The notes beneath the pieces are model-generated. The model was not told where the DNA came from. It did no database searches and saw nothing but the letters and a program-made list of their open reading frames with translations. Source: Ruminococcus sp. (lineage in GTDB: Bacteria > Bacillota > Clostridia > Oscillospirales > Acutalibacteraceae). From it: a stretch of DNA of 49,741 nt. The position numbers were made by a program, and so were the translations under genes. Below are positions 1 through 49,741 of the stretch, in pieces. The first letter of the stretch is position 1. Each line of letters begins with the position of its first letter. The stretch is taken from positions 1-49,741 of the forward strand of contig JAFTIP010000023.1 of the NCBI GenBank assembly GCA_017456845.1, written 5' to 3'.

Positions 1-1464
1 ATCCTTAAACTTATCTTCGTGGCGTCCGCTTACAAAACCGAATTTTTCAAATACTGAGAAAGGCGCATCGATTGTTAAGCAGTTGATGTTCATTTTACCT
101 GTCTGCTTAATAATGTGGTGAGAGTAGTTCTCTTTATTGATTGTTACCGCAAGACGGTTTGGTGTGTTTGTAACCTGAGTAACTGTGTTTACAATAAGGC
201 CGTTGTCCTTTTTGCCGTCGCTTGAGGTTACAACGTAAAGACCGTAGCCTATGTTGAAAAGGGCGTTAAGGTCATTTTTGTTAGCTGTTGAGTCCTGCTG
301 AGCAAGATATTCCATGCAGAGTTCCTCCGATAAAGCCTCAAGTGCCTTTGCACTTTCTTCGTTCAAGGCAGAGCGGATGGTAACTGAGTTTTCGGCAAAG
401 GTAAGGTTTTTGCTTTTTTCGAACATACCCTTCATAACCTTGTTAGCCATAGGTGCCCAGCTACCGTTTTCAATAAAGGCAACTGTGCGGTTAGAGAAAT
501 TACGCTCTGTCAGGTGGTTAATAAACTCCCTCATAAATGGGAAGATTTCGGAATTATAGGTGGTAGTTGCAAGAACAATTTTGCTGTAGCGGAAAGCATC
601 CTCAACAGCTTCTGCCATATCTACTCTTGCAAGGTCATTAACCACAACTTTAGGCGCACCCTTTGCCTTAAGCTTTTCTTTAAGCTCCATAACAGCTTTT
701 TTTGTATTGCCGTAAACCGAGGTGTAGGCAATCATAATGCCCTCTTCCTCAGGCTGGTAGCTTGACCATGTGTTGTACAAATCAAGATAATAGCCTAAGT
801 TTTCGGTAAGCACGGGGCCGTGTAAGGGGCAGATAATCTGAATATCAAGGCCTGCGGCTTTTTTAAGAAGGTTCTGAACCTGAACACCGTATTTGCCAAC
901 GATGCCGATGTAATATCTTCTTGCCTCGCAAGCCCAGTCTTCCTCTACGTCAAGAGCACCGAATTTACCAAAGCCGTCAGCAGAGAAAAGCACCTTATCG
1001 TAGCTGTCGTAAGTAACAATAACTTCAGGCCAATGCACCATTGGAGCAGTAACAAAAGTAAGGGTGTGCTTGCCGAGGCTTAAGCTGTCGCCTTCGCCAA
1101 CAACAATCTGCTTATCCTGAAAATCTGTGCCGAAGAAGTTAAGCATCATTGCAAAGGCTTTCTGAGATGCAACAATATTAGCATTGGGATAGGCTTTCAT
1201 AAAATTGAAGATGTTGGCAGAGTGGTCAGGTTCCATATGCTGAACTATAAGGTAATCGGGTTTTCTGCCTTCTAAAGCGTTCTGCAGATTATCAAGCCAC
1301 TCGTGGGTAAAGTTTGCGTCAACTGTATCCATAACGGCAACTTTCTCGTCCATAATTACGTAAGAGTTGTAAGCCATACCGTTAGGCACAATGTACTGAC
1401 CCTCAAAAAGGTCAACTTTGTGGTCGTTTACACCTATGTATTTAATATCGTTAGTTATATTCAT
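1..1464 (-). CDS. fprA: FprA-type flavodiiron protein with C-terminal flavin-reductase domain (3' end beyond window)
   Basis: Reading minus from the ATG at 1464, the frame stays open to the window edge (488 residues, no stop). The N-terminal domain is a metallo-beta-lactamase fold with the di-iron ligands of the family: QHMEPDHSAN (His76, Glu78, Asp80, His81), His144 in APMVHWPEV, Asp163 in SADGFG and His215 in LHGPVL. A flavodoxin domain follows from about residue 235 (IAYTSVYGNTKKA). From about residue 395 a flavin-reductase-like domain begins (VVTSSDGKKDNGLIVNTVTQ). The family reduces O2 to water and/or NO to N2O in the cytoplasm; the extra domain would feed electrons from NAD(P)H directly to the FMN. 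It lies 73 bp downstream of a co-directional 4Fe-4S protein gene, so the two may be co-transcribed. A TATAAT at 1501-1496 (minus) could give it its own promoter. The family call is secure. Whether O2 or NO is the preferred substrate cannot be read from the sequence. Confidence 0.93.
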   Translation of the reverse strand, partial: MNITNDIKYIGVNDHKVDLFEGQYIVPNGMAYNSYVIMDEKVAVMDTVDANFTHEWLDNLQNALEGRKPDYLIVQHMEPDHSANIFNFMKAYPNANIVASQKAFAMMLNFFGTDFQDKQIVVGEGDSLSLGKHTLTFVTAPMVHWPEVIVTYDSYDKVLFSADGFGKFGALDVEEDWACEARRYYIGIVGKYGVQVQNLLKKAAGLDIQIICPLHGPVLTENLGYYLDLYNTWSSYQPEEEGIMIAYTSVYGNTKKAVMELKEKLKAKGAPKVVVNDLARVDMAEAVEDAFRYSKIVLATTTYNSEIFPFMREFINHLTERNFSNRTVAFIENGSWAPMANKVMKGMFEKSKNLTFAENSVTIRSALNEESAKALEALSEELCMEYLAQQDSTANKNDLNALFNIGYGLYVVTSSDGKKDNGLIVNTVTQVTNTPNRLAVTINKENYSHHIIKQTGKMNINCLTIDAPFSVFEKFGFVSGRHEDKFKD

Positions 1465-1537
1465 TTTTATGCACCTCATTATTCCTTTTTCTTTAATTAT
1501 AACATTAATTTTAAATAATTAAACAGTTTTAAATAAT

Positions 1538-2233
1538 TTATTCTAAAATTTTTCCATCGGTGGTAATGGTTACAACCTGCCATGGAATAAACTTGTCGCT
1601 TGCCATAAGTGCACGCTTAACGGCATTTTCGATTCCTCCGCAGCAGGGAACCTCCATTCTTACCACTTTTACGCTTTTGATGTTGTTGTTTCTGAGTATC
1701 TGAGTAAGCTTTTCAGCATAGTCGCCTTCGTCAAGCTTTGGGCAGCCAATAAGGGTAATGTGGTTTCTTATAAAATCCTGATGAAAATTGCCATAGGCAA
1801 AGGCTGTGCAGTCGGCGGCAATAAGAAGGTTTGCGTTCTCGAAGTAAGGAGCATTTACGGGCACCAGCTTAATCTGGCAGGGCCATTGCCTGAGCTCGCT
1901 CTGAACATTTGCAGTTTTTGTAAAAGCAGAGGTTTCTCTTTTAATTGTTTTTGAGTTTGTTCCGGGGCAACCGCAGGGCAGGGGCTGTTTGTTCTTTTCT
2001 GCTTTTGCTTTTAAAACAGCCTCTTCGTTGTAAGCAGGAGCCTCACGCTCTTCAAAGCTTATGGCATCTACAGGGCAGGCAGGTAAGCAGTCGCCTAAGC
2101 CGTCGCAATAGTCTTCTCGGGTAAGCTTTGCTTTGCCGTTTATCATTTCAATTGCACCTTCGTGGCAAGCCGCCGCACAAAGACCGCAACCGTTGCATTT
2201 TTCTTCATCTATTTTAATGATTTTTCTAAGCAT
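1538..2233 (-). CDS. 4Fe-4S dicluster ferredoxin-like protein with C-terminal conserved domain
   Basis: 231 residues, ATG at 2233 with an AAGGAGG site upstream. Two ferredoxin-type cluster motifs sit in the first 65 residues: CNGCGLCAAACHEGAI and CDGLGDCLPACPVDAI. The second has an unusual CxxxxxCxxxCP spacing compared with the classical CxxCxxC. The remaining ~150 residues form a domain seen with such ferredoxins in anaerobes, with further cysteines (CGCPG, AADCTAF, IGCPKLD, VPCCGG) that could bind another metal or cluster. An electron-carrier role is inferred, possibly for the FprA encoded just downstream. The gene is divergent from a Crp/Fnr regulator and probably under its control. The exact redox partner is unknown. 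Confidence 0.8.
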   Translation of the reverse strand: MLRKIIKIDEEKCNGCGLCAAACHEGAIEMINGKAKLTREDYCDGLGDCLPACPVDAISFEEREAPAYNEEAVLKAKAEKNKQPLPCGCPGTNSKTIKRETSAFTKTANVQSELRQWPCQIKLVPVNAPYFENANLLIAADCTAFAYGNFHQDFIRNHITLIGCPKLDEGDYAEKLTQILRNNNIKSVKVVRMEVPCCGGIENAVKRALMASDKFIPWQVVTITTDGKILE

Positions 2234-2246
2234 AATTGGTTCCTCC

Positions 2247-2275
2247 TTGATTTTGTGGCTTTATTATAATATAAT
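2247..2275 (+). promoter_or_regulatory. Sigma-70-type promoter of the Crp/Fnr gene
   Basis: TTGATT (2247-2252), 17-bp spacer, TATAAT (2270-2275). The predicted transcript starts near 2282, about 35 nt before the ATG at 2318. Overlapping on the other strand, a TATAAT at 2268-2263 can serve the divergent 4Fe-4S gene; it has no good -35 hexamer, as expected for an activator-dependent promoter. Confidence 0.6.
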
Positions 2276-2289
2276 CAAAAAAGAAAGTA

Positions 2290-2305
2290 TGTTGAAATTT
2301 CAACA
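2290..2305. promoter_or_regulatory. 16-bp perfect palindrome, probable Crp/Fnr-family operator
   Basis: TGTTGAAATTTCAACA is a perfect inverted repeat. TGTTG-N6-CAACA has the half-site spacing of CRP-type sites (TGTGA-N6-TCACA). It lies just downstream of the predicted start of the regulator transcript (repressing position). It is centred about 41 bp upstream of the start predicted from the -10 box of the divergent 4Fe-4S gene (class II activating position). Both roles are inferred from geometry. Confidence 0.6.
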
Positions 2306-2317
2306 AAAGGTGAGAAA

Positions 2318-2977
2318 ATGGAAAAATATCTTGAAGTTTTACGCTGGTGTCCTCTCTTTAAAGGTATAGCTGACGAAAATTTGCTGAGGATGCTTACTTG
2401 CCTTGGGGCAAGGGTGGAGTTTTTCGATAAAAAATATACAATAATCGCCGAGGGCGACAAAGCTAAGTTTATCGGCATAGTGCTTTCGGGTGCGGTGCAG
2501 ATGATAAACACAGATTTTTACGGCAACCGAAGTATTGTGGCGGTTTCGGAAAAAGGCGAGATGTTTTCTGAGGCCTTTGCATGTGCCGAGATTGAGAGCA
2601 TACCTGTCAGTGTGATAGCAACAGAACCTTCAGAAATTATGCTTATTAACTGCAGTCATATTCTGCATACCTGTACTAATAACTGCGGGTTTCACCAGCA
2701 GATGATTTTTAACCTTATGAAGAATTTAGCGGTTAAGAACATTCAGTTTCATCAGAAATTAGAGGTTACCTCAAAAAGAAGCACCCGAGAAAAGCTTCTT
2801 GCTTACTTAACTGTTTGCGAAAAGAAAGCGGGCTCAACAAGCTTTGACATACCCTTTGACCGTCAGGAACTTGCAGATTATTTAGGCGTTGAGCGAAGCG
2901 GACTCAGTGCCGAAATCAGCAAGCTGAAAAAAGAAGGCGTAATAAATGCCGATAAGAAACGTTTTGAACTTTTGTAA
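2318..2977 (+). CDS. Crp/Fnr family transcriptional regulator
   Basis: 219 residues, usual for the family; ATG preceded by AAAGGTG. Residues ~10-125 form a cyclic-nucleotide-binding-type beta-barrel (AEGDKAKFIGIVLSGAVQMI). A dimerisation helix follows, then a winged helix-turn-helix at ~165-219 (FDRQELADYLGVERSGLSAE). There are several cysteines in and before the dimer helix (CSHILHTCTNNC) but not the N-terminal cysteine cluster of E. coli FNR. Sensing by heme or by these cysteines is possible but unproven. The gene is divergent from the 4Fe-4S protein and flavodiiron genes, an arrangement typical of regulators of nitrosative/oxidative stress genes (HcpR-like). Ligand and targets are inference. 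Confidence 0.88.
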   Translation: MEKYLEVLRWCPLFKGIADENLLRMLTCLGARVEFFDKKYTIIAEGDKAKFIGIVLSGAVQMINTDFYGNRSIVAVSEKGEMFSEAFACAEIESIPVSVIATEPSEIMLINCSHILHTCTNNCGFHQQMIFNLMKNLAVKNIQFHQKLEVTSKRSTREKLLAYLTVCEKKAGSTSFDIPFDRQELADYLGVERSGLSAEISKLKKEGVINADKKRFELL

Positions 2978-2987
2978 CGGCAAATCG

Positions 2988-3016
2988 TTGAATTTTGAGA
3001 AAACTAATGATATACT
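2988..3016 (+). promoter_or_regulatory. Promoter of the HipA-like gene
   Basis: TTGAAT (2988-2993), 17-bp spacer, TATACT (3011-3016), 26 nt before the ATG at 3043, with AAAGGAGG between. The HipA-like gene therefore has its own promoter separate from the regulator upstream. Confidence 0.6.
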
Positions 3017-3042
3017 GATTTATAGAGAAAGGAGGAAGAAAT

Positions 3043-4170
3043 ATGGTTTTTGAACTGCGTCATTTTAACACAGTGTTATTGCGTTTTTCTGCAACGGAAG
3101 ACAGCAGTAGTCCTGATGTTAAAATACTTTGGATAAACAACGAACATAAGCATTTGCTTCCTCTTGATATGGAATTAAGCGAGAACGGAATAGCTAAATG
3201 GCTTAAACACAGAACTATTCCTAAAAACCGTGCATTTGTTCATAATTTCCTTTCTAAATGCGGACTTAACATAAATCGTCCTGTAAACATTATAAAAGTA
3301 TCCAAGGGACTCTCTCTTAATGATTGCTATTGGGTAGTTGAAGATGGTTTTGAGGGAACATTTGAAAAATATAACCTTTATGATAACAGGTTCAGCCGGA
3401 TACTGGCTCTTATTTCTTTTACAGGCTACGGCAGTAATGTGCGTACTTCGCTTGTGTCTTGTCCCGAATTTACGACCAATGGGATGCTTCCTAAGTGCTG
3501 GCGTCGTGTTGAAGGTGAAATAAGACTTTATAAAGGCGGTACAAGCGGTGCTTCTAACACAGGCAATGAGCCTTATTCTGAATTTTATGCGGCACAAGTT
3601 GCAAAAGCTTTGGGAATAAATGCAGTGGATTATAGTTTGTCAAAATGGGAGGGTGAGCTTTGTTCTTACTCCAAGCTTTTCACAAGCAAAGACTATTCTT
3701 TTATTCCTGTCGGAAAAATTATTTCAGGTGGATTTGAAAGAGCAGAGGAATTTTATAAAAAACTTGGCTCAGAATTTGAAAAAGCTTTTAAAGATATGGT
3801 TTTGTTTGATGCACTTATTTGTAACACAGACAGGCATTTAGGTAATTTCGGCTTTCTTATTGACAACAGAACAAACAAAATTGTTTTACCTGCACCGCTG
3901 TTTGACCACGGCAACTCTCTGTTTAATTTTGCGGGTAATGATGACTTAGAGTCTGAAGAAGCCTTTAACAGATATGCAGAAACCCTGGTACCCTGTTTAT
4001 ATGGCAGTTTTATTGAAAAAGCTAAGGAAGTGTTAAGTGCAGAGCACAAAGAAACACTTAGAAAACTTGTGAACTTTAAATTTAAAAAGCACCCCAGATA
4101 TAATCTTCCGTCAAAGCGATTAAAGCTTTTGGAAAAATACATACAAAATACAGCTAAAAAGTTATTATAA
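3043..4170 (+). CDS. HipA-like protein kinase domain protein, no antitoxin partner
   Basis: 375 residues. The C-terminal two thirds carry HipA-kinase-fold hallmarks: a glycine/serine-rich loop KGGTSGASNTG (~165-175) followed by PYSEFYAAQVAKALG, the catalytic-loop motif NTDRHLGNF (~261-269, Asp base and Asn metal ligand), and the DFG-like metal-binding motif LFDHGNSL (~287-294). In HipA toxins these residues phosphorylate substrates such as glutamyl-tRNA synthetase. Here the N-terminal ~150 residues are unlike the standard HipA N-subdomain, and no HipB-type helix-turn-helix gene is adjacent on either side. It has its own promoter and a strong terminator, so it is a single-gene unit. It may be a toxin-like kinase, a stand-alone HipT-like enzyme or a defence-related kinase; its target is unknown. 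The kinase fold is well supported, the biological role is not. Confidence 0.78.
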   Translation: MVFELRHFNTVLLRFSATEDSSSPDVKILWINNEHKHLLPLDMELSENGIAKWLKHRTIPKNRAFVHNFLSKCGLNINRPVNIIKVSKGLSLNDCYWVVEDGFEGTFEKYNLYDNRFSRILALISFTGYGSNVRTSLVSCPEFTTNGMLPKCWRRVEGEIRLYKGGTSGASNTGNEPYSEFYAAQVAKALGINAVDYSLSKWEGELCSYSKLFTSKDYSFIPVGKIISGGFERAEEFYKKLGSEFEKAFKDMVLFDALICNTDRHLGNFGFLIDNRTNKIVLPAPLFDHGNSLFNFAGNDDLESEEAFNRYAETLVPCLYGSFIEKAKEVLSAEHKETLRKLVNFKFKKHPRYNLPSKRLKLLEKYIQNTAKKLL

Positions 4171-4175
4171 AAAGA

Positions 4176-4202
4176 TGGCGTTGCAAATAATTTGCAACGC
4201 CA
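4176..4202. terminator. Bidirectional hairpin terminator between convergent genes
   Basis: Perfect 12-bp stem (TGGCGTTGCAAA / TTTGCAACGCCA) with a TAA loop, between convergent genes. On the minus strand it is followed by a T-rich tract. Confidence 0.75.
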
Positions 4203-4210
4203 TTGCTAAT

Positions 4211-4522
4211 TTACTGAATAAATATTTCGGGGTCACAGCCGTTTACGGATATAATATCTGTGCACTCCCAAACTTCCTTTAATGTTTTGCCGTTAAATAT
4301 AGGTGTTGAAGTCATTTGGTCAAAATTAGTATAGTCGTAGGCTTCATTGCCGTTTTTTGTAAGTCCAAACCAATATTTTGTGCTACCATTTTTATTGATT
4401 GCACCCATCCAGCAATGATTATATTTTTCAGAATTTTCCAACTCGAAAAGAATTTCCTGACAACAATTATCAGGCATAGGTGCGGTGAGCAGTTTTTTTA
4501 AGGCATCAAATGATATTTTCAT
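4211..4522 (-). CDS. Small hypothetical protein, 103 aa
   Basis: Not recognised. ATG at 4522 with GAGGTGATTTT upstream. It has no signal peptide or membrane segment. The composition is that of a small soluble globular protein with four cysteines (NCCQEI, HCWMG, WECTD, NGCDPE) and many aromatic residues (CWMGAINKNGSTKYWFGLTK). It is convergent with the HipA-like kinase and shares its terminator. Small proteins of this kind next to accessory genes are sometimes immunity-like, but nothing in the sequence shows that. Confidence 0.6.
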   Translation of the reverse strand: MKISFDALKKLLTAPMPDNCCQEILFELENSEKYNHCWMGAINKNGSTKYWFGLTKNGNEAYDYTNFDQMTSTPIFNGKTLKEVWECTDIISVNGCDPEIFIQ

Positions 4523-4606
4523 AAAATCACCTCGGAATATTTACTGAAATAAGTATACATAAAATTCTAATGAAGTCAACAACTTGTGCAAGTTCAAAGT
4601 ATAGTT

Positions 4607-5086
4607 TCACTCTGCAACATCACTAAGTTCAAAAGGAATAACCTTTTTAAGCTCATCCAAGGTGGTTTCCACCTGATAGCCTATTTTGCCGGCACTGAAA
4701 TAAAAGGTGTCAAAATCCTTGGCGGTTTGGTGGATGGTGGTTTTAAATTGCTTTTTCATTCCAACAGGTGAGCATCCGCCGTGAACATAGCCTGTAAGGG
4801 GCAAAAGGTCCTTTGCCTTTATCATGGCAATGCTTTTTTCATTTACTGCTTTTGCCGCTTTTTTCAGGTCCAGCTCCATTAACACAGGTATCATAAAAAC
4901 ATAGTAGTTTTTGCTATTGCACTGAGTAACCAAGGTCTTGAAAACTCTGTGGGGATTTTCATTTAAAGCTTCGGCAACCTCTTTGCCGCTTATGGCGTCT
5001 GTGTCGGCGTAGCTGTGGCTTTTGTATTCTATTTTCTTCTGGTCTAAAATTCTCATAACGTTGGTTTTAAATTCTTTTTTACTCAT
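4607..5086 (-). CDS. ybaK: Cys-tRNA(Pro)/aminoacyl-tRNA deacylase, YbaK/EbsC family
   Basis: 159 residues, the usual length of stand-alone YbaK. It has the family fold features: an N-terminal helix (NVMRILDQKKIEYKSHSY), the conserved VFKTLV strand (ENPHRVFKTLVTQ), the lysine-containing KKAAKA helix, and the glycine-rich loop TGYVHGGCSPVGMKK that lines the active site. The family hydrolyses mischarged Cys-tRNA(Pro) in the cytoplasm and so protects proline decoding. Start ATG at 5086 with an AGGGTGATG context. It is monocistronic and divergent from the DUF1874-like gene. Confidence 0.92.
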   Translation of the reverse strand: MSKKEFKTNVMRILDQKKIEYKSHSYADTDAISGKEVAEALNENPHRVFKTLVTQCNSKNYYVFMIPVLMELDLKKAAKAVNEKSIAMIKAKDLLPLTGYVHGGCSPVGMKKQFKTTIHQTAKDFDTFYFSAGKIGYQVETTLDELKKVIPFELSDVAE

Positions 5087-5158
5087 AAAGCATCACCCTG
5101 AGAAATAATATGTATTGATATTATAGTACGATTATTAGTAATCATCCACAAAAAGTTA

Positions 5159-5187
5159 TTGACATTGTCATTATTATAGTATATAAT
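5159..5187 (+). promoter_or_regulatory. Perfect consensus promoter (TTGACA-17-TATAAT)
   Basis: TTGACA (5159-5164), 17-bp spacer, TATAAT (5182-5187). Both hexamers and the spacing are exactly consensus. Together with an AAAGGAGG ribosome site at 5205-5212 this predicts strong constitutive expression of the small gene at 5220. Confidence 0.85.
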
Positions 5188-5219
5188 GATAAAAATATAA
5201 AATTAAAGGAGGCATATTT

Positions 5220-5603
5220 ATGAAAAATGCAGAAAATTTACCATTATTGCTTTTGGACAATTCCAGCATGATTTCCGTTATGAATGAGGGTCAGTTCAAA
5301 TGCTACAACATTTCCTTTGAGGAGGCGAAGCATCTTCTCGAAATGCACGATGAAGATGAGTTTATCAAATGTTTCTCAAACCCCGACATTGAGACTGTAA
5401 TTTTTAATTACTTAGGCGTTACAAAGCGTAATTTCGAGTATAAGAAAATCAGAAATATGCGTCCTTCTCAGAACGCGATTGTTTTCAAGCTTTACACAAC
5501 ACCCTCCGAAACCCAGCCTATAATTCAGGCTGACGACGGTGTAGAGGCTAAGAAAATTCAAAACGTTTACGTTTATTGCCAATACCTTGTAAGGATTGAA
5601 TGA
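5220..5603 (+). CDS. STIV B116 / DUF1874-like small protein (AcrIII-1 fold family), catalytic His absent
   Basis: 127 residues. The pattern resembles the DUF1874/STIV-B116 family: an N-terminal strand with asparagine (LLDNSSMISVM), ISFEEAKHLL, a serine-led helix (CFSNPDIETVIFNYLGV, 52-67), then a strand with IRNMRPSQNAIVFKLY and a C-terminal YVYCQYLVRI. This family includes the anti-CRISPR ring nuclease AcrIII-1 and the cellular Crn2, which degrade cyclic tetra-adenylate using a histidine in an SxIGHxxT motif. Here the equivalent segment is SNPDIET, without that histidine, so ring-nuclease activity is unlikely, though nucleotide binding could persist. No CRISPR array or type III cas gene is visible. 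It is driven by a perfect consensus promoter and closed by a strong terminator. The assignment is by eye and therefore tentative. Confidence 0.55.
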   Translation: MKNAENLPLLLLDNSSMISVMNEGQFKCYNISFEEAKHLLEMHDEDEFIKCFSNPDIETVIFNYLGVTKRNFEYKKIRNMRPSQNAIVFKLYTTPSETQPIIQADDGVEAKKIQNVYVYCQYLVRIE

Positions 5604-5610
5604 AAACCTC

Positions 5611-5640
5611 AGGCTGTGCTTTGCACAGCCTTTATTTTTT
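5611..5640 (+). terminator. Rho-independent terminator
   Basis: Stem AGGCTGTGC / GCACAGCCT with a TTT loop, followed by a T-rich run, 8 bp after the stop codon of the DUF1874-like gene. Confidence 0.85.
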
Positions 5641-5730
5641 GCCTTGAAAATAAATTTACACACAATTACTTATTAATAATATTATAAAACCGTAGGCTCA
5701 AAAAATCAATGTTTGTCAAATTTTGCGTTA

Positions 5731-5758
5731 TTGAAAAAACAAGATATTAGTGTATAAT
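5731..5758 (+). promoter_or_regulatory. Promoter of the MATE transporter gene
   Basis: TTGAAA (5731-5736), 16-bp spacer, TATAAT (5753-5758), 28 nt before the ATG at 5787. Confidence 0.6.
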
Positions 5759-5786
5759 GAGTGTAGATTTATTATGAGGTATTTTT

Positions 5787-7115
5787 ATGAAAAAATTAAG
5801 TCTTTTTAACCTTGCATGGCCTATATTTGTAGAGACTCTGCTCTTTATGCTTTTAGGCTCTGTGGACGTTTTTGTCCTCAGCAGGTACGATGACCTTGCG
5901 GCGTCTTCTGTTAACACTGCAAATCAGGCGATTTCCATAACAACCATTGTGTTTACGGTAATTTCCACGGCCAGTGCGGTACTTATTTCTCAGTATTTAG
6001 GTGCAAAGAAAAGAGAAAACGCATCCCGTGTTGCGGCACTTTCCATGACCTTTCACATGATTTTCGGTGTAATTATCAGTGCGGTTTATGTGCTTTTTGC
6101 AAAGCCTATTCTTTCTTTCATCGGTGCAGAGGGAACGGTTCTTGAGTTCAGCTCTCAGTATCTTACGGTGGTAGGCGGATTTATATTCTTTCAGGCACTT
6201 TTATCTTCAATGTCTGTAATTGTACGTAACCACGGTATGACCCAGATTTCTATGTTTGTAACATTGGGTATGAATGTTATGAACACCGCTTTGGATATTG
6301 TTTTTGTTCTGGGTCTTTTCGGATTTCCAAAGCTTGGAGTTCTCGGCGTAGCCATTGCCACCACATTCTCACGAATAGTGGGTACAATAATTCTTGCGGT
6401 TGTGCTTTTCAAAAAGGTAGAAAAGCCTTCTATCTTCAAGCTTTTAAAGCCATTCCCGAAGGAAGACGTGAAAAACATCATCAAAATCGGTGTGCCTTCA
6501 GCTTTTGAGACCTTCCTTTATAACATTTCTCAGGTGGTAATTACATCCATTGTATTAAAATGCCTGACAGACGAGGAGCTTATTGCAAAAACCTATGTCC
6601 AGAACATAACAATGTTCTTCTACCTGTTTACCGTAGCGATTTCTCAGGCCTCTCAGATTATTACAGGTCACTTGGTGGGTGCCAAAAAGTTTGACGAGGT
6701 TAAGCGTAAGGCTTACAGGAATTATCTTTACGCCCTTGGAATAACGATTTCTATATGTATAGTTGGTGCAATTTTCGGCGAGAGGCTTATGGGCATATTT
6801 ACTACTGACGAGGTGGTTATCGCCTTGGGTGCTCAGGTGCTTTTCATCAATATTTTCCTTGAGTTAGGCAGAACTACAAACCTTGTTATTATCGGTTGCT
6901 TAAGAGGTGCGGGAGATGTTTACTTCCCCACAATCTGTGCAATTTTCTCTATGATAATTGTAAGCACTTTAGGCTCGTACATACTGGCAGTTGTATGCGG
7001 TTTGGGTATTTACGGCTTGTGGATTGCCATAGCGGCAGACGAAGTTATCAGAGGAATACTGATGCTCTTCCGCTGGCGAAGCGAAAAATGGAAAACCAAA
7101 GGCATTAATAAATAA
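5787..7115 (+). CDS. MATE family efflux transporter
   Basis: 442 residues with about 12 hydrophobic segments in two related halves, the standard MATE architecture. N-terminal half: AWPIFVETLLFMLLGSVDVF, then STASAVLISQYLGAKKRENA. The equivalent in the second half is ISQASQIITGHLVGAKKFDE. These paired Q-x-x-G-A-K motifs are typical. The family exports cationic drugs, dyes or metabolites using a Na+ or H+ gradient. Substrate unknown. It is monocistronic with its own promoter and terminator. Confidence 0.92.
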   Translation: MKKLSLFNLAWPIFVETLLFMLLGSVDVFVLSRYDDLAASSVNTANQAISITTIVFTVISTASAVLISQYLGAKKRENASRVAALSMTFHMIFGVIISAVYVLFAKPILSFIGAEGTVLEFSSQYLTVVGGFIFFQALLSSMSVIVRNHGMTQISMFVTLGMNVMNTALDIVFVLGLFGFPKLGVLGVAIATTFSRIVGTIILAVVLFKKVEKPSIFKLLKPFPKEDVKNIIKIGVPSAFETFLYNISQVVITSIVLKCLTDEELIAKTYVQNITMFFYLFTVAISQASQIITGHLVGAKKFDEVKRKAYRNYLYALGITISICIVGAIFGERLMGIFTTDEVVIALGAQVLFINIFLELGRTTNLVIIGCLRGAGDVYFPTICAIFSMIIVSTLGSYILAVVCGLGIYGLWIAIAADEVIRGILMLFRWRSEKWKTKGINK

Positions 7116-7118
7116 AGG

Positions 7119-7147
7119 AAACGCTCCGTATTAAGCGGAGCGTTTTT
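7119..7147. terminator. Terminator between convergent MATE and phosphodiesterase genes
   Basis: 10-bp stem AAACGCTCCG / CGGAGCGTTT followed by TT; 3 bp after the MATE stop and just after the stop of the minus-strand gene. Confidence 0.8.
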
Positions 7148-7149
7148 GC

Positions 7150-7692
7150 TTATATCTCAAGTGTCTTGTATATTTCGCCCTCAAGGGTTTTCCAGAGGAA
7201 GGTTTTGCCGTCAAAGGTCATATAGCTGTGAGGCGAATTTTCCTTAGGAATCGAAACCGAGCCGGGGTTAATATAAGTGTGGGTGTTAAACTCTTCAATA
7301 ACAGGCACGTGGGTATGGCCGTGAAGAAGAATGTCTTTGCTTGTTAAAGGCGGAAGGTTAGAGTTGTTGAAGTTGTGGCCGTGGGTGGCGTAAATGAGCC
7401 TGTCGCCTGCACTTAAGATAGCATAGTCGGCTAAAATGGGGAAGTCAAGCACCATCTGATCAACCTCGGTGTCGCAGTTGCCTCTTACTGCAAGGATTTT
7501 CTCCTTAAGCGGGTTAAGCATAGCTATAACCTCTTTTGGGGCGTAGTCTTTGGGTAAATCATTTCTGGGGCCGTGGTAAAGAATATCGCCCAGAAGTAAG
7601 ATTTTGTCTGCCTTTTCGCTTTCAAAAGCTTCTAAAAGCTGTTTGCAGTAGTAAGCTGAGCCGTGAATATCGGATGCAATTAAGAATTTCAT
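7150..7692 (-). CDS. YfcE/MJ0936-type metallophosphodiesterase
   Basis: 180 residues from the ATG at 7692. This start is preferred over an in-frame ATG at 7713 because AGCGAGGT lies at proper distance before it and the protein then begins directly with the conserved MKFLIASDIHGS. All metallophosphoesterase motifs are present: SDIHG, LGDILYHGPR, RGNCDTE, YATHGHNF, LLHGHTHVP and the closing NPGSVSIP. YfcE enzymes hydrolyse phosphodiesters using two metal ions; the physiological substrate is generally unknown. It is downstream of yfhO and the small coupled ORF but separated from them by a hairpin terminator. Confidence 0.92.
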   Translation of the reverse strand: MKFLIASDIHGSAYYCKQLLEAFESEKADKILLLGDILYHGPRNDLPKDYAPKEVIAMLNPLKEKILAVRGNCDTEVDQMVLDFPILADYAILSAGDRLIYATHGHNFNNSNLPPLTSKDILLHGHTHVPVIEEFNTHTYINPGSVSIPKENSPHSYMTFDGKTFLWKTLEGEIYKTLEI

Positions 7693-7714
7693 TATAGTTA
7701 CCTCGCTATACATA

Positions 7715-7749
7715 AAAAGCGGAGTCAGTTGATATCTGACTCCGCTTTT
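7715..7749. terminator. Terminator of the yfhO-small ORF transcript
   Basis: 14-bp stem AAAAGCGGAGTCAG / CTGACTCCGCTTTT with a 7-nt loop. On the minus strand it ends in CTTTTT, right after the stop of the 53-residue ORF. On the plus strand it is followed by a long T-rich tract. Confidence 0.75.
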
Positions 7750-7752
7750 GTT

Positions 7753-7914
7753 TTATTTTTTAGTGAAAGGGTCGTCAGGCAAAGGGGTGGCAGAATCATT
7801 GGGGAATGCACCCTCGGGAGTGTCGCCGTTGTCGGTGCTTGTTTTGCTTGCAATTATATTATCATCGCTTGCAAAAATAGAAATTTTTAATGTGGGTGTA
7901 GTATATTTTTTCAT
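7753..7914 (-). CDS. 53-aa small protein, translationally coupled to yfhO
   Basis: The yfhO stop codon TAA overlaps this ATG by one base (ATGTAATG on the minus strand). The 53-codon frame runs to TAA at 7755-7753, followed at once by the terminator hairpin, so it closes the yfhO transcript. The product begins MKKYTTPTLKISIFASDDNI and ends LPDDPFTKK. It has no signal peptide or membrane helix, and the C-terminal half is acidic, proline- and threonine-rich and probably disordered. Short MKKY-P-L proteins of this style occur in gut Clostridia. Function unknown. Support is position, coupling and the exact fit between stop codon and terminator. Confidence 0.6.
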   Translation of the reverse strand: MKKYTTPTLKISIFASDDNIIASKTSTDNGDTPEGAFPNDSATPLPDDPFTKK

Positions 7915-10907
7915 TACATTTCACCTTCTGTATTAGCGTTGTCTTCTGAAATACCTTCAGTTTCTTCGGTTTCTTCAGAAGTTTCTTCAATTTCAATTGC
8001 TACAGGTTTTTCTTTAACTTTTACGTCGGCCTTGAAGAAGGTTGTAGCCATTGCCTTAACTCTCGACTCCTTCATATATTTTGAAGTAACAAACCAAGCA
8101 GCGGCTAACATTATAAAGCCTACAGCAAAGGCGGTAACGCCTATGATAAATCCATCGGGAATAAACTTAAGGGTGATTTCGTGTTCGCCCTTGGTAATGG
8201 GGAAGGCAACCATAGCGTTTGCAATGGGGGTAACTTCAACCTCTTTTCCGTCTACATAGGCTTTCCAGCCCTTTTCATAGGGGATAGATGTGAAGAACAG
8301 GCCGTCTCTGTCAGCAGTAACGGTACCTGCTATTTTTGTGTCGCTGCTCTTTGTGGTGGTAAGACCGCCCTTTGCGAGAATCTCAAGACCTTTTTCGAAT
8401 ACTTCGTCGTTAAGCTGATAGCAGTAAACGGTAATGGAAGTGTTTTTGCCCTGTTCGTAGTCTGTATAGAGAGAAACCTTATCGCCTGCGTTTACTACAC
8501 CTGCAACGCCGATATTGGGACGGCTAAGAGTACGTGTACCGTTGTCCTTATCGTTAATAAGAATCTTAAGCTTTTTATCTTTTACGTTGTCAGCCTTAAA
8601 GTAAAAGAGTATGGTGCCGTCTTCCTCGGGATAATAATTGAACTTTGTGTGGATGTCGGCTGTTTTGTCTATAGAAGTTGCGGAGTAGTGGCCGTATGTT
8701 TCGCCTTTGTTAACATTAAAAATATCGTAGTCGGTGTGGCCTTGGTCCTTAACGTTAAGCTGAGTGTAAAGAGGTTCTTCAATACCTGTTGCAAGCTGCC
8801 AGAACTCAATTTGCTCAAGGAAGGGATTATCGTTAAGGCCATTTGAGCCCGATGCACTGAATTCTTCATCACCCCAATTTATGAGCTCTGTGTTTGCAAC
8901 GTAACCCATAGGAAGGTAGGCTGTGTTTTCAAGCAAGGTTGTGTTGCCTGCTTTATTTAAAACCTCGGTGTAATCTGTGTTGTAGAACTTTCCGTCGCGG
9001 GAAATAAGGTACTTAAGGTTAAGCATTACGTTGGTAACAGGAGAGCTTTCGTAGTAGGTGTAGCGGTTGCCTGCCTGCCATGCACCCACGCCGATACGCT
9101 CAAGGTACTTTGTAATGTTAACGTTTGCCATAGAGTTGAACATAGAAACACCGTTGTAGGTATTAAGAGCACTATCGTTAAGTGTCTGGGTTGTAAGCAC
9201 TTCTGTGCGGTAAATATCAGGTTCGCCTGTTTCTTCAATAGCCGCAATGTGCTCAAGGACAGTGTCCATGTTGGCTTCGTCTCTGGGATAGCCAGCCATA
9301 GAGGTGGTGGTAACGGTTTTAACACCGATAACGGAAGTTGCTACCATTTCACCGAATACGAATAAGCACAGCAGTAAGGTGAGGGTGCGTAAATTAAGAA
9401 GCTTGAAGCTGTAAAGGAACAGCAGAACAATATAAACGCCTGCCACAATACAGGAAGCAATAAGAGGAGCGTTGCTTTCGGCATCTCGTGTAAAGTAAGT
9501 GAGCACCAAAAGTATAAAGGCAAGAACTGCCACCACAACGTCAAGGTAGTGGGTGTGCTCAATAAAGGTGTATGCTCTGAACGCCATATAAATCAGCAAA
9601 AAGCTTACAAGGAAGCTGAATCTGGAAGGAAGCATATTGGGATAATGGAAACCGTGCCAGATAAAGTCCAGATGCCTTATGAATAAGCTTGCTATAAGGA
9701 AAAGCAAAGTAGCAGAGCAGAAAATCTTTTCGCCCAGCTTAATTTTCTTGGAGCAAAGGAAAACAACTGCAAGAATTACGCAAAGCATACCGCAGGCAAT
9801 GTTGGGAAGACCTTCTTTGTCAGAAGGATTAATGAACGAGAAAAGGTTTGAGAAAATCTCGGTAATTGCGTTGGTAACCTCATTTATGTCGGGGTTTGTA
9901 ATGGTGGTGTTACCGCCTGTTTCGGAAACAACATTGATAACAAAGCTCTTAGGCATACCCATTGTCTGCTTGTAGGTGTTCTGCAGACCTAAGTAGGTGG
10001 GAATGGTAACGGGAGCCGTCATCAGCAGAGCCGATACAGTAAAGAACGCCGTACGGGCAAGGTCCTTGAATGCTTTCTTGAATCCGCCCCAGCGTGAGCA
10101 TTCGTAGCCTATGCAGGTGAAGAGTACACCCACGCAAATGAAGAGGCCGATAAAGTAGTTGCAAACAACGGCCAATGCCAGAGAAATGGTGAAAAGTCTG
10201 AACTTGCCGTCTCGAAGCAGTGCCACAGTGCCTGCAACGCAAAGGGGAAGCATTGCTACACTGTCCAGCCAGATAACACACCAGTAGTAGCCCATATTAA
10301 AGGCACAGAATGAGAACATCATTGAGAATACAACCAATGAGAGGTCATCGCGTTTTGTAATAATTCTGAAGGCAATTGCCGTGAAACCGCCCATACAGGC
10401 AATTTTAATAACTGTAATAAGAGCAAGATACTCTACAAGCCAAGCCTCAGGAACCATTACGGAAAGGAAGTTAAGGGGGCTTAAGAGGTAGTAGGACATA
10501 ACCAAAATAAAGTTAGAGCCCATACCGATTACCCATGAGTGAAGCAAACTGCCGCCGGATTGAAGCTTTTCGTGAAGCTCCACAAGGAAGGGGTAATACT
10601 GGTGCCACAAATCAATAACAAGCATCTGCTTGTCTCCCCAAGGGTTAGACCAGTCAGGCTTTGCTACGTCAATTCCCCAGGATGGGAAAATCTGCGAAAG
10701 TCCGTGGGCAACGGAGTCTACCATTGTTTTGAAAATTCCGAAGGGTGCAATATCGTAGCAGGCAAAGCCTACTGCCATAATTACAAAGGGAACTATAAAT
10801 GACAGAAGTATAAACCTGTTTTCATAGAAAAATCCCTTTTTCTCTGCCTTGGGTGCACCTAATTTTTTGCCCGCAGCAGGTTTTGAGAATTTTTTTGCTT
10901 TAGTCAT
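7914..10907 (-). CDS. yfhO: YfhO family membrane protein (GT-C-like glycosyltransferase)
   Basis: 997 residues. After a lysine-rich cytoplasmic N-terminus come about 12-14 hydrophobic segments in the first ~510 residues and one more near 920. The first extracytoplasmic loop carries the YfhO signature DLWHQYYPFLVELHEKLQSG. A large soluble region (~520-900) contains the closing GWKAYVDGKEVEV beta domain. In Bacilli, YfhO works with a CsbB/GtrB-type enzyme: the latter loads a sugar on undecaprenyl phosphate, a GtrA protein helps flip it, and YfhO transfers it to lipoteichoic acid or another surface polymer. The gtrB and gtrA homologues are divergent, 150 bp away. The C-terminus is a glutamate-rich cytoplasmic tail (EIEETSEETEETEG). 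The exact acceptor polymer here is unknown. Confidence 0.9.
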   Translation of the reverse strand: MTKAKKFSKPAAGKKLGAPKAEKKGFFYENRFILLSFIVPFVIMAVGFACYDIAPFGIFKTMVDSVAHGLSQIFPSWGIDVAKPDWSNPWGDKQMLVIDLWHQYYPFLVELHEKLQSGGSLLHSWVIGMGSNFILVMSYYLLSPLNFLSVMVPEAWLVEYLALITVIKIACMGGFTAIAFRIITKRDDLSLVVFSMMFSFCAFNMGYYWCVIWLDSVAMLPLCVAGTVALLRDGKFRLFTISLALAVVCNYFIGLFICVGVLFTCIGYECSRWGGFKKAFKDLARTAFFTVSALLMTAPVTIPTYLGLQNTYKQTMGMPKSFVINVVSETGGNTTITNPDINEVTNAITEIFSNLFSFINPSDKEGLPNIACGMLCVILAVVFLCSKKIKLGEKIFCSATLLFLIASLFIRHLDFIWHGFHYPNMLPSRFSFLVSFLLIYMAFRAYTFIEHTHYLDVVVAVLAFILLVLTYFTRDAESNAPLIASCIVAGVYIVLLFLYSFKLLNLRTLTLLLCLFVFGEMVATSVIGVKTVTTTSMAGYPRDEANMDTVLEHIAAIEETGEPDIYRTEVLTTQTLNDSALNTYNGVSMFNSMANVNITKYLERIGVGAWQAGNRYTYYESSPVTNVMLNLKYLISRDGKFYNTDYTEVLNKAGNTTLLENTAYLPMGYVANTELINWGDEEFSASGSNGLNDNPFLEQIEFWQLATGIEEPLYTQLNVKDQGHTDYDIFNVNKGETYGHYSATSIDKTADIHTKFNYYPEEDGTILFYFKADNVKDKKLKILINDKDNGTRTLSRPNIGVAGVVNAGDKVSLYTDYEQGKNTSITVYCYQLNDEVFEKGLEILAKGGLTTTKSSDTKIAGTVTADRDGLFFTSIPYEKGWKAYVDGKEVEVTPIANAMVAFPITKGEHEITLKFIPDGFIIGVTAFAVGFIMLAAAWFVTSKYMKESRVKAMATTFFKADVKVKEKPVAIEIEETSEETEETEGISEDNANTEGEM

Positions 10908-10945
10908 AATATCTCCTTTACGTTGAGATTTTTACATACATATTA

Positions 10946-10974
10946 ATAATAACACTTTTCACATTTATAGTAAA
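10946..10974 (-). promoter_or_regulatory. Possible yfhO promoter
   Basis: On the minus strand TTTACT (10974-10969), 17-bp spacer, TATTAT (10951-10946), about 40 nt before the yfhO ATG. Confidence 0.45.
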
Positions 10975-11007
10975 TATGTTTTTTGAAAATATATCATATA
11001 AAAAACA

Positions 11008-11036
11008 TAGACTTTTTCTTTAGACTTTGTTATAAT
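11008..11036 (+). promoter_or_regulatory. Possible gtrB promoter
   Basis: TAGACT (11008-11013), 17-bp spacer, TATAAT (11031-11036). It is back to back with the yfhO promoter in the 152-bp divergent region, so one regulator could serve both. Confidence 0.45.
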
Positions 11037-11059
11037 GTATGGTATTGAGGTGATGAAAA

Positions 11060-11998
11060 ATGAAGACTGTTGATTTGGTTGTTCCATGTTTCAACGAAGA
11101 AGAGGTTTTGCCCACCTTTGTTGAGGAAACCAACAAGGTTATTGCTACTCTTCCTGACTATAAATTCAGATATATTTTAGTAAACGACGGAAGCAGAGAT
11201 AACACCCTGCTTGTTATGACGAAGCTTGCCCAGAAGTACGATAATGTTAAGTACATTTCATTCTCTCGCAATTTCGGTAAAGAAAGTGCAATGTACGCAG
11301 GCTTAGAGCATACAGACGCCGACTTGGTGTTTGTTATGGATGCCGATTTACAGCATCCCCCTGCAATGTTCCCGGCAATGCTTAAAGAAATTGAAAAAGG
11401 CCACGACTGCTGTGCTCTTTACAGAGAAAAGCAGAAGGGTGAGTCTTTTATTCGTCAGGCTATTTCCAAGATGTTCTTTGCTATGCAGAATGCAACAAGC
11501 AAGGTTAAAATGCCTAACGGTGCCGTTGACTTCAGAGTTATGAAGCGTGAAATGGTTGATTCAATACTGAGAATGGGCGAGGTTCAGCGTTTTTCCAAGG
11601 GTATTTTCTGCTGGATTGGCTTTGATACCAAGTGGCTTCCTTACGAAAACGTTGAGCGTACCATTGGCACATCAAGCTGGAGCTTCTGGGGTCTTTTCAA
11701 ATACGCTTTCGACGGATTCACAGCTTTTTCCGTTGCTCCCTTAAAGCTTCTTTACATTTTGGGCATCCTTATGCTTTTAGGCGGCGTGGGTACGTCGGTT
11801 GGTATGATAGTTTCAGCAATCGTTAACGGCTATTGCGGTTACTTCCTGCCTGTGCTGACTGCAATACTTTTTGCCGCAGGAATTGTTGAGGTTTCTCTCG
11901 GCATTATCGGCGAATACTTGGGCAGAGTTTACTTTGAAGTTAAGGAAAGACCCATCTACATTGCCAAAGTAAAGAACATTGAAAAACCTGAGAGGTAA
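11060..11998 (+). CDS. GtrB/DPM1-like polyprenyl-phosphate glycosyltransferase (GT2)
   Basis: 312 residues. GT-A domain at 1-225: VPCFNEEEVLPTF, the nucleotide-binding YILVNDGSRDNT, and the metal-binding VMDADLQHPP, followed by the acceptor-region motif VQRFSKGIFCWIGF. Two transmembrane helices end the protein (~232-262 and 268-295), then EYLGRVYFEVKERPIYI, all standard for GtrB/CsbB. It makes undecaprenyl-phosphate-sugar on the inner membrane face. ATG at 11060 follows GAGGTG. It is followed after 2 bp by gtrA and divergent from yfhO, giving the complete three-component system. The sugar (often GlcNAc or glucose) is not predictable. Confidence 0.92.
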   Translation: MKTVDLVVPCFNEEEVLPTFVEETNKVIATLPDYKFRYILVNDGSRDNTLLVMTKLAQKYDNVKYISFSRNFGKESAMYAGLEHTDADLVFVMDADLQHPPAMFPAMLKEIEKGHDCCALYREKQKGESFIRQAISKMFFAMQNATSKVKMPNGAVDFRVMKREMVDSILRMGEVQRFSKGIFCWIGFDTKWLPYENVERTIGTSSWSFWGLFKYAFDGFTAFSVAPLKLLYILGILMLLGGVGTSVGMIVSAIVNGYCGYFLPVLTAILFAAGIVEVSLGIIGEYLGRVYFEVKERPIYIAKVKNIEKPER

Positions 11999-12000
11999 AA

Positions 12001-12519
12001 ATGGCTAAGAATAAAGAAAAGAACCCAAAGCCCGAAGAAAATAAAAAACAGGGCTTTGTTAAAAGAATGTTTTTTAAATACAAGGAAATCATAATGTATC
12101 TGATTTTCGGTGTGCTTACAACCGTAGTAAGTTGGGGCAGCTACGCACTTTTTGAGAGTATCTTTAAAAAGGCAATCGTAGACGTAAACGTGTTGGTTGC
12201 GGTTGCTAATGTGCTTTCATGGGTAGCAGCTGTGCTCTTTGCCTACATAACAAACAAGCTTTTTGTTTTTGAGAGCAAAAGCTTTAAGCCCACAACTGTT
12301 TTTAAGGAAATGGGTCTTTTCGTAGGCTCACGCCTGATTTCAGGTGCGGTTGAATGGGTTGGAGTTCCTCTTTTAGTCTGGATTGGTCTTAATCAGACTG
12401 TTTTCGGCGTAGAGGGAATGGTAGCTAAGGTACTTGTAAGCGTGATTGTGGTTATTCTTAACTACATCTTAAGCAAGCTCATTGTATTTAAAAAAGAAAA
12501 AGCTAAGAAAAATAAATGA
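12001..12519 (+). CDS. GtrA family membrane protein (probable lipid-linked sugar flippase)
   Basis: 172 residues: a lysine-rich cytoplasmic N-terminus (1-30) and four hydrophobic segments (~32-50, 60-82, 100-122, 132-155), with the GtrA signature YLIFGVLTTVVSWGSYALFE and the conserved ITNKLFVFES loop. GtrA proteins are thought to flip polyprenyl-phosphate-sugar across the membrane for YfhO-type transferases. The start is 2 bp after the gtrB stop, so the two are co-translated. Confidence 0.88.
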   Translation: MAKNKEKNPKPEENKKQGFVKRMFFKYKEIIMYLIFGVLTTVVSWGSYALFESIFKKAIVDVNVLVAVANVLSWVAAVLFAYITNKLFVFESKSFKPTTVFKEMGLFVGSRLISGAVEWVGVPLLVWIGLNQTVFGVEGMVAKVLVSVIVVILNYILSKLIVFKKEKAKKNK

Positions 12520-12532
12520 TTTATATATGACA

Positions 12533-12561
12533 AAAGCTCCTTCGGTTGCCGAGGGAGCTTT
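12533..12561 (+). terminator. Hairpin after gtrA
   Basis: Stem AAAGCTCCTTCGG / CCGAGGGAGCTTT (one G-T pair) with a TTG loop, followed by TCGTCTTT; a moderate terminator. Confidence 0.6.
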
Positions 12562-12623
12562 CGTCTTTACAAGGGGTTTCTATTCACACATCTCTTATTA
12601 AGAGGGGATAAAGCAATTATAAA

Positions 12624-13706
12624 TTAATAGTCATTAGGTGAATTGCGGTAGGTGGTTACTTCTACTGCAAGTTTTTCTACACCTTGGATTAAATCTTTGT
12701 CAATCTCAAGTGAGGTATTGAATGAACCTACATCATCGGTAACACCTGAGCCGAAGTATGGGTGGGTTTCGCCGTATTTTACATAAAGGGTGTTTCCTTC
12801 ACGGTAAACTCCCCACACAAAGCCTTTTACCATACCCGTATGGTAATTGCGGTAAATGTGCACCAAGGCGTTTTCTTCAAAAAACTCTTCGGTGTACTCT
12901 TTGTTTGAGTTTATGGGGTAGGATTTATACTGCTCTATATTTGTAATTAGGCGGTCAGAGTTGCCGAAAGATGCACAGTAACCCAAGTTAACTTCTTCGT
13001 ATTTTATGCTGTCAGCAGAAGCAGGAAGCGCTTCATAAACTGTGGGAACAACAACCTTTGCAATCTGCTTTTGCAGTAAGGTGGCATCCTTTACGTTTAT
13101 TTTGTGGTCACGGTTAACGTCAGCACCACGCTCAAAAAGCTCAATGCTGTAAATTTTATTAACGCTTTCAAGCTTAGCTGTGTATTTCTGCAGGTAGGTG
13201 GCATCTTTGATGTTGACTTCTTTGTCACCATTTGCGTCGCCGTTTTTCAGCACAGCTTCACCGTATAACGGGGCTAAGGCACTATTGATGCCTTCAATAT
13301 TGTTTTTATATGCCTCAGGAACAGTATAAACTAAGTCCTGATTATAAAGGTGAACCAGATATTCGCGGCCTGTATTACGTAGAGGGTTGTAGTATGTGTA
13401 CTCACCAATGTCTGTGCGGTAAGAGAAAGTTTCTTTTGTAGAACCGTAGGTGGCAAGTACGAGGTGGAAATTCTTGCTCTCATCATCAGAGGAATACCCA
13501 TTGATTTCACGGTAGCTTATGTCGCCGTCTATGGTGGGCTCTGAGCCTGTAAGCTCTTTGCAATCCTTAACATACTCACTCCAGAGGTTGAATATGAACT
13601 TAGAATAGGGGTCAGGGAGAGCTTCTGCCGAAGCAGGTAAGACCGCCGAAACCATAAGAGCAACAGTAAGCATTATTGCGAAAATTGAGATAAAAGCTTT
13701 TTTCAT
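12624..13706 (-). CDS. Secreted protein with an internal type I dockerin
   Basis: 360 residues with a clear signal peptide (MKKAFISIFAIMLTVALMVS, cleavage near ASAEA). A two-repeat dockerin sits in the middle (155-218): DANGDKEVNIKD and DVNRDHKINVKD, each followed by AT-x-LQK, with full Ca2+ ligands. It is flanked by an N-terminal domain (30-150) and a C-terminal domain (225-360), neither of which I recognise. Dockerins bind cohesins on scaffold proteins, so the product is probably docked to a cell-surface complex. A central dockerin is unusual; most are C-terminal. The gene is 36 bp downstream of the proline-rich membrane protein and likely the last gene of the ECF sigma operon, so it may be a target or part of the sensing circuit. 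Confidence 0.83.
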   Translation of the reverse strand: MKKAFISIFAIMLTVALMVSAVLPASAEALPDPYSKFIFNLWSEYVKDCKELTGSEPTIDGDISYREINGYSSDDESKNFHLVLATYGSTKETFSYRTDIGEYTYYNPLRNTGREYLVHLYNQDLVYTVPEAYKNNIEGINSALAPLYGEAVLKNGDANGDKEVNIKDATYLQKYTAKLESVNKIYSIELFERGADVNRDHKINVKDATLLQKQIAKVVVPTVYEALPASADSIKYEEVNLGYCASFGNSDRLITNIEQYKSYPINSNKEYTEEFFEENALVHIYRNYHTGMVKGFVWGVYREGNTLYVKYGETHPYFGSGVTDDVGSFNTSLEIDKDLIQGVEKLAVEVTTYRNSPNDY

Positions 13707-13742
13707 AAATTACACCTCCGATTTAATTTATGCTTTGATTTG

Positions 13743-14924
13743 TTATTTTTTATTACAGGTTAAATCAATATAGTTGTAACCCTTTGATACACGGGTAGTT
13801 ATGCCTGATAAAGTATAACCGCTTGGTACAGAATACACCTTTATAGTGGCAGGAGCACGGAATTTTGCTAAATAGTAATCTCCGTTGCTGTTTGTTGTAT
13901 AAGTGTCTTCAACTTCTCCGTTATAATACACTTTTACAACTGCACCCTTTACAGGGTTGCCGTATTGGTCGAGAACCCTACCTACTGCTCTGTTAACCTC
14001 AACTGAGGTGGGGGGGATATCAGGAGGAAGTGCTTCGGTTGGCGGCATGGGTGCTTGAGTTTCCGGTGCAGCCGGAATAGTTACCTCAATAGGCCGCTCT
14101 GTAGGCTCTTCACAGGGGTCGGAGGGATCTGTGCACAAAGGTTCTGTGAATACGTCTGTTGTAGGCTCGTCAGGTCTTGCGGGACAGTCGGGTGAATCTA
14201 CAGGCGGCTTTTCCGTGGGTTCGGTTGCCTCGTCAGGTCTGGCGTTTGTGTCGGGAGAGGCTGACGGCGCCCATGTAGGCTCTACCGTTGCAGGCTGAGT
14301 GGGTACGTTGCCCTCGGTACTTTCAGTGCCGTCGATTGACGAAGTTGCATCGGGAACCTCAATAGGGTCTGTAGGTAATACTACAGGGGGCTTGGGGCTT
14401 GGGATACCATCGCCTGCAGGCGGAACATCCGGTTGAACAGAGGGTGGTTTTGGCAGAGTAGGTAAAATGGGTAACGTGGGAAGATTAGGTCCTATGGGCA
14501 ATGTAGGTAATGCCGGCAACGTAGGCTTTACCTGAGGCTTGTTTTGGTTCTCATTAGGGTCGGTGGATTGGGTTTTGTTGCTTTCGTTTGGGGTAATATT
14601 GCCTGTTGAGCTCTGAGGCTTTGAATTGCCGGAAACAAGCTCTGTATGCTCGGAGTTTTCGCCCTCAGAGGTTGCGTTGCCGCCTAAGCTGTGTAAAGTT
14701 TCTTCGGTGGGCTCGGTGTAGCTTTGGGGTTTTGTGCCTATTACGTTGGGGTCAGGTGTAAGTACGCCTGACTGCCATATGCCAAATGCACCTAATACAG
14801 CCAAACAAATACTGCATAGGGAAATACTCGCATTAAGTGCAATTTTCTTTTTTCTTTTAACTGACGCTACGTATTCGTCACGCCTGCGGAATACAGCGTC
14901 TGCCATATCCTTATAATTTTTCAT
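13743..14924 (-). CDS. Anti-sigma-like membrane protein: Pro-rich stalk and carboxypeptidase-regulatory-like C-terminal domain
   Basis: 393 residues from the ATG at 14924, which has AAGGAAGG upstream; an in-frame TTG at 14930 is less likely. The start overlaps the sigma gene by 14 nt. Short cytoplasmic segment (1-27), one transmembrane helix (~29-49: ISLCSICLAVLGAFGIW), then a ~250-residue extracellular stalk extremely rich in Pro, Thr, Glu and Ser (PTLPALPTLPIGP; EPTEKPPVD). It ends in a beta-sandwich at ~310-393 of the carboxypeptidase regulatory-like/Cna-B-like type (GRVLDQYGNPVKGAVVKVYY). Position after an ECF sigma gene and a single-pass topology suggest an anti-sigma factor that senses something outside the cell. 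The cytoplasmic part is too short for a classical anti-sigma domain, so sigma binding is inference. Confidence 0.7.
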   Translation of the reverse strand: MKNYKDMADAVFRRRDEYVASVKRKKKIALNASISLCSICLAVLGAFGIWQSGVLTPDPNVIGTKPQSYTEPTEETLHSLGGNATSEGENSEHTELVSGNSKPQSSTGNITPNESNKTQSTDPNENQNKPQVKPTLPALPTLPIGPNLPTLPILPTLPKPPSVQPDVPPAGDGIPSPKPPVVLPTDPIEVPDATSSIDGTESTEGNVPTQPATVEPTWAPSASPDTNARPDEATEPTEKPPVDSPDCPARPDEPTTDVFTEPLCTDPSDPCEEPTERPIEVTIPAAPETQAPMPPTEALPPDIPPTSVEVNRAVGRVLDQYGNPVKGAVVKVYYNGEVEDTYTTNSNGDYYLAKFRAPATIKVYSVPSGYTLSGITTRVSKGYNYIDLTCNKK

Positions 14925-15465
14925 AAACAAAGCCTTCCTTGTTAAGTTCTGATTTTAACGACTGTTTTGCTCGATATAAAAGCGTTTCTACGTTTCGGAC
15001 TGATTTTTTGAGAACGATTGCGGTTTCCTGATTACTGAAGTTTTCGAAGTATACAAGCCACAAAACCTGCTTGTACTGAGGACTTAATTTCTCCATAGCG
15101 TGATGAAGGGTTATTTTGTCCTCTTTTTTTATGTACTGTGCCTCTAAGGTTTCGGTTTCCTCTTTAATTTCAGGCAGTTCATCATAAGAAATCTCAGTTG
15201 CCCTGTTTTTTCTTAAATAGTCAAGGGCGATATTTCTGCCAATGGCGTAAAGCCATGTTTTAAATGAGGACTTTCCCGAAAAACGGGGCTTTCTGGTAAC
15301 GATTTTAACAAAGGTGTCCTCTGCCAAATCTTCCGCAATAAAGATGTTTTCAGTAAAATTGTTGATGTAAAGTATTAGTCCGTCCTTATAGTCCCTAATT
15401 ATTTCGATAAAGCCGTTGTCATCACCATCAAGGAAACGGCGGTAGCTACAAGCACCGTTATCCAT
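14911..15465 (-). CDS. ECF RNA polymerase sigma factor
   Basis: 184 residues from the ATG at 15465 (GGGAAAGGAGC upstream); an open frame continues to 15537 but lacks a ribosome site. Region 2 has IAEDLAEDTFVKIV and the KTWLYAIGRNIALDYLRKNR helix. Region 4 has LSPQYKQVLWLVYFENFSNQ and the helix-turn-helix ETAIVLKKSVRNVETLLYRA. It directs transcription of a specific regulon, released by its anti-sigma partner. It is co-transcribed with the proline-rich membrane protein (14-nt overlap) and the dockerin gene downstream. Confidence 0.9.
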   Translation of the reverse strand: MDNGACSYRRFLDGDDNGFIEIIRDYKDGLILYINNFTENIFIAEDLAEDTFVKIVTRKPRFSGKSSFKTWLYAIGRNIALDYLRKNRATEISYDELPEIKEETETLEAQYIKKEDKITLHHAMEKLSPQYKQVLWLVYFENFSNQETAIVLKKSVRNVETLLYRAKQSLKSELNKEGFVYEKL

Positions 15466-15645
15466 TGATATGCTCCTTTCCCCTTGTTTGGCTCTTTCAC
15501 TTATTAGACGTAAGTTTTCGCAAAAACTCACACCCAAAATTATAACTTTTTTAAGGTTTATTTACTATTTGCATAAATCATCAAATATCGACTCGATAAT
15601 TGTATAAAATGACGAATATTTGTGGGTAAGGTTATGGTGTATCAT

Positions 15646-15724
15646 TGTAGGGGCGGATATTATCCGTCCGAAAAAATACGGATTTAATATAAACCTTTCG
15701 GGCGATTAATAATCGCCCCTACGG
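15646..15724. repeat. Small inverted-repeat element (GTAGGGGCG ends)
   Basis: A 79-bp element bounded by GTAGGGGCG and its exact complement CGCCCCTAC. Inner inverted segments (GGATATTATCC; GGCGATTAATAATCGCC) make it largely palindromic. A shorter relative lies at 40207-40236. It looks like a miniature non-coding mobile element between the two divergent ECF operons. The rest of the 15466-15784 gap holds AT-rich promoter DNA. Confidence 0.6.
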
Positions 15725-15784
15725 TAACCGGTTGAAACATTTCGGTAAAACTCAGGGTATTACTTATGAAAGGACGGTGAGAAT

Positions 15785-16264
15785 ATGAGCATAGTTTCAT
15801 TTGAAAATGCGGTAAAAACCTTTTCCGATACTGTTTACAGGGTTTCACTTAATATCCTTAAAAATCCCGAAGACAGCAAAGATGTTATGCAAAATGTTTT
15901 TTTAAGGTATTTTAAGCATCAGCAGGAGTTTAAGAGCGAAGAGCACATAAAGGCGTGGCTTATAAGGGTAGCTGTAAATGAGAGTAAGCGCTATCTTAAA
16001 ATCAACAGCAGAAACGAAAGCGTTCCTCTGGAAGAAGTGGCAAACAGTCTTTTTGCCGAAAATAAGGAGGAGGGAGTTGTTTTCAGCGAGGTTATGAGCC
16101 TTGATGAAAAGTACCGCACAGTTATACTTCTTTACTATTATGAGGGGTATGACGTTAAAGAGATTGCTCGTATTTTGAGGCGTAATGCCGCTACTGTCCG
16201 AACACAGCTTTCTCGTGCACGGGAGCTTTTAAAATCAAAATTTAAGGAGGATTTTTATGAGTAA
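15785..16264 (+). CDS. ECF RNA polymerase sigma factor (SigW-like group)
   Basis: 159 residues; ATG preceded by AAAGGACGGTGAG. Region 2: NPEDSKDVMQNVFLRYFKH and HIKAWLIRVAVNESKRYLK. Region 4: LDEKYRTVILLYYYEGYDVK and IARILRRNAATVRTQLSRAR. It is followed by its probable anti-sigma partner, overlapping it by 8 nt (ATGA-type overlap at 16257), so translation is coupled. It points away from the other ECF operon, with the small palindromic element between them. Confidence 0.92.
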   Translation: MSIVSFENAVKTFSDTVYRVSLNILKNPEDSKDVMQNVFLRYFKHQQEFKSEEHIKAWLIRVAVNESKRYLKINSRNESVPLEEVANSLFAENKEEGVVFSEVMSLDEKYRTVILLYYYEGYDVKEIARILRRNAATVRTQLSRARELLKSKFKEDFYE

Positions 16265-17288
16265 TACCGACAATATCCGCAGAATGTATGGGGGGATTAC
16301 CGCCCCTGAGGATGCTGTGGAAAAATGCCTTTCTATAAAAGAAAGCAACAAGGTGGTTAAATTTCCTGTTAAGAGAGTTATTGCCCTTGCCGCTTGCCTG
16401 AGTGTTTTGCTGGCGGTGGCTGTGCCTGTTGTTGCCGTCAAAACTAAAAACGGCTTCGGTGCAACTCAGAGTTATGGTGAAAAAATTCAGAGTGAATACC
16501 CCCATAAAACCGACACCTTCTATAAGGAAATTGACGGAAGCTCCCTTCTTGTTACCGAGGGAAGTAAACTTTCCGACACTCATCAGGGGCTTGAGGTGAA
16601 GGTTGACGAGGCTTACTACGACGGAGCATTCGTATATGTTTCTTTCGTGGGTGAGTATGACAAATCCCTTGAGGGCGTGGACCGATTTTGCTATGAGAAC
16701 CACGAGGACTATATTATGATAGACGGCGAATATGTTAAAGCCGATTTGTCAGGCTACAGCTTTGCACTTTTAAACAGCGACGAGGGTTTAGGCGGAGTCC
16801 TTGGATTTATATATCCATACGACAGGGAAAATTTGGAAGTTAAAATAAATATCCCAAAGCTTCAGATTCGAGGTACAGAAGAGGATGCTGAAGGAAATGC
16901 TGAGGTGATAGGAGAGATTGATGAAGCTTTCGAGCTTGATTTTGCGGTTAAGAAAAGTGCTCCTTCTGCCCTTGTGTATAATGCAGAGGCAAGCCGTGTA
17001 GAAGTGTCAGTCCTTGGAGTAACAGCCTCAAAGGGCGGTATCTGTGTAGAGATTTTCGTTCCTCAAAAGGAGGTTGACAGTAAAGCGGGAATAATTGCCA
17101 CTGTGAAAAATGAGTCGGGCGAGAGAGCCGGCTTTATTATGGGCAAAATTGAGGAAACCGAGAGCGGTATTGTTCGCAGACAGTATTTTACTCCCATTGA
17201 GGGCAAGGTGCTTGATGTGGCAGTTTATGATAAGAACAACATGGAAGCAGGCATGCTTGCGAGCTTAGAAAACATAAGTATAGGCTGA
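16257..17288 (+). CDS. DUF4179-type anti-sigma-like membrane protein
   Basis: 343 residues: a cytoplasmic N-terminus of ~40 residues, one transmembrane helix (~42-62, VIALAACLSVLLAVAVPVVAV), then an extracellular beta-rich region of ~270 residues. The segment after the helix (YKEIDGSSLLVTEGSKLSDT, then VKVDEAYYDGAFVYVSF) matches the pattern of DUF4179 proteins encoded behind ECF sigma factors in Firmicutes. It probably holds the sigma factor encoded just upstream at the membrane. The signal sensed is unknown. Confidence 0.78.
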   Translation: MSNTDNIRRMYGGITAPEDAVEKCLSIKESNKVVKFPVKRVIALAACLSVLLAVAVPVVAVKTKNGFGATQSYGEKIQSEYPHKTDTFYKEIDGSSLLVTEGSKLSDTHQGLEVKVDEAYYDGAFVYVSFVGEYDKSLEGVDRFCYENHEDYIMIDGEYVKADLSGYSFALLNSDEGLGGVLGFIYPYDRENLEVKINIPKLQIRGTEEDAEGNAEVIGEIDEAFELDFAVKKSAPSALVYNAEASRVEVSVLGVTASKGGICVEIFVPQKEVDSKAGIIATVKNESGERAGFIMGKIEETESGIVRRQYFTPIEGKVLDVAVYDKNNMEAGMLASLENISIG

Positions 17289-17328
17289 TGTGGAGTTGCC
17301 CAACCGTGGCTAACGGGTGGCTAACCGC
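17288..17328 (-). repeat. Truncated copy of the GTTAGCCAC dispersed repeat
   Basis: Read on the minus strand it contains GTTAGCCAC twice in tandem (GTTAGCCACCCGTTAGCCAC) followed by GGTTGGGCAACTCC, matching the head of the longer copies at 23975, 30268 and 33566. It abuts the -35 box of valS. Confidence 0.6.
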
Positions 17329-17357
17329 TTGACAAACTATGTCATAAATGCGATAAT
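17329..17357 (+). promoter_or_regulatory. valS promoter
   Basis: TTGACA (17329-17334), 17-bp spacer, GATAAT (17352-17357). The leader to the ATG at 17394 is only ~30 nt, too short for a T-box. Confidence 0.7.
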
Positions 17358-17393
17358 ATACTGAATAATTATTGCGAAAGGGCGGTTTTTGCT

Positions 17394-20024
17394 ATGGCAA
17401 AAGAGCTTGCTAAGTCCTACAACCCCAAAGAGGTTGAGGACAAAATATATGACTTCTGGCTTAAGGGCAGATATTTCCACGCAGAGGTAGATAAGGACAA
17501 GAAGCCTTATACTATCGTTATGCCACCCCCAAACATTACAGGTCAGCTTCACATCGGCCACGCACTTGATAACACTTTACAGGATATCCTTATCCGCTGG
17601 AGACGTATGCAGGGTTACTCTGCACTTTGGCTTCCCGGTACTGACCATGCTTCAATTGCTACCGAGGCTAAGATTGTTGAAGCTATGAAGGCTGAAGGCC
17701 TTACAAAAGAAGATATCGGCAGAGAGGCTTTCTTAGAGCGTGCTTGGGCATGGCGTGAAGAGTACGGCGGACGTATTTGCAACCAGCTCAAAAAGCTTGG
17801 TACAAGCTGTGACTGGGAGCGTGAACGCTTTACAATGGACGAAGGCTGCTCTGATGCTGTTAAAGAGGTTTTCGTTCGCCTTTATGAGAAAGACTTAATC
17901 TATAGAGGTGAGAGAATCATCAACTGGTGCCCTCATTGCTGTACTTCAATTTCTGACGCAGAGGTTGAGTTTGAGGAGCAGGATGGTTTCTTCTGGCACC
18001 TTCGTTATCCTCTTACAGACGGCAGTGGCTTTGTAGAGCTTGCTACAACACGTCCCGAAACACTTTTAGGCGATACTGCAATTGCAGTTAACCCTGAGGA
18101 CGAAAGATATAAAGATTATGTTGGCAAAACTGTTACTCTTCCCTTGGTTGGCAGAGAAATTCCCGTTGTTGCCGACAGTTATGTTGATATGGAGTTTGGT
18201 ACAGGTGTTGTTAAGATTACTCCTGCCCATGACCCCAACGACTTTGAAGTAGGTTTACGCCACAACCTTCCCATTATCAATGTAATGGACGATACAGCTC
18301 ATATGAATGAGTTCGCAGGCGAGAAGTATCAGGGTATGGACCGTTACGAGTGCCGTAAAGCAATCGTAAAAGACCTTGAAGATGGCGGTTTCCTTGTTAA
18401 AATTGAGCCTCACGCTCATAATGTTGGTACTTGCTACCGTTGCGGTACAACAGTTGAACCCAGAGTTTCTATGCAGTGGTTCGTTAAGATGGAACCCCTT
18501 GCAGGCCCTGCAATTGACTGCGTCAAGAGCGGCAAAACAAAGTTCGTTCCTGAAAGATTTGAGAAGGTTTACTTCCATTGGATGGAAAATATCCGTGACT
18601 GGTGTATTTCCCGTCAGCTCTGGTGGGGTCACAGAATTCCCGCTTACTACTGTGCTGATTGCGGCGAAATGGTTGTTTCCAAGGATGCAGTTACAGTTTG
18701 TCCTAAGTGCGGTAAGAGTCATATGACTCAGGACCCCGACACTCTTGATACTTGGTTTTCCTCTGCTTTATGGCCTTTCTCTACACTTGGCTGGCCCGAA
18801 AAGACTGAGGAGCTCGAGTACTTCTATCCCACAAATACCCTTGTTACAGGTTATGATATTATCTTCTTCTGGGTTGCCAGAATGATTTTCTCAGGTTGCG
18901 AGCATATGAATGCTCAGCCCTTTGATACGGTTTTTATCCACGGTATTATCCGTGATGCCTTAGGCAGAAAGATGAGTAAGTCTTTAGGTAACGGCGTTGA
19001 TCCCCTTGAGCTTATTGATAAGTACGGTGCTGACGCTCTCAGATTCTTCCTCGCTACAGGTAACTCACCCGGAAACGATATGAGATTTTCTGAGGAGAGA
19101 GTTGAAAGTTGCCGTAACTTTGCCAACAAGCTTTACAACGCAAGCCGTTTTGTTCATATGAACATCGACGACTTTGACGTTGAGTGCAAGTTGCCTGAAA
19201 GCCTCACAACCGAGGACAAGTGGATTGTTTCAGCAGTTAATACTCTTGCAAAAGAGATTACAGATAACCTTGAGAAGTTCGAGCTTGGTATTGCAGTTAG
19301 CAAGGTTTACGACTTTATCTGGAGCTGCTACTGCGACTGGTATATCGAACTTGCTAAGCCCAGACTACAGGCTGGCGGCGACGATGCTAAAAATGCAAGA
19401 TGCGTTCTCGTTTGGGTACTTGAGAGAATGTTAAGACTCTTACATCCCTTTATGCCTTTCATTACTGAGGAAATCTGGCAGACTCTTCCCTTAGAGGGAA
19501 TGGGTGAGACTATTATGACTCAGAAGTTCCCTGAGTTTGATGAAGCTCTTAACTTCCCCGAGGCTGAGGCTGAAATGGCTAAGGTTATGGAGGCTATTAC
19601 CGCTATCCGTACACGCAGAAATGAAATGAACATTCCTCCCTCAAAGAAGGCTAAGGTTTACATCGCTACAAAGCGCATTTCTACCTTCGAAGAAGGCAAA
19701 AAGTTCTTTGAAAAGCTTGCTTCCGCTTCTGAGGTTGAGGTTGGCGAAAGCTTTGAGGTTGAGGGTGCCGTAACAGTAGTTACAGGCGACGCCAAAATTT
19801 ACATTCCTATGAATGAGCTTGTTGATAAGGAAGCCGAGCTTAAGAGACTTAACAAAGAGTTAGCTCAGGTTGAAAAGATGCTTGCTCAGGACGAAGGAAA
19901 GCTTAACAACGAAGGCTTTATGGCAAAGGCACCTGAGGCAGTTGTTGCAAAAATCCGTATGCAGGCGGAAAAAGAGAGAGAAAAGATTGCTCTTATCAAA
20001 AATGCTATTGAAGCTTTAGGCTAA
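17394..20024 (+). CDS. valS: Valyl-tRNA synthetase
   Basis: 876 residues, typical for bacterial ValRS. Class I signatures: [14 protein letters not shown] (HIGH at 53-56) and KMSKS at ~525-529 ([11 protein letters not shown]). The CP1 editing domain is present ([20 protein letters not shown], then [19 protein letters not shown]). Zinc-type cysteine motifs are present ([14 protein letters not shown] with CPKCG). Anticodon-binding domain from ~600, and a C-terminal coiled-coil tRNA arm ([19 protein letters not shown]). It charges tRNA(Val) in the cytoplasm and removes mischarged Thr. RBS GAAAGGGCGG. Its codon usage is more biased than that of the accessory genes around it. Confidence 0.98.
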
Positions 20025-20046
20025 GCACTCTATATTAATTGAAAAC

Positions 20047-20086
20047 AGAGAGAACATTTCAGTAAAGATTTGTTCTCTCTTTTTTG
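20047..20086 (+). terminator. valS terminator
   Basis: 10-bp stem AGAGAGAACA / TGTTCTCTCT with a 14-nt loop, then TTTTTTG. Confidence 0.8.
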
Positions 20087-20172
20087 TTTTTTGGTCTTTG
20101 TATACTTTTTCATAATATGTAAATATACTGTAAGCATAATTTATAGAAAACATAAATTCTAATTTAATTCCC

Positions 20173-20201
20173 TTGATTTGGCGTTAGAAAAGTAGGATAA
20201 T
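20173..20201 (+). promoter_or_regulatory. Promoter of the ABC exporter operon
   Basis: TTGATT (20173-20178), 17-bp spacer, GATAAT (20196-20201). It leaves a very short 5' leader before the coding region. Confidence 0.5.
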
Positions 20202-20223
20202 TAGTTTTAGTTTTATTTTGGAG

Positions 20224-21993
20224 ATGAAGGTTTTGATTAAAAAGTTAGCGAAAAGTGTTCGCGAATTTAAGCTTGCCTCCATACTTTGCCCTTTATTTAT
20301 TGCAGGCGAAGTTACCATGGAGGTTATAATTCCCATGGTTATGGCAAAGCTTCTGGACGAAGGAATTAACTACAAAAACGCCGCAGGCGAAGTGGTGGGA
20401 AACGCCCAGAGCCTTTGGCAGATTGGACTATTCCTTGTGTTTCTGGTACTAATTTCCATTACCTGCGGTATTCTTGCAGGCGATTTTGCCGCAAAGGCGA
20501 GTACAGGCTTTGCAAGAAATTTAAGGCACGATATGTATTATCGTATTCAGAACTTTTCTTTTGCAAATATCGACAAATTCTCAACATCAAGCTTGGTAAC
20601 TCGTTTAACAACTGACGTTACAAACGTTCAGAATTCATACCAGATGATTATAAGAATTGCCATAAGAAGTCCCCTTATGATGATTTTCTCACTTGTTATG
20701 GCATTTATCATCAGCCCTAAATTGGGATTTATTTTTATTGCGGTGCTTCCTATACTTGCCATAGGTCTGCTTCTAATTATGAAGTTTGCCCACCCTATTT
20801 TTAGCTTTATGCTTAAAACTTATGATAAGCTCAACCGTGTGGTTCAGGAGAATTTAAGAGGCATAAGAGTAGTTAAAAGCTTTGTTCGTGAGGACAAAGA
20901 GCGTGAAAAATTCGGTGAGGTAAGCGATGCTACCTACAAGCTTGCTACAAAAGCAGAACGTATTATCGCTTTTAATATGCCTCTGATGCAGGTGTGCATT
21001 TACGGTGTAATGCTTCTTGTTGCCTGGTTTGGTGCAAACATTGTTGTCGGCACAGGAGAAACCGAGCTTACCACAGGTGAGCTTACAAGTATGTTCACTT
21101 ACTCAATGCAGATACTCATGAACTTTATGATGCTTTCCATGGTGTTTATGATGATCGTAATGTCAAGAGCAAGTGCAGGCAGAATTGTAGAGGTTTTGGA
21201 TGAGGAAAGCGATATTACAGACCCCGAATATCCCGAAAATACCATTGCCGATGGCTCAATTACCTTTAAGGACGTTAATTTCAGCTATTCAAAGGATATT
21301 AATAAGCTTTGTTTAACTGATGTTGACATTGAGATTAAATCGGGTGAAACCGTAGGTATTATAGGCGGTACAGGTAGTTCAAAATCCACCTTGGTTCAGC
21401 TTATTCCTCGTCTTTACGACGCAACTACAGGTGAGGTTATGGTAGGCGGTAAAAACGTTAAAGACTACTCAGTTAAGTCGCTTCGCGATGCTGTTGCAAT
21501 GGTTCTGCAGAAAAACGTACTCTTCTCGGGCACAGTCCGCGAAAACCTTAAATGGGGCAATGAGAATGCCACAGATGAAGAAATTGAGCTTGCTCTTAAA
21601 TCTTCTTGTGCCTACGATTTTGTAATGAAAATGCCTCAGGGCATTGATACATACATCGAGCAAGGCGGTACAAATGTATCAGGCGGACAGAAGCAAAGAC
21701 TTTGCATTGCCAGAGCTTTGCTTAAAAACCCAAAAATTCTTATTCTTGACGACTCTACCAGTGCTGTCGATACTCAGACGGATGCATATATAAGAAACGC
21801 TATGAAGGAGTTTTTGCCCGAGACCACCAAGATTATAATTGCCCAGCGTATTTCTTCCGTTGAGCACGCTGACAAAATCATTGTTATGGATAACGGTAGG
21901 GTTTCTGCTGTGGGCAATCACGCAGAGCTCCTTATCAAGAGCGAAATCTATAAAGAGGTTTACTACTCACAGGCAAAGGGGGTTGAGCAGTAA
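20224..21993 (+). CDS. ABC exporter half-transporter with degenerate nucleotide site (first subunit)
   Basis: About 589 residues. The start is uncertain: ATG at 20224 has no clear ribosome site, TTG at 20233 has GGAG nine bases upstream, and TTG at 20218 is also in frame. Six transmembrane helices (1-320) precede the ATPase domain. The Walker A is GGTGSSKST (Ser where Gly is usual in GxxGxGKS), the signature VSGGQKQRL, and after Walker B there is LILDDSTSAVD, with Asp replacing the catalytic Glu. This is the degenerate-site partner of heterodimeric exporters such as BmrCD or TM287/288. It overlaps the second subunit by one base (TAATG). Probable drug or lipid export; substrate unknown. Confidence 0.92.
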   Translation: MKVLIKKLAKSVREFKLASILCPLFIAGEVTMEVIIPMVMAKLLDEGINYKNAAGEVVGNAQSLWQIGLFLVFLVLISITCGILAGDFAAKASTGFARNLRHDMYYRIQNFSFANIDKFSTSSLVTRLTTDVTNVQNSYQMIIRIAIRSPLMMIFSLVMAFIISPKLGFIFIAVLPILAIGLLLIMKFAHPIFSFMLKTYDKLNRVVQENLRGIRVVKSFVREDKEREKFGEVSDATYKLATKAERIIAFNMPLMQVCIYGVMLLVAWFGANIVVGTGETELTTGELTSMFTYSMQILMNFMMLSMVFMMIVMSRASAGRIVEVLDEESDITDPEYPENTIADGSITFKDVNFSYSKDINKLCLTDVDIEIKSGETVGIIGGTGSSKSTLVQLIPRLYDATTGEVMVGGKNVKDYSVKSLRDAVAMVLQKNVLFSGTVRENLKWGNENATDEEIELALKSSCAYDFVMKMPQGIDTYIEQGGTNVSGGQKQRLCIARALLKNPKILILDDSTSAVDTQTDAYIRNAMKEFLPETTKIIIAQRISSVEHADKIIVMDNGRVSAVGNHAELLIKSEIYKEVYYSQAKGVEQ

Positions 21994-23906
21994 TGGCAGG
22001 TCCTAAAAAATACGACCCCGCAGTAATGGGTAAAAAGCTTACTATGGACAAAAATCAGGGCAAAACCTTAAAGAGGCTTATGTCGCTTATTACTAAGAAA
22101 TATAAGCTGAGCTTCTTGCTTGTGTTTGTTTGTATTATTGTAAATGCGGTAGTAAGTGCCGCAAGTGCACTTTTTATCGGCAATATTATCGATGATTATA
22201 TTGTGCCTCTTTTAGAGATGCACGTGCCTGATTATTCTGACCTTTTAAGGGCGATTATGGTAATGGCGATTATATTCCTTGTGGGTATTGTTTCCACTCT
22301 TTCTCAGCAGCTTTTAATGGTGCGTATTACTCAGGGTGTTATGAAAAACATCCGCGACGATATGTTTGACCATATGCAGACTTTGCCCGTAAAGTATTTT
22401 GATACCCATACCCACGGCGATGTAATGAGCTACTACACCAACGATATTGATACTTTAAGAATGATGATTTCTCAGAGTATTCCTCAGCTTATGAGCTCCG
22501 TTGTAACCATTGTGGTTTATCTTGTTATGATGTTTTCCACCAACGTTTGGCTCACACTTTTTGTTCTTCTTTTTGTTGCCTTTACACTTCTTGTTTCAGG
22601 TAAGGTTGCAGGCAAAAGCGGAAAATATTTTGTAACTCAGCAGCAGGCTTTGGGTAGAGAAAACGGCTTTATCGAGGAAATGATTAACGGCCAGAAGGTA
22701 GTTAAGGTTTTTAACCACGAAGAAAATGCAAAAGAAGACTTTGATAAATTAAACGACAGTCTTTGCGATACATCTTACAAGGCTAATAAGTTTGTAAACA
22801 TCTTAGGCCCTATTAACGGCAACTTAGGTCATTTACAGTATGTGCTGATTGCTGTTGTTGGCGGTGTGCTTGCAATTTCAGGCTTTGACCCAAGCCTTAC
22901 TTTAGGTGTTATTGCTACTTTCCTTGTAAGCTCCAGAAGCTTTTCAATGCCTATTAATCAGGTTTCTCAGCAGGCAGGCTCCATTGTAATGGCACTGGCA
23001 GGTGCTCAGCGAGTTTTCAATCTTTTAGACGAAAAAAGCGAAGAGGATAACGGCTACGTTACTCTGGTTAATGCTAAGTACGAGAACGGCAAGCTTACCG
23101 AATGTAATGAGCACACAGGCCTGTGGGCGTGGAAGCATCCTCATGAGGACGGCACGCTTACCTACACAGAGCTTAAGGGCGAGGTTAGAATGCACGAGGT
23201 GGATTTTGCCTACGTTGAGGGCAAAACCGTGCTTCACGACATTACCCTTTATGCCGAGCCCGGTCAGAAAGTTGCTTTCGTAGGTGCTACCGGTGCAGGT
23301 AAAACCACCATTACAAATCTTATCAATCGTTTCTACGATATTGAGGACGGCAAAATCCGTTACGACGGCATCAATCTTAACAAGATTAAAAAGGACGATT
23401 TAAGACGTTCGCTGGGTATAGTTTTGCAGGAAACAAACCTTTTTACAGGTACGGTTGCAGATAATATCCGCTACGGTAAGCTTGACGCAACAGATGAAGA
23501 AATCATTGCCGCCGCAAAGCTTGCAAATGCCCACGATTTTATATCAAGACTTCCTCAGGGCTACGACACCGAGCTTACCAATAACGGTGCCAACCTTTCG
23601 CAGGGCCAGCGTCAGCTTATCTCAATTGCAAGAGCCGCCATTGCCGACCCGCCTGTTATGATTCTTGACGAGGCTACTTCTTCAATCGACACACGTACCG
23701 AGGCTTTGGTGCAGAAGGGTATGGATGCTCTGATGAAGGGCAGAACAGTTTTCGTAATCGCTCACAGACTTTCAACTGTTAAAAATTCTGACGTTATTAT
23801 GGTTTTAGAGCAGGGCAGAATAATTGAGCGAGGTACCCACGACGACCTTATTGCTGAGCGTGGTCAGTACTATAAGCTTTATACAGGAGCCTTTGAGCTT
23901 GAATAA
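21993..23906 (+). CDS. ABC exporter half-transporter with canonical ATPase (second subunit)
   Basis: 637 residues. A cytoplasmic N-terminus of ~40 residues, six transmembrane helices (~40-340), then an insert of ~60 residues (NGYVTLVNAKYENGKLTECN) typical for this subunit, then the ATPase domain. Walker A GATGAGKTT, Q-loop VLQETNLF, signature LSQGQRQLIS, Walker B with catalytic Glu (MILDEATSSID), and H-loop IAHRLS are all intact. ATG overlaps the stop of the first subunit, so the pair is made in equal amounts. It supplies the hydrolytically active site chemistry of the heterodimer. Confidence 0.94.
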   Translation: MAGPKKYDPAVMGKKLTMDKNQGKTLKRLMSLITKKYKLSFLLVFVCIIVNAVVSAASALFIGNIIDDYIVPLLEMHVPDYSDLLRAIMVMAIIFLVGIVSTLSQQLLMVRITQGVMKNIRDDMFDHMQTLPVKYFDTHTHGDVMSYYTNDIDTLRMMISQSIPQLMSSVVTIVVYLVMMFSTNVWLTLFVLLFVAFTLLVSGKVAGKSGKYFVTQQQALGRENGFIEEMINGQKVVKVFNHEENAKEDFDKLNDSLCDTSYKANKFVNILGPINGNLGHLQYVLIAVVGGVLAISGFDPSLTLGVIATFLVSSRSFSMPINQVSQQAGSIVMALAGAQRVFNLLDEKSEEDNGYVTLVNAKYENGKLTECNEHTGLWAWKHPHEDGTLTYTELKGEVRMHEVDFAYVEGKTVLHDITLYAEPGQKVAFVGATGAGKTTITNLINRFYDIEDGKIRYDGINLNKIKKDDLRRSLGIVLQETNLFTGTVADNIRYGKLDATDEEIIAAAKLANAHDFISRLPQGYDTELTNNGANLSQGQRQLISIARAAIADPPVMILDEATSSIDTRTEALVQKGMDALMKGRTVFVIAHRLSTVKNSDVIMVLEQGRIIERGTHDDLIAERGQYYKLYTGAFELE

Positions 23907-23910
23907 GCTA

Positions 23911-23942
23911 AAAACCGCTTCGGGAATTCCCGAAGCGGTTTT
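23911..23942 (+). terminator. Terminator of the ABC exporter operon
   Basis: 14-bp perfect stem AAAACCGCTTCGGG / CCCGAAGCGGTTTT with an AATT loop, 5 bp after the stop. Confidence 0.88.
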
Positions 23943-23974
23943 CTTATAGCTTTAATTTATATATGATATTCATA

Positions 23975-24046
23975 ACCCGCCGTTAATGAAAGCTTGTTTT
24001 GTATAAAGCTTTCCAAAAGCAAGTTGCCATTCTGTGGCTAACGGGT
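23975..24046 (-). repeat. Full copy of the ~70-bp GTTAGCCAC dispersed repeat
   Basis: On the minus strand it runs from AACCCGTTAGCCAC through TTTTGGAAAGCTTTATAC to CATTAACGGCGGGT. The ends are inverted (ACCCG/CGGGT). It aligns end to end with the copies downstream of the two protease genes. It lies between the convergent ABC and pyk genes. Confidence 0.7.
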
Positions 24047-25480
24047 TTAAATAATACGAATGTTAAGTGTATCGGTGCCTGAGGTAGGAACGGTTTTGTT
24101 TGAGGAAATAACAATAACCGTATCACCCTTTTTAACAATGCCTGTTTCTATAGCCTTCTCCATAGCCTGACGGGTGATATCGTCGCTCTCGGTCATTTCT
24201 TTGCCTAAAACTGTGGTGATACCCCAGTTAAGGCTAAGCTTTTTGCAAACATCCATACTTGTTACAACGCCGATAATGTTGCAGTCGGGGCGGCACCTTG
24301 CCATAGCACGAGCAACGGAGCCTGTTTTGCTTTCAACAATAATTGCAGAAGCACCAAGGTTTTCGGCAATGTTTTTGGCGGCGTTGCAGATGTTTTCTCT
24401 GAAGGAATTCTTCTTCTCAATATTTCCGTGAACATCCTTTAAAATGTGGTATTCTGTGTGCTTTTCAGCTTGATAGCAAATGTTTGCTAAAGTCTCAACG
24501 CTTTCAACAGGGAACTCACCTGCGGCACTTTCGCCTGAGAGCATAACTGCCGAGGTGCCGTCGTATACTGCGTTTGCAACGTCGTTAATTTCAGCTCTGG
24601 TAGGTCTTGGGGAGTGGGTCATAGACTCTAACATCTGAGTAGCGGTAATAACGTACTTGCCGGCGTAAACAACTTTTCTGATAATTGTTTTCTGAAGCTC
24701 AGGGATTTTGATAAAGGGAATCTCAACGCCCATATCGCCTCGGGCAACCATAATACCATCGCTGACCTTTATAATGTTGTCTATATCGTCAACACCGCTC
24801 TGGTTTTCGATTTTAGAGATAATCTCAACGCCCTCGTAGCCTAAGCTGTCTATAAAGTCACGCATGGTTATAACGTCGTCAGCACTTCTTACAAAGGATG
24901 CGGCAACGTAGGTAACGCCTAAGGAAAGACCGAACTCAAGGTCTTTTCTGTCCTGAGCACTAACAAAAGGCATATTAATATGATAATCGGGTATGTTGAT
25001 AGACTTGCGGTTTGAAAGTGTGCCGCCCTGAATAACAATACAGGTGATTTTTTCTTTGGTAACACTTTGCACGCTCATAACGATTTTGCCGTCGTCGAGT
25101 AAGAGCTGTCTGCCGATAGCGGTTTTGTCGGCGTAAAGCAAATCAACAAGGCGAGGATAGCTGATGCTTATGCCTTGTTCAGTGCCTTCGGTAGGCTCTT
25201 TGTAAAGCTCAAAGGTCTGACCTACTGTAAGGTCTACGCTTTTATTTTGGAAGGTGCCGATTCTTACCTCAGGGCCTTTTGTGTCAAGCAAGATTGCAAC
25301 GTTTTTGCCGCATTCCTCGGCGGCTTCGTTAACGTTTTTAACGTGTTCTCTTACAACGTCATACACGCCGTGAGACATATTGATTCTGGCAACGTTCATA
25401 CCTGCCATTATCATCTTTTTGATGGTTTCTTTATCAGAACAAGCAGGACCTAATGTGCATACGATTTTTGTTTTTCTCAT
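24047..25480 (-). CDS. pyk: Pyruvate kinase
   Basis: 477 residues from the ATG at 25480 (AGGTG upstream; an in-frame GTG at 25489 is not preferred). It starts with MRKTKIVCTLGPA and carries the family motifs: LLDTKGPEVRIG, the catalytic region IISKIENQSGVDDID, MVARGDMGVEIP, and TATQMLESMTHSPRPTRAE. It ends after the C-domain without the extra PEP-utiliser domain of Bacillus enzymes. It converts phosphoenolpyruvate and ADP to pyruvate and ATP, the last step of glycolysis. Monocistronic. Confidence 0.97.
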   Translation of the reverse strand: MRKTKIVCTLGPACSDKETIKKMIMAGMNVARINMSHGVYDVVREHVKNVNEAAEECGKNVAILLDTKGPEVRIGTFQNKSVDLTVGQTFELYKEPTEGTEQGISISYPRLVDLLYADKTAIGRQLLLDDGKIVMSVQSVTKEKITCIVIQGGTLSNRKSINIPDYHINMPFVSAQDRKDLEFGLSLGVTYVAASFVRSADDVITMRDFIDSLGYEGVEIISKIENQSGVDDIDNIIKVSDGIMVARGDMGVEIPFIKIPELQKTIIRKVVYAGKYVITATQMLESMTHSPRPTRAEINDVANAVYDGTSAVMLSGESAAGEFPVESVETLANICYQAEKHTEYHILKDVHGNIEKKNSFRENICNAAKNIAENLGASAIIVESKTGSVARAMARCRPDCNIIGVVTSMDVCKKLSLNWGITTVLGKEMTESDDITRQAMEKAIETGIVKKGDTVIVISSNKTVPTSGTDTLNIRII

Positions 25481-25525
25481 ATATATCACCTGTGAAATTA
25501 GATTAAAAGGATGTTTCTTATTTAT

Positions 25526-25554
25526 ATTCTACCACAAAGAAAGCACTAATACAA
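25526..25554 (-). promoter_or_regulatory. pyk promoter
   Basis: Minus strand TTGTAT (25554-25549), 17-bp spacer, TAGAAT (25531-25526), about 45 nt before the ATG. Confidence 0.55.
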
Positions 25555-25696
25555 ATGTATTTTAAAAACTTCGTCAAATTTTTAACTTTTGCAATTTTGG
25601 GGATAAATTACGCCTCTTTTATTCATTTTGACAGAAAATAGGGCTAAAAAATCATAAATTTTGCAGGAATTAAAGGAAAAAATTTCATATTTTCTC

Positions 25697-25725
25697 TTGA
25701 AATTGCATTATATATGATGTATAAT
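25697..25725 (+). promoter_or_regulatory. gdhA promoter
   Basis: TTGAAA (25697-25702), 17-bp spacer, TATAAT (25720-25725), ahead of a ~45-nt AT-rich leader with a tiny hairpin (GCTAAAATAGC). Confidence 0.65.
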
Positions 25726-25778
25726 TTACTCATTGCTAAAATAGCGAAATATTTTTATTTGAAGGAGCCGTGAAAAAT

Positions 25779-27131
25779 ATGGCACTTAAGAACGAGTATC
25801 TCCTCGACTTATTGGAGAGAGTAAAGAAAAGAAATCCCGGCGAGCCCGAGTTTATTCAGACAGTTACTGAGGTTTTAACATCCCTCGAGCCCGTTGTAGA
25901 AAAGAGACCTGACCTCGTTGAGGCAGGCGTTTTAGAGAGAATCGTAGAGCCCGAGAGACAGATTTTCTTCCGTGTTCCCTGGGTTGACGATAACGGTAAG
26001 GTTCAGGTTAACCGTGGTTTCAGAGTTCAGTTTAACTCTGCTATCGGTCCTTACAAGGGTGGTATCAGACTTCATCCCTCTGTTAACGCATCTATCATCA
26101 AGTTCCTTGGCTTTGAGCAGACATTTAAGAACTCCCTCACAACTCTTCCCATGGGCGGCGGTAAGGGCGGTTCCGACTTCGACCCCAAGGGCAAGTCTGA
26201 CGGCGAGGTTATGCGTTTCTGCCAGAGCTTTATGACAGAGCTTTACAGACATATCGGCCCCAACCTTGATGTTCCTGCAGGCGATATCGGTACAGGTGCT
26301 CGTGAGATTGGCTATATGTTCGGCCAGTACAAGAGACTTCAGAACGAGTTTACAGGCGTTTTAACAGGTAAGGGCTTACAGTACGGCGGTTCTCTTATCC
26401 GTCCTGAGGCTACAGGCTTCGGTGCTGTTTACTATACAGTTGAGATGCTCAATACCTTCGGCGAGAGCTTAGAGGGCAAGACTGTTGCAGTTTCCGGTTT
26501 CGGTAATGTTGCATGGGGTGTTGTTAAGAAGGTTAAGGAACTTGGCGGTAAGGTTGTTACACTTTCAGGTCCTGACGGTTACATCTACGACGCTGACGGT
26601 ATTACAACCGACGAGAAGATTAACTATATGCTCGAGATGCGTGATTCCTGCCGTGATAAGGTTCAGGATTATGCTGACAAGTTCGGCGTTCCCTTCTATG
26701 CAGGCGAGAAGCCTTGGGGCGTTAAGGCTGACATCATTATGCCTTGTGCTACTCAGAACGAGGTAGGCATGGCAGAGGCTGAGAAGATTGTAGCAAACGG
26801 CGTTAAGTACTACGTTGAGGTTTCCAACATGCCCACAACAAACGAGGCTGTTGACTACTTAAAGGAGAACAAGGTAGTTGTTGCTCCTTCTAAGGCTGTT
26901 AACGCTGGCGGCGTTGCAGTTTCAGGTCTTGAGATGAGCCAGAACTCCATGCGTTACAACTGGAGCGCAGAGGAAGTTGACGAGAAGCTTAAGAGCATTA
27001 TGAAGGCTATCTACAAGAACTCCTACGATGCAGCTAAGGAGTACGGCATGGAGGGTGACCTTGTTGCAGGTGCTAACATTGCAGGCTTCATTAAGGTTGC
27101 AGAAGCTATGAAGGCTCAGGGTTGCGTTTAA
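25779..27131 (+). CDS. gdhA: NADP-type glutamate dehydrogenase
   Basis: 450 residues from the ATG at 25779 (GAAGGAG upstream; an in-frame GTG at 25770 sits too close to it). Hexameric GDH signatures: VQFNSAIGPYKGGIRLHPSV, the catalytic LPMGGGKGGSDFDPKGKS, DVPAGDIGTGAREIGYM, and the nucleotide-binding VSGFGNVAWG. It makes glutamate from 2-oxoglutarate and ammonia, the main ammonia-assimilation route in gut Clostridia; NADPH use is inferred from family membership. Codon use is strongly biased (CTT, AAG, GTT, ATC), consistent with very high expression. Own promoter and terminator. Confidence 0.97.
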   Translation: MALKNEYLLDLLERVKKRNPGEPEFIQTVTEVLTSLEPVVEKRPDLVEAGVLERIVEPERQIFFRVPWVDDNGKVQVNRGFRVQFNSAIGPYKGGIRLHPSVNASIIKFLGFEQTFKNSLTTLPMGGGKGGSDFDPKGKSDGEVMRFCQSFMTELYRHIGPNLDVPAGDIGTGAREIGYMFGQYKRLQNEFTGVLTGKGLQYGGSLIRPEATGFGAVYYTVEMLNTFGESLEGKTVAVSGFGNVAWGVVKKVKELGGKVVTLSGPDGYIYDADGITTDEKINYMLEMRDSCRDKVQDYADKFGVPFYAGEKPWGVKADIIMPCATQNEVGMAEAEKIVANGVKYYVEVSNMPTTNEAVDYLKENKVVVAPSKAVNAGGVAVSGLEMSQNSMRYNWSAEEVDEKLKSIMKAIYKNSYDAAKEYGMEGDLVAGANIAGFIKVAEAMKAQGCV

Positions 27132-27174
27132 TTAATAAGCTCTCTTAATAAAGGCGTAATATAAATTCAGACTA

Positions 27175-27205
27175 AAACAGGCACTTTTTTATGAAGTGCC
27201 TGTTT
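27175..27205 (+). terminator. gdhA terminator
   Basis: 12-bp stem AAACAGGCACTT / AAGTGCCTGTTT, then ACTTTTTATC. Confidence 0.85.
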
Positions 27206-27243
27206 ACTTTTTATCTTTAACACTTAGGTTTTATATGAATATA

Positions 27244-27272
27244 TTGCACAGGGTTTTCTTATGGCTTACAAT
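27244..27272 (+). promoter_or_regulatory. Promoter of the first dockerin protease
   Basis: TTGCAC (27244-27249), 17-bp spacer, TACAAT (27267-27272). The AATATATTGCA around the -35 and AATTAAAATGA after the -10 recur at the same spacing before the second protease (30526-30554). Confidence 0.6.
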
Positions 27273-27307
27273 TAAAATGAGGATTTGTTTGAAACGGAGG
27301 ATTCAAT

Positions 27308-30268
27308 GTGAAAAAATCAGTCTTTGCTTTTATTTCACTTTTGCTTATGATGACAATTGTATTTTCATTTGTTGCAATGTTTTCGTCAGCTGCAGAAGAA
27401 GCTAATAATGAATACGTATGGAGCGAGGAAACTCCCTTTATAATGTATGAGGACGAAAAGGGAATCCGTTATATTGGTTCTACAGGCAATGTTTCAGCAG
27501 AAAATCCTTCCGAGGATTCAGACACAGAGCCTGAGGAAAACGTAAGATACACAGGTGAGCTTGCTGCAGAGGCAGGGGCAGACCTGCCTTCTCAGATTGA
27601 TTTAAGCACCTCAAAGTATTTTCCTGCAATCGGCAATCAGGGCTCTCTTGGCTCTTGTGCCACATGGGCAACGGTTTACTATCAGTTTACTTATGAGATG
27701 AACCGTATGAGAGGCACCACAGCAACTCCCGAAAACACAGCGGCTCCCAATTTTGTATACAACTTACTTTCTCAGAAGGATGCTTCCGGTACATCTGCCG
27801 AGGAAAATTATGCTGTTCTTAAGACTCAGGGCGTTCCTCCCATTACGTTGGTTCCTTACAACGATAAAGAGCACTTAAGCTGGAATGCTCAGGAAAAAAT
27901 ATGGAGAGAGGCTTTAAACTGGCGACTTGAAGATTACAAGGAACTTGGTTACATTGGCAGAGACGGCAAAGAGATTACAACTGCCACCGACCCTGATCTT
28001 AACGAGATTAAGTCAGCTCTTAATAACGGTCAGATAGTTTCTTTCAGTGCATTTATTAATTGCTGGGTTTTTGATACAATCAAAACTCATCCCGATGCTC
28101 CGGGTAACGCAAATCACGCAGGCGAGAAAATCGTAAAATATACTGACGGATTCAAAGGTAGTCACCGTATGGTTATCGTCGGCTATGACGACGAAATCTG
28201 GTTTGACCACAACTCAAACGGCAAGGTAGACGAAGGCGAGAAGGGTGCTTTCAAGATTGCCAACTCATGGGGTACAACCTTTGCCAATAAGGGCTTCTGC
28301 TGGATTTCTTACGATGCTCTTAACGACAAAACCTCTGTTGATGGCGGTTATTCAAAGGATGACAGAGAAGCTTGTATGAGCAGCTTTTTCACAATTACCG
28401 TAAAGCCATACAAAGAAGGTTCAGGTATTTATCTCAAGTTTACCCTCAACACTTCTGATAGAACTCAGGTTTATGTAAGGGTTGACTCAGAGCATAACGG
28501 AACTGCTGAGAAAGCCTCCTTTTTAAGCGGTTTGTATTACTCAAAGCCTGACAATGTGTTTTCTTTTGGCGGTTCAAACATGGCTGAGGACGGTACCTTC
28601 TGCTTCCCTTTGGATAATGTATCTCCTGAGCTTACACCTGAGAATTTCAACGAATATAACTTTACCGTTACAATAAAAGACACCAAAACCGATTCAATAC
28701 CTCTTAAGGTAAAGAATCTTGAGATTGTAAACGAGCACGAGGGCAAAAGCTACAAGCCTTCCGTAGCTACTCTTCCTGTTCTTAACGGCACCGAGCAGAC
28801 TATGAATATGAAGGCGTGCAATACTGACAATAAGGTTATCTACTACATCGGTTACGATGAGCCTACTCTTCATTATCGTGAGAACGGCACATGGAAAGAG
28901 GTCGAAATGGAAGCAAACGAGGAACATTTAGGCCATAACTACAAGTATGTTATCAAAAACATCCCCGAGGATACTTACCTTTATTTTACCGATAAAAACG
29001 GTAACAAAGACGATAATTCCGGCAGTTACTATGTTGCAAAAGAAAGGCTTAATTACTTCCGTACCAAAGGCGTCAGGGAAGAGCTTGTGCTGAAAGACTT
29101 TTTAATTGACCCGGAAATTATGGATGTAAACACAAACAGATATTTCATTGCTGACGTAACAGGCGGTTACGAGCCTTATTATTATCAATACACCTTTGAG
29201 CATCTTGAAAGCGGTCAGTTGGCTGTTGAGAAATTCAGAAAAAATAACGAGATTTTACACTACTTTAATCTTGAAGGTCAGTATAAAATTACTGCCGAGG
29301 TTAAAGACCAGACAGGTGACATAGCAAGTATTTCAAAACTTATAACTGTTACCGATGTTCCCTTTATTTTCGAAGAGCTTACAGCTACAAGTGAGTTTGG
29401 CGAAAATCTTTTTGCAGGCGAGCCTGTAAACTTTTTTGCCCGTACAAACTTTGAGAAAATAGCATATATGAGAACTACCTATGATTTTGTAGTAAAAGAT
29501 TCAAGCGGTAAAATCTGCCAAGAGGCAAGCGTTAAACCCACAAACTGCAGTACAAACTTGGGCTATAGTCTGATTGATCATTACTGGACTCCCGAGAGGG
29601 CAGGTAAGTACACAGTTACTGTGTCTGAAACCGACTTGAACAACGAATACGCTGAAAAGTCCCTTACATTCACAGTCCTTAACAAGATTTACGGCGATGC
29701 CAACGGTGACGGCGAGGTTAACATTAAGGATGCCACCGCTATCCAGAAGTGCCTTGCAGGCGTAAGTCAGGAGTCTGCATTTATCATCGAATTCGCAGAT
29801 TGCGACACCAATGAGGTTATTACCATCAAGGATGCAACCTGTATCAGAAAATATCTTGCCAATGTTCAGGGTTCAGGTAAGGCAGGCCAGTTTATGGAGT
29901 ATGTACCTCCCGTAACCGAGCCTGAAACCACAGCTCCCACCCAGCCTCAGACAGAGCCTAAACCTGTGGGTAAAAACACAGTTACCTTTACAAACTCCTT
30001 TAACTGGGGCGGTACAATCTCCTGCTACTATTGGAGCGACAGCAATAAAAATATGACCACATGGCCCGGCAAAGCTATGACCAAAGCAGGAGTAAACGAA
30101 TTTGGCGAAACATATTACACCTTTGAGGTGCCTGCAGGTGCAACCTATGTAATCTTTACCAACGGCTCAAGCCAGACTGTTGACATTCCTTACGGAGGCG
30201 GAGAGCTTAAGTTCTATCCCTTATCGGAAACCGACTCACAAGGCCACTATAAAGTTTCCAACTGGTAG
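27308..30268 (+). CDS. Secreted papain-family (C1A) protease with dockerin and C-terminal CBM26-like starch-binding module
   Basis: 986 residues, GTG start with AACGGAGG upstream. Signal peptide at 1-28. Peptidase C1A domain (~95-375) with all active-site residues: Gln111 and Cys117 in IGNQGSLGSCATWA, His286 in GSHRMVIVGYDD, Asn319 in FKIANSWG. Between His and Asn there is an EF-hand-like loop DHNSNGKVDEGE that probably binds Ca2+. Beta-rich domains follow (~380-790). Dockerin at ~795-855 (GDANGDGEVNIKDATAIQK, then DCDTNEVITIKDATC), a Pro/Thr linker, and a ~100-residue module at ~887-986 with FTNSFNWGGTISCYYW and MTTWPGKAM, which resembles starch-binding CBM26. The protein would be exported, docked to a cohesin and attached to starch. 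Own promoter and terminator; a paralogue follows. Confidence 0.87.
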   Translation: MKKSVFAFISLLLMMTIVFSFVAMFSSAAEEANNEYVWSEETPFIMYEDEKGIRYIGSTGNVSAENPSEDSDTEPEENVRYTGELAAEAGADLPSQIDLSTSKYFPAIGNQGSLGSCATWATVYYQFTYEMNRMRGTTATPENTAAPNFVYNLLSQKDASGTSAEENYAVLKTQGVPPITLVPYNDKEHLSWNAQEKIWREALNWRLEDYKELGYIGRDGKEITTATDPDLNEIKSALNNGQIVSFSAFINCWVFDTIKTHPDAPGNANHAGEKIVKYTDGFKGSHRMVIVGYDDEIWFDHNSNGKVDEGEKGAFKIANSWGTTFANKGFCWISYDALNDKTSVDGGYSKDDREACMSSFFTITVKPYKEGSGIYLKFTLNTSDRTQVYVRVDSEHNGTAEKASFLSGLYYSKPDNVFSFGGSNMAEDGTFCFPLDNVSPELTPENFNEYNFTVTIKDTKTDSIPLKVKNLEIVNEHEGKSYKPSVATLPVLNGTEQTMNMKACNTDNKVIYYIGYDEPTLHYRENGTWKEVEMEANEEHLGHNYKYVIKNIPEDTYLYFTDKNGNKDDNSGSYYVAKERLNYFRTKGVREELVLKDFLIDPEIMDVNTNRYFIADVTGGYEPYYYQYTFEHLESGQLAVEKFRKNNEILHYFNLEGQYKITAEVKDQTGDIASISKLITVTDVPFIFEELTATSEFGENLFAGEPVNFFARTNFEKIAYMRTTYDFVVKDSSGKICQEASVKPTNCSTNLGYSLIDHYWTPERAGKYTVTVSETDLNNEYAEKSLTFTVLNKIYGDANGDGEVNIKDATAIQKCLAGVSQESAFIIEFADCDTNEVITIKDATCIRKYLANVQGSGKAGQFMEYVPPVTEPETTAPTQPQTEPKPVGKNTVTFTNSFNWGGTISCYYWSDSNKNMTTWPGKAMTKAGVNEFGETYYTFEVPAGATYVIFTNGSSQTVDIPYGGGELKFYPLSETDSQGHYKVSNW

Positions 30269-30365
30269 CCGTTAGCCACGGCAGGGCGTTCCCGACCATT
30301 AGCCACGGTGGGCGATTCCGCCTTTGGAAAGGTTCGCATAGAGGAAAATGCTCATTAACGGCGGG
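30268..30365 (+). repeat. Dispersed repeat: one truncated and one full copy
   Basis: It begins on the last base of the protease stop codon. A truncated head (GCCGTTAGCCACGGCAGGGC, ending ~30293) is followed by a full element: ATTAGCCACGG, GCCTTTGGAAAGG, ending CATTAACGGCGGG. The ends are inverted (CCGTTA/TAACGG). Confidence 0.7.
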
Positions 30366-30435
30366 GGTCAGCCACGGTAGGACAATTTACCTTTATAAAG
30401 GTTTATACAAATCAAATATATGTGTCAACGGCAGG
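30366..30435 (+). repeat. Variant copy of the dispersed repeat
   Basis: It starts GGTCAGCCACGG, contains CTTTATAAAGG and TATACAAATCAAATA, and ends GTCAACGGCAGG. The same variant lies at 33639-33700 downstream of the paralogue. Its tail supplies the left arm of the terminator. The rest of the 30269-30587 gap holds that terminator and the next promoter. Confidence 0.6.
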
Positions 30436-30463
30436 TTAGCAAAAAGCTGACCTGCCTTTTTTT
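30430..30463 (+). terminator. Terminator of the first dockerin protease
   Basis: 11-bp stem GGCAGGTTAGC / GCTGACCTGCC (one G-T pair), AAAAA loop, then TTTTTTT. Confidence 0.85.
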
Positions 30464-30525
30464 ATCTGCTGATTCAAATTTTAGGCGGATTTTTGCTTTG
30501 TTGAATTAGCTTTTCTATCAATATA

Positions 30526-30554
30526 TTGCATTAGCTTTTTAGATGAATTAAAAT
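30526..30554 (+). promoter_or_regulatory. Promoter of the second dockerin protease
   Basis: TTGCAT (30526-30531), 17-bp spacer, TAAAAT (30549-30554), sharing its flanks with the first protease promoter. Confidence 0.6.
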
Positions 30555-30587
30555 TAAAATGATGAAATTTCTGAATGGAGGATTAGC

Positions 30588-33566
30588 GTGAAAAAGCTAT
30601 TTTTTACCTTTATATCTATTCTTCTGATACTTATGACTTCGGTTTCTTCAATTTCACTGGTATCTGCAACTGATAAGAAAACAAAAGACGAGTTTACATG
30701 GAGCGAGGAAACTCCATTTATAAGATACGAAGATTCTGAGGGAATACACTACAAAGGCCCTGTGGGAAACTTTGTTTCCACAGCAGATGAATACTCTGCC
30801 GAAGCTTACAGCCCTTCAGAAAGCAAATCGCCAAGAAACACAGGCGAGCTTGCATCAAATATTATATACGATAATCTGCCTCAGACTGTGGATTTAGGTT
30901 CAAGTAAGTATTTTCCTCCTATTGGCAATCAGGGCGGTCTTGGCTCCTGTGCCACATTTTCAACCACTTACTATCAGCTTTCTTACGAGGTTAACAAAAT
31001 AAGAGATGTTCAGGCAACTGCCGAAAATACCCTTTCTCCTCAGATTGTTTATAACCTGATGAGTACAGATAACACCAGCGGAACAACCGCCGAGTTTAAC
31101 TATGGCTTTCTCAGTGTCCACGGTGCGCCGACAATGGCGGTGCTTCCTTATTCCGATTCTGACAGGTTATCATGGCACCCGCAAGAGGCAATCTGGAAAA
31201 ACGCAATGAACAGCCGTGTGGACGAGTTGTTTACTATTGATGATATCGGCGATGAAAATGCTCAGGTCACCTCAGCTGATGACGAAGACCTTAATGAAAT
31301 TAAGTATGTTTTATCACAGGGTCACCCCATTGTTTACTCAGCTTTTATTTACAGCTGGGTATCAACCAAAATCGAGGCTCATCCTGATGCTCCCGAAAAC
31401 AATAAATATTTAGGCGAAGAGATTGTTAAATATCAGGACGGCTTCAACGGTAGCCATTCTATGATTTTAGTCGGCTACAACGACAACATCTGGGTAGACC
31501 TTAACTCCAACGGCAATGTGGATGAAGGCGAAATGGGTGCCTTTAAAATTGCCAATTCATGGGGTGAGGGCTACGCAAATAAAGGTTTTTGTTGGGTAGC
31601 TTATGATGCAATTAATAAAGTAAGCTCTGTTCAGGGCGGATTTGCAGGCAACCGAGGCCGTATATTTGAGGGCTTTAAGTGGATAACCGTAAAGCCCTAC
31701 TCAGAAGGTGCAAAAATCTATGTAAGATTTACCCTCAACACCGCTGACCGAGTTCAGATGAACGTTGATTTTGCCAGCGAGTGTAACGGTATTGACGAAA
31801 GCAACAAGTTTCTCCGCCACTCTTCATACCGACACGACGGCAACCACCTCAGCTTTGACGGCACCAAAAACGCAATTGACGGCACTTTCTGCTATGCTCT
31901 TGATAATGTATCACCTGAGCTTTGTGCAGAGAATTTTAACAACTACAATTTTTATGCTACCTTTGAAGACACCGACGCTGACGGCAAAAAGATTGAGGTT
32001 AAAAATGTTGAGGTTGTAAACGAGCACACAGGCAAGGTTTACAAAATGGCTTCAGAGCCTTTCTCTGTTGACGGCGAAAAGAGAACCATTACCCTTAAAG
32101 AAGCCGAAACCACCGACAAAACTGTTTTTTACATCGGTTTTGATAATCCTACCATTCACTACAAGGTAGGCGATGGTGAGTTTAAAAAAGCTCAGATGGA
32201 GTATACCGAAACAAGGCTGGGGCATAACTACCGCTTCGTTATTGAAGATGCATCTGATGATGTAACTTTGTTCTTTACAGGCGAAGACGGAAGGATCGAC
32301 GACAACAACGGCGAATTTTTCAAAGCCACTGAAAGGCTTAATTTTTATCGCACAAAGGACGCCCGCCAGCCCCTTAAACTAAATGGTTTTGAGTTTACCA
32401 ACGGCTTGCCCGATATAAACAAACGCAGTTATTTCAGCTACAACGTTACAGGCGGTTACGAGCCTTATAACTACAACATTACCATAGAAAATCTTGACAC
32501 AGGCGAGGTAAAGGAATATCCCTACGATTATAAGTATGACAAAAGCCACGCCTTTCTTCAGGAAGGAAAACACAAGTTTTCCATAGAAGTAAGAGACCAG
32601 TCAGGCGACACTTACCTTTACGAAGAGGTTATTGATATTATCAACCGACCCTTTGTTTTTGATGAGCTTTCGGCTACATCCAAGTACGGAGAAAGTCTTT
32701 TTACAGGCGAGAACATAAGCTTCTATGCCCGTACCGACTTTGAAAGGATTATTTCCCGAGGTCCTCAGAAGAGCCTTTACGAATATGTTATTAAGGATTC
32801 TGAGGGCAAGGTTTGCTACACCGAAACCTTAAAAAGCAATAAGTATCATCTGGGCGATTGTGTAAGCCACATTTACCTTGACTGGACTCCCGCAAAGAAA
32901 GGCACATATACCGTCACGGTATCTTCAACTGACGACAACAAGACATACGCTGAGAAAACAACGGAATTTACTGTGGTTGATAAAATTTATGGCGATGCCA
33001 ACGGTGACGGCGAGGTTAACATTAAGGATGCCACCGCAATTCAGAAATGTCTTGCAGGTGCTGAGCAGGATTTTGTATTTATCGGTGAACTTGCGGACTG
33101 CGACAGCAACAAGGCGGTTACAATCAAGGACGCTACCTGTGTCCGAAAGCTCCTTGCAAATGTTGGAAACTTCTTTGAGGCAGGAAAGGTTATTGAGTAT
33201 ATTCCGCCTTACACAGAGCCCGAAACTACAATAGCCACCCAGCCTCAGACAGAGCCTAAACCCGTGGAGAAAAACGCAGTTACCTTTACAAACTCCTTTA
33301 ACTGGGGAGGAACAATGTCCTGCTACTATTGGAGCGATAGCAATAAAAATATGACCACATGGCCCGGCAAAGCTATGACCAAAGCAGGAACCAACGAGTT
33401 TGGCGAAACATATTACACCTTTGAGGTGCCTGCAGGTGCAACCTATGTAATCTTTACCAACGGCTCAAGCCAGACAGTTGACATTCCTTACGGAGGCGGA
33501 GAGCTTAAGTTCTATCCCTTATCGGAAACCGACTCACAAGGCCACTATAAAGTTTCCAACTGGTAG
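30588..33566 (+). CDS. Second secreted papain-family protease with dockerin and CBM26-like module (tandem paralogue)
   Basis: 992 residues, GTG start with AATGGAGG upstream; same order of domains as the gene at 27308. Signal peptide at 1-27. Catalytic Gln115 and Cys121 (IGNQGGLGSCATFS), His290 (GSHSMILVGYND), Asn323 (FKIANSWG); the Ca2+-like loop is DLNSNGNVDEGE. Dockerin at ~800-860 (GDANGDGEVNIKDATAIQK, then DCDSNKAVTIKDATC). The C-terminal starch-binding-type module is nearly identical to that of the first protease, even at DNA level, while the N-terminal and protease domains differ substantially. That pattern points to recent gene conversion or an unequal exchange. Different cleavage specificity of the two enzymes is plausible but inferred. 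Confidence 0.87.
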   Translation: MKKLFFTFISILLILMTSVSSISLVSATDKKTKDEFTWSEETPFIRYEDSEGIHYKGPVGNFVSTADEYSAEAYSPSESKSPRNTGELASNIIYDNLPQTVDLGSSKYFPPIGNQGGLGSCATFSTTYYQLSYEVNKIRDVQATAENTLSPQIVYNLMSTDNTSGTTAEFNYGFLSVHGAPTMAVLPYSDSDRLSWHPQEAIWKNAMNSRVDELFTIDDIGDENAQVTSADDEDLNEIKYVLSQGHPIVYSAFIYSWVSTKIEAHPDAPENNKYLGEEIVKYQDGFNGSHSMILVGYNDNIWVDLNSNGNVDEGEMGAFKIANSWGEGYANKGFCWVAYDAINKVSSVQGGFAGNRGRIFEGFKWITVKPYSEGAKIYVRFTLNTADRVQMNVDFASECNGIDESNKFLRHSSYRHDGNHLSFDGTKNAIDGTFCYALDNVSPELCAENFNNYNFYATFEDTDADGKKIEVKNVEVVNEHTGKVYKMASEPFSVDGEKRTITLKEAETTDKTVFYIGFDNPTIHYKVGDGEFKKAQMEYTETRLGHNYRFVIEDASDDVTLFFTGEDGRIDDNNGEFFKATERLNFYRTKDARQPLKLNGFEFTNGLPDINKRSYFSYNVTGGYEPYNYNITIENLDTGEVKEYPYDYKYDKSHAFLQEGKHKFSIEVRDQSGDTYLYEEVIDIINRPFVFDELSATSKYGESLFTGENISFYARTDFERIISRGPQKSLYEYVIKDSEGKVCYTETLKSNKYHLGDCVSHIYLDWTPAKKGTYTVTVSSTDDNKTYAEKTTEFTVVDKIYGDANGDGEVNIKDATAIQKCLAGAEQDFVFIGELADCDSNKAVTIKDATCVRKLLANVGNFFEAGKVIEYIPPYTEPETTIATQPQTEPKPVEKNAVTFTNSFNWGGTMSCYYWSDSNKNMTTWPGKAMTKAGTNEFGETYYTFEVPAGATYVIFTNGSSQTVDIPYGGGELKFYPLSETDSQGHYKVSNW

Positions 33567-33638
33567 CCGTTAGCCACGGCAGGGCGTTCCCGCCTTTGGA
33601 AAGCTTCTGGTTAGAGGTAAATGCAAATTAACGGCGGG
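33566..33638 (+). repeat. Full copy of the dispersed repeat
   Basis: It starts on the last base of the stop codon: GCCGTTAGCCACGGCAGGGC, CGCCTTTGGAAAGCTTC, and ends AAATTAACGGCGGG. It is almost identical in its first half to the copy at 30268. Confidence 0.7.
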
Positions 33639-33700
33639 TGTCAGCCACGGATAGGCTTGACTGACTCTATACAAATCAAATACACACATCAACGGCGGGG
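33639..33700 (+). repeat. Variant copy of the dispersed repeat
   Basis: TGTCAGCCACGGATAGG, then TATACAAATCAAATACACA, ending CATCAACGGCGGGG; the counterpart of 30366-30435. Confidence 0.6.
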
Positions 33701-33746
33701 TTTTAACTACGGTTTATAAAAGTGGTGAATCAACCCGCCGTTTTTG
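33691..33746 (+). terminator. Probable terminator of the second dockerin protease, built from repeat ends
   Basis: AACGGCGGGGTT (33691-33702) can pair with AACCCGCCGTT (33732-33742) with one bulge and a ~30-nt loop, followed by TTTG. The two arms are the ends of oppositely oriented repeat copies. Confidence 0.5.
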
Positions 33747-33804
33747 CAGTTTATTTTTATATGTAAGCTATCCAAAGGCGAACTGCCCTCAGGTGGCTGA
33801 CCTG
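33732..33804 (-). repeat. Inverted copy of the dispersed repeat
   Basis: On the minus strand: CAGGTCAGCCACCTGAGGGC, TTCGCCTTTGGATAGCTTAC, ending AAAAACGGCGGGTT. It faces the copies at 33566 and 33639. Confidence 0.65.
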
Positions 33805-33805
33805 A

Positions 33806-33846
33806 AAAAACACCCGAACAGGACTAAATCGTGTTCGGGTGTTTTT
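33806..33846. terminator. Bidirectional terminator between convergent secreted-protein genes
   Basis: Long stem AAAAACACCCGAACA / TGTTCGGGTGTTTTT with an 11-nt loop, T-rich on both strands, 17 bp from the stop of the minus-strand cohesin-like gene. Confidence 0.85.
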
Positions 33847-33862
33847 GTTTTAGTTTGTTTAG

Positions 33863-35128
33863 TTAAATAAGGTTTGCAAGCTTTTTCTGAATCTGTGTTG
33901 CGTCTTTTATGTTTACTTTACCGTCGGTAAGGTAATCCGCAAGGATAAGCTGTTCATTGTCAAACTGCTCTAATTTTGCAAGAACCTTCTGAATAAGCGT
34001 TGCATCGCGGATGTTAAGCTTAGCGTCCCGGTTTACATCGCCAAGCTCAAATCCTGTTGCGGGAGCTGTGGTGAATGTGGGGTTAGTGGAGAAAGTTTCA
34101 GTGGGTTCTGTTGAAGCTGTTGCAGCGGTGCTTTCATAAGGATTTGTAGGTACAGTTATTTCGGTAGGGTTGGTGGGATTTGCAGGATTTGTGAGGTCAG
34201 GTGTTGTTGCGGATGTTTCAGAAGGCTCTGTAGAAACTGTGATTGCAGTCGTGGGAACCTCAATAACATCAAGCTCCATAACTTCTCTGATGCTTACGCC
34301 TGAATTTTCTTCTTTGCTTAAGAAGAAGTAGGATTTTTCACCGCCTGCTACGGTCATATCCTGAACTATAAAGTCAAGGTAAGCTTCGCCTGTGCCTGCT
34401 GCTGTAAATTCAAAAGTAAGTAAAAGCTTTTCTTCTTTAAAATTGTAACCCCCAAGGTTAGAGGAGTTTACTGCAATAAGACCACTTATGTTTGTGTTGA
34501 AATATGTGTCAATAAGTGCAGGGCAACAGGTCTCGGCAGTTGTGCCTGTAAGGCTTAACTTGCTTGCGTCAAAGTTAATCACAGTCTGAATATCCTCAAA
34601 AGTCTCAGTTGCCTTAAGAAAAACGCTGTATGTAAATTTATTACCTTTGTTTGCGATGATTTCCTGATTATTTGTTTTAACTTTAAGATTTTCGCCGTTA
34701 TCAGAGGGAGCACCTGTGCCGTCCTTTTTAATCTTAAGAAGGTCGGTGTCTGTGTTGTATTCAAATGTATAGTTACCGCCTGTTGAAAGCAAAGTGCATT
34801 TCGCGTCTACAGTTTCGCTGAGCTTAATGCCGTCTTTGGAGATTCTGGCAGTTACATCTTTAATCGTTGTGGGGTGGCTTAAGCTTGTGCCGTTTTCATC
34901 AATTGTAAACTGATAGCTTCCTGCATCAAGCTTTGTGCTTAAGAAAAAGTTTCGGTTGTCCTCAGTTGTCATCTCTTTGCCTTCGAAATCATTGAAAGCA
35001 GCAAAAAGAGTAACACAATTTTCTGTTTCTACAGTTTCATCAGTGTTTCCTGCAAAAACAGAAATACTTTGTAATGAAAGTAACATACAAAGCACAAGAA
35101 TTAATGACAAAAATCCTTTAAATTTCAT
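33863..35128 (-). CDS. Secreted protein with cohesin-like domain and C-terminal dockerin (adaptor scaffoldin candidate)
   Basis: 421 residues from the ATG at 35128 (GAGGTG upstream; an in-frame GTG at 35137 is part of that site). Signal peptide at 1-27. Domain 1 (~37-135), with LFAAFNDF, GSYQFTIDENGTSL and GGNYTFEYNTDTDLLKI, resembles the small beta-sandwich modules of starch enzymes. Domain 2 (~147-275: FTYSVFLKATETFEDIQTVI, INFDASKLSL, KLLLTFEFTAAGTGEAYLDF) has the pattern of a cohesin. A Thr/Pro linker follows, then a dockerin (~358-421): DVNRDAKLNIRDATLIQK and DYLTDGKVNIKDATQIQK. The second loop has Leu at the third Ca2+ ligand, so it is degenerate. A cohesin plus a dockerin would make it an adaptor linking dockerin enzymes to a larger scaffold. 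The cohesin call is by pattern only. Confidence 0.7.
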   Translation of the reverse strand: MKFKGFLSLILVLCMLLSLQSISVFAGNTDETVETENCVTLFAAFNDFEGKEMTTEDNRNFFLSTKLDAGSYQFTIDENGTSLSHPTTIKDVTARISKDGIKLSETVDAKCTLLSTGGNYTFEYNTDTDLLKIKKDGTGAPSDNGENLKVKTNNQEIIANKGNKFTYSVFLKATETFEDIQTVINFDASKLSLTGTTAETCCPALIDTYFNTNISGLIAVNSSNLGGYNFKEEKLLLTFEFTAAGTGEAYLDFIVQDMTVAGGEKSYFFLSKEENSGVSIREVMELDVIEVPTTAITVSTEPSETSATTPDLTNPANPTNPTEITVPTNPYESTAATASTEPTETFSTNPTFTTAPATGFELGDVNRDAKLNIRDATLIQKVLAKLEQFDNEQLILADYLTDGKVNIKDATQIQKKLANLI

Positions 35129-35217
35129 TATGGTCACCTCGTGAATGTGTTGCTTTTATCATATCAAACTTTAACGAAAAACACAAGGTATTAAGAAGTT
35201 TGGCTTAAAAATAAATA

Positions 35218-35246
35218 TTGTTAAATTAATTTATATGTGATATAAT
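35218..35246 (+). promoter_or_regulatory. lepA promoter
   Basis: TTGTTA (35218-35223), 17-bp spacer, TATAAT (35241-35246). Confidence 0.55.
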
Positions 35247-35286
35247 TTTTAAGTATAAGTAAAATTTATAGGACAGGTGAGATACT

Positions 35287-37098
35287 TTGAGCTTTCCTCA
35301 GGATAAAATAAGAAATTTCAGCATCATTGCCCACATTGACCACGGCAAATCTACCCTTGCTGACAGAATATTGGAGCACACCTCTGCCGTAAGCCAGCGT
35401 GATATGCAGAGCCAGCTTCTTGACAATATGGACTTGGAAAGAGAAAGAGGAATTACAATCAAAGCCCGTGCGGTTACCTTAAGATATACTGCCGACGATG
35501 GCGAGGATTACCTCTTTAACCTTATAGATACTCCCGGTCACGTTGACTTTAACTACGAAGTAAGCCGTTCTCTGGCAGCCTGCGAGGGTGCGGTGCTGGT
35601 TGTTGACGCTTCTCAGGGTATTGAAGCTCAGACTTTAGCCAACACCTACCTTGCTGTTGACACAGGCCTTGAGATTCTGCCTGTTGTTAATAAAATTGAT
35701 TTGCCCAGTGCAGACCCCAAAAGGGTTAAGAACGAGATTGAGGATATCATCGGTATTCCTGCTCAGGACTGCCCTGAAATTTCAGCAAAGGCAAACATCA
35801 ACATACACGATGTTTTAGAGCAGATTGTACGTGAAGTACCTGCTCCTACAGGGGACGCGAATGCTCCCTTAAAGGCTATGATTTTTGACTCTTACTACGA
35901 CTCTTATAAGGGTGTTATTATTTACGTAAGAGTTAAAGAGGGCACCATAAAGGTTGGTGACGAGTTTAAGTTGATGCAGACAGGCTCCGTGTTTAACGTT
36001 GTTGAGTGCGGTCATATGCTTGCAACTTCTCTTGACCCTGTTGGCGAGCTTAAAGCAGGCGAGGTTGGCTACATTACCGCTTCTATCAAAACTCTGGGTG
36101 ATGCAAAGGTTGGCGACACAGTTACTTTAACCGAAAACCCTGCCGATGAGCCTCTGCCCGGTTACCGTGAGATTCAGTCAATGGTTTTCTGCGGTGTTTA
36201 TCCTGCCGATGGTGCACGCTACGGCGACCTCAGAGATGCTCTTGAAAAGCTCAAGCTTAACGATGCATCCTTAACCTACGAGGCAGAAACCTCTGTAGCC
36301 TTAGGCTTTGGCTTCAGATGCGGATTTTTAGGCCTTCTTCATATGGAAATTATTCAGGAAAGACTTGAGCGAGAGTTTAACCTTGATCTTATTACAACAG
36401 CACCTTCTGTAAGCTACCGCATTACATTTACCGACGGTACTGTCAAGATGATTGATAACCCCACAAACTACCCCGACCCTGCTCTTATAGCTTCCACCGA
36501 AGAGCCTGTTACAAATGCTCATATTTACTCCCCTACAGAGTATGTAGGCAATATTATGGAGCTTTGTCAGGACAGACGCGGTACCTTCAAGGGTATGACG
36601 TATATTGACGAATCAAGAGTAGATATTCACTACGAACTTCCTCTTGCCGAGATTATTTACGACTTTTTCGATACCTTAAAAGCCCGTACACGAGGCTACG
36701 CTTCTTTTGACTATGAGCTTAAGGATTATCAGGAAAGCAAGCTTGTTAAGCTTGATATTATGCTTAACGGCGAGGTTGTAGACGCACTTTCCTTTATTAT
36801 CCACGCCGACAAAGCTTACCCCAGAGCAAGAAAAATGGCAGAAAAGCTTAAGGATAAAATCCCCCGTCAGCTTTTCGAAGTTCCTATTCAGGCTTGCATC
36901 GGCGGTAAGATTATTGCCAGAGAAACCGTTAAGGCTATGCGTAAGGACGTTCTTGCCAAGTGCTACGGCGGTGACATTACCCGAAAGAAGAAGCTTTTGG
37001 AGAAGCAGAAAGAGGGTAAAAAGCGTATGCGTCAGCTTGGTACCGTTGAAGTGCCTCAGGAGGCATTTATGGCGGTTCTCAAGCTTGATACAGACTAA
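35287..37098 (+). CDS. lepA: Elongation factor 4 (LepA), back-translocating GTPase
   Basis: 603 residues, standard length. It uses a TTG start at 35287 (AGGACAGGTGAG upstream); the product begins [20 protein letters not shown] as in other Firmicutes. GTPase motifs: G1 [11 protein letters not shown]2 ERGITIKA, G3 DTPGHVDF, G4 VVNKIDLP. The C-terminal LepA-specific domain has [20 protein letters not shown] and [20 protein letters not shown]. It acts on the ribosome under stress and in subunit assembly. Confidence 0.98.
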
Positions 37099-37116
37099 TA
37101 TAGTACCTATAATAAA

Positions 37117-37155
37117 GCACCGCAGACTTAAAGAAAAGTCTGCGGTGCGATTTTT
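37117..37155 (+). terminator. lepA terminator
   Basis: 13-bp stem GCACCGCAGACTT / AAGTCTGCGGTGC, AAAGAA loop, then GATTTTT. Confidence 0.85.
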
Positions 37156-37162
37156 ATGCGTA

Positions 37163-37921
37163 TTATTTCTTTCTTGCCAGTACTGCAAAAACTATGTTTG
37201 CTGCCGCAAGGAAAAACATAAGTACAGGTATAATTGTAGCTGATACCGCAGAAGTTGCGATGTCAGTAAAAATAAGGAAGAAAAACAGATTTACGAAAGT
37301 CAACACTGAGGCGGTAACTGAGAAGCCTACGGGCATTTGATTTTTCCTTACGAATGTAAGTATAAACGCAGGAATCAGCATGCCAAGGCAAATAAGCATA
37401 AAAAGAGAGCATACTGCAAATGTGCCTGCATCAAATCTTTCGAGAAAAGTCGACTCTGTCAGCATGGATATAATATTGTATCCACCATCGCCCACAGTAA
37501 TCCAAGGCAAAAATAAAAGCAAAATCATTGTGCCTGTAATGCCTGCTGAAACAAAGGTAAAAGGATTGTGCTTAGGTGGAGCTACAGGTTTTCTATAGTA
37601 AGAAACAGGCTCAACAGGTACGTACTGAACGCCTTGAGGAGTCTGCACAGGGCGAAGATACTGAGGTTGAGGCACGGCAGATGTGTTTTGTACCTGATAG
37701 GTGGGGTAGAGGTTTTGAACAGGCTGAGCGGTAACAGTTTGCTGAGGCTGACCGGCAGGTGCAACGTCGGCATAAGGGTTTCCTTCAGCAGTGCGTTCGG
37801 CAATAATTTCACTTTGTAAACGTGCATTATCTATAGTTGTGTTGGTTTCTACAGCTTTTCCGCAGTTTGAGCAGAACTTGCTGTCGTCCGGCAGGTTGCT
37901 TCCGCAATGTATACAATACAT
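37163..37921 (-). CDS. Zinc-ribbon membrane protein
   Basis: 252 residues. An N-terminal zinc ribbon (Cys3, Cys6, Cys17, Cys20: MYCIHCGSNLPDDSKFCSNC) is followed by a Gln/Pro-rich, disordered segment (~60-110, PAGQPQQTVTAQPVQ). Four transmembrane helices follow from ~120 (GITGTMILLLFLPWITV, FAVCSLFMLICLGMLIPAF, and two near the C-terminus). This plan is common in Firmicutes and of unknown function. It is convergent with lepA and downstream of the rplM-rpsI terminator, so it is its own unit. Confidence 0.75.
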   Translation of the reverse strand: MYCIHCGSNLPDDSKFCSNCGKAVETNTTIDNARLQSEIIAERTAEGNPYADVAPAGQPQQTVTAQPVQNLYPTYQVQNTSAVPQPQYLRPVQTPQGVQYVPVEPVSYYRKPVAPPKHNPFTFVSAGITGTMILLLFLPWITVGDGGYNIISMLTESTFLERFDAGTFAVCSLFMLICLGMLIPAFILTFVRKNQMPVGFSVTASVLTFVNLFFFLIFTDIATSAVSATIIPVLMFFLAAANIVFAVLARKK

Positions 37922-37975
37922 AAAATCAACTCCTTTGCTGATAAGATTATTTTATCGCATTAAACACAAAATGTC

Positions 37976-38010
37976 AAACAAAAACACCCGAAAGCATAGC
38001 CTTCGGGTGT
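37976..38010 (-). terminator. Terminator of rplM-rpsI
   Basis: Minus strand stem ACACCCGAA / TTCGGGTGT with a 9-nt loop, followed by TTTTTGTTTG. Confidence 0.75.
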
Positions 38011-38036
38011 AAGTTGTGAATATAAGAAATAAATAA

Positions 38037-38438
38037 TTATCTCTTTGAGAACTGGGGAGCTCTTCTTGCGCCTTTGAGACCGGGCTTTTTACGCTCTTTC
38101 ATTCTGGGATCACGTGTGAGGAAGCCAGCCTTCTTAAGAGTAGCACGGAGTGCCTCGCTGTCGTACTGGAGAAGTGCTCTGGAGATGCCGTGACGGATTG
38201 CACCAGCCTGACCTGTAACGCCGCCGCCTGCAACTCTGCAAACTACGTCAAACTTTGCGCCTGTCTCTGTAAGCTCAAGAGGCTGACGAACAATGAGTTT
38301 GAGTGTTTCGAGACCGAAGTAATCGTCGATGTCTCTGTCGTTGATTGTGATTTTGCCTGTACCCTGATAGAGGCGAACACGAGCAACTGAGCTCTTTCTT
38401 CTGCCTGTACCGTAGAAATAAGGTGCCTTATCGTACAT
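38037..38438 (-). CDS. rpsI: Ribosomal protein uS9
   Basis: 133 residues: [20 protein letters not shown] at the N-terminus, central [20 protein letters not shown] and the basic tail [20 protein letters not shown] ending FSKR, whose C-terminal residues reach the ribosomal P site. RBS AAGGAGGA. It follows rplM after 17 bp, the universal L13-S9 operon. Confidence 0.98.
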
Positions 38439-38455
38439 TGTTGTGTCCTCCTTCC

Positions 38456-38884
38456 TTACATTTCAAAAGCCTCAGGCTTCTGTGCCTGATGGTTGTGCTC
38501 TGCACCAGCAAAAAGTCTGAGTCTGAGCATCTGATCTCTGCCTAAAGAGTTAGAGGGAATCATACCCTTAACTGCAAGCTCCATAGCCTTTTCGGGCTTT
38601 GTAGCCATAAGAGTTTTGTAATCAACCTCTTTGAGGTGACCAACATAACCTGTGTGTCTGTACCATTTCTTCTGAGTAAGCTTGTTACCTGTTAAAACTA
38701 CATCCTTGCAGTTGATGATAACAACATGGTCGCCGCAATCAACGTGGGGAGTAAAAGTAACCTTGTGCTTGCCTCTGAGGAGTGTAGCTGCCTGAGCAGC
38801 AACCTTACCGAGGGGCTTGCCGGCTGCATCTATTACATACCACTTGCGGTCGATTTCGCCTTTTTTAGCCATAAATGTTGACAT
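38456..38884 (-). CDS. rplM: Ribosomal protein uL13
   Basis: 142 residues; ATG at 38884 with AGGAGG upstream. Motifs: [53 protein letters not shown] and [20 protein letters not shown]. Binds 23S rRNA early in 50S assembly. First gene of the operon with rpsI. The leader is only about 40 nt, and I do not see a clear L13 autoregulatory structure in it. Confidence 0.98.
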
Positions 38885-38926
38885 AGCAAATAACCTCCTG
38901 ATATTTTCATTTTTTCGTGCCTCAGT

Positions 38927-38955
38927 ATAATAACATAGCCGAAAAATAAAGTCAA
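38927..38955 (-). promoter_or_regulatory. rplM-rpsI promoter
   Basis: Minus strand TTGACT (38955-38950), 17-bp spacer, TATTAT (38932-38927). Confidence 0.7.
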
Positions 38956-39000
38956 CACCTTTTCCTAAAATTTTTAATTTACTATTGTAACATCTTTAAA

Positions 39001-39040
39001 ATGCTCTTAAATACTCTTAAATGCTCCTAAATACTCATTT
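39001..39040. repeat. Four tandem 10-bp repeats
   Basis: ATGCTCTTAA, ATACTCTTAA, ATGCTCCTAA, ATACTCATTT: four imperfect units with an exact 10-bp period (one helical turn), in the divergent region between rplM and the ROK kinase gene. Confidence 0.7.
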
Positions 39041-39202
39041 GCGATTTTTGGCAAAATTACATTTTTGTAATGAAAAAAATAAGAAAACTTGAAAAATCCT
39101 CTTTATAAAGGGAAAAGCCTGTGGTATACTTACAATGTATAAGGGCGGAAATTTGCCCTGAAAATGTACGGTAAGTATTATAAACTGAAAGAAGGATTTT
39201 TT

Positions 39203-40165
39203 ATGTACAGACTTGGTATTGACCTTGGCGGCACAAACATTGTTGCCGGTGTTGTTAACGAAAATTATGAGATTGTTGCAAAGGCACAGTGTAAAACTGC
39301 TGTTCCTCGCCCCGAAAGTGAAATCTGCGATTCTATGGCAGAGGTAGCTTTAGCAGCTATTGCTGAGGCAGGCATTACTCTTGACGATGTGGATTCCGTT
39401 GGTATCGGTGTTCCCGGTGCAGTTAACCCCGAAACAGGTATTATCGAATATTCCGCTAACCTTTTCTTCCACAACTGGGCAGTTACTCAGATGATGCAGG
39501 AGCGTCTTAATGGCAAAAAGGTTATTATCGAAAACGATGCTAACGCTGCAGCATATGGTGAGTATCTTGCAGGTTCTGCAAAGGGTGCTAAGAATGCAAT
39601 CGCTATTACCATAGGCACAGGCGTTGGCGGCGGTATTATTATCGACGGCAAAATCTACTCAGGCTCTAACTACGCAGGTGCTGAGATGGGCCATATGGTA
39701 ATTGTTAAAGACGGCAAGGAGTGTGCTTGCGGCAGAGAGGGCTGCTGGGAGGCTTATGCTTCTGCAACAGGTCTTATCAATATGACAAAAGAGGCTATTT
39801 TAAAGGAAAAGCCCGATTTCTCCTATATGCTCAAATCCGTTGACGGTGACATTAATAAGGTTGACGGCAGAACTGCTTTTGACGCAATGAGAGCAGGAGA
39901 TGCCAGCGGTAAGGCTGTTGTTGACGAGTACATCGGCTACCTTGCATGTGGTATTATCAACGCAATCAACATCTTCCAGCCTGATGTGCTTTGCATCGGC
40001 GGCGGTGTTTCAAACGAGGGCGAAACCTTGCTTGCTCCCTTAAGAGCTATTATCGAAAAAGAGCGTTATACAAAGCACAATCCTAAGCAGACAGTTGTTT
40101 GCAAAGCTTCTCTTGGCAATGACGCAGGTCTTATCGGTGCTGCATTCTTAGGCGATTTATATTGA
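39203..40165 (+). CDS. ROK family glucokinase
   Basis: 320 residues from the ATG at 39203 (AGAAGGA upstream). An upstream in-frame ATG at 39164 would add 13 residues before the conserved start YRLGIDLGGTNI and lacks a ribosome site. Phosphate-binding motifs GIDLGGTNIVAG and ITIGTGVGGGIIIDG; catalytic Asp in VIIENDANAAAYGE; ROK zinc site EMGHMVIVKDG then CACGREGCWEAYAS. No helix-turn-helix, so it is an enzyme rather than a repressor. It phosphorylates glucose with ATP in the cytoplasm. An extended -10 (TGGTATACT, 39122-39130) lies upstream. The HAD enzyme that follows would pair with it in maltose/trehalose use. Confidence 0.9.
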   Translation: MYRLGIDLGGTNIVAGVVNENYEIVAKAQCKTAVPRPESEICDSMAEVALAAIAEAGITLDDVDSVGIGVPGAVNPETGIIEYSANLFFHNWAVTQMMQERLNGKKVIIENDANAAAYGEYLAGSAKGAKNAIAITIGTGVGGGIIIDGKIYSGSNYAGAEMGHMVIVKDGKECACGREGCWEAYASATGLINMTKEAILKEKPDFSYMLKSVDGDINKVDGRTAFDAMRAGDASGKAVVDEYIGYLACGIINAINIFQPDVLCIGGGVSNEGETLLAPLRAIIEKERYTKHNPKQTVVCKASLGNDAGLIGAAFLGDLY

Positions 40166-40175
40166 TTTTAGTTTT

Positions 40176-40204
40176 AAAGGCATCCTCAAACCGAGGATGC
40201 CTTT
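40176..40204 (+). terminator. Terminator of the ROK kinase gene
   Basis: 12-bp stem AAAGGCATCCTC / GAGGATGCCTTT with an AAACC loop. Confidence 0.8.
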
Positions 40205-40206
40205 AT

Positions 40207-40236
40207 TGTAGGGGCGGATGATATTCTCCCCTACGA
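40207..40236. repeat. Short relative of the GTAGGGGCG palindromic element
   Basis: TGTAGGGGCGGATGATATTC followed by TCCCCTACGA: an inverted repeat (TAGGGG/CCCCTA) that shares its first 13 bases with the element at 15646. It looks like an internal-deletion derivative. Confidence 0.55.
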
Positions 40237-40274
40237 TAGTTTTATCATAAGTTAGCAAAACGGGAAATTATATT

Positions 40275-40907
40275 ATGATTGATATTAACAAATACAAAGC
40301 TTTTATTTTCGATTTTGACGGTGTGGTTATGGACACCGAGAGATTACATTTCAAGGCGTGGAACAAGGGCTTTAAGGTTTTGGGCGATAGCCTTACCGAG
40401 GAAGAATACCTGCCTCTTAAAAGCACAGGCAGAAAGCATATTGTAAATACTTTCTCGCAGAAAATCGGCAGAGAAATAAGCGAGGCAGAGTCTCTTGAAA
40501 TCTGCAAAATAAAAGACGATTATTTTAAAGAACTTTGCAAAAGTATTAATAAAAGCTTGCTTATTAAGGGCGTTGAGGATTTTCTCATCAGGCTTAAGGA
40601 TAAGGGTGTGAAAATCGCCGTGGCTTCTTCAGCCTCAACTACCACCGAGCTTTTAAAGAAAGTTGGGCTTACTGAATATTTTGACGTTGTGGCTGATGGT
40701 AACCTTGGTCTTGCCAAAAAGCCTGACCCTGCCGTATTTTTAAAAGCCGCTTCACTGTTAGGCGTGGATGCAAAAGACTGCCTTGTGTTTGAGGATTCCC
40801 CTGCAGGGCTTAAAGCCGCAGAGAATGCAGGAATGGACTTTGTGGCAGTAAGCGGAATTAAAAGTGAGAAAGCAATACTTGAAATTATGGATTTTACTGA
40901 GGTGTAA
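40275..40907 (+). CDS. HAD superfamily phosphatase/phosphomutase, beta-phosphoglucomutase-like
   Basis: 210 residues. HAD motif 1 FIFDFDGVVMDTE (Asp14 nucleophile, Asp16 acid/base), a helical cap, motif 2 VASSAS, motif 3 Lys in LGLAKKPDPAVF, motif 4 LVFEDSPAGLKAA. The second Asp and the cap order fit beta-phosphoglucomutase, which interconverts beta-glucose 1- and 6-phosphate, and also related sugar-phosphate phosphatases. The neighbouring glucokinase favours a role in maltose or trehalose breakdown, but a terminator separates the two genes. Confidence 0.8.
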   Translation: MIDINKYKAFIFDFDGVVMDTERLHFKAWNKGFKVLGDSLTEEEYLPLKSTGRKHIVNTFSQKIGREISEAESLEICKIKDDYFKELCKSINKSLLIKGVEDFLIRLKDKGVKIAVASSASTTTELLKKVGLTEYFDVVADGNLGLAKKPDPAVFLKAASLLGVDAKDCLVFEDSPAGLKAAENAGMDFVAVSGIKSEKAILEIMDFTEV

Positions 40908-40909
40908 GA

Positions 40910-40941
40910 AAACCCCATCGTTTTTAAAAACGATGGGGTTT
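40910..40941. terminator. Bidirectional terminator between convergent genes
   Basis: Perfect palindrome, arms AAACCCCATCGTTT / AAACGATGGGGTTT with TTAA at the turn, between the HAD gene and the TPR gene. Confidence 0.85.
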
Positions 40942-40952
40942 ATGTTATAAGT

Positions 40953-41972
40953 TTATTCTTCAACAGATAGAAAATTCCAATCAGGAAATTGTTCATAGAT
41001 TTGAGAGAAGAGAGCTTCCTGCTCTTTTTTTAGAGTTCGTATATAATAGTTTTTGCATTTGACTATGACTATATCGTTATTCATTTGAATTTCACATTCA
41101 ATAACTCTGTTGACATAATTAAAAACTGCCGATAAAACATTTGACAAAGACTGTACTATAGCTTTTGAATTGCCTTCTGAAATCTGATTTTTCATAAGCT
41201 CGCGGTTTTCCTCAAAGCCTGTGAGGAAATCCTCAAAGTTATCCCTGTCCTGAGGAACAATGCAGTAATGCAGGTCAGTACCCTTAAGTATTGCCTGAGT
41301 GGTTTTAAGGCAACTTGCCTCAAGAGTAGGGTGTTGCAAGGATTTTATAATAAGATTGCACTTTTCGACATTGCCTTTTACTGCTTGCAGAGTTGCTTTG
41401 ACATAATCTCTTTGCAGATTTTTGCCGTCGTCATAATTCTGAGAAAGGTTCAGAAATTTTTCGCAGTTTTCGTAGTCGTGCATATAAAGATACACCGTTG
41501 CCACATCGTAAAGCATTTGACTCACAGCTTTAGCAGTGACCGGTGTTACATTTCTGCCCTGAAAAAACTCAAGGGATTTGCTGAAATAATATACAGCCTT
41601 TTTAGCTTGTGAGGCTTTCTGACAAAGCTTTGCTGTGCGGTAATATGGGAAGAAAGCAAGGCTTACGGTTAGGTTTACTCCTGAGTTGAGCACCTTTTCG
41701 TAGCAGTGTGCCATTTCCTTTTGATTTCCCATAATCTCAAAGCAGAGACCGCTGAAATACCACATTGAAGCTTCGTCAAAGAAGTTTTCAGCAATACTTT
41801 CGAGCATTTCAAGCTGAGGCTTTGCTTTGTCAAAGTCTTGTCTGGAAAGATAAAGGAGAGCCACCGTTAAAATCGATTGTGCCTCTTCGTTGCCCTCAAA
41901 AGCTTTGGCGAAGGTATCGCCAAACGCTTTTGTGTGCATGTCACGCAGGTTTTTATATTCTTCCTGATTCAT
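40953..41972 (-). CDS. TPR-like repeat protein of unknown function
   Basis: 339 residues, cytoplasmic, no signal peptide. The first ~230 residues are helical repeats of TPR type (SILTVALLYLSRQDFDKAKP; ASMWYFSGLCFEIMGNQKEM; YDVATVYLYMHDYENCEKFL). A C-terminal region (~240-339) contains a long helix (NSKAIVQSLSNVLSAVFNYV) and a final segment (IVIVKCKNYYIRTLKKEQEA) that I do not recognise. The start is 2 bp after the trpS stop, so it is translated with trpS. A scaffold role is inferred from the repeats only. Confidence 0.65.
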   Translation of the reverse strand: MNQEEYKNLRDMHTKAFGDTFAKAFEGNEEAQSILTVALLYLSRQDFDKAKPQLEMLESIAENFFDEASMWYFSGLCFEIMGNQKEMAHCYEKVLNSGVNLTVSLAFFPYYRTAKLCQKASQAKKAVYYFSKSLEFFQGRNVTPVTAKAVSQMLYDVATVYLYMHDYENCEKFLNLSQNYDDGKNLQRDYVKATLQAVKGNVEKCNLIIKSLQHPTLEASCLKTTQAILKGTDLHYCIVPQDRDNFEDFLTGFEENRELMKNQISEGNSKAIVQSLSNVLSAVFNYVNRVIECEIQMNNDIVIVKCKNYYIRTLKKEQEALFSQIYEQFPDWNFLSVEE

Positions 41973-41974
41973 AA

Positions 41975-42988
41975 TTACTTATGAATAAAGCCAATCTTCT
42001 TCATAGCCTTATCAAGGGTACGCTGAGCCATACGCTCTGCAATTTCTGCACCCTTGCGGTAGCTTTCCTCAAGATATGCCTTGTCGGCAATGAGCTTCTC
42101 ATATTTTTCTCTTATGGGTCTGAGCTCTTCAATAACAGCTTCGCCAACGGCTACCTTAAAGTCGCCGTAGCCCTTGCCTGCAAACTCGTTCTCAATCTCT
42201 TCCATGGTTTTGCCTGTAACAACGGAGTAAATACCCATAAGGTTGTTGATGCCGTCTTTGCCCTCGCCGTAAGCAACACGTGCTTCGCTGTCGGTAACTG
42301 CACGCTTGAACTTCTTGAGGATAACATCAGGAGAATCAAGGAGAGATACGCAAGCATTTACGTTTTCGTCGGATTTGCTCATCTTCTTTGTGGGGTCCTG
42401 AAGGCTCATAACCCTTGCACCGTTTTTGGGGATAAAGCCCTCGGGAACAGTAAAGGTGGGGGAGTAAAGGGAGTTGAATCTGCCTGCAATATCTCTTGCC
42501 AATTCAATATGCTGCTTCTGGTCTGCTCCTACGGGAACTAAATCAGCCTGATAAAGTAAAATATCAGCCGCCATAAGGCAGGGGTATGTAAACAGACCTG
42601 CGTTGATGTTGTCAGCGTGCTTTGCAGATTTATCCTTAAACTGAGTCATTCGGCTAAGCTCGCCGAACTGAGTGTAGCAGTTTAAAATCCATGCCAGTTC
42701 TGCGTGCTGATGCACGTGGCTCTGAATAAAGAATATGCTTTTCTCAACGTCAATACCGCAAGCAAGAATAGAAGCGTAAGCGTCAAGAACGTTTTTACGC
42801 ATCTTTGCAGGTTCCTGACGAACTGTAATTGTGTGTAAATCTGCTAAGGTGTAGATGCAGTTGTGAGTGCCTTCTTCCTGCATAACCACCCAGTTTTTAA
42901 GTGCACCAAGGTAGTTGCCCAAGGTAATAGTACCTGAGGGCTGAATGGCACTGTATACTATTTTCTTTTTCTCTGCTGTGTTTTCCAT
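41975..42988 (-). CDS. trpS: Tryptophanyl-tRNA synthetase
   Basis: 337 residues. Class I synthetase motifs: IQPSGTITLGNYLGAL (TLGN is the HIGH-type motif), the Trp-pocket region CLMAADILLYQADLVPVGAD, and KMSKSDENVN (KMSKS). It charges tRNA(Trp). It lies 20 bp after the aminotransferase gene and 2 bp before the TPR gene, likely one operon. No T-box is seen ahead of it. Confidence 0.97.
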   Translation of the reverse strand: MENTAEKKKIVYSAIQPSGTITLGNYLGALKNWVVMQEEGTHNCIYTLADLHTITVRQEPAKMRKNVLDAYASILACGIDVEKSIFFIQSHVHQHAELAWILNCYTQFGELSRMTQFKDKSAKHADNINAGLFTYPCLMAADILLYQADLVPVGADQKQHIELARDIAGRFNSLYSPTFTVPEGFIPKNGARVMSLQDPTKKMSKSDENVNACVSLLDSPDVILKKFKRAVTDSEARVAYGEGKDGINNLMGIYSVVTGKTMEEIENEFAGKGYGDFKVAVGEAVIEELRPIREKYEKLIADKAYLEESYRKGAEIAERMAQRTLDKAMKKIGFIHK

Positions 42989-43008
42989 TGTTTATTCCTC
43001 ACTCTGTA

Positions 43009-44193
43009 TTAAAGTGTTTTTGAAACTCTGCCTAAAATCTCAATGCCCTTCTTAAGCTGTTCGTTTGAAGGAGTTGAGAAGTTAATGCGGAAGTTGTGCG
43101 AAATCTCTTTTTCGTCTGTTAAGAAGGCGTTGCCGGGTACTACGCAAACCTTGTTTTTAACAAGCTCAAGGCAGAAAGCGTTCATATCAACATCCTCAGG
43201 GAGCGTGCACCAGATAAAGAGTCCGCCCTCAACATCGCCGTATGTAATCTTTTCAGAAAGGTTTTCTTTAAGTAAGCTCATTGTGTATTCAAGCTTTTCG
43301 CTATAAAGGTTACGGAGCATTTCAAGGTGAGCCTCAAAGTCGTACTTTGTCATAAACTCGTTACAAACAACCTGAGACCACATATTTGTGTGCACATCTT
43401 CACCCTGCTTGCAAACAACCATTTTCTGAATAATCTCATTAGGTGCCATACACCAGCCCACACGCATACCGGGAGAGATAACCTTACTGAAAGAGCCTGC
43501 GTAAATTACTAAACCGTCGGTATCAAAAGACTTGATGTTGGGAAGGTTTTCGCCCTTGTATCTCAGCTCGCCGTAGGGGTTATCCTCTAAAATAAGCACG
43601 CCATACTTCTTGGCAAGCTCGTACATCTTCTTACGTTTTGGGAGGCTCATTGTAATGCCTGAAGGATTCTGGAAGTTGGGGATTGTATAGATAAAGCGGA
43701 TATTTTTATTCTCTTGTAAAGCTTTTTCCAATGCTTCCATATTCATTCCGTCGTCGTCCATAGGCACACCCACAAGTTTTGCGTTGTAGCTTCTGAAGGT
43801 GTTGAGAGAGCCGATAAAAGAAGGTGCCTCGGTAATAACAACATCGTCCTCGTTAACAAGTGATTTTGTAACAAGGTCCATAACCTGCTGAGCGCCGGAA
43901 GTAATAATAAGGTCGTTGCCCTCCATAGTTACATTGTACTTTTCTACCATATACTTTTTGAGGGTTTCTCTTAAAGGAACATAACCCTCTGTAAGACCGT
44001 ACTGAAGAGCAAGAACGGGGTTTTCTTTAAGAAGATTTGCAGAAATTTCAGCTACGGCTTCCTTTGGGAAAGCGTCGGGAGCAGGGTTGCCGGCAGAAAG
44101 GGAAACAACCTCAGGGTCGGCGGCATACTTGAAAATCTCACGTATTGCACTGGGTTTAAGAGTATTTACTCTGTCTGAAAATGTATAGTTCAT
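43009..44193 (-). CDS. PLP-dependent aminotransferase, class I/II (2-aminoadipate/aromatic type)
   Basis: 394 residues from the ATG at 44193 (AAGAGGCG upstream; an in-frame ATG at 44211 is not preferred). Fold type I features: SLSAGNPAPDAFP, TSGAQQVMDLV, IYTIPNFQNPSGITMS, LEDNPYGELRY and the PLP lysine in YAGSFSKVISPGMRVGW, with the C-terminal arginine in FRINFSTPS. The family transfers amino groups between 2-oxoglutarate and 2-aminoadipate, aromatic or branched-chain amino acids. The exact substrate is not readable. Being upstream of trpS is suggestive of aromatic amino acid metabolism but is weak evidence. Confidence 0.88.
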   Translation of the reverse strand: MNYTFSDRVNTLKPSAIREIFKYAADPEVVSLSAGNPAPDAFPKEAVAEISANLLKENPVLALQYGLTEGYVPLRETLKKYMVEKYNVTMEGNDLIITSGAQQVMDLVTKSLVNEDDVVITEAPSFIGSLNTFRSYNAKLVGVPMDDDGMNMEALEKALQENKNIRFIYTIPNFQNPSGITMSLPKRKKMYELAKKYGVLILEDNPYGELRYKGENLPNIKSFDTDGLVIYAGSFSKVISPGMRVGWCMAPNEIIQKMVVCKQGEDVHTNMWSQVVCNEFMTKYDFEAHLEMLRNLYSEKLEYTMSLLKENLSEKITYGDVEGGLFIWCTLPEDVDMNAFCLELVKNKVCVVPGNAFLTDEKEISHNFRINFSTPSNEQLKKGIEILGRVSKTL

Positions 44194-44241
44194 AATAACG
44201 CCTCTTGTCATTAATTTGTTTTTAATAAAACTTTAACTTAT

Positions 44242-44270
44242 ATTTTAACATATATAAATGCAATGTGCAA
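44242..44270 (-). promoter_or_regulatory. Promoter of the aminotransferase-trpS-TPR operon
   Basis: Minus strand TTGCAC (44270-44265), 17-bp spacer, TAAAAT (44247-44242). Confidence 0.6.
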
Positions 44271-44465
44271 ATTTTTTTGAAATATAAACCAAAACAGTTA
44301 CAAATAAATTGTTAATATACTTAAATAATCACAATTCGGTTACTTTTATTGCTTTTTCAGGGTTCTTTGTTGTATAGTTATACTGTATAAATGTCTAAAT
44401 CTGTCTTTTGGTAAAGTTTAAGCCTGAAGGCGGAGTTTCGTAAAGGATTTTTAGGAGAGAGGAAA

Positions 44466-45773
44466 ATGAGAAGAAGACGAAGGAATGACGATGAGTTTTT
44501 CATAGGTATGGTTGGTTCAAGCTATACCGTCAACCGCAAACACAGAAAGAGAAAGAACAAAAGAGTTCAGAAGAAGCTTTTATTCCGTGCTTTGATTATT
44601 GCTCTTTGTGTTCTTGTGGTGGCAGGGCTGACTGCACTTACGGTTTTTGTAATTGTGCCTTTCTTTGCTAATCTTACATCAGCTACACCTGATGAGGCTA
44701 CAAAGGATGAGGTGGTTGTGATTGAAACAACTGTGGCACCTGCAACAACTCAGCCAACAGAAGCTCCCACTACTGTGCCTCAGACCACAGTTGCACCTAC
44801 AACAGTACCGCCTACAACTGCAGTTACTCCTGTAGTTGAGGGCCATATCAAGCCCAGTATTGCCGACGACGGCAGCAAGGCAGAGATGGCAACAAACACA
44901 ATCTGTATCTGGAACAAACAGGCATTCAACCTTTTCTATAGCGGCAATAAGGCGGCTGAGTATTACGCCAAGGCTATTAACGGCTACGCAAACAAACTTG
45001 ACAAAGACGTTAAGGTTTACAATATGGTTGTAGGCAATCACACCGAGTTCGGCCTTCCCGAAAGACTTATTAAGGGTGGTATAGAGACCGACTCTCAGTC
45101 AGATAATATTAAACATATTATTGATAATCTGAGCAGTCGTGTAACTGCAGTTGATTGCTATAATAATCTTGCAGAGCATTGCAACGAGTATATCTTCTAC
45201 GGTACAGACCATCATTGGACTGCCTTAGGTGCATACTATGGCTACGAAGCATTTTGTGAAACTGCAGGACTTACTCCCATGGATATAACCAAGTCAGAGA
45301 AAACAAGTGTAGAAGGCTTTTTGGGCTCACTTTACACCGCCACAGGTTCTTCGGTTCTTGCAAGCAATACCGACACAGTTGATTACTATAGCTTGCCTAA
45401 CAATACCTACGCTCTTATGAATGAGCGTCAAGGTTCTTCCACAATTAACGTTGACGTTTACTACCCTGCCGCAACAGGCGGTGAGCTTACCTACGGTGTT
45501 TTCTGCTGGGGCGATACAGCTCAGTTTGTTATTCATTCCGATTGCGGTACAGGCAGAAAAATCGCTTTGGTAAAGGATAGCTTCGCCAATGCTTTTGCAC
45601 CTTACCTTTCTGCAAATTACGACGAGGTTCACCTTATTGACTATCGTTACTGGTACGGCGATTTGAACCAGTACTTAAAGGATAACGGCATCAAAGAAGT
45701 TCTGTTTTTGAATAACACCATGTCTGCAAACACAGCATCTCAGGTTGATTCAATATCCAACGTGTTCGGTTAA
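44466..45773 (+). CDS. Membrane-anchored DHHW/SGNH-like surface protein
   Basis: 435 residues. An arginine-rich cytoplasmic N-terminus (MRRRRRNDDEFF), one transmembrane helix (~43-68), then a Thr/Pro-rich linker (PTTVPQTTVAPTTVPPTTAV). An extracellular ~300-residue domain contains the name-giving DHHW motif (YGTDHHWTALGAYYGYEAFC) and, near the end, VKDSFANAFAPYL, the pattern of AlgX/DltD-type SGNH acyl-transfer or esterase proteins. Such proteins act on cell-surface polysaccharides, usually with a partner acyltransferase that is not visible here. RBS AGGAGAGAGG. A Nudix gene follows after 34 bp. Confidence 0.75.
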   Translation: MRRRRRNDDEFFIGMVGSSYTVNRKHRKRKNKRVQKKLLFRALIIALCVLVVAGLTALTVFVIVPFFANLTSATPDEATKDEVVVIETTVAPATTQPTEAPTTVPQTTVAPTTVPPTTAVTPVVEGHIKPSIADDGSKAEMATNTICIWNKQAFNLFYSGNKAAEYYAKAINGYANKLDKDVKVYNMVVGNHTEFGLPERLIKGGIETDSQSDNIKHIIDNLSSRVTAVDCYNNLAEHCNEYIFYGTDHHWTALGAYYGYEAFCETAGLTPMDITKSEKTSVEGFLGSLYTATGSSVLASNTDTVDYYSLPNNTYALMNERQGSSTINVDVYYPAATGGELTYGVFCWGDTAQFVIHSDCGTGRKIALVKDSFANAFAPYLSANYDEVHLIDYRYWYGDLNQYLKDNGIKEVLFLNNTMSANTASQVDSISNVFG

Positions 45774-45807
45774 TACCGAAAGTTTATGCCTGAGAGGAGA
45801 GAGAAAA

Positions 45808-46518
45808 GTGTTATCCAAAGAAGTTAAAGCCGAAATATACGGTTCTCTTAACGAAAAGAACGGTGTATATTCAGGATATGTAACAAGCGGCGACTGCGTG
45901 GGTCAGAGTGTTTATATTCTTTCCCGCAGACCTTTAGGCGATTATGCCTACGGTATTGTTACCGCTGTAATAAATCAGGGTGAAGCGTCAGAAAAGTACG
46001 TTGTAACCCAAAAGCAGGAGATTATGTATGAGCCTGAAATCAGACAAAGGCTAAGTTCGGTTAAATCTCTTAAAATTAATAAATTAAGCTGTCTTTATGA
46101 GAAAAGCTGCGGAGCGGTTATTCTATATAAAGAAAAGGGCGAGGAAGAGGCAAGCATACTTCTGGTAAAAAATCAGAAGGGCAGATTCTGGAGCTTTCCC
46201 AAGGGTCACGTAGAGCTTTGGGAAAACGAGAAGGAAACCGCCGTAAGAGAGATTAAAGAGGAAACTGACCTTGACGTTGAAATTCTCGATAATTTCCGCG
46301 AGATTAGTGACTACTGCCCCTTTGGAAAAATCCGCAAAAGGGTTGTGTTCTTCCTTGCTGCTGCAAAAAGCAATAAGGTTAAGATTCAGGAGTCGGAAAT
46401 CGAAAGCTACACTTGGGTTAAGCTAAGTGAGGCTAAAAAGGTTTGCACCTATGAAAATGACCTAAGAGTTATTGACAAAGCAAGGGAATATTACGAGGAC
46501 CACCTGACAAAAGTCTGA
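45808..46518 (+). CDS. Nudix hydrolase with unknown N-terminal domain
   Basis: 236 residues from the GTG at 45808 (GAGAGGAGAG upstream); an open frame reaches back to 45745, but that part overlaps the preceding gene. The Nudix domain spans ~100-225, with FWSFPKGHVE and the box GHVELWENEKETAVREIKEE followed by TDL, where TGL is common. The context resembles diadenosine-tetraphosphate hydrolases. The first ~95 residues (EIYGSLNEKNGVYSGYVTSG, QSVYILSRRPLGDYAYGIVT) form a separate beta-rich domain that I do not recognise. It may hydrolyse nucleotide polyphosphates in the cytoplasm. Likely co-transcribed with the DHHW gene. Confidence 0.82.
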   Translation: MLSKEVKAEIYGSLNEKNGVYSGYVTSGDCVGQSVYILSRRPLGDYAYGIVTAVINQGEASEKYVVTQKQEIMYEPEIRQRLSSVKSLKINKLSCLYEKSCGAVILYKEKGEEEASILLVKNQKGRFWSFPKGHVELWENEKETAVREIKEETDLDVEILDNFREISDYCPFGKIRKRVVFFLAAAKSNKVKIQESEIESYTWVKLSEAKKVCTYENDLRVIDKAREYYEDHLTKV

Positions 46519-46528
46519 AAGCCATAAA

Positions 46529-46564
46529 AAACCCGTACATCGATTAAGTTCGATGTACGGGTTT
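46529..46564. terminator. Bidirectional terminator between Nudix and CHAP genes
   Basis: 15-bp perfect stem AAACCCGTACATCGA / TCGATGTACGGGTTT with a 6-nt loop. Confidence 0.88.
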
Positions 46565-46572
46565 GTTGGCTT

Positions 46573-48627
46573 TTAAGGAGTTGTAAAGGTGTAAACTTCG
46601 CTGTACTGTGGCCCTACGTTGGTGGTATAAACGTAAAATCTGTAGTAATACGTTGTGTTTGGTGTAAGTGCCGGGGCCTCTGCATTTGAGCCGCCGCACT
46701 GAACTGTGCAGTAGGTGAGGTATGTGCCTGTTTTCCAGCTTGCGACCTTTGTCATATTACCGCCCTCGGGTCTCATCATAAGTCCGATTTCTGTAAGCTG
46801 GGAGCAATCAGCAGTTACGTTACAGCCTAAGAGTGCTGAGGTAGAGGTAAGATTTTTAATGTACATTTCGTCAAATGATATAGGGCTTTTAATCCAAACG
46901 GCATAAAGATGGATGCTGGCGTCTTTGTCGTAAACTGTTCCTGCACCATATTCAACGTTACCTGTGGGGGATGTAGACCAACCCATAAACACATAGCCTG
47001 CTCTTGTAGGGTCAGAAGGGGAAAGAGAAACGGGCTTGCCAATTTCTTTTATATGGCTTTCAGGGGTGTAAACACCGCCGTTGGCATCATAAGAAATGGT
47101 GTAGTATTCGGTTTTCTGCCAAACGGGAATAAGCTTGTAGTAGGTGGCGTTAGAGTTATCCTCGGTTACCCAGTTTCCGCCCATAGAGCTGTTGTTTCCT
47201 GCATAAAGCATTTTATATTCCAGATTATCTTTTGAAATTTCAGCAAATGCTTTCCAAGTGTTGTCGGTGGTAAGGTACTTTGCCGATGTACCCTTGGTGG
47301 CTTTAAACAGCTTGTAGCCTATAAGAGTGTAGCCTTCTCGGTTAATCGTAGGTACCTCAAATCTTTCGCCGTATTTTACTGTAAAATCTTCGCCCTTGGA
47401 AAGCTTAAAGGTGAACTCATTCTGGAAAAAATTAAGGTATTTTGTTTCAACGTATCCTGATGTTTTGTTACCGTAAACATCAACGTAGTAAACGTTATAC
47501 CAAACTTCGCCCAAGCAGTTCTTTACGGCAGAGTTTACCGCTACTGCGTTGCCGCGGGTAAGGGTTACAAGGCTGTTGTTTTCGCCGTTTTTGCCTACAG
47601 AATAGGGTGTGGAGCGGATATCGGTGGTTGATTTAGTCGTGTAAACACCTGTTTTGCAAGTAGCTTTTTTAGCATAGGGAGCTTTTCCGCAATTGGAGCA
47701 GTGATTGAATTGGTCATAGTTATGACCTGTTTTTGGCAGAGTGATGGTTTCTATATAAGCGTCGCAGAGGGAGCAATGACGCTGTGCACTGCCGTTGGCT
47801 GTGCACGTAGCGGCAACAGTGTGTTTAGAATAGGTAGCAGAATGAGAGCAGTAAGCAGGACGTACAAATATCTTTGTAGTAGCGTGACCGCTCATACAGT
47901 TTACTTTGCTTTTTGAGATATTAACGGTATTAACCTTGTCAGCGGAGTTGCCTTCAATAGAATAAGTAATATCTGTAGAGACAATACCAACGTGGGATTT
48001 AACACCGCATTTATCACAGGCGTAAAAAAGAATGTCACCGGGTTTTCTTTCGGCCTCAGATACCACTTTGCCGCCTCGGTCGTTGATAAGTGTGTTGAAC
48101 ATGCCTCCGCAGCCTGCATTAATAGGAATCAGGTTAGTTACCCCTGCCTGATAAGCACACCACGAAACAAAGGCAGCACACCAGGCACGGTCGTATTTGC
48201 TTAAAGAGTAGTTGGTACCGCTGGCTGTGTAAACGGTACTGCGGTATTTGCTGATGTTGTCGTTGTCGTTGCAACCGTAATACCAGAAGTTGTATTCGCA
48301 AACGTCAAGCACAGCGTTGTAGGGTTTATAAACACCGTTGCTTATGTAATATAAGGGCATTTTGCCTCCTGACTGATAGCCGTCAAGGTCCTGATAGTTA
48401 ATGCCTTCAAGATATCCTGCCTGACTTTCGGCGATTTTGGCAATGTTAATAGCTTTGTCGGTACCCATATTGTTTCGGGCATTCATAAGCTGGGTGTAAT
48501 ATTTACTTCCTCTGTACGGAGCCGAAAAAGTATCTTTGCCGTTTACTGCCGAAGCGTTAATTATACTAAGCGGTATAACGCCAAGTATCATTATAGTAAT
48601 AAGAACGATTGAAGTCAGACGTTTCAT
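46573..48627 (-). CDS. Secreted CHAP-domain protein with SH3-like, InlB-type repeat and Fn3-like modules
   Basis: 684 residues with a signal peptide (1-28). CHAP/NlpC-type domain at ~130-255: active Cys150 in DRAWCAAFVSWCA, His212 in KSHVGIVST, then YSIEGNS. A cysteine/histidine-rich segment (~262-315) contains ATCTANGSAQRHCSLC and HCSNCGKAP. An SH3-like region follows (~325-390), then a Listeria-Bacteroides (InlB B-type) repeat at ~510-580 (ISYDANGGVYTP, GYVFMGWSTSPTGNV, LYAVW), and an Fn3-like domain at ~590-684 (TSTSALLGCNVTADCSQLTE). CHAP enzymes cleave peptidoglycan as amidases or endopeptidases, so a cell-wall hydrolase with adhesion modules is likely. No dockerin and no sorting motif. 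Confidence 0.82.
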   Translation of the reverse strand: MKRLTSIVLITIMILGVIPLSIINASAVNGKDTFSAPYRGSKYYTQLMNARNNMGTDKAINIAKIAESQAGYLEGINYQDLDGYQSGGKMPLYYISNGVYKPYNAVLDVCEYNFWYYGCNDNDNISKYRSTVYTASGTNYSLSKYDRAWCAAFVSWCAYQAGVTNLIPINAGCGGMFNTLINDRGGKVVSEAERKPGDILFYACDKCGVKSHVGIVSTDITYSIEGNSADKVNTVNISKSKVNCMSGHATTKIFVRPAYCSHSATYSKHTVAATCTANGSAQRHCSLCDAYIETITLPKTGHNYDQFNHCSNCGKAPYAKKATCKTGVYTTKSTTDIRSTPYSVGKNGENNSLVTLTRGNAVAVNSAVKNCLGEVWYNVYYVDVYGNKTSGYVETKYLNFFQNEFTFKLSKGEDFTVKYGERFEVPTINREGYTLIGYKLFKATKGTSAKYLTTDNTWKAFAEISKDNLEYKMLYAGNNSSMGGNWVTEDNSNATYYKLIPVWQKTEYYTISYDANGGVYTPESHIKEIGKPVSLSPSDPTRAGYVFMGWSTSPTGNVEYGAGTVYDKDASIHLYAVWIKSPISFDEMYIKNLTSTSALLGCNVTADCSQLTEIGLMMRPEGGNMTKVASWKTGTYLTYCTVQCGGSNAEAPALTPNTTYYYRFYVYTTNVGPQYSEVYTFTTP

Positions 48628-48655
48628 AAAAATCCCCCTTGTGAATTCTATTTTA

Positions 48656-48683
48656 ATTATACTAAATTTTGGTAAAAAAACAA
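48656..48683 (-). promoter_or_regulatory. Promoter of the CHAP gene
   Basis: Minus strand TTGTTT (48683-48678), 16-bp spacer, TATAAT (48661-48656), ahead of an AAGGGGG ribosome site. Confidence 0.55.
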
Positions 48684-48772
48684 CTGTTTTTTATCCTGAG
48701 CTGAGGATTTGGAATATTAGAGGATTGTCGAAAGCACTCGAAGGGTTTTTCTATAAAAATACCGCTTTGCTA

Positions 48773-48801
48773 TTGACAAACGGGTTTTGATGTGCTAAAA
48801 T
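48773..48801 (+). promoter_or_regulatory. tRNA promoter
   Basis: TTGACA (48773-48778), 17-bp spacer, TAAAAT (48796-48801), 35 nt before the tRNA. Confidence 0.75.
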
Positions 48802-48836
48802 AATTAACGTTCCTTAAGGGAACAGCAATTATATAT

Positions 48837-48914
48837 CGCGGAGTAGAGCAGCCTGGTTAGCTCGTCGGGCTCATAACCCGGAGGTCGTTGGTTCAAATCC
48901 TTCCTCCGCAACCA
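48837..48914 (+). tRNA. Initiator tRNA-fMet (CAT anticodon)
   Basis: The cloverleaf folds fully: acceptor CGCGGAG / CTCCGCA with the C1-A72 mismatch that marks initiator tRNAs; anticodon stem with the three G-C pairs GGG/CCC around CTCATAA (anticodon 48872-48874); T-loop GTTCAAATC; encoded CCA end. The D-loop has one extra T compared with the E. coli gene. It is a single tRNA gene with its own promoter and terminator. Confidence 0.97.
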
Positions 48915-48922
48915 AACGTGAC

Positions 48923-48955
48923 TCCTCTATTGATACAATCGTGTCAATAGAGGTT
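48923..48955 (+). terminator. tRNA terminator
   Basis: 13-bp stem CCTCTATTGATAC / GTGTCAATAGAGG (one G-T pair), AATC loop, then TTT. Confidence 0.75.
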
Positions 48956-49016
48956 TCGTCGTTTTATCGTTATTTTATAGCGAAAACCTTAGTATTTAAG
49001 CAGGAATAAAAAAACA

Positions 49017-49073
49017 AGCGTTGCAGTTTGAAGGAGTGAATTGATACTCTCCCTTAGTTGCAACGCTTTTTTG
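49017..49073. terminator. Orphan hairpin in a ~360-bp gene-free stretch
   Basis: AGCGTTGCA (49017-49025) pairs with TGCAACGCT (49059-49067), with an inner stem GGAGT/ACTCT, followed by TTTTTTG on plus. It looks like a terminator with no gene attached. The surrounding 48956-49277 is AT-rich with only tiny open frames; I see no gene in it. It could be debris of a lost element, as the recombinase fragment follows. Confidence 0.5.
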
Positions 49074-49277
49074 CTGTGTAAAAATATGTGGTTTTGTAAT
49101 GAAGCCGATAAAATCCCCAAACCTATCGTTAAATTATAGGGCTATCGTTATATAATCAGTTATAGACTTTCTTGAGTTAGGTTGATATAATTGTTTTATA
49201 TGATACAACGGACATGGTTGTAAATATTGCAATATTAAACACAGCAAAACCCTTAAGATTTAAAGCATAATGGTTTT

Positions 49278-49496
49278 TTATGCTTCTATCTCACTCCCAT
49301 TCTTAAAGTGAAATACAACACTTCCGTCTGCATTTACTGTAACTTTATCTACTGTTGTGTGCCAAAGGGTCGGGGTGAATTTGAGGTTTAATACATCAGG
49401 CTCACGCAGGGCAAACATAAAAGCACTAAGTGCATCTGCCTGATATAGTCTGTGTTCTCGCTTTTGCTGTAAAATTTCATATCGGCTGTAAACTGC
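49278..49496 (-). pseudogene. C-terminal remnant of a serine recombinase
   Basis: The minus strand encodes 72 residues ending in TAA at 49280-49278, with a stop codon just upstream and no start codon or ribosome site. The tail has the signature end of large serine recombinases/resolvases: a coiled-coil residue run (YEILQQKREHRLYQADALSA), then PTLWHTTVDKVTVNADGSVV and FHFKNGSEIEA. The catalytic and DNA-binding parts are missing. It is probably what is left of an integrated mobile element. Confidence 0.65.
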
Positions 49497-49555
49497 TTAT
49501 AGTACACAGGTATTTTAAATGCGATTTGTAGTAAACTACTCAAGAGGAGGAGTAT

Positions 49556-49741
49556 ATGAGAGTTGTATTTCTTGCCGCAATCGGTGTCGGTATCGCTACG
49601 GTGTTTGGTTCTTTGCTGGGGTTCTGTTTCAAAAACATATCACATAAGTTTTCTGATATTGTTCTGTCTTTTGCTGCGGGAGTTATGCTTTCAGCTTCAA
49701 TTTTGGGGCTGATATTACCTTCACTTGAGTATGGTGGTAAA
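49556..49741 (+). CDS. ZIP family metal transporter, N-terminal part (continues beyond window)
   Basis: 62 residues before the window ends, ATG at 49556 with GAGGAGG upstream. Two hydrophobic segments are seen: VVFLAAIGVGIATVFGSLLG and IVLSFAAGVMLSASILGLIL, joined by a short polar loop (CFKNISHKFSD). The FAAGVMLSASILGLILPS run is typical of ZupT-like ZIP proteins, which import zinc and other divalent metals. A small palindrome GTAGTAAACTAC (49529-49540) lies just upstream of the ribosome site. Confidence 0.8.
   Translation, partial: MRVVFLAAIGVGIATVFGSLLGFCFKNISHKFSDIVLSFAAGVMLSASILGLILPSLEYGGK

Follow-up and report, generated by a model that had tools for sequence, protein, structure and literature searches.

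Tandem papain-type proteases with dockerin and CBM26 modules in an amylosome-type Ruminococcus sp., candidates for starch-targeted proteolysis

Analysis of a 49,741-nt window, the whole stretch of DNA considered here and contig C14 of a 1.79-Mb genome of Ruminococcus sp. (62 contigs, 93% complete), showed the presence of two protease genes in tandem on one strand, followed by a convergent gene for a protein with a cohesin and a dockerin. The gene of the first protease, P1 (27308..30268, plus strand), encodes 986 aa with a signal-like N-terminus, recognized by eye, a papain-type (C1A) catalytic domain, a beta-rich middle part in which Y_Y_Y/PKD matches are weak and below the cut-off, a dockerin (29690..29857, plus strand) and a CBM26 module (29981..30187, plus strand), the last two identified with Pfam. 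The catalytic domain occupies residues 93–336 (27584..28315, plus strand) and contains Q111, C117, H286 and N319; its Pfam score for Peptidase_C1, 19.7 bits, is just below the curated cut-off of 20.7. An EF-hand-like loop, DHNSNGKVDEGE, lies between the His and the Asn at residues 300–311 (28205..28240, plus strand).

The second protease, P2 (30588..33566, plus strand; 992 aa), has the same architecture. Its catalytic domain comprises residues 97–342 (30876..31613, plus strand), with Q115, C121, H290 and N323, and scores 24.3 bits for Peptidase_C1, above the cut-off of 20.7; the EF-hand-like loop, DLNSNGNVDEGE, is found at residues 304–315 (31497..31532, plus strand), and the Pfam matches for dockerin and CBM26 are located at 32988..33155 and 33279..33485 of the plus strand. 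The two proteins are 55% identical overall and 55% identical over C1A. The CBM26 modules of P1 and P2 score 52.8 and 48.7 bits against a cut-off of 28.1, and the WPG motif and adjacent aromatic residues are conserved relative to R. bromii Amy10 and Amy16 in the alignment. Accordingly, the original prediction of two adjacent secreted papain-family proteases, each ending in a dockerin and a CBM26-like module and each retaining its active-site Gln, Cys, His and Asn, was borne out by the domain profiles, with C1A of P1 falling just short of the cut-off.

Terminator-like hairpins were found on the plus strand between gdhA and P1 (27175..27205) and between P1 and P2 (30430..30456), although such sites in the region (18 against 9.5 expected) exceed shuffled sequence only about twofold. 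Because hairpins follow both gdhA and P1, an operon with gdhA was rejected, and the transcription unit of P1 is likely separate from gdhA.

The convergent gene is located at 33863..35137 of the minus strand and encodes 424 aa from a GTG at 35137, or 421 aa from the likelier ATG at 35128. The encoded Coh-Doc protein consists of a signal-like N-terminus, an X25-like domain, a cohesin, a Thr/Pro-rich linker and a dockerin. The N-terminal domain (34721..35035, minus strand) is a weak X25/AMPK-CBM-like match below the Pfam cut-off; X25_BaPul_like was matched at E <= 0.5 in all four homologues, with 0.073 for the window copy, which is below the cut-off, and 2.5e-4 for the best, and no X25 structure was found at E <= 1 among the PDB matches of this domain. 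Pfam PF00963 gave no match on the protein at E up to 1, and profile comparison and folding were therefore used for the cohesin (34283..34687, minus strand). It was matched by profile comparison to the cohesins of this genome and to accepted cohesins, and the predicted fold is a cohesin fold, for which Foldseek returned the R. bromii Sca5 cohesins as the best match; the matches of the fold comparison cover mainly residues 156–291 and barely the X25-like part. The dockerin (33878..34045, minus strand) was identified with Pfam. The dockerins of P1, P2 and this protein, of type I with the duplicated calcium-loop repeat, score 33.2, 26.4 and 35.4 bits against the Pfam cut-off of 22.9. Thus, the neighbour does carry the cohesin-like domain and dockerin of its own that had been predicted for it.

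R. bromii Sca5 is described as containing two X25 modules, two cohesins and a sortase signal (PMC9112005). The Coh-Doc protein differs from Sca5 (cohesins 7urp and 7uvg) in having one cohesin and a C-terminal dockerin in place of the sortase signal, which argues for an adaptor and not an anchor. With a cohesin and a dockerin in one protein, it looks like an adaptor able to extend the complex.

Across the genome, Pfam detected 65 dockerin matches in 64 ORFs, two of the matches being below the cut-off; Dockerin_1 was found by hmmscan at E <= 0.001 in 61 of these 64 ORFs. Cohesin matches number about 12 and CBM26 matches 33 (32 above the cut-off and one below); the 18 GH13 matches include several fragments of a single gene. 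By coordinates, four of the dockerin ORFs contain GH13, two of them together with CBM26, and three contain a cohesin match. C1A is present in five dockerin ORFs, in three of which (P1, P2 and one on contig C6) it is accompanied by CBM26; a sixth C1A gene, on contig C49, is cut by the contig edge, and its tail sequence lies beyond the contig. GH13 enzymes with a dockerin akin to the Amy proteins of R. bromii are thus encoded: an ORF on contig C26 has Amy16 as its best match (E 7e-242), with a module order nearly identical to that given in Table 1 of PMC5814915, and an ORF on contig C10 has Amy12 (E 0). Six single-cohesin ORFs are located at C4:34748-43164, five of them with a PPTG-like C-terminal segment recognized by eye, and Gram_pos_anchor was matched below the cut-off (E 0.043) in the one that was scanned. 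Long Thr/Pro-rich linkers are present in the scaffoldins of this genome. Since two of its GH13 ORFs best match Amy16 and Amy12, and given these counts of dockerins, cohesins and CBM26, the bacterium, a relative of R. bromii, is an amylosome-type organism as judged by its parts. The starch-linked cohesin–dockerin context originally proposed agrees with a genome that holds the components of an amylosome of the R. bromii type.

The tail of the proteases is also of amylosome type. The best match of the dockerin-CBM26 tail is R. bromii Amy10 (E 6e-39), followed by Amy16 (E 3e-35). As in Amy10 (9qf8), the dockerin precedes CBM26, and the modules match end to end: residues 891–986 of P1 align over their full length (96 residues) with the C-terminal CBM26 of Amy10. 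The catalytic part of Amy10 is, according to PMC5814915, a pullulanase, whereas that of P1 and P2 is a protease. Within the window pair, DNA identity is 0.96 for CBM26 against 0.63 for C1A, and in the tandem pair of genome G106 it is 0.95 against 0.60. Between the window and G106, the P1 orthologues share 0.77 both for CBM26 and for C1A, and the second copies share 75% for CBM26 and 69% for C1A. These identities are the signature of homogenisation of the module between the tandem copies, independently in the two species. Tandem repetition alone, with no selection, could have produced it.

The dockerins of the proteases form a divergent group. Their mean identity is 0.40 to the four amylase dockerins, the least similar, and 0.43–0.44 to other groups, against mostly 0.49–0.55 for the other dockerin groups compared with each other (identity table of 61 of the 65 matches; local dockerin profile trained on 60 of the 65). 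Since they are unlike every other dockerin group in this genome, the protease dockerins may dock elsewhere. The adaptor dockerin is 0.77 identical to the dockerin of a protein on contig C60 and 0.75 identical to that of the Coh-Doc protein on C61. The window cohesin was set aside as a fixed partner of P1 and P2: the dockerin group is divergent, and the cohesin gene is present at two of the four syntenic loci inspected, namely the window and L089, and was not found at those of G106 and L088.

The distribution of the family was determined with a profile of the protein part N-terminal to the dockerin, searched in 161 genomes of the genus. The subfamily was found in 21 of these, and in 11 of the 81 good-quality ones, which indicates that it is not required for life in the genus. 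The 53 matches correspond to 50 distinct ORFs after removal of two second pieces and one match without a locus; 41 of the 50 are complete, including one (L135) with masked letters that could hide modules. Among the complete ORFs, C1A, dockerin and CBM26 occur together in 30, from 13 genomes, C1A and dockerin without CBM26 in six, C1A with only a weak CBM26 in two, and C1A only in three. The Q/C/H/N residues are all retained by 40 of the 41 complete ORFs and by 44 of 48 C1A stretches; the four deviating stretches are two that are cut before the residues, that of the complete homologue G111:C6, in which all four are lost, and that of the open-ended G011:C224, which shows substitutions.

Among 391 genomes drawn across the class, 16 have the catalytic domain at E <= 1e-15, the source genome included. 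Seventeen related ORFs outside the genus, with L241–L245 substituted for cut versions of the same genes, were scanned with local profiles: they carry the P1/P2-type catalytic domain, and a dockerin was found in five and CBM26 in none of the 17. The pattern of the EF-hand-like loop was recognized by eye in 12 of them, so that the loop was rejected as a special calcium switch and is not counted as novel; it reads as a trait of the clostridial C1A subfamily, not unique to P1 and P2. Relatives of P1 and P2 in the named-genome search were found at two loci, both in ruminant-gut MAGs (roe deer colon and sheep rectum).

Table 1 of PMC9112005 lists R. bromii Doc14 (L2-63_00436; SP PEP A-S Doc, 550 aa) among the cell-surface amylosome proteins eluted with EDTA and detected by proteomics. 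Doc14, like P1 and P2, is a dockerin-bearing peptidase that is secreted in an amylosome setting, but CBM26 is not listed in its entry and it is about half their size. By analogy with the many C1-dockerin ORFs of about 550 aa in the genus, Doc14 is presumably a C1 peptidase. In a gene catalogue of the rumen, 4% of dockerin proteins, counted over either all of them or those without a CAZyme domain, are proteases (PMC7260996); dockerin-bearing peptidases are described for the Limousia mucinolysome (PMC12997984), and R. flavefaciens RflaF_05439 is a dockerin-bearing protein of NlpC/P60-like and not C1A type (PMC3573020). All these share with P1 and P2 a protease or peptidase-like module in a cohesin–dockerin system; unlike in P1 and P2, no starch-binding module is joined to the protease in the descriptions given by these sources. 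The original prediction had presented a dockable protease as a departure from complexes known mainly for carbohydrases. In view of Doc14, the rumen dockerin proteases and the Limousia peptidases, dockable proteases were already known, and the CBM26-bearing form is a new variant of them. Within the open-licence papers searched, which do not include the R. bromii amylosome publications of 2015 and 2025, no dockerin protease with CBM26 or starch binding was found.

On balance, we favour the reading that P1 and P2 are amylosome-docked, starch-held proteases that remove granule protein. They would be secreted as papain-type cysteine proteases carrying two addresses: the dockerin would plug into a cohesin of the amylosome of the cell, and CBM26 would bind starch. 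P1 and P2 would then work next to the amylases at the surface of the granule, cutting the protein that covers plant-grain starch or in which it is embedded, and this proteolysis would expose glucan and free peptides. The tandem copies, diverged in the catalytic half, may have different peptide preferences, with CBM26 presumably kept alike by gene conversion, and the convergent Coh-Doc adaptor could extend the complex. The protein matrix around cereal starch is reported to limit amylolytic bacteria (PMC9653558), and protease addition is reported to have made the starch of grain silage more digestible in situ (PMC10162983).

General nitrogen scavenging, in which docked proteases free peptides near the cell and CBM26 merely parks them, without granule protein being a special target, is improbable though far from negligible. 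C1 peptidases of any type are near universal, being found in 156 of the 161 genus genomes, and at 20 C1 loci picked by hand in 19 genomes (of which G098 is also a family genome) a C-terminal dockerin is present on the C1 ORF at 19, mostly in proteins of about 550 aa, the size of Doc14, without CBM26. The six complete family ORFs with a dockerin and no CBM26 show, in addition, that the starch module is dispensable. Against this reading stand the 30 of 41 complete family ORFs that do carry CBM26, the homogenisation of this module in two species, and another lineage with four CBM26: the twentieth C1 locus, G197:C8, encodes Peptidase_C1 together with Lectin_like and four stretches of CBM26, and the dockerin is absent.

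Protection of the amylases is a clearly less probable role. Cereals contain amylase/trypsin inhibitors, and P1 and P2, which their modules imply are located together with amylases on starch, might destroy such plant inhibitors, or digestive proteases of the host, in the vicinity of the complex; however, no sequence feature indicates a substrate of this kind, and nothing separates this reading from proteolysis of the matrix. Only a little more doubtful is that P1 and P2 mature or turn over the amylosome itself, as the original prediction had offered with its suggestion that they process the complex. Proteases can sit in the complex, and the scaffoldin linkers are of the long, Thr/Pro-rich kind noted above, but an enzyme that processes the complex would be expected in nearly every genome, and the subfamily is patchy: it occurs in 21 of 161 genomes, against 60 of 60 genus genomes in a separate draw for the adaptor query, which was matched mostly through its dockerin. 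For the P1/P2 subfamily this role is therefore disfavoured; the commoner proteases of Doc14 size could still perform it. That P1 and P2 are starch adhesins, with binding as the selected function and proteolysis secondary or being lost, is very improbable given the residues retained in 40 of 41 complete ORFs, although binding alone can persist, since G111:C6, with S/D/Q/A at the Q/C/H/N positions, retains its dockerin and CBM26, and G011:C224 is also substituted.

Starch-targeted proteolysis, the favoured reading, can be extended, more tentatively and with considerable doubt, to the genus as a whole. Its amylosome may include a dedicated starch-addressed proteolytic branch that arose at least twice through the addition of CBM26 to secreted C1 proteases, in one case as the C1A-dockerin-CBM26 form, which would have a dockerin specificity group of its own, and in the other as the Lectin_like C1 form with four CBM26 and without dockerin. 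Coh-Doc adaptors may seat this branch apart from the amylases, and it would open protein-coated grain starch that is beyond the reach of amylases alone.

Modules have passed between amylases and proteases in these bacteria, and gene conversion appears to preserve the similarity of the binding module as the catalytic halves drift apart. The way gut and rumen bacteria pass the protein enclosing cereal starch bears on both feed use and resistant-starch fermentation. If the favoured reading is true, dockable starch-binding proteases would make amylosomes dual protein-and-starch machines.

Cohesins are encoded at several further loci of the window's genome. Locus L150 (contig C4, 34748-43164) encodes six small single-cohesin proteins in a row, five of which have a PPTG-like tail; matches to CBM26 are also present in this cluster. 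Two more X25-like/cohesin proteins are encoded by adjacent genes on the minus strand of contig C61 (L151, 3482-6790); one carries a dockerin and the other has none, and the dockerin-bearing protein is the second Coh-Doc adaptor of this genome. A third protein combining both modules, with the dockerin preceding the cohesin match (E 2.6e-7), is encoded on contig C41 (L158, 1715-3388). In the syntenic protease locus of the roe-deer MAG (L088), a different gene on the minus strand (6940-10470) stands where the Coh-Doc gene would lie; its 1176-aa product has a dockerin at its N-terminus as well as InlB-type repeats and BspA leucine-rich repeats.

A 360-aa protein encoded at 12624-13706 (minus strand) carries the window's fourth dockerin in its middle part; no other Pfam match was found for this protein at E up to 0.001. 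Its gene is adjoined by genes for two sigma-70-family factors (14911-15537, minus strand; 15785-17288, plus strand), the second of which is followed by a gene for a DUF4179 protein and possibly forms a sigma/anti-sigma pair with it. An RsgI-like domain match was found in one dockerin ORF of the genome. Another gene of the window (46573-48627, minus strand) encodes a CHAP-domain protein of 684 aa, which also contains an InlB-type repeat and shows a below-cut-off match to a purple-acid-phosphatase N-terminal-like domain.

Elsewhere in the genus, a C1 peptidase with a Lectin_like domain and four CBM26 modules (L265, G197:C8, 1450-4218, plus strand), in whose ORF the domain scan detected no dockerin match, represents a further protease of the starch-binding type, belonging to a subfamily different from that of the tandem proteases P1 and P2. 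A complete homologue of P1/P2 (L216, G111:C6:2125-4311) lacks all four catalytic residues and retains the dockerin, CBM26 and calcium-type loop; its product is possibly a dead protease now serving as an adhesin.
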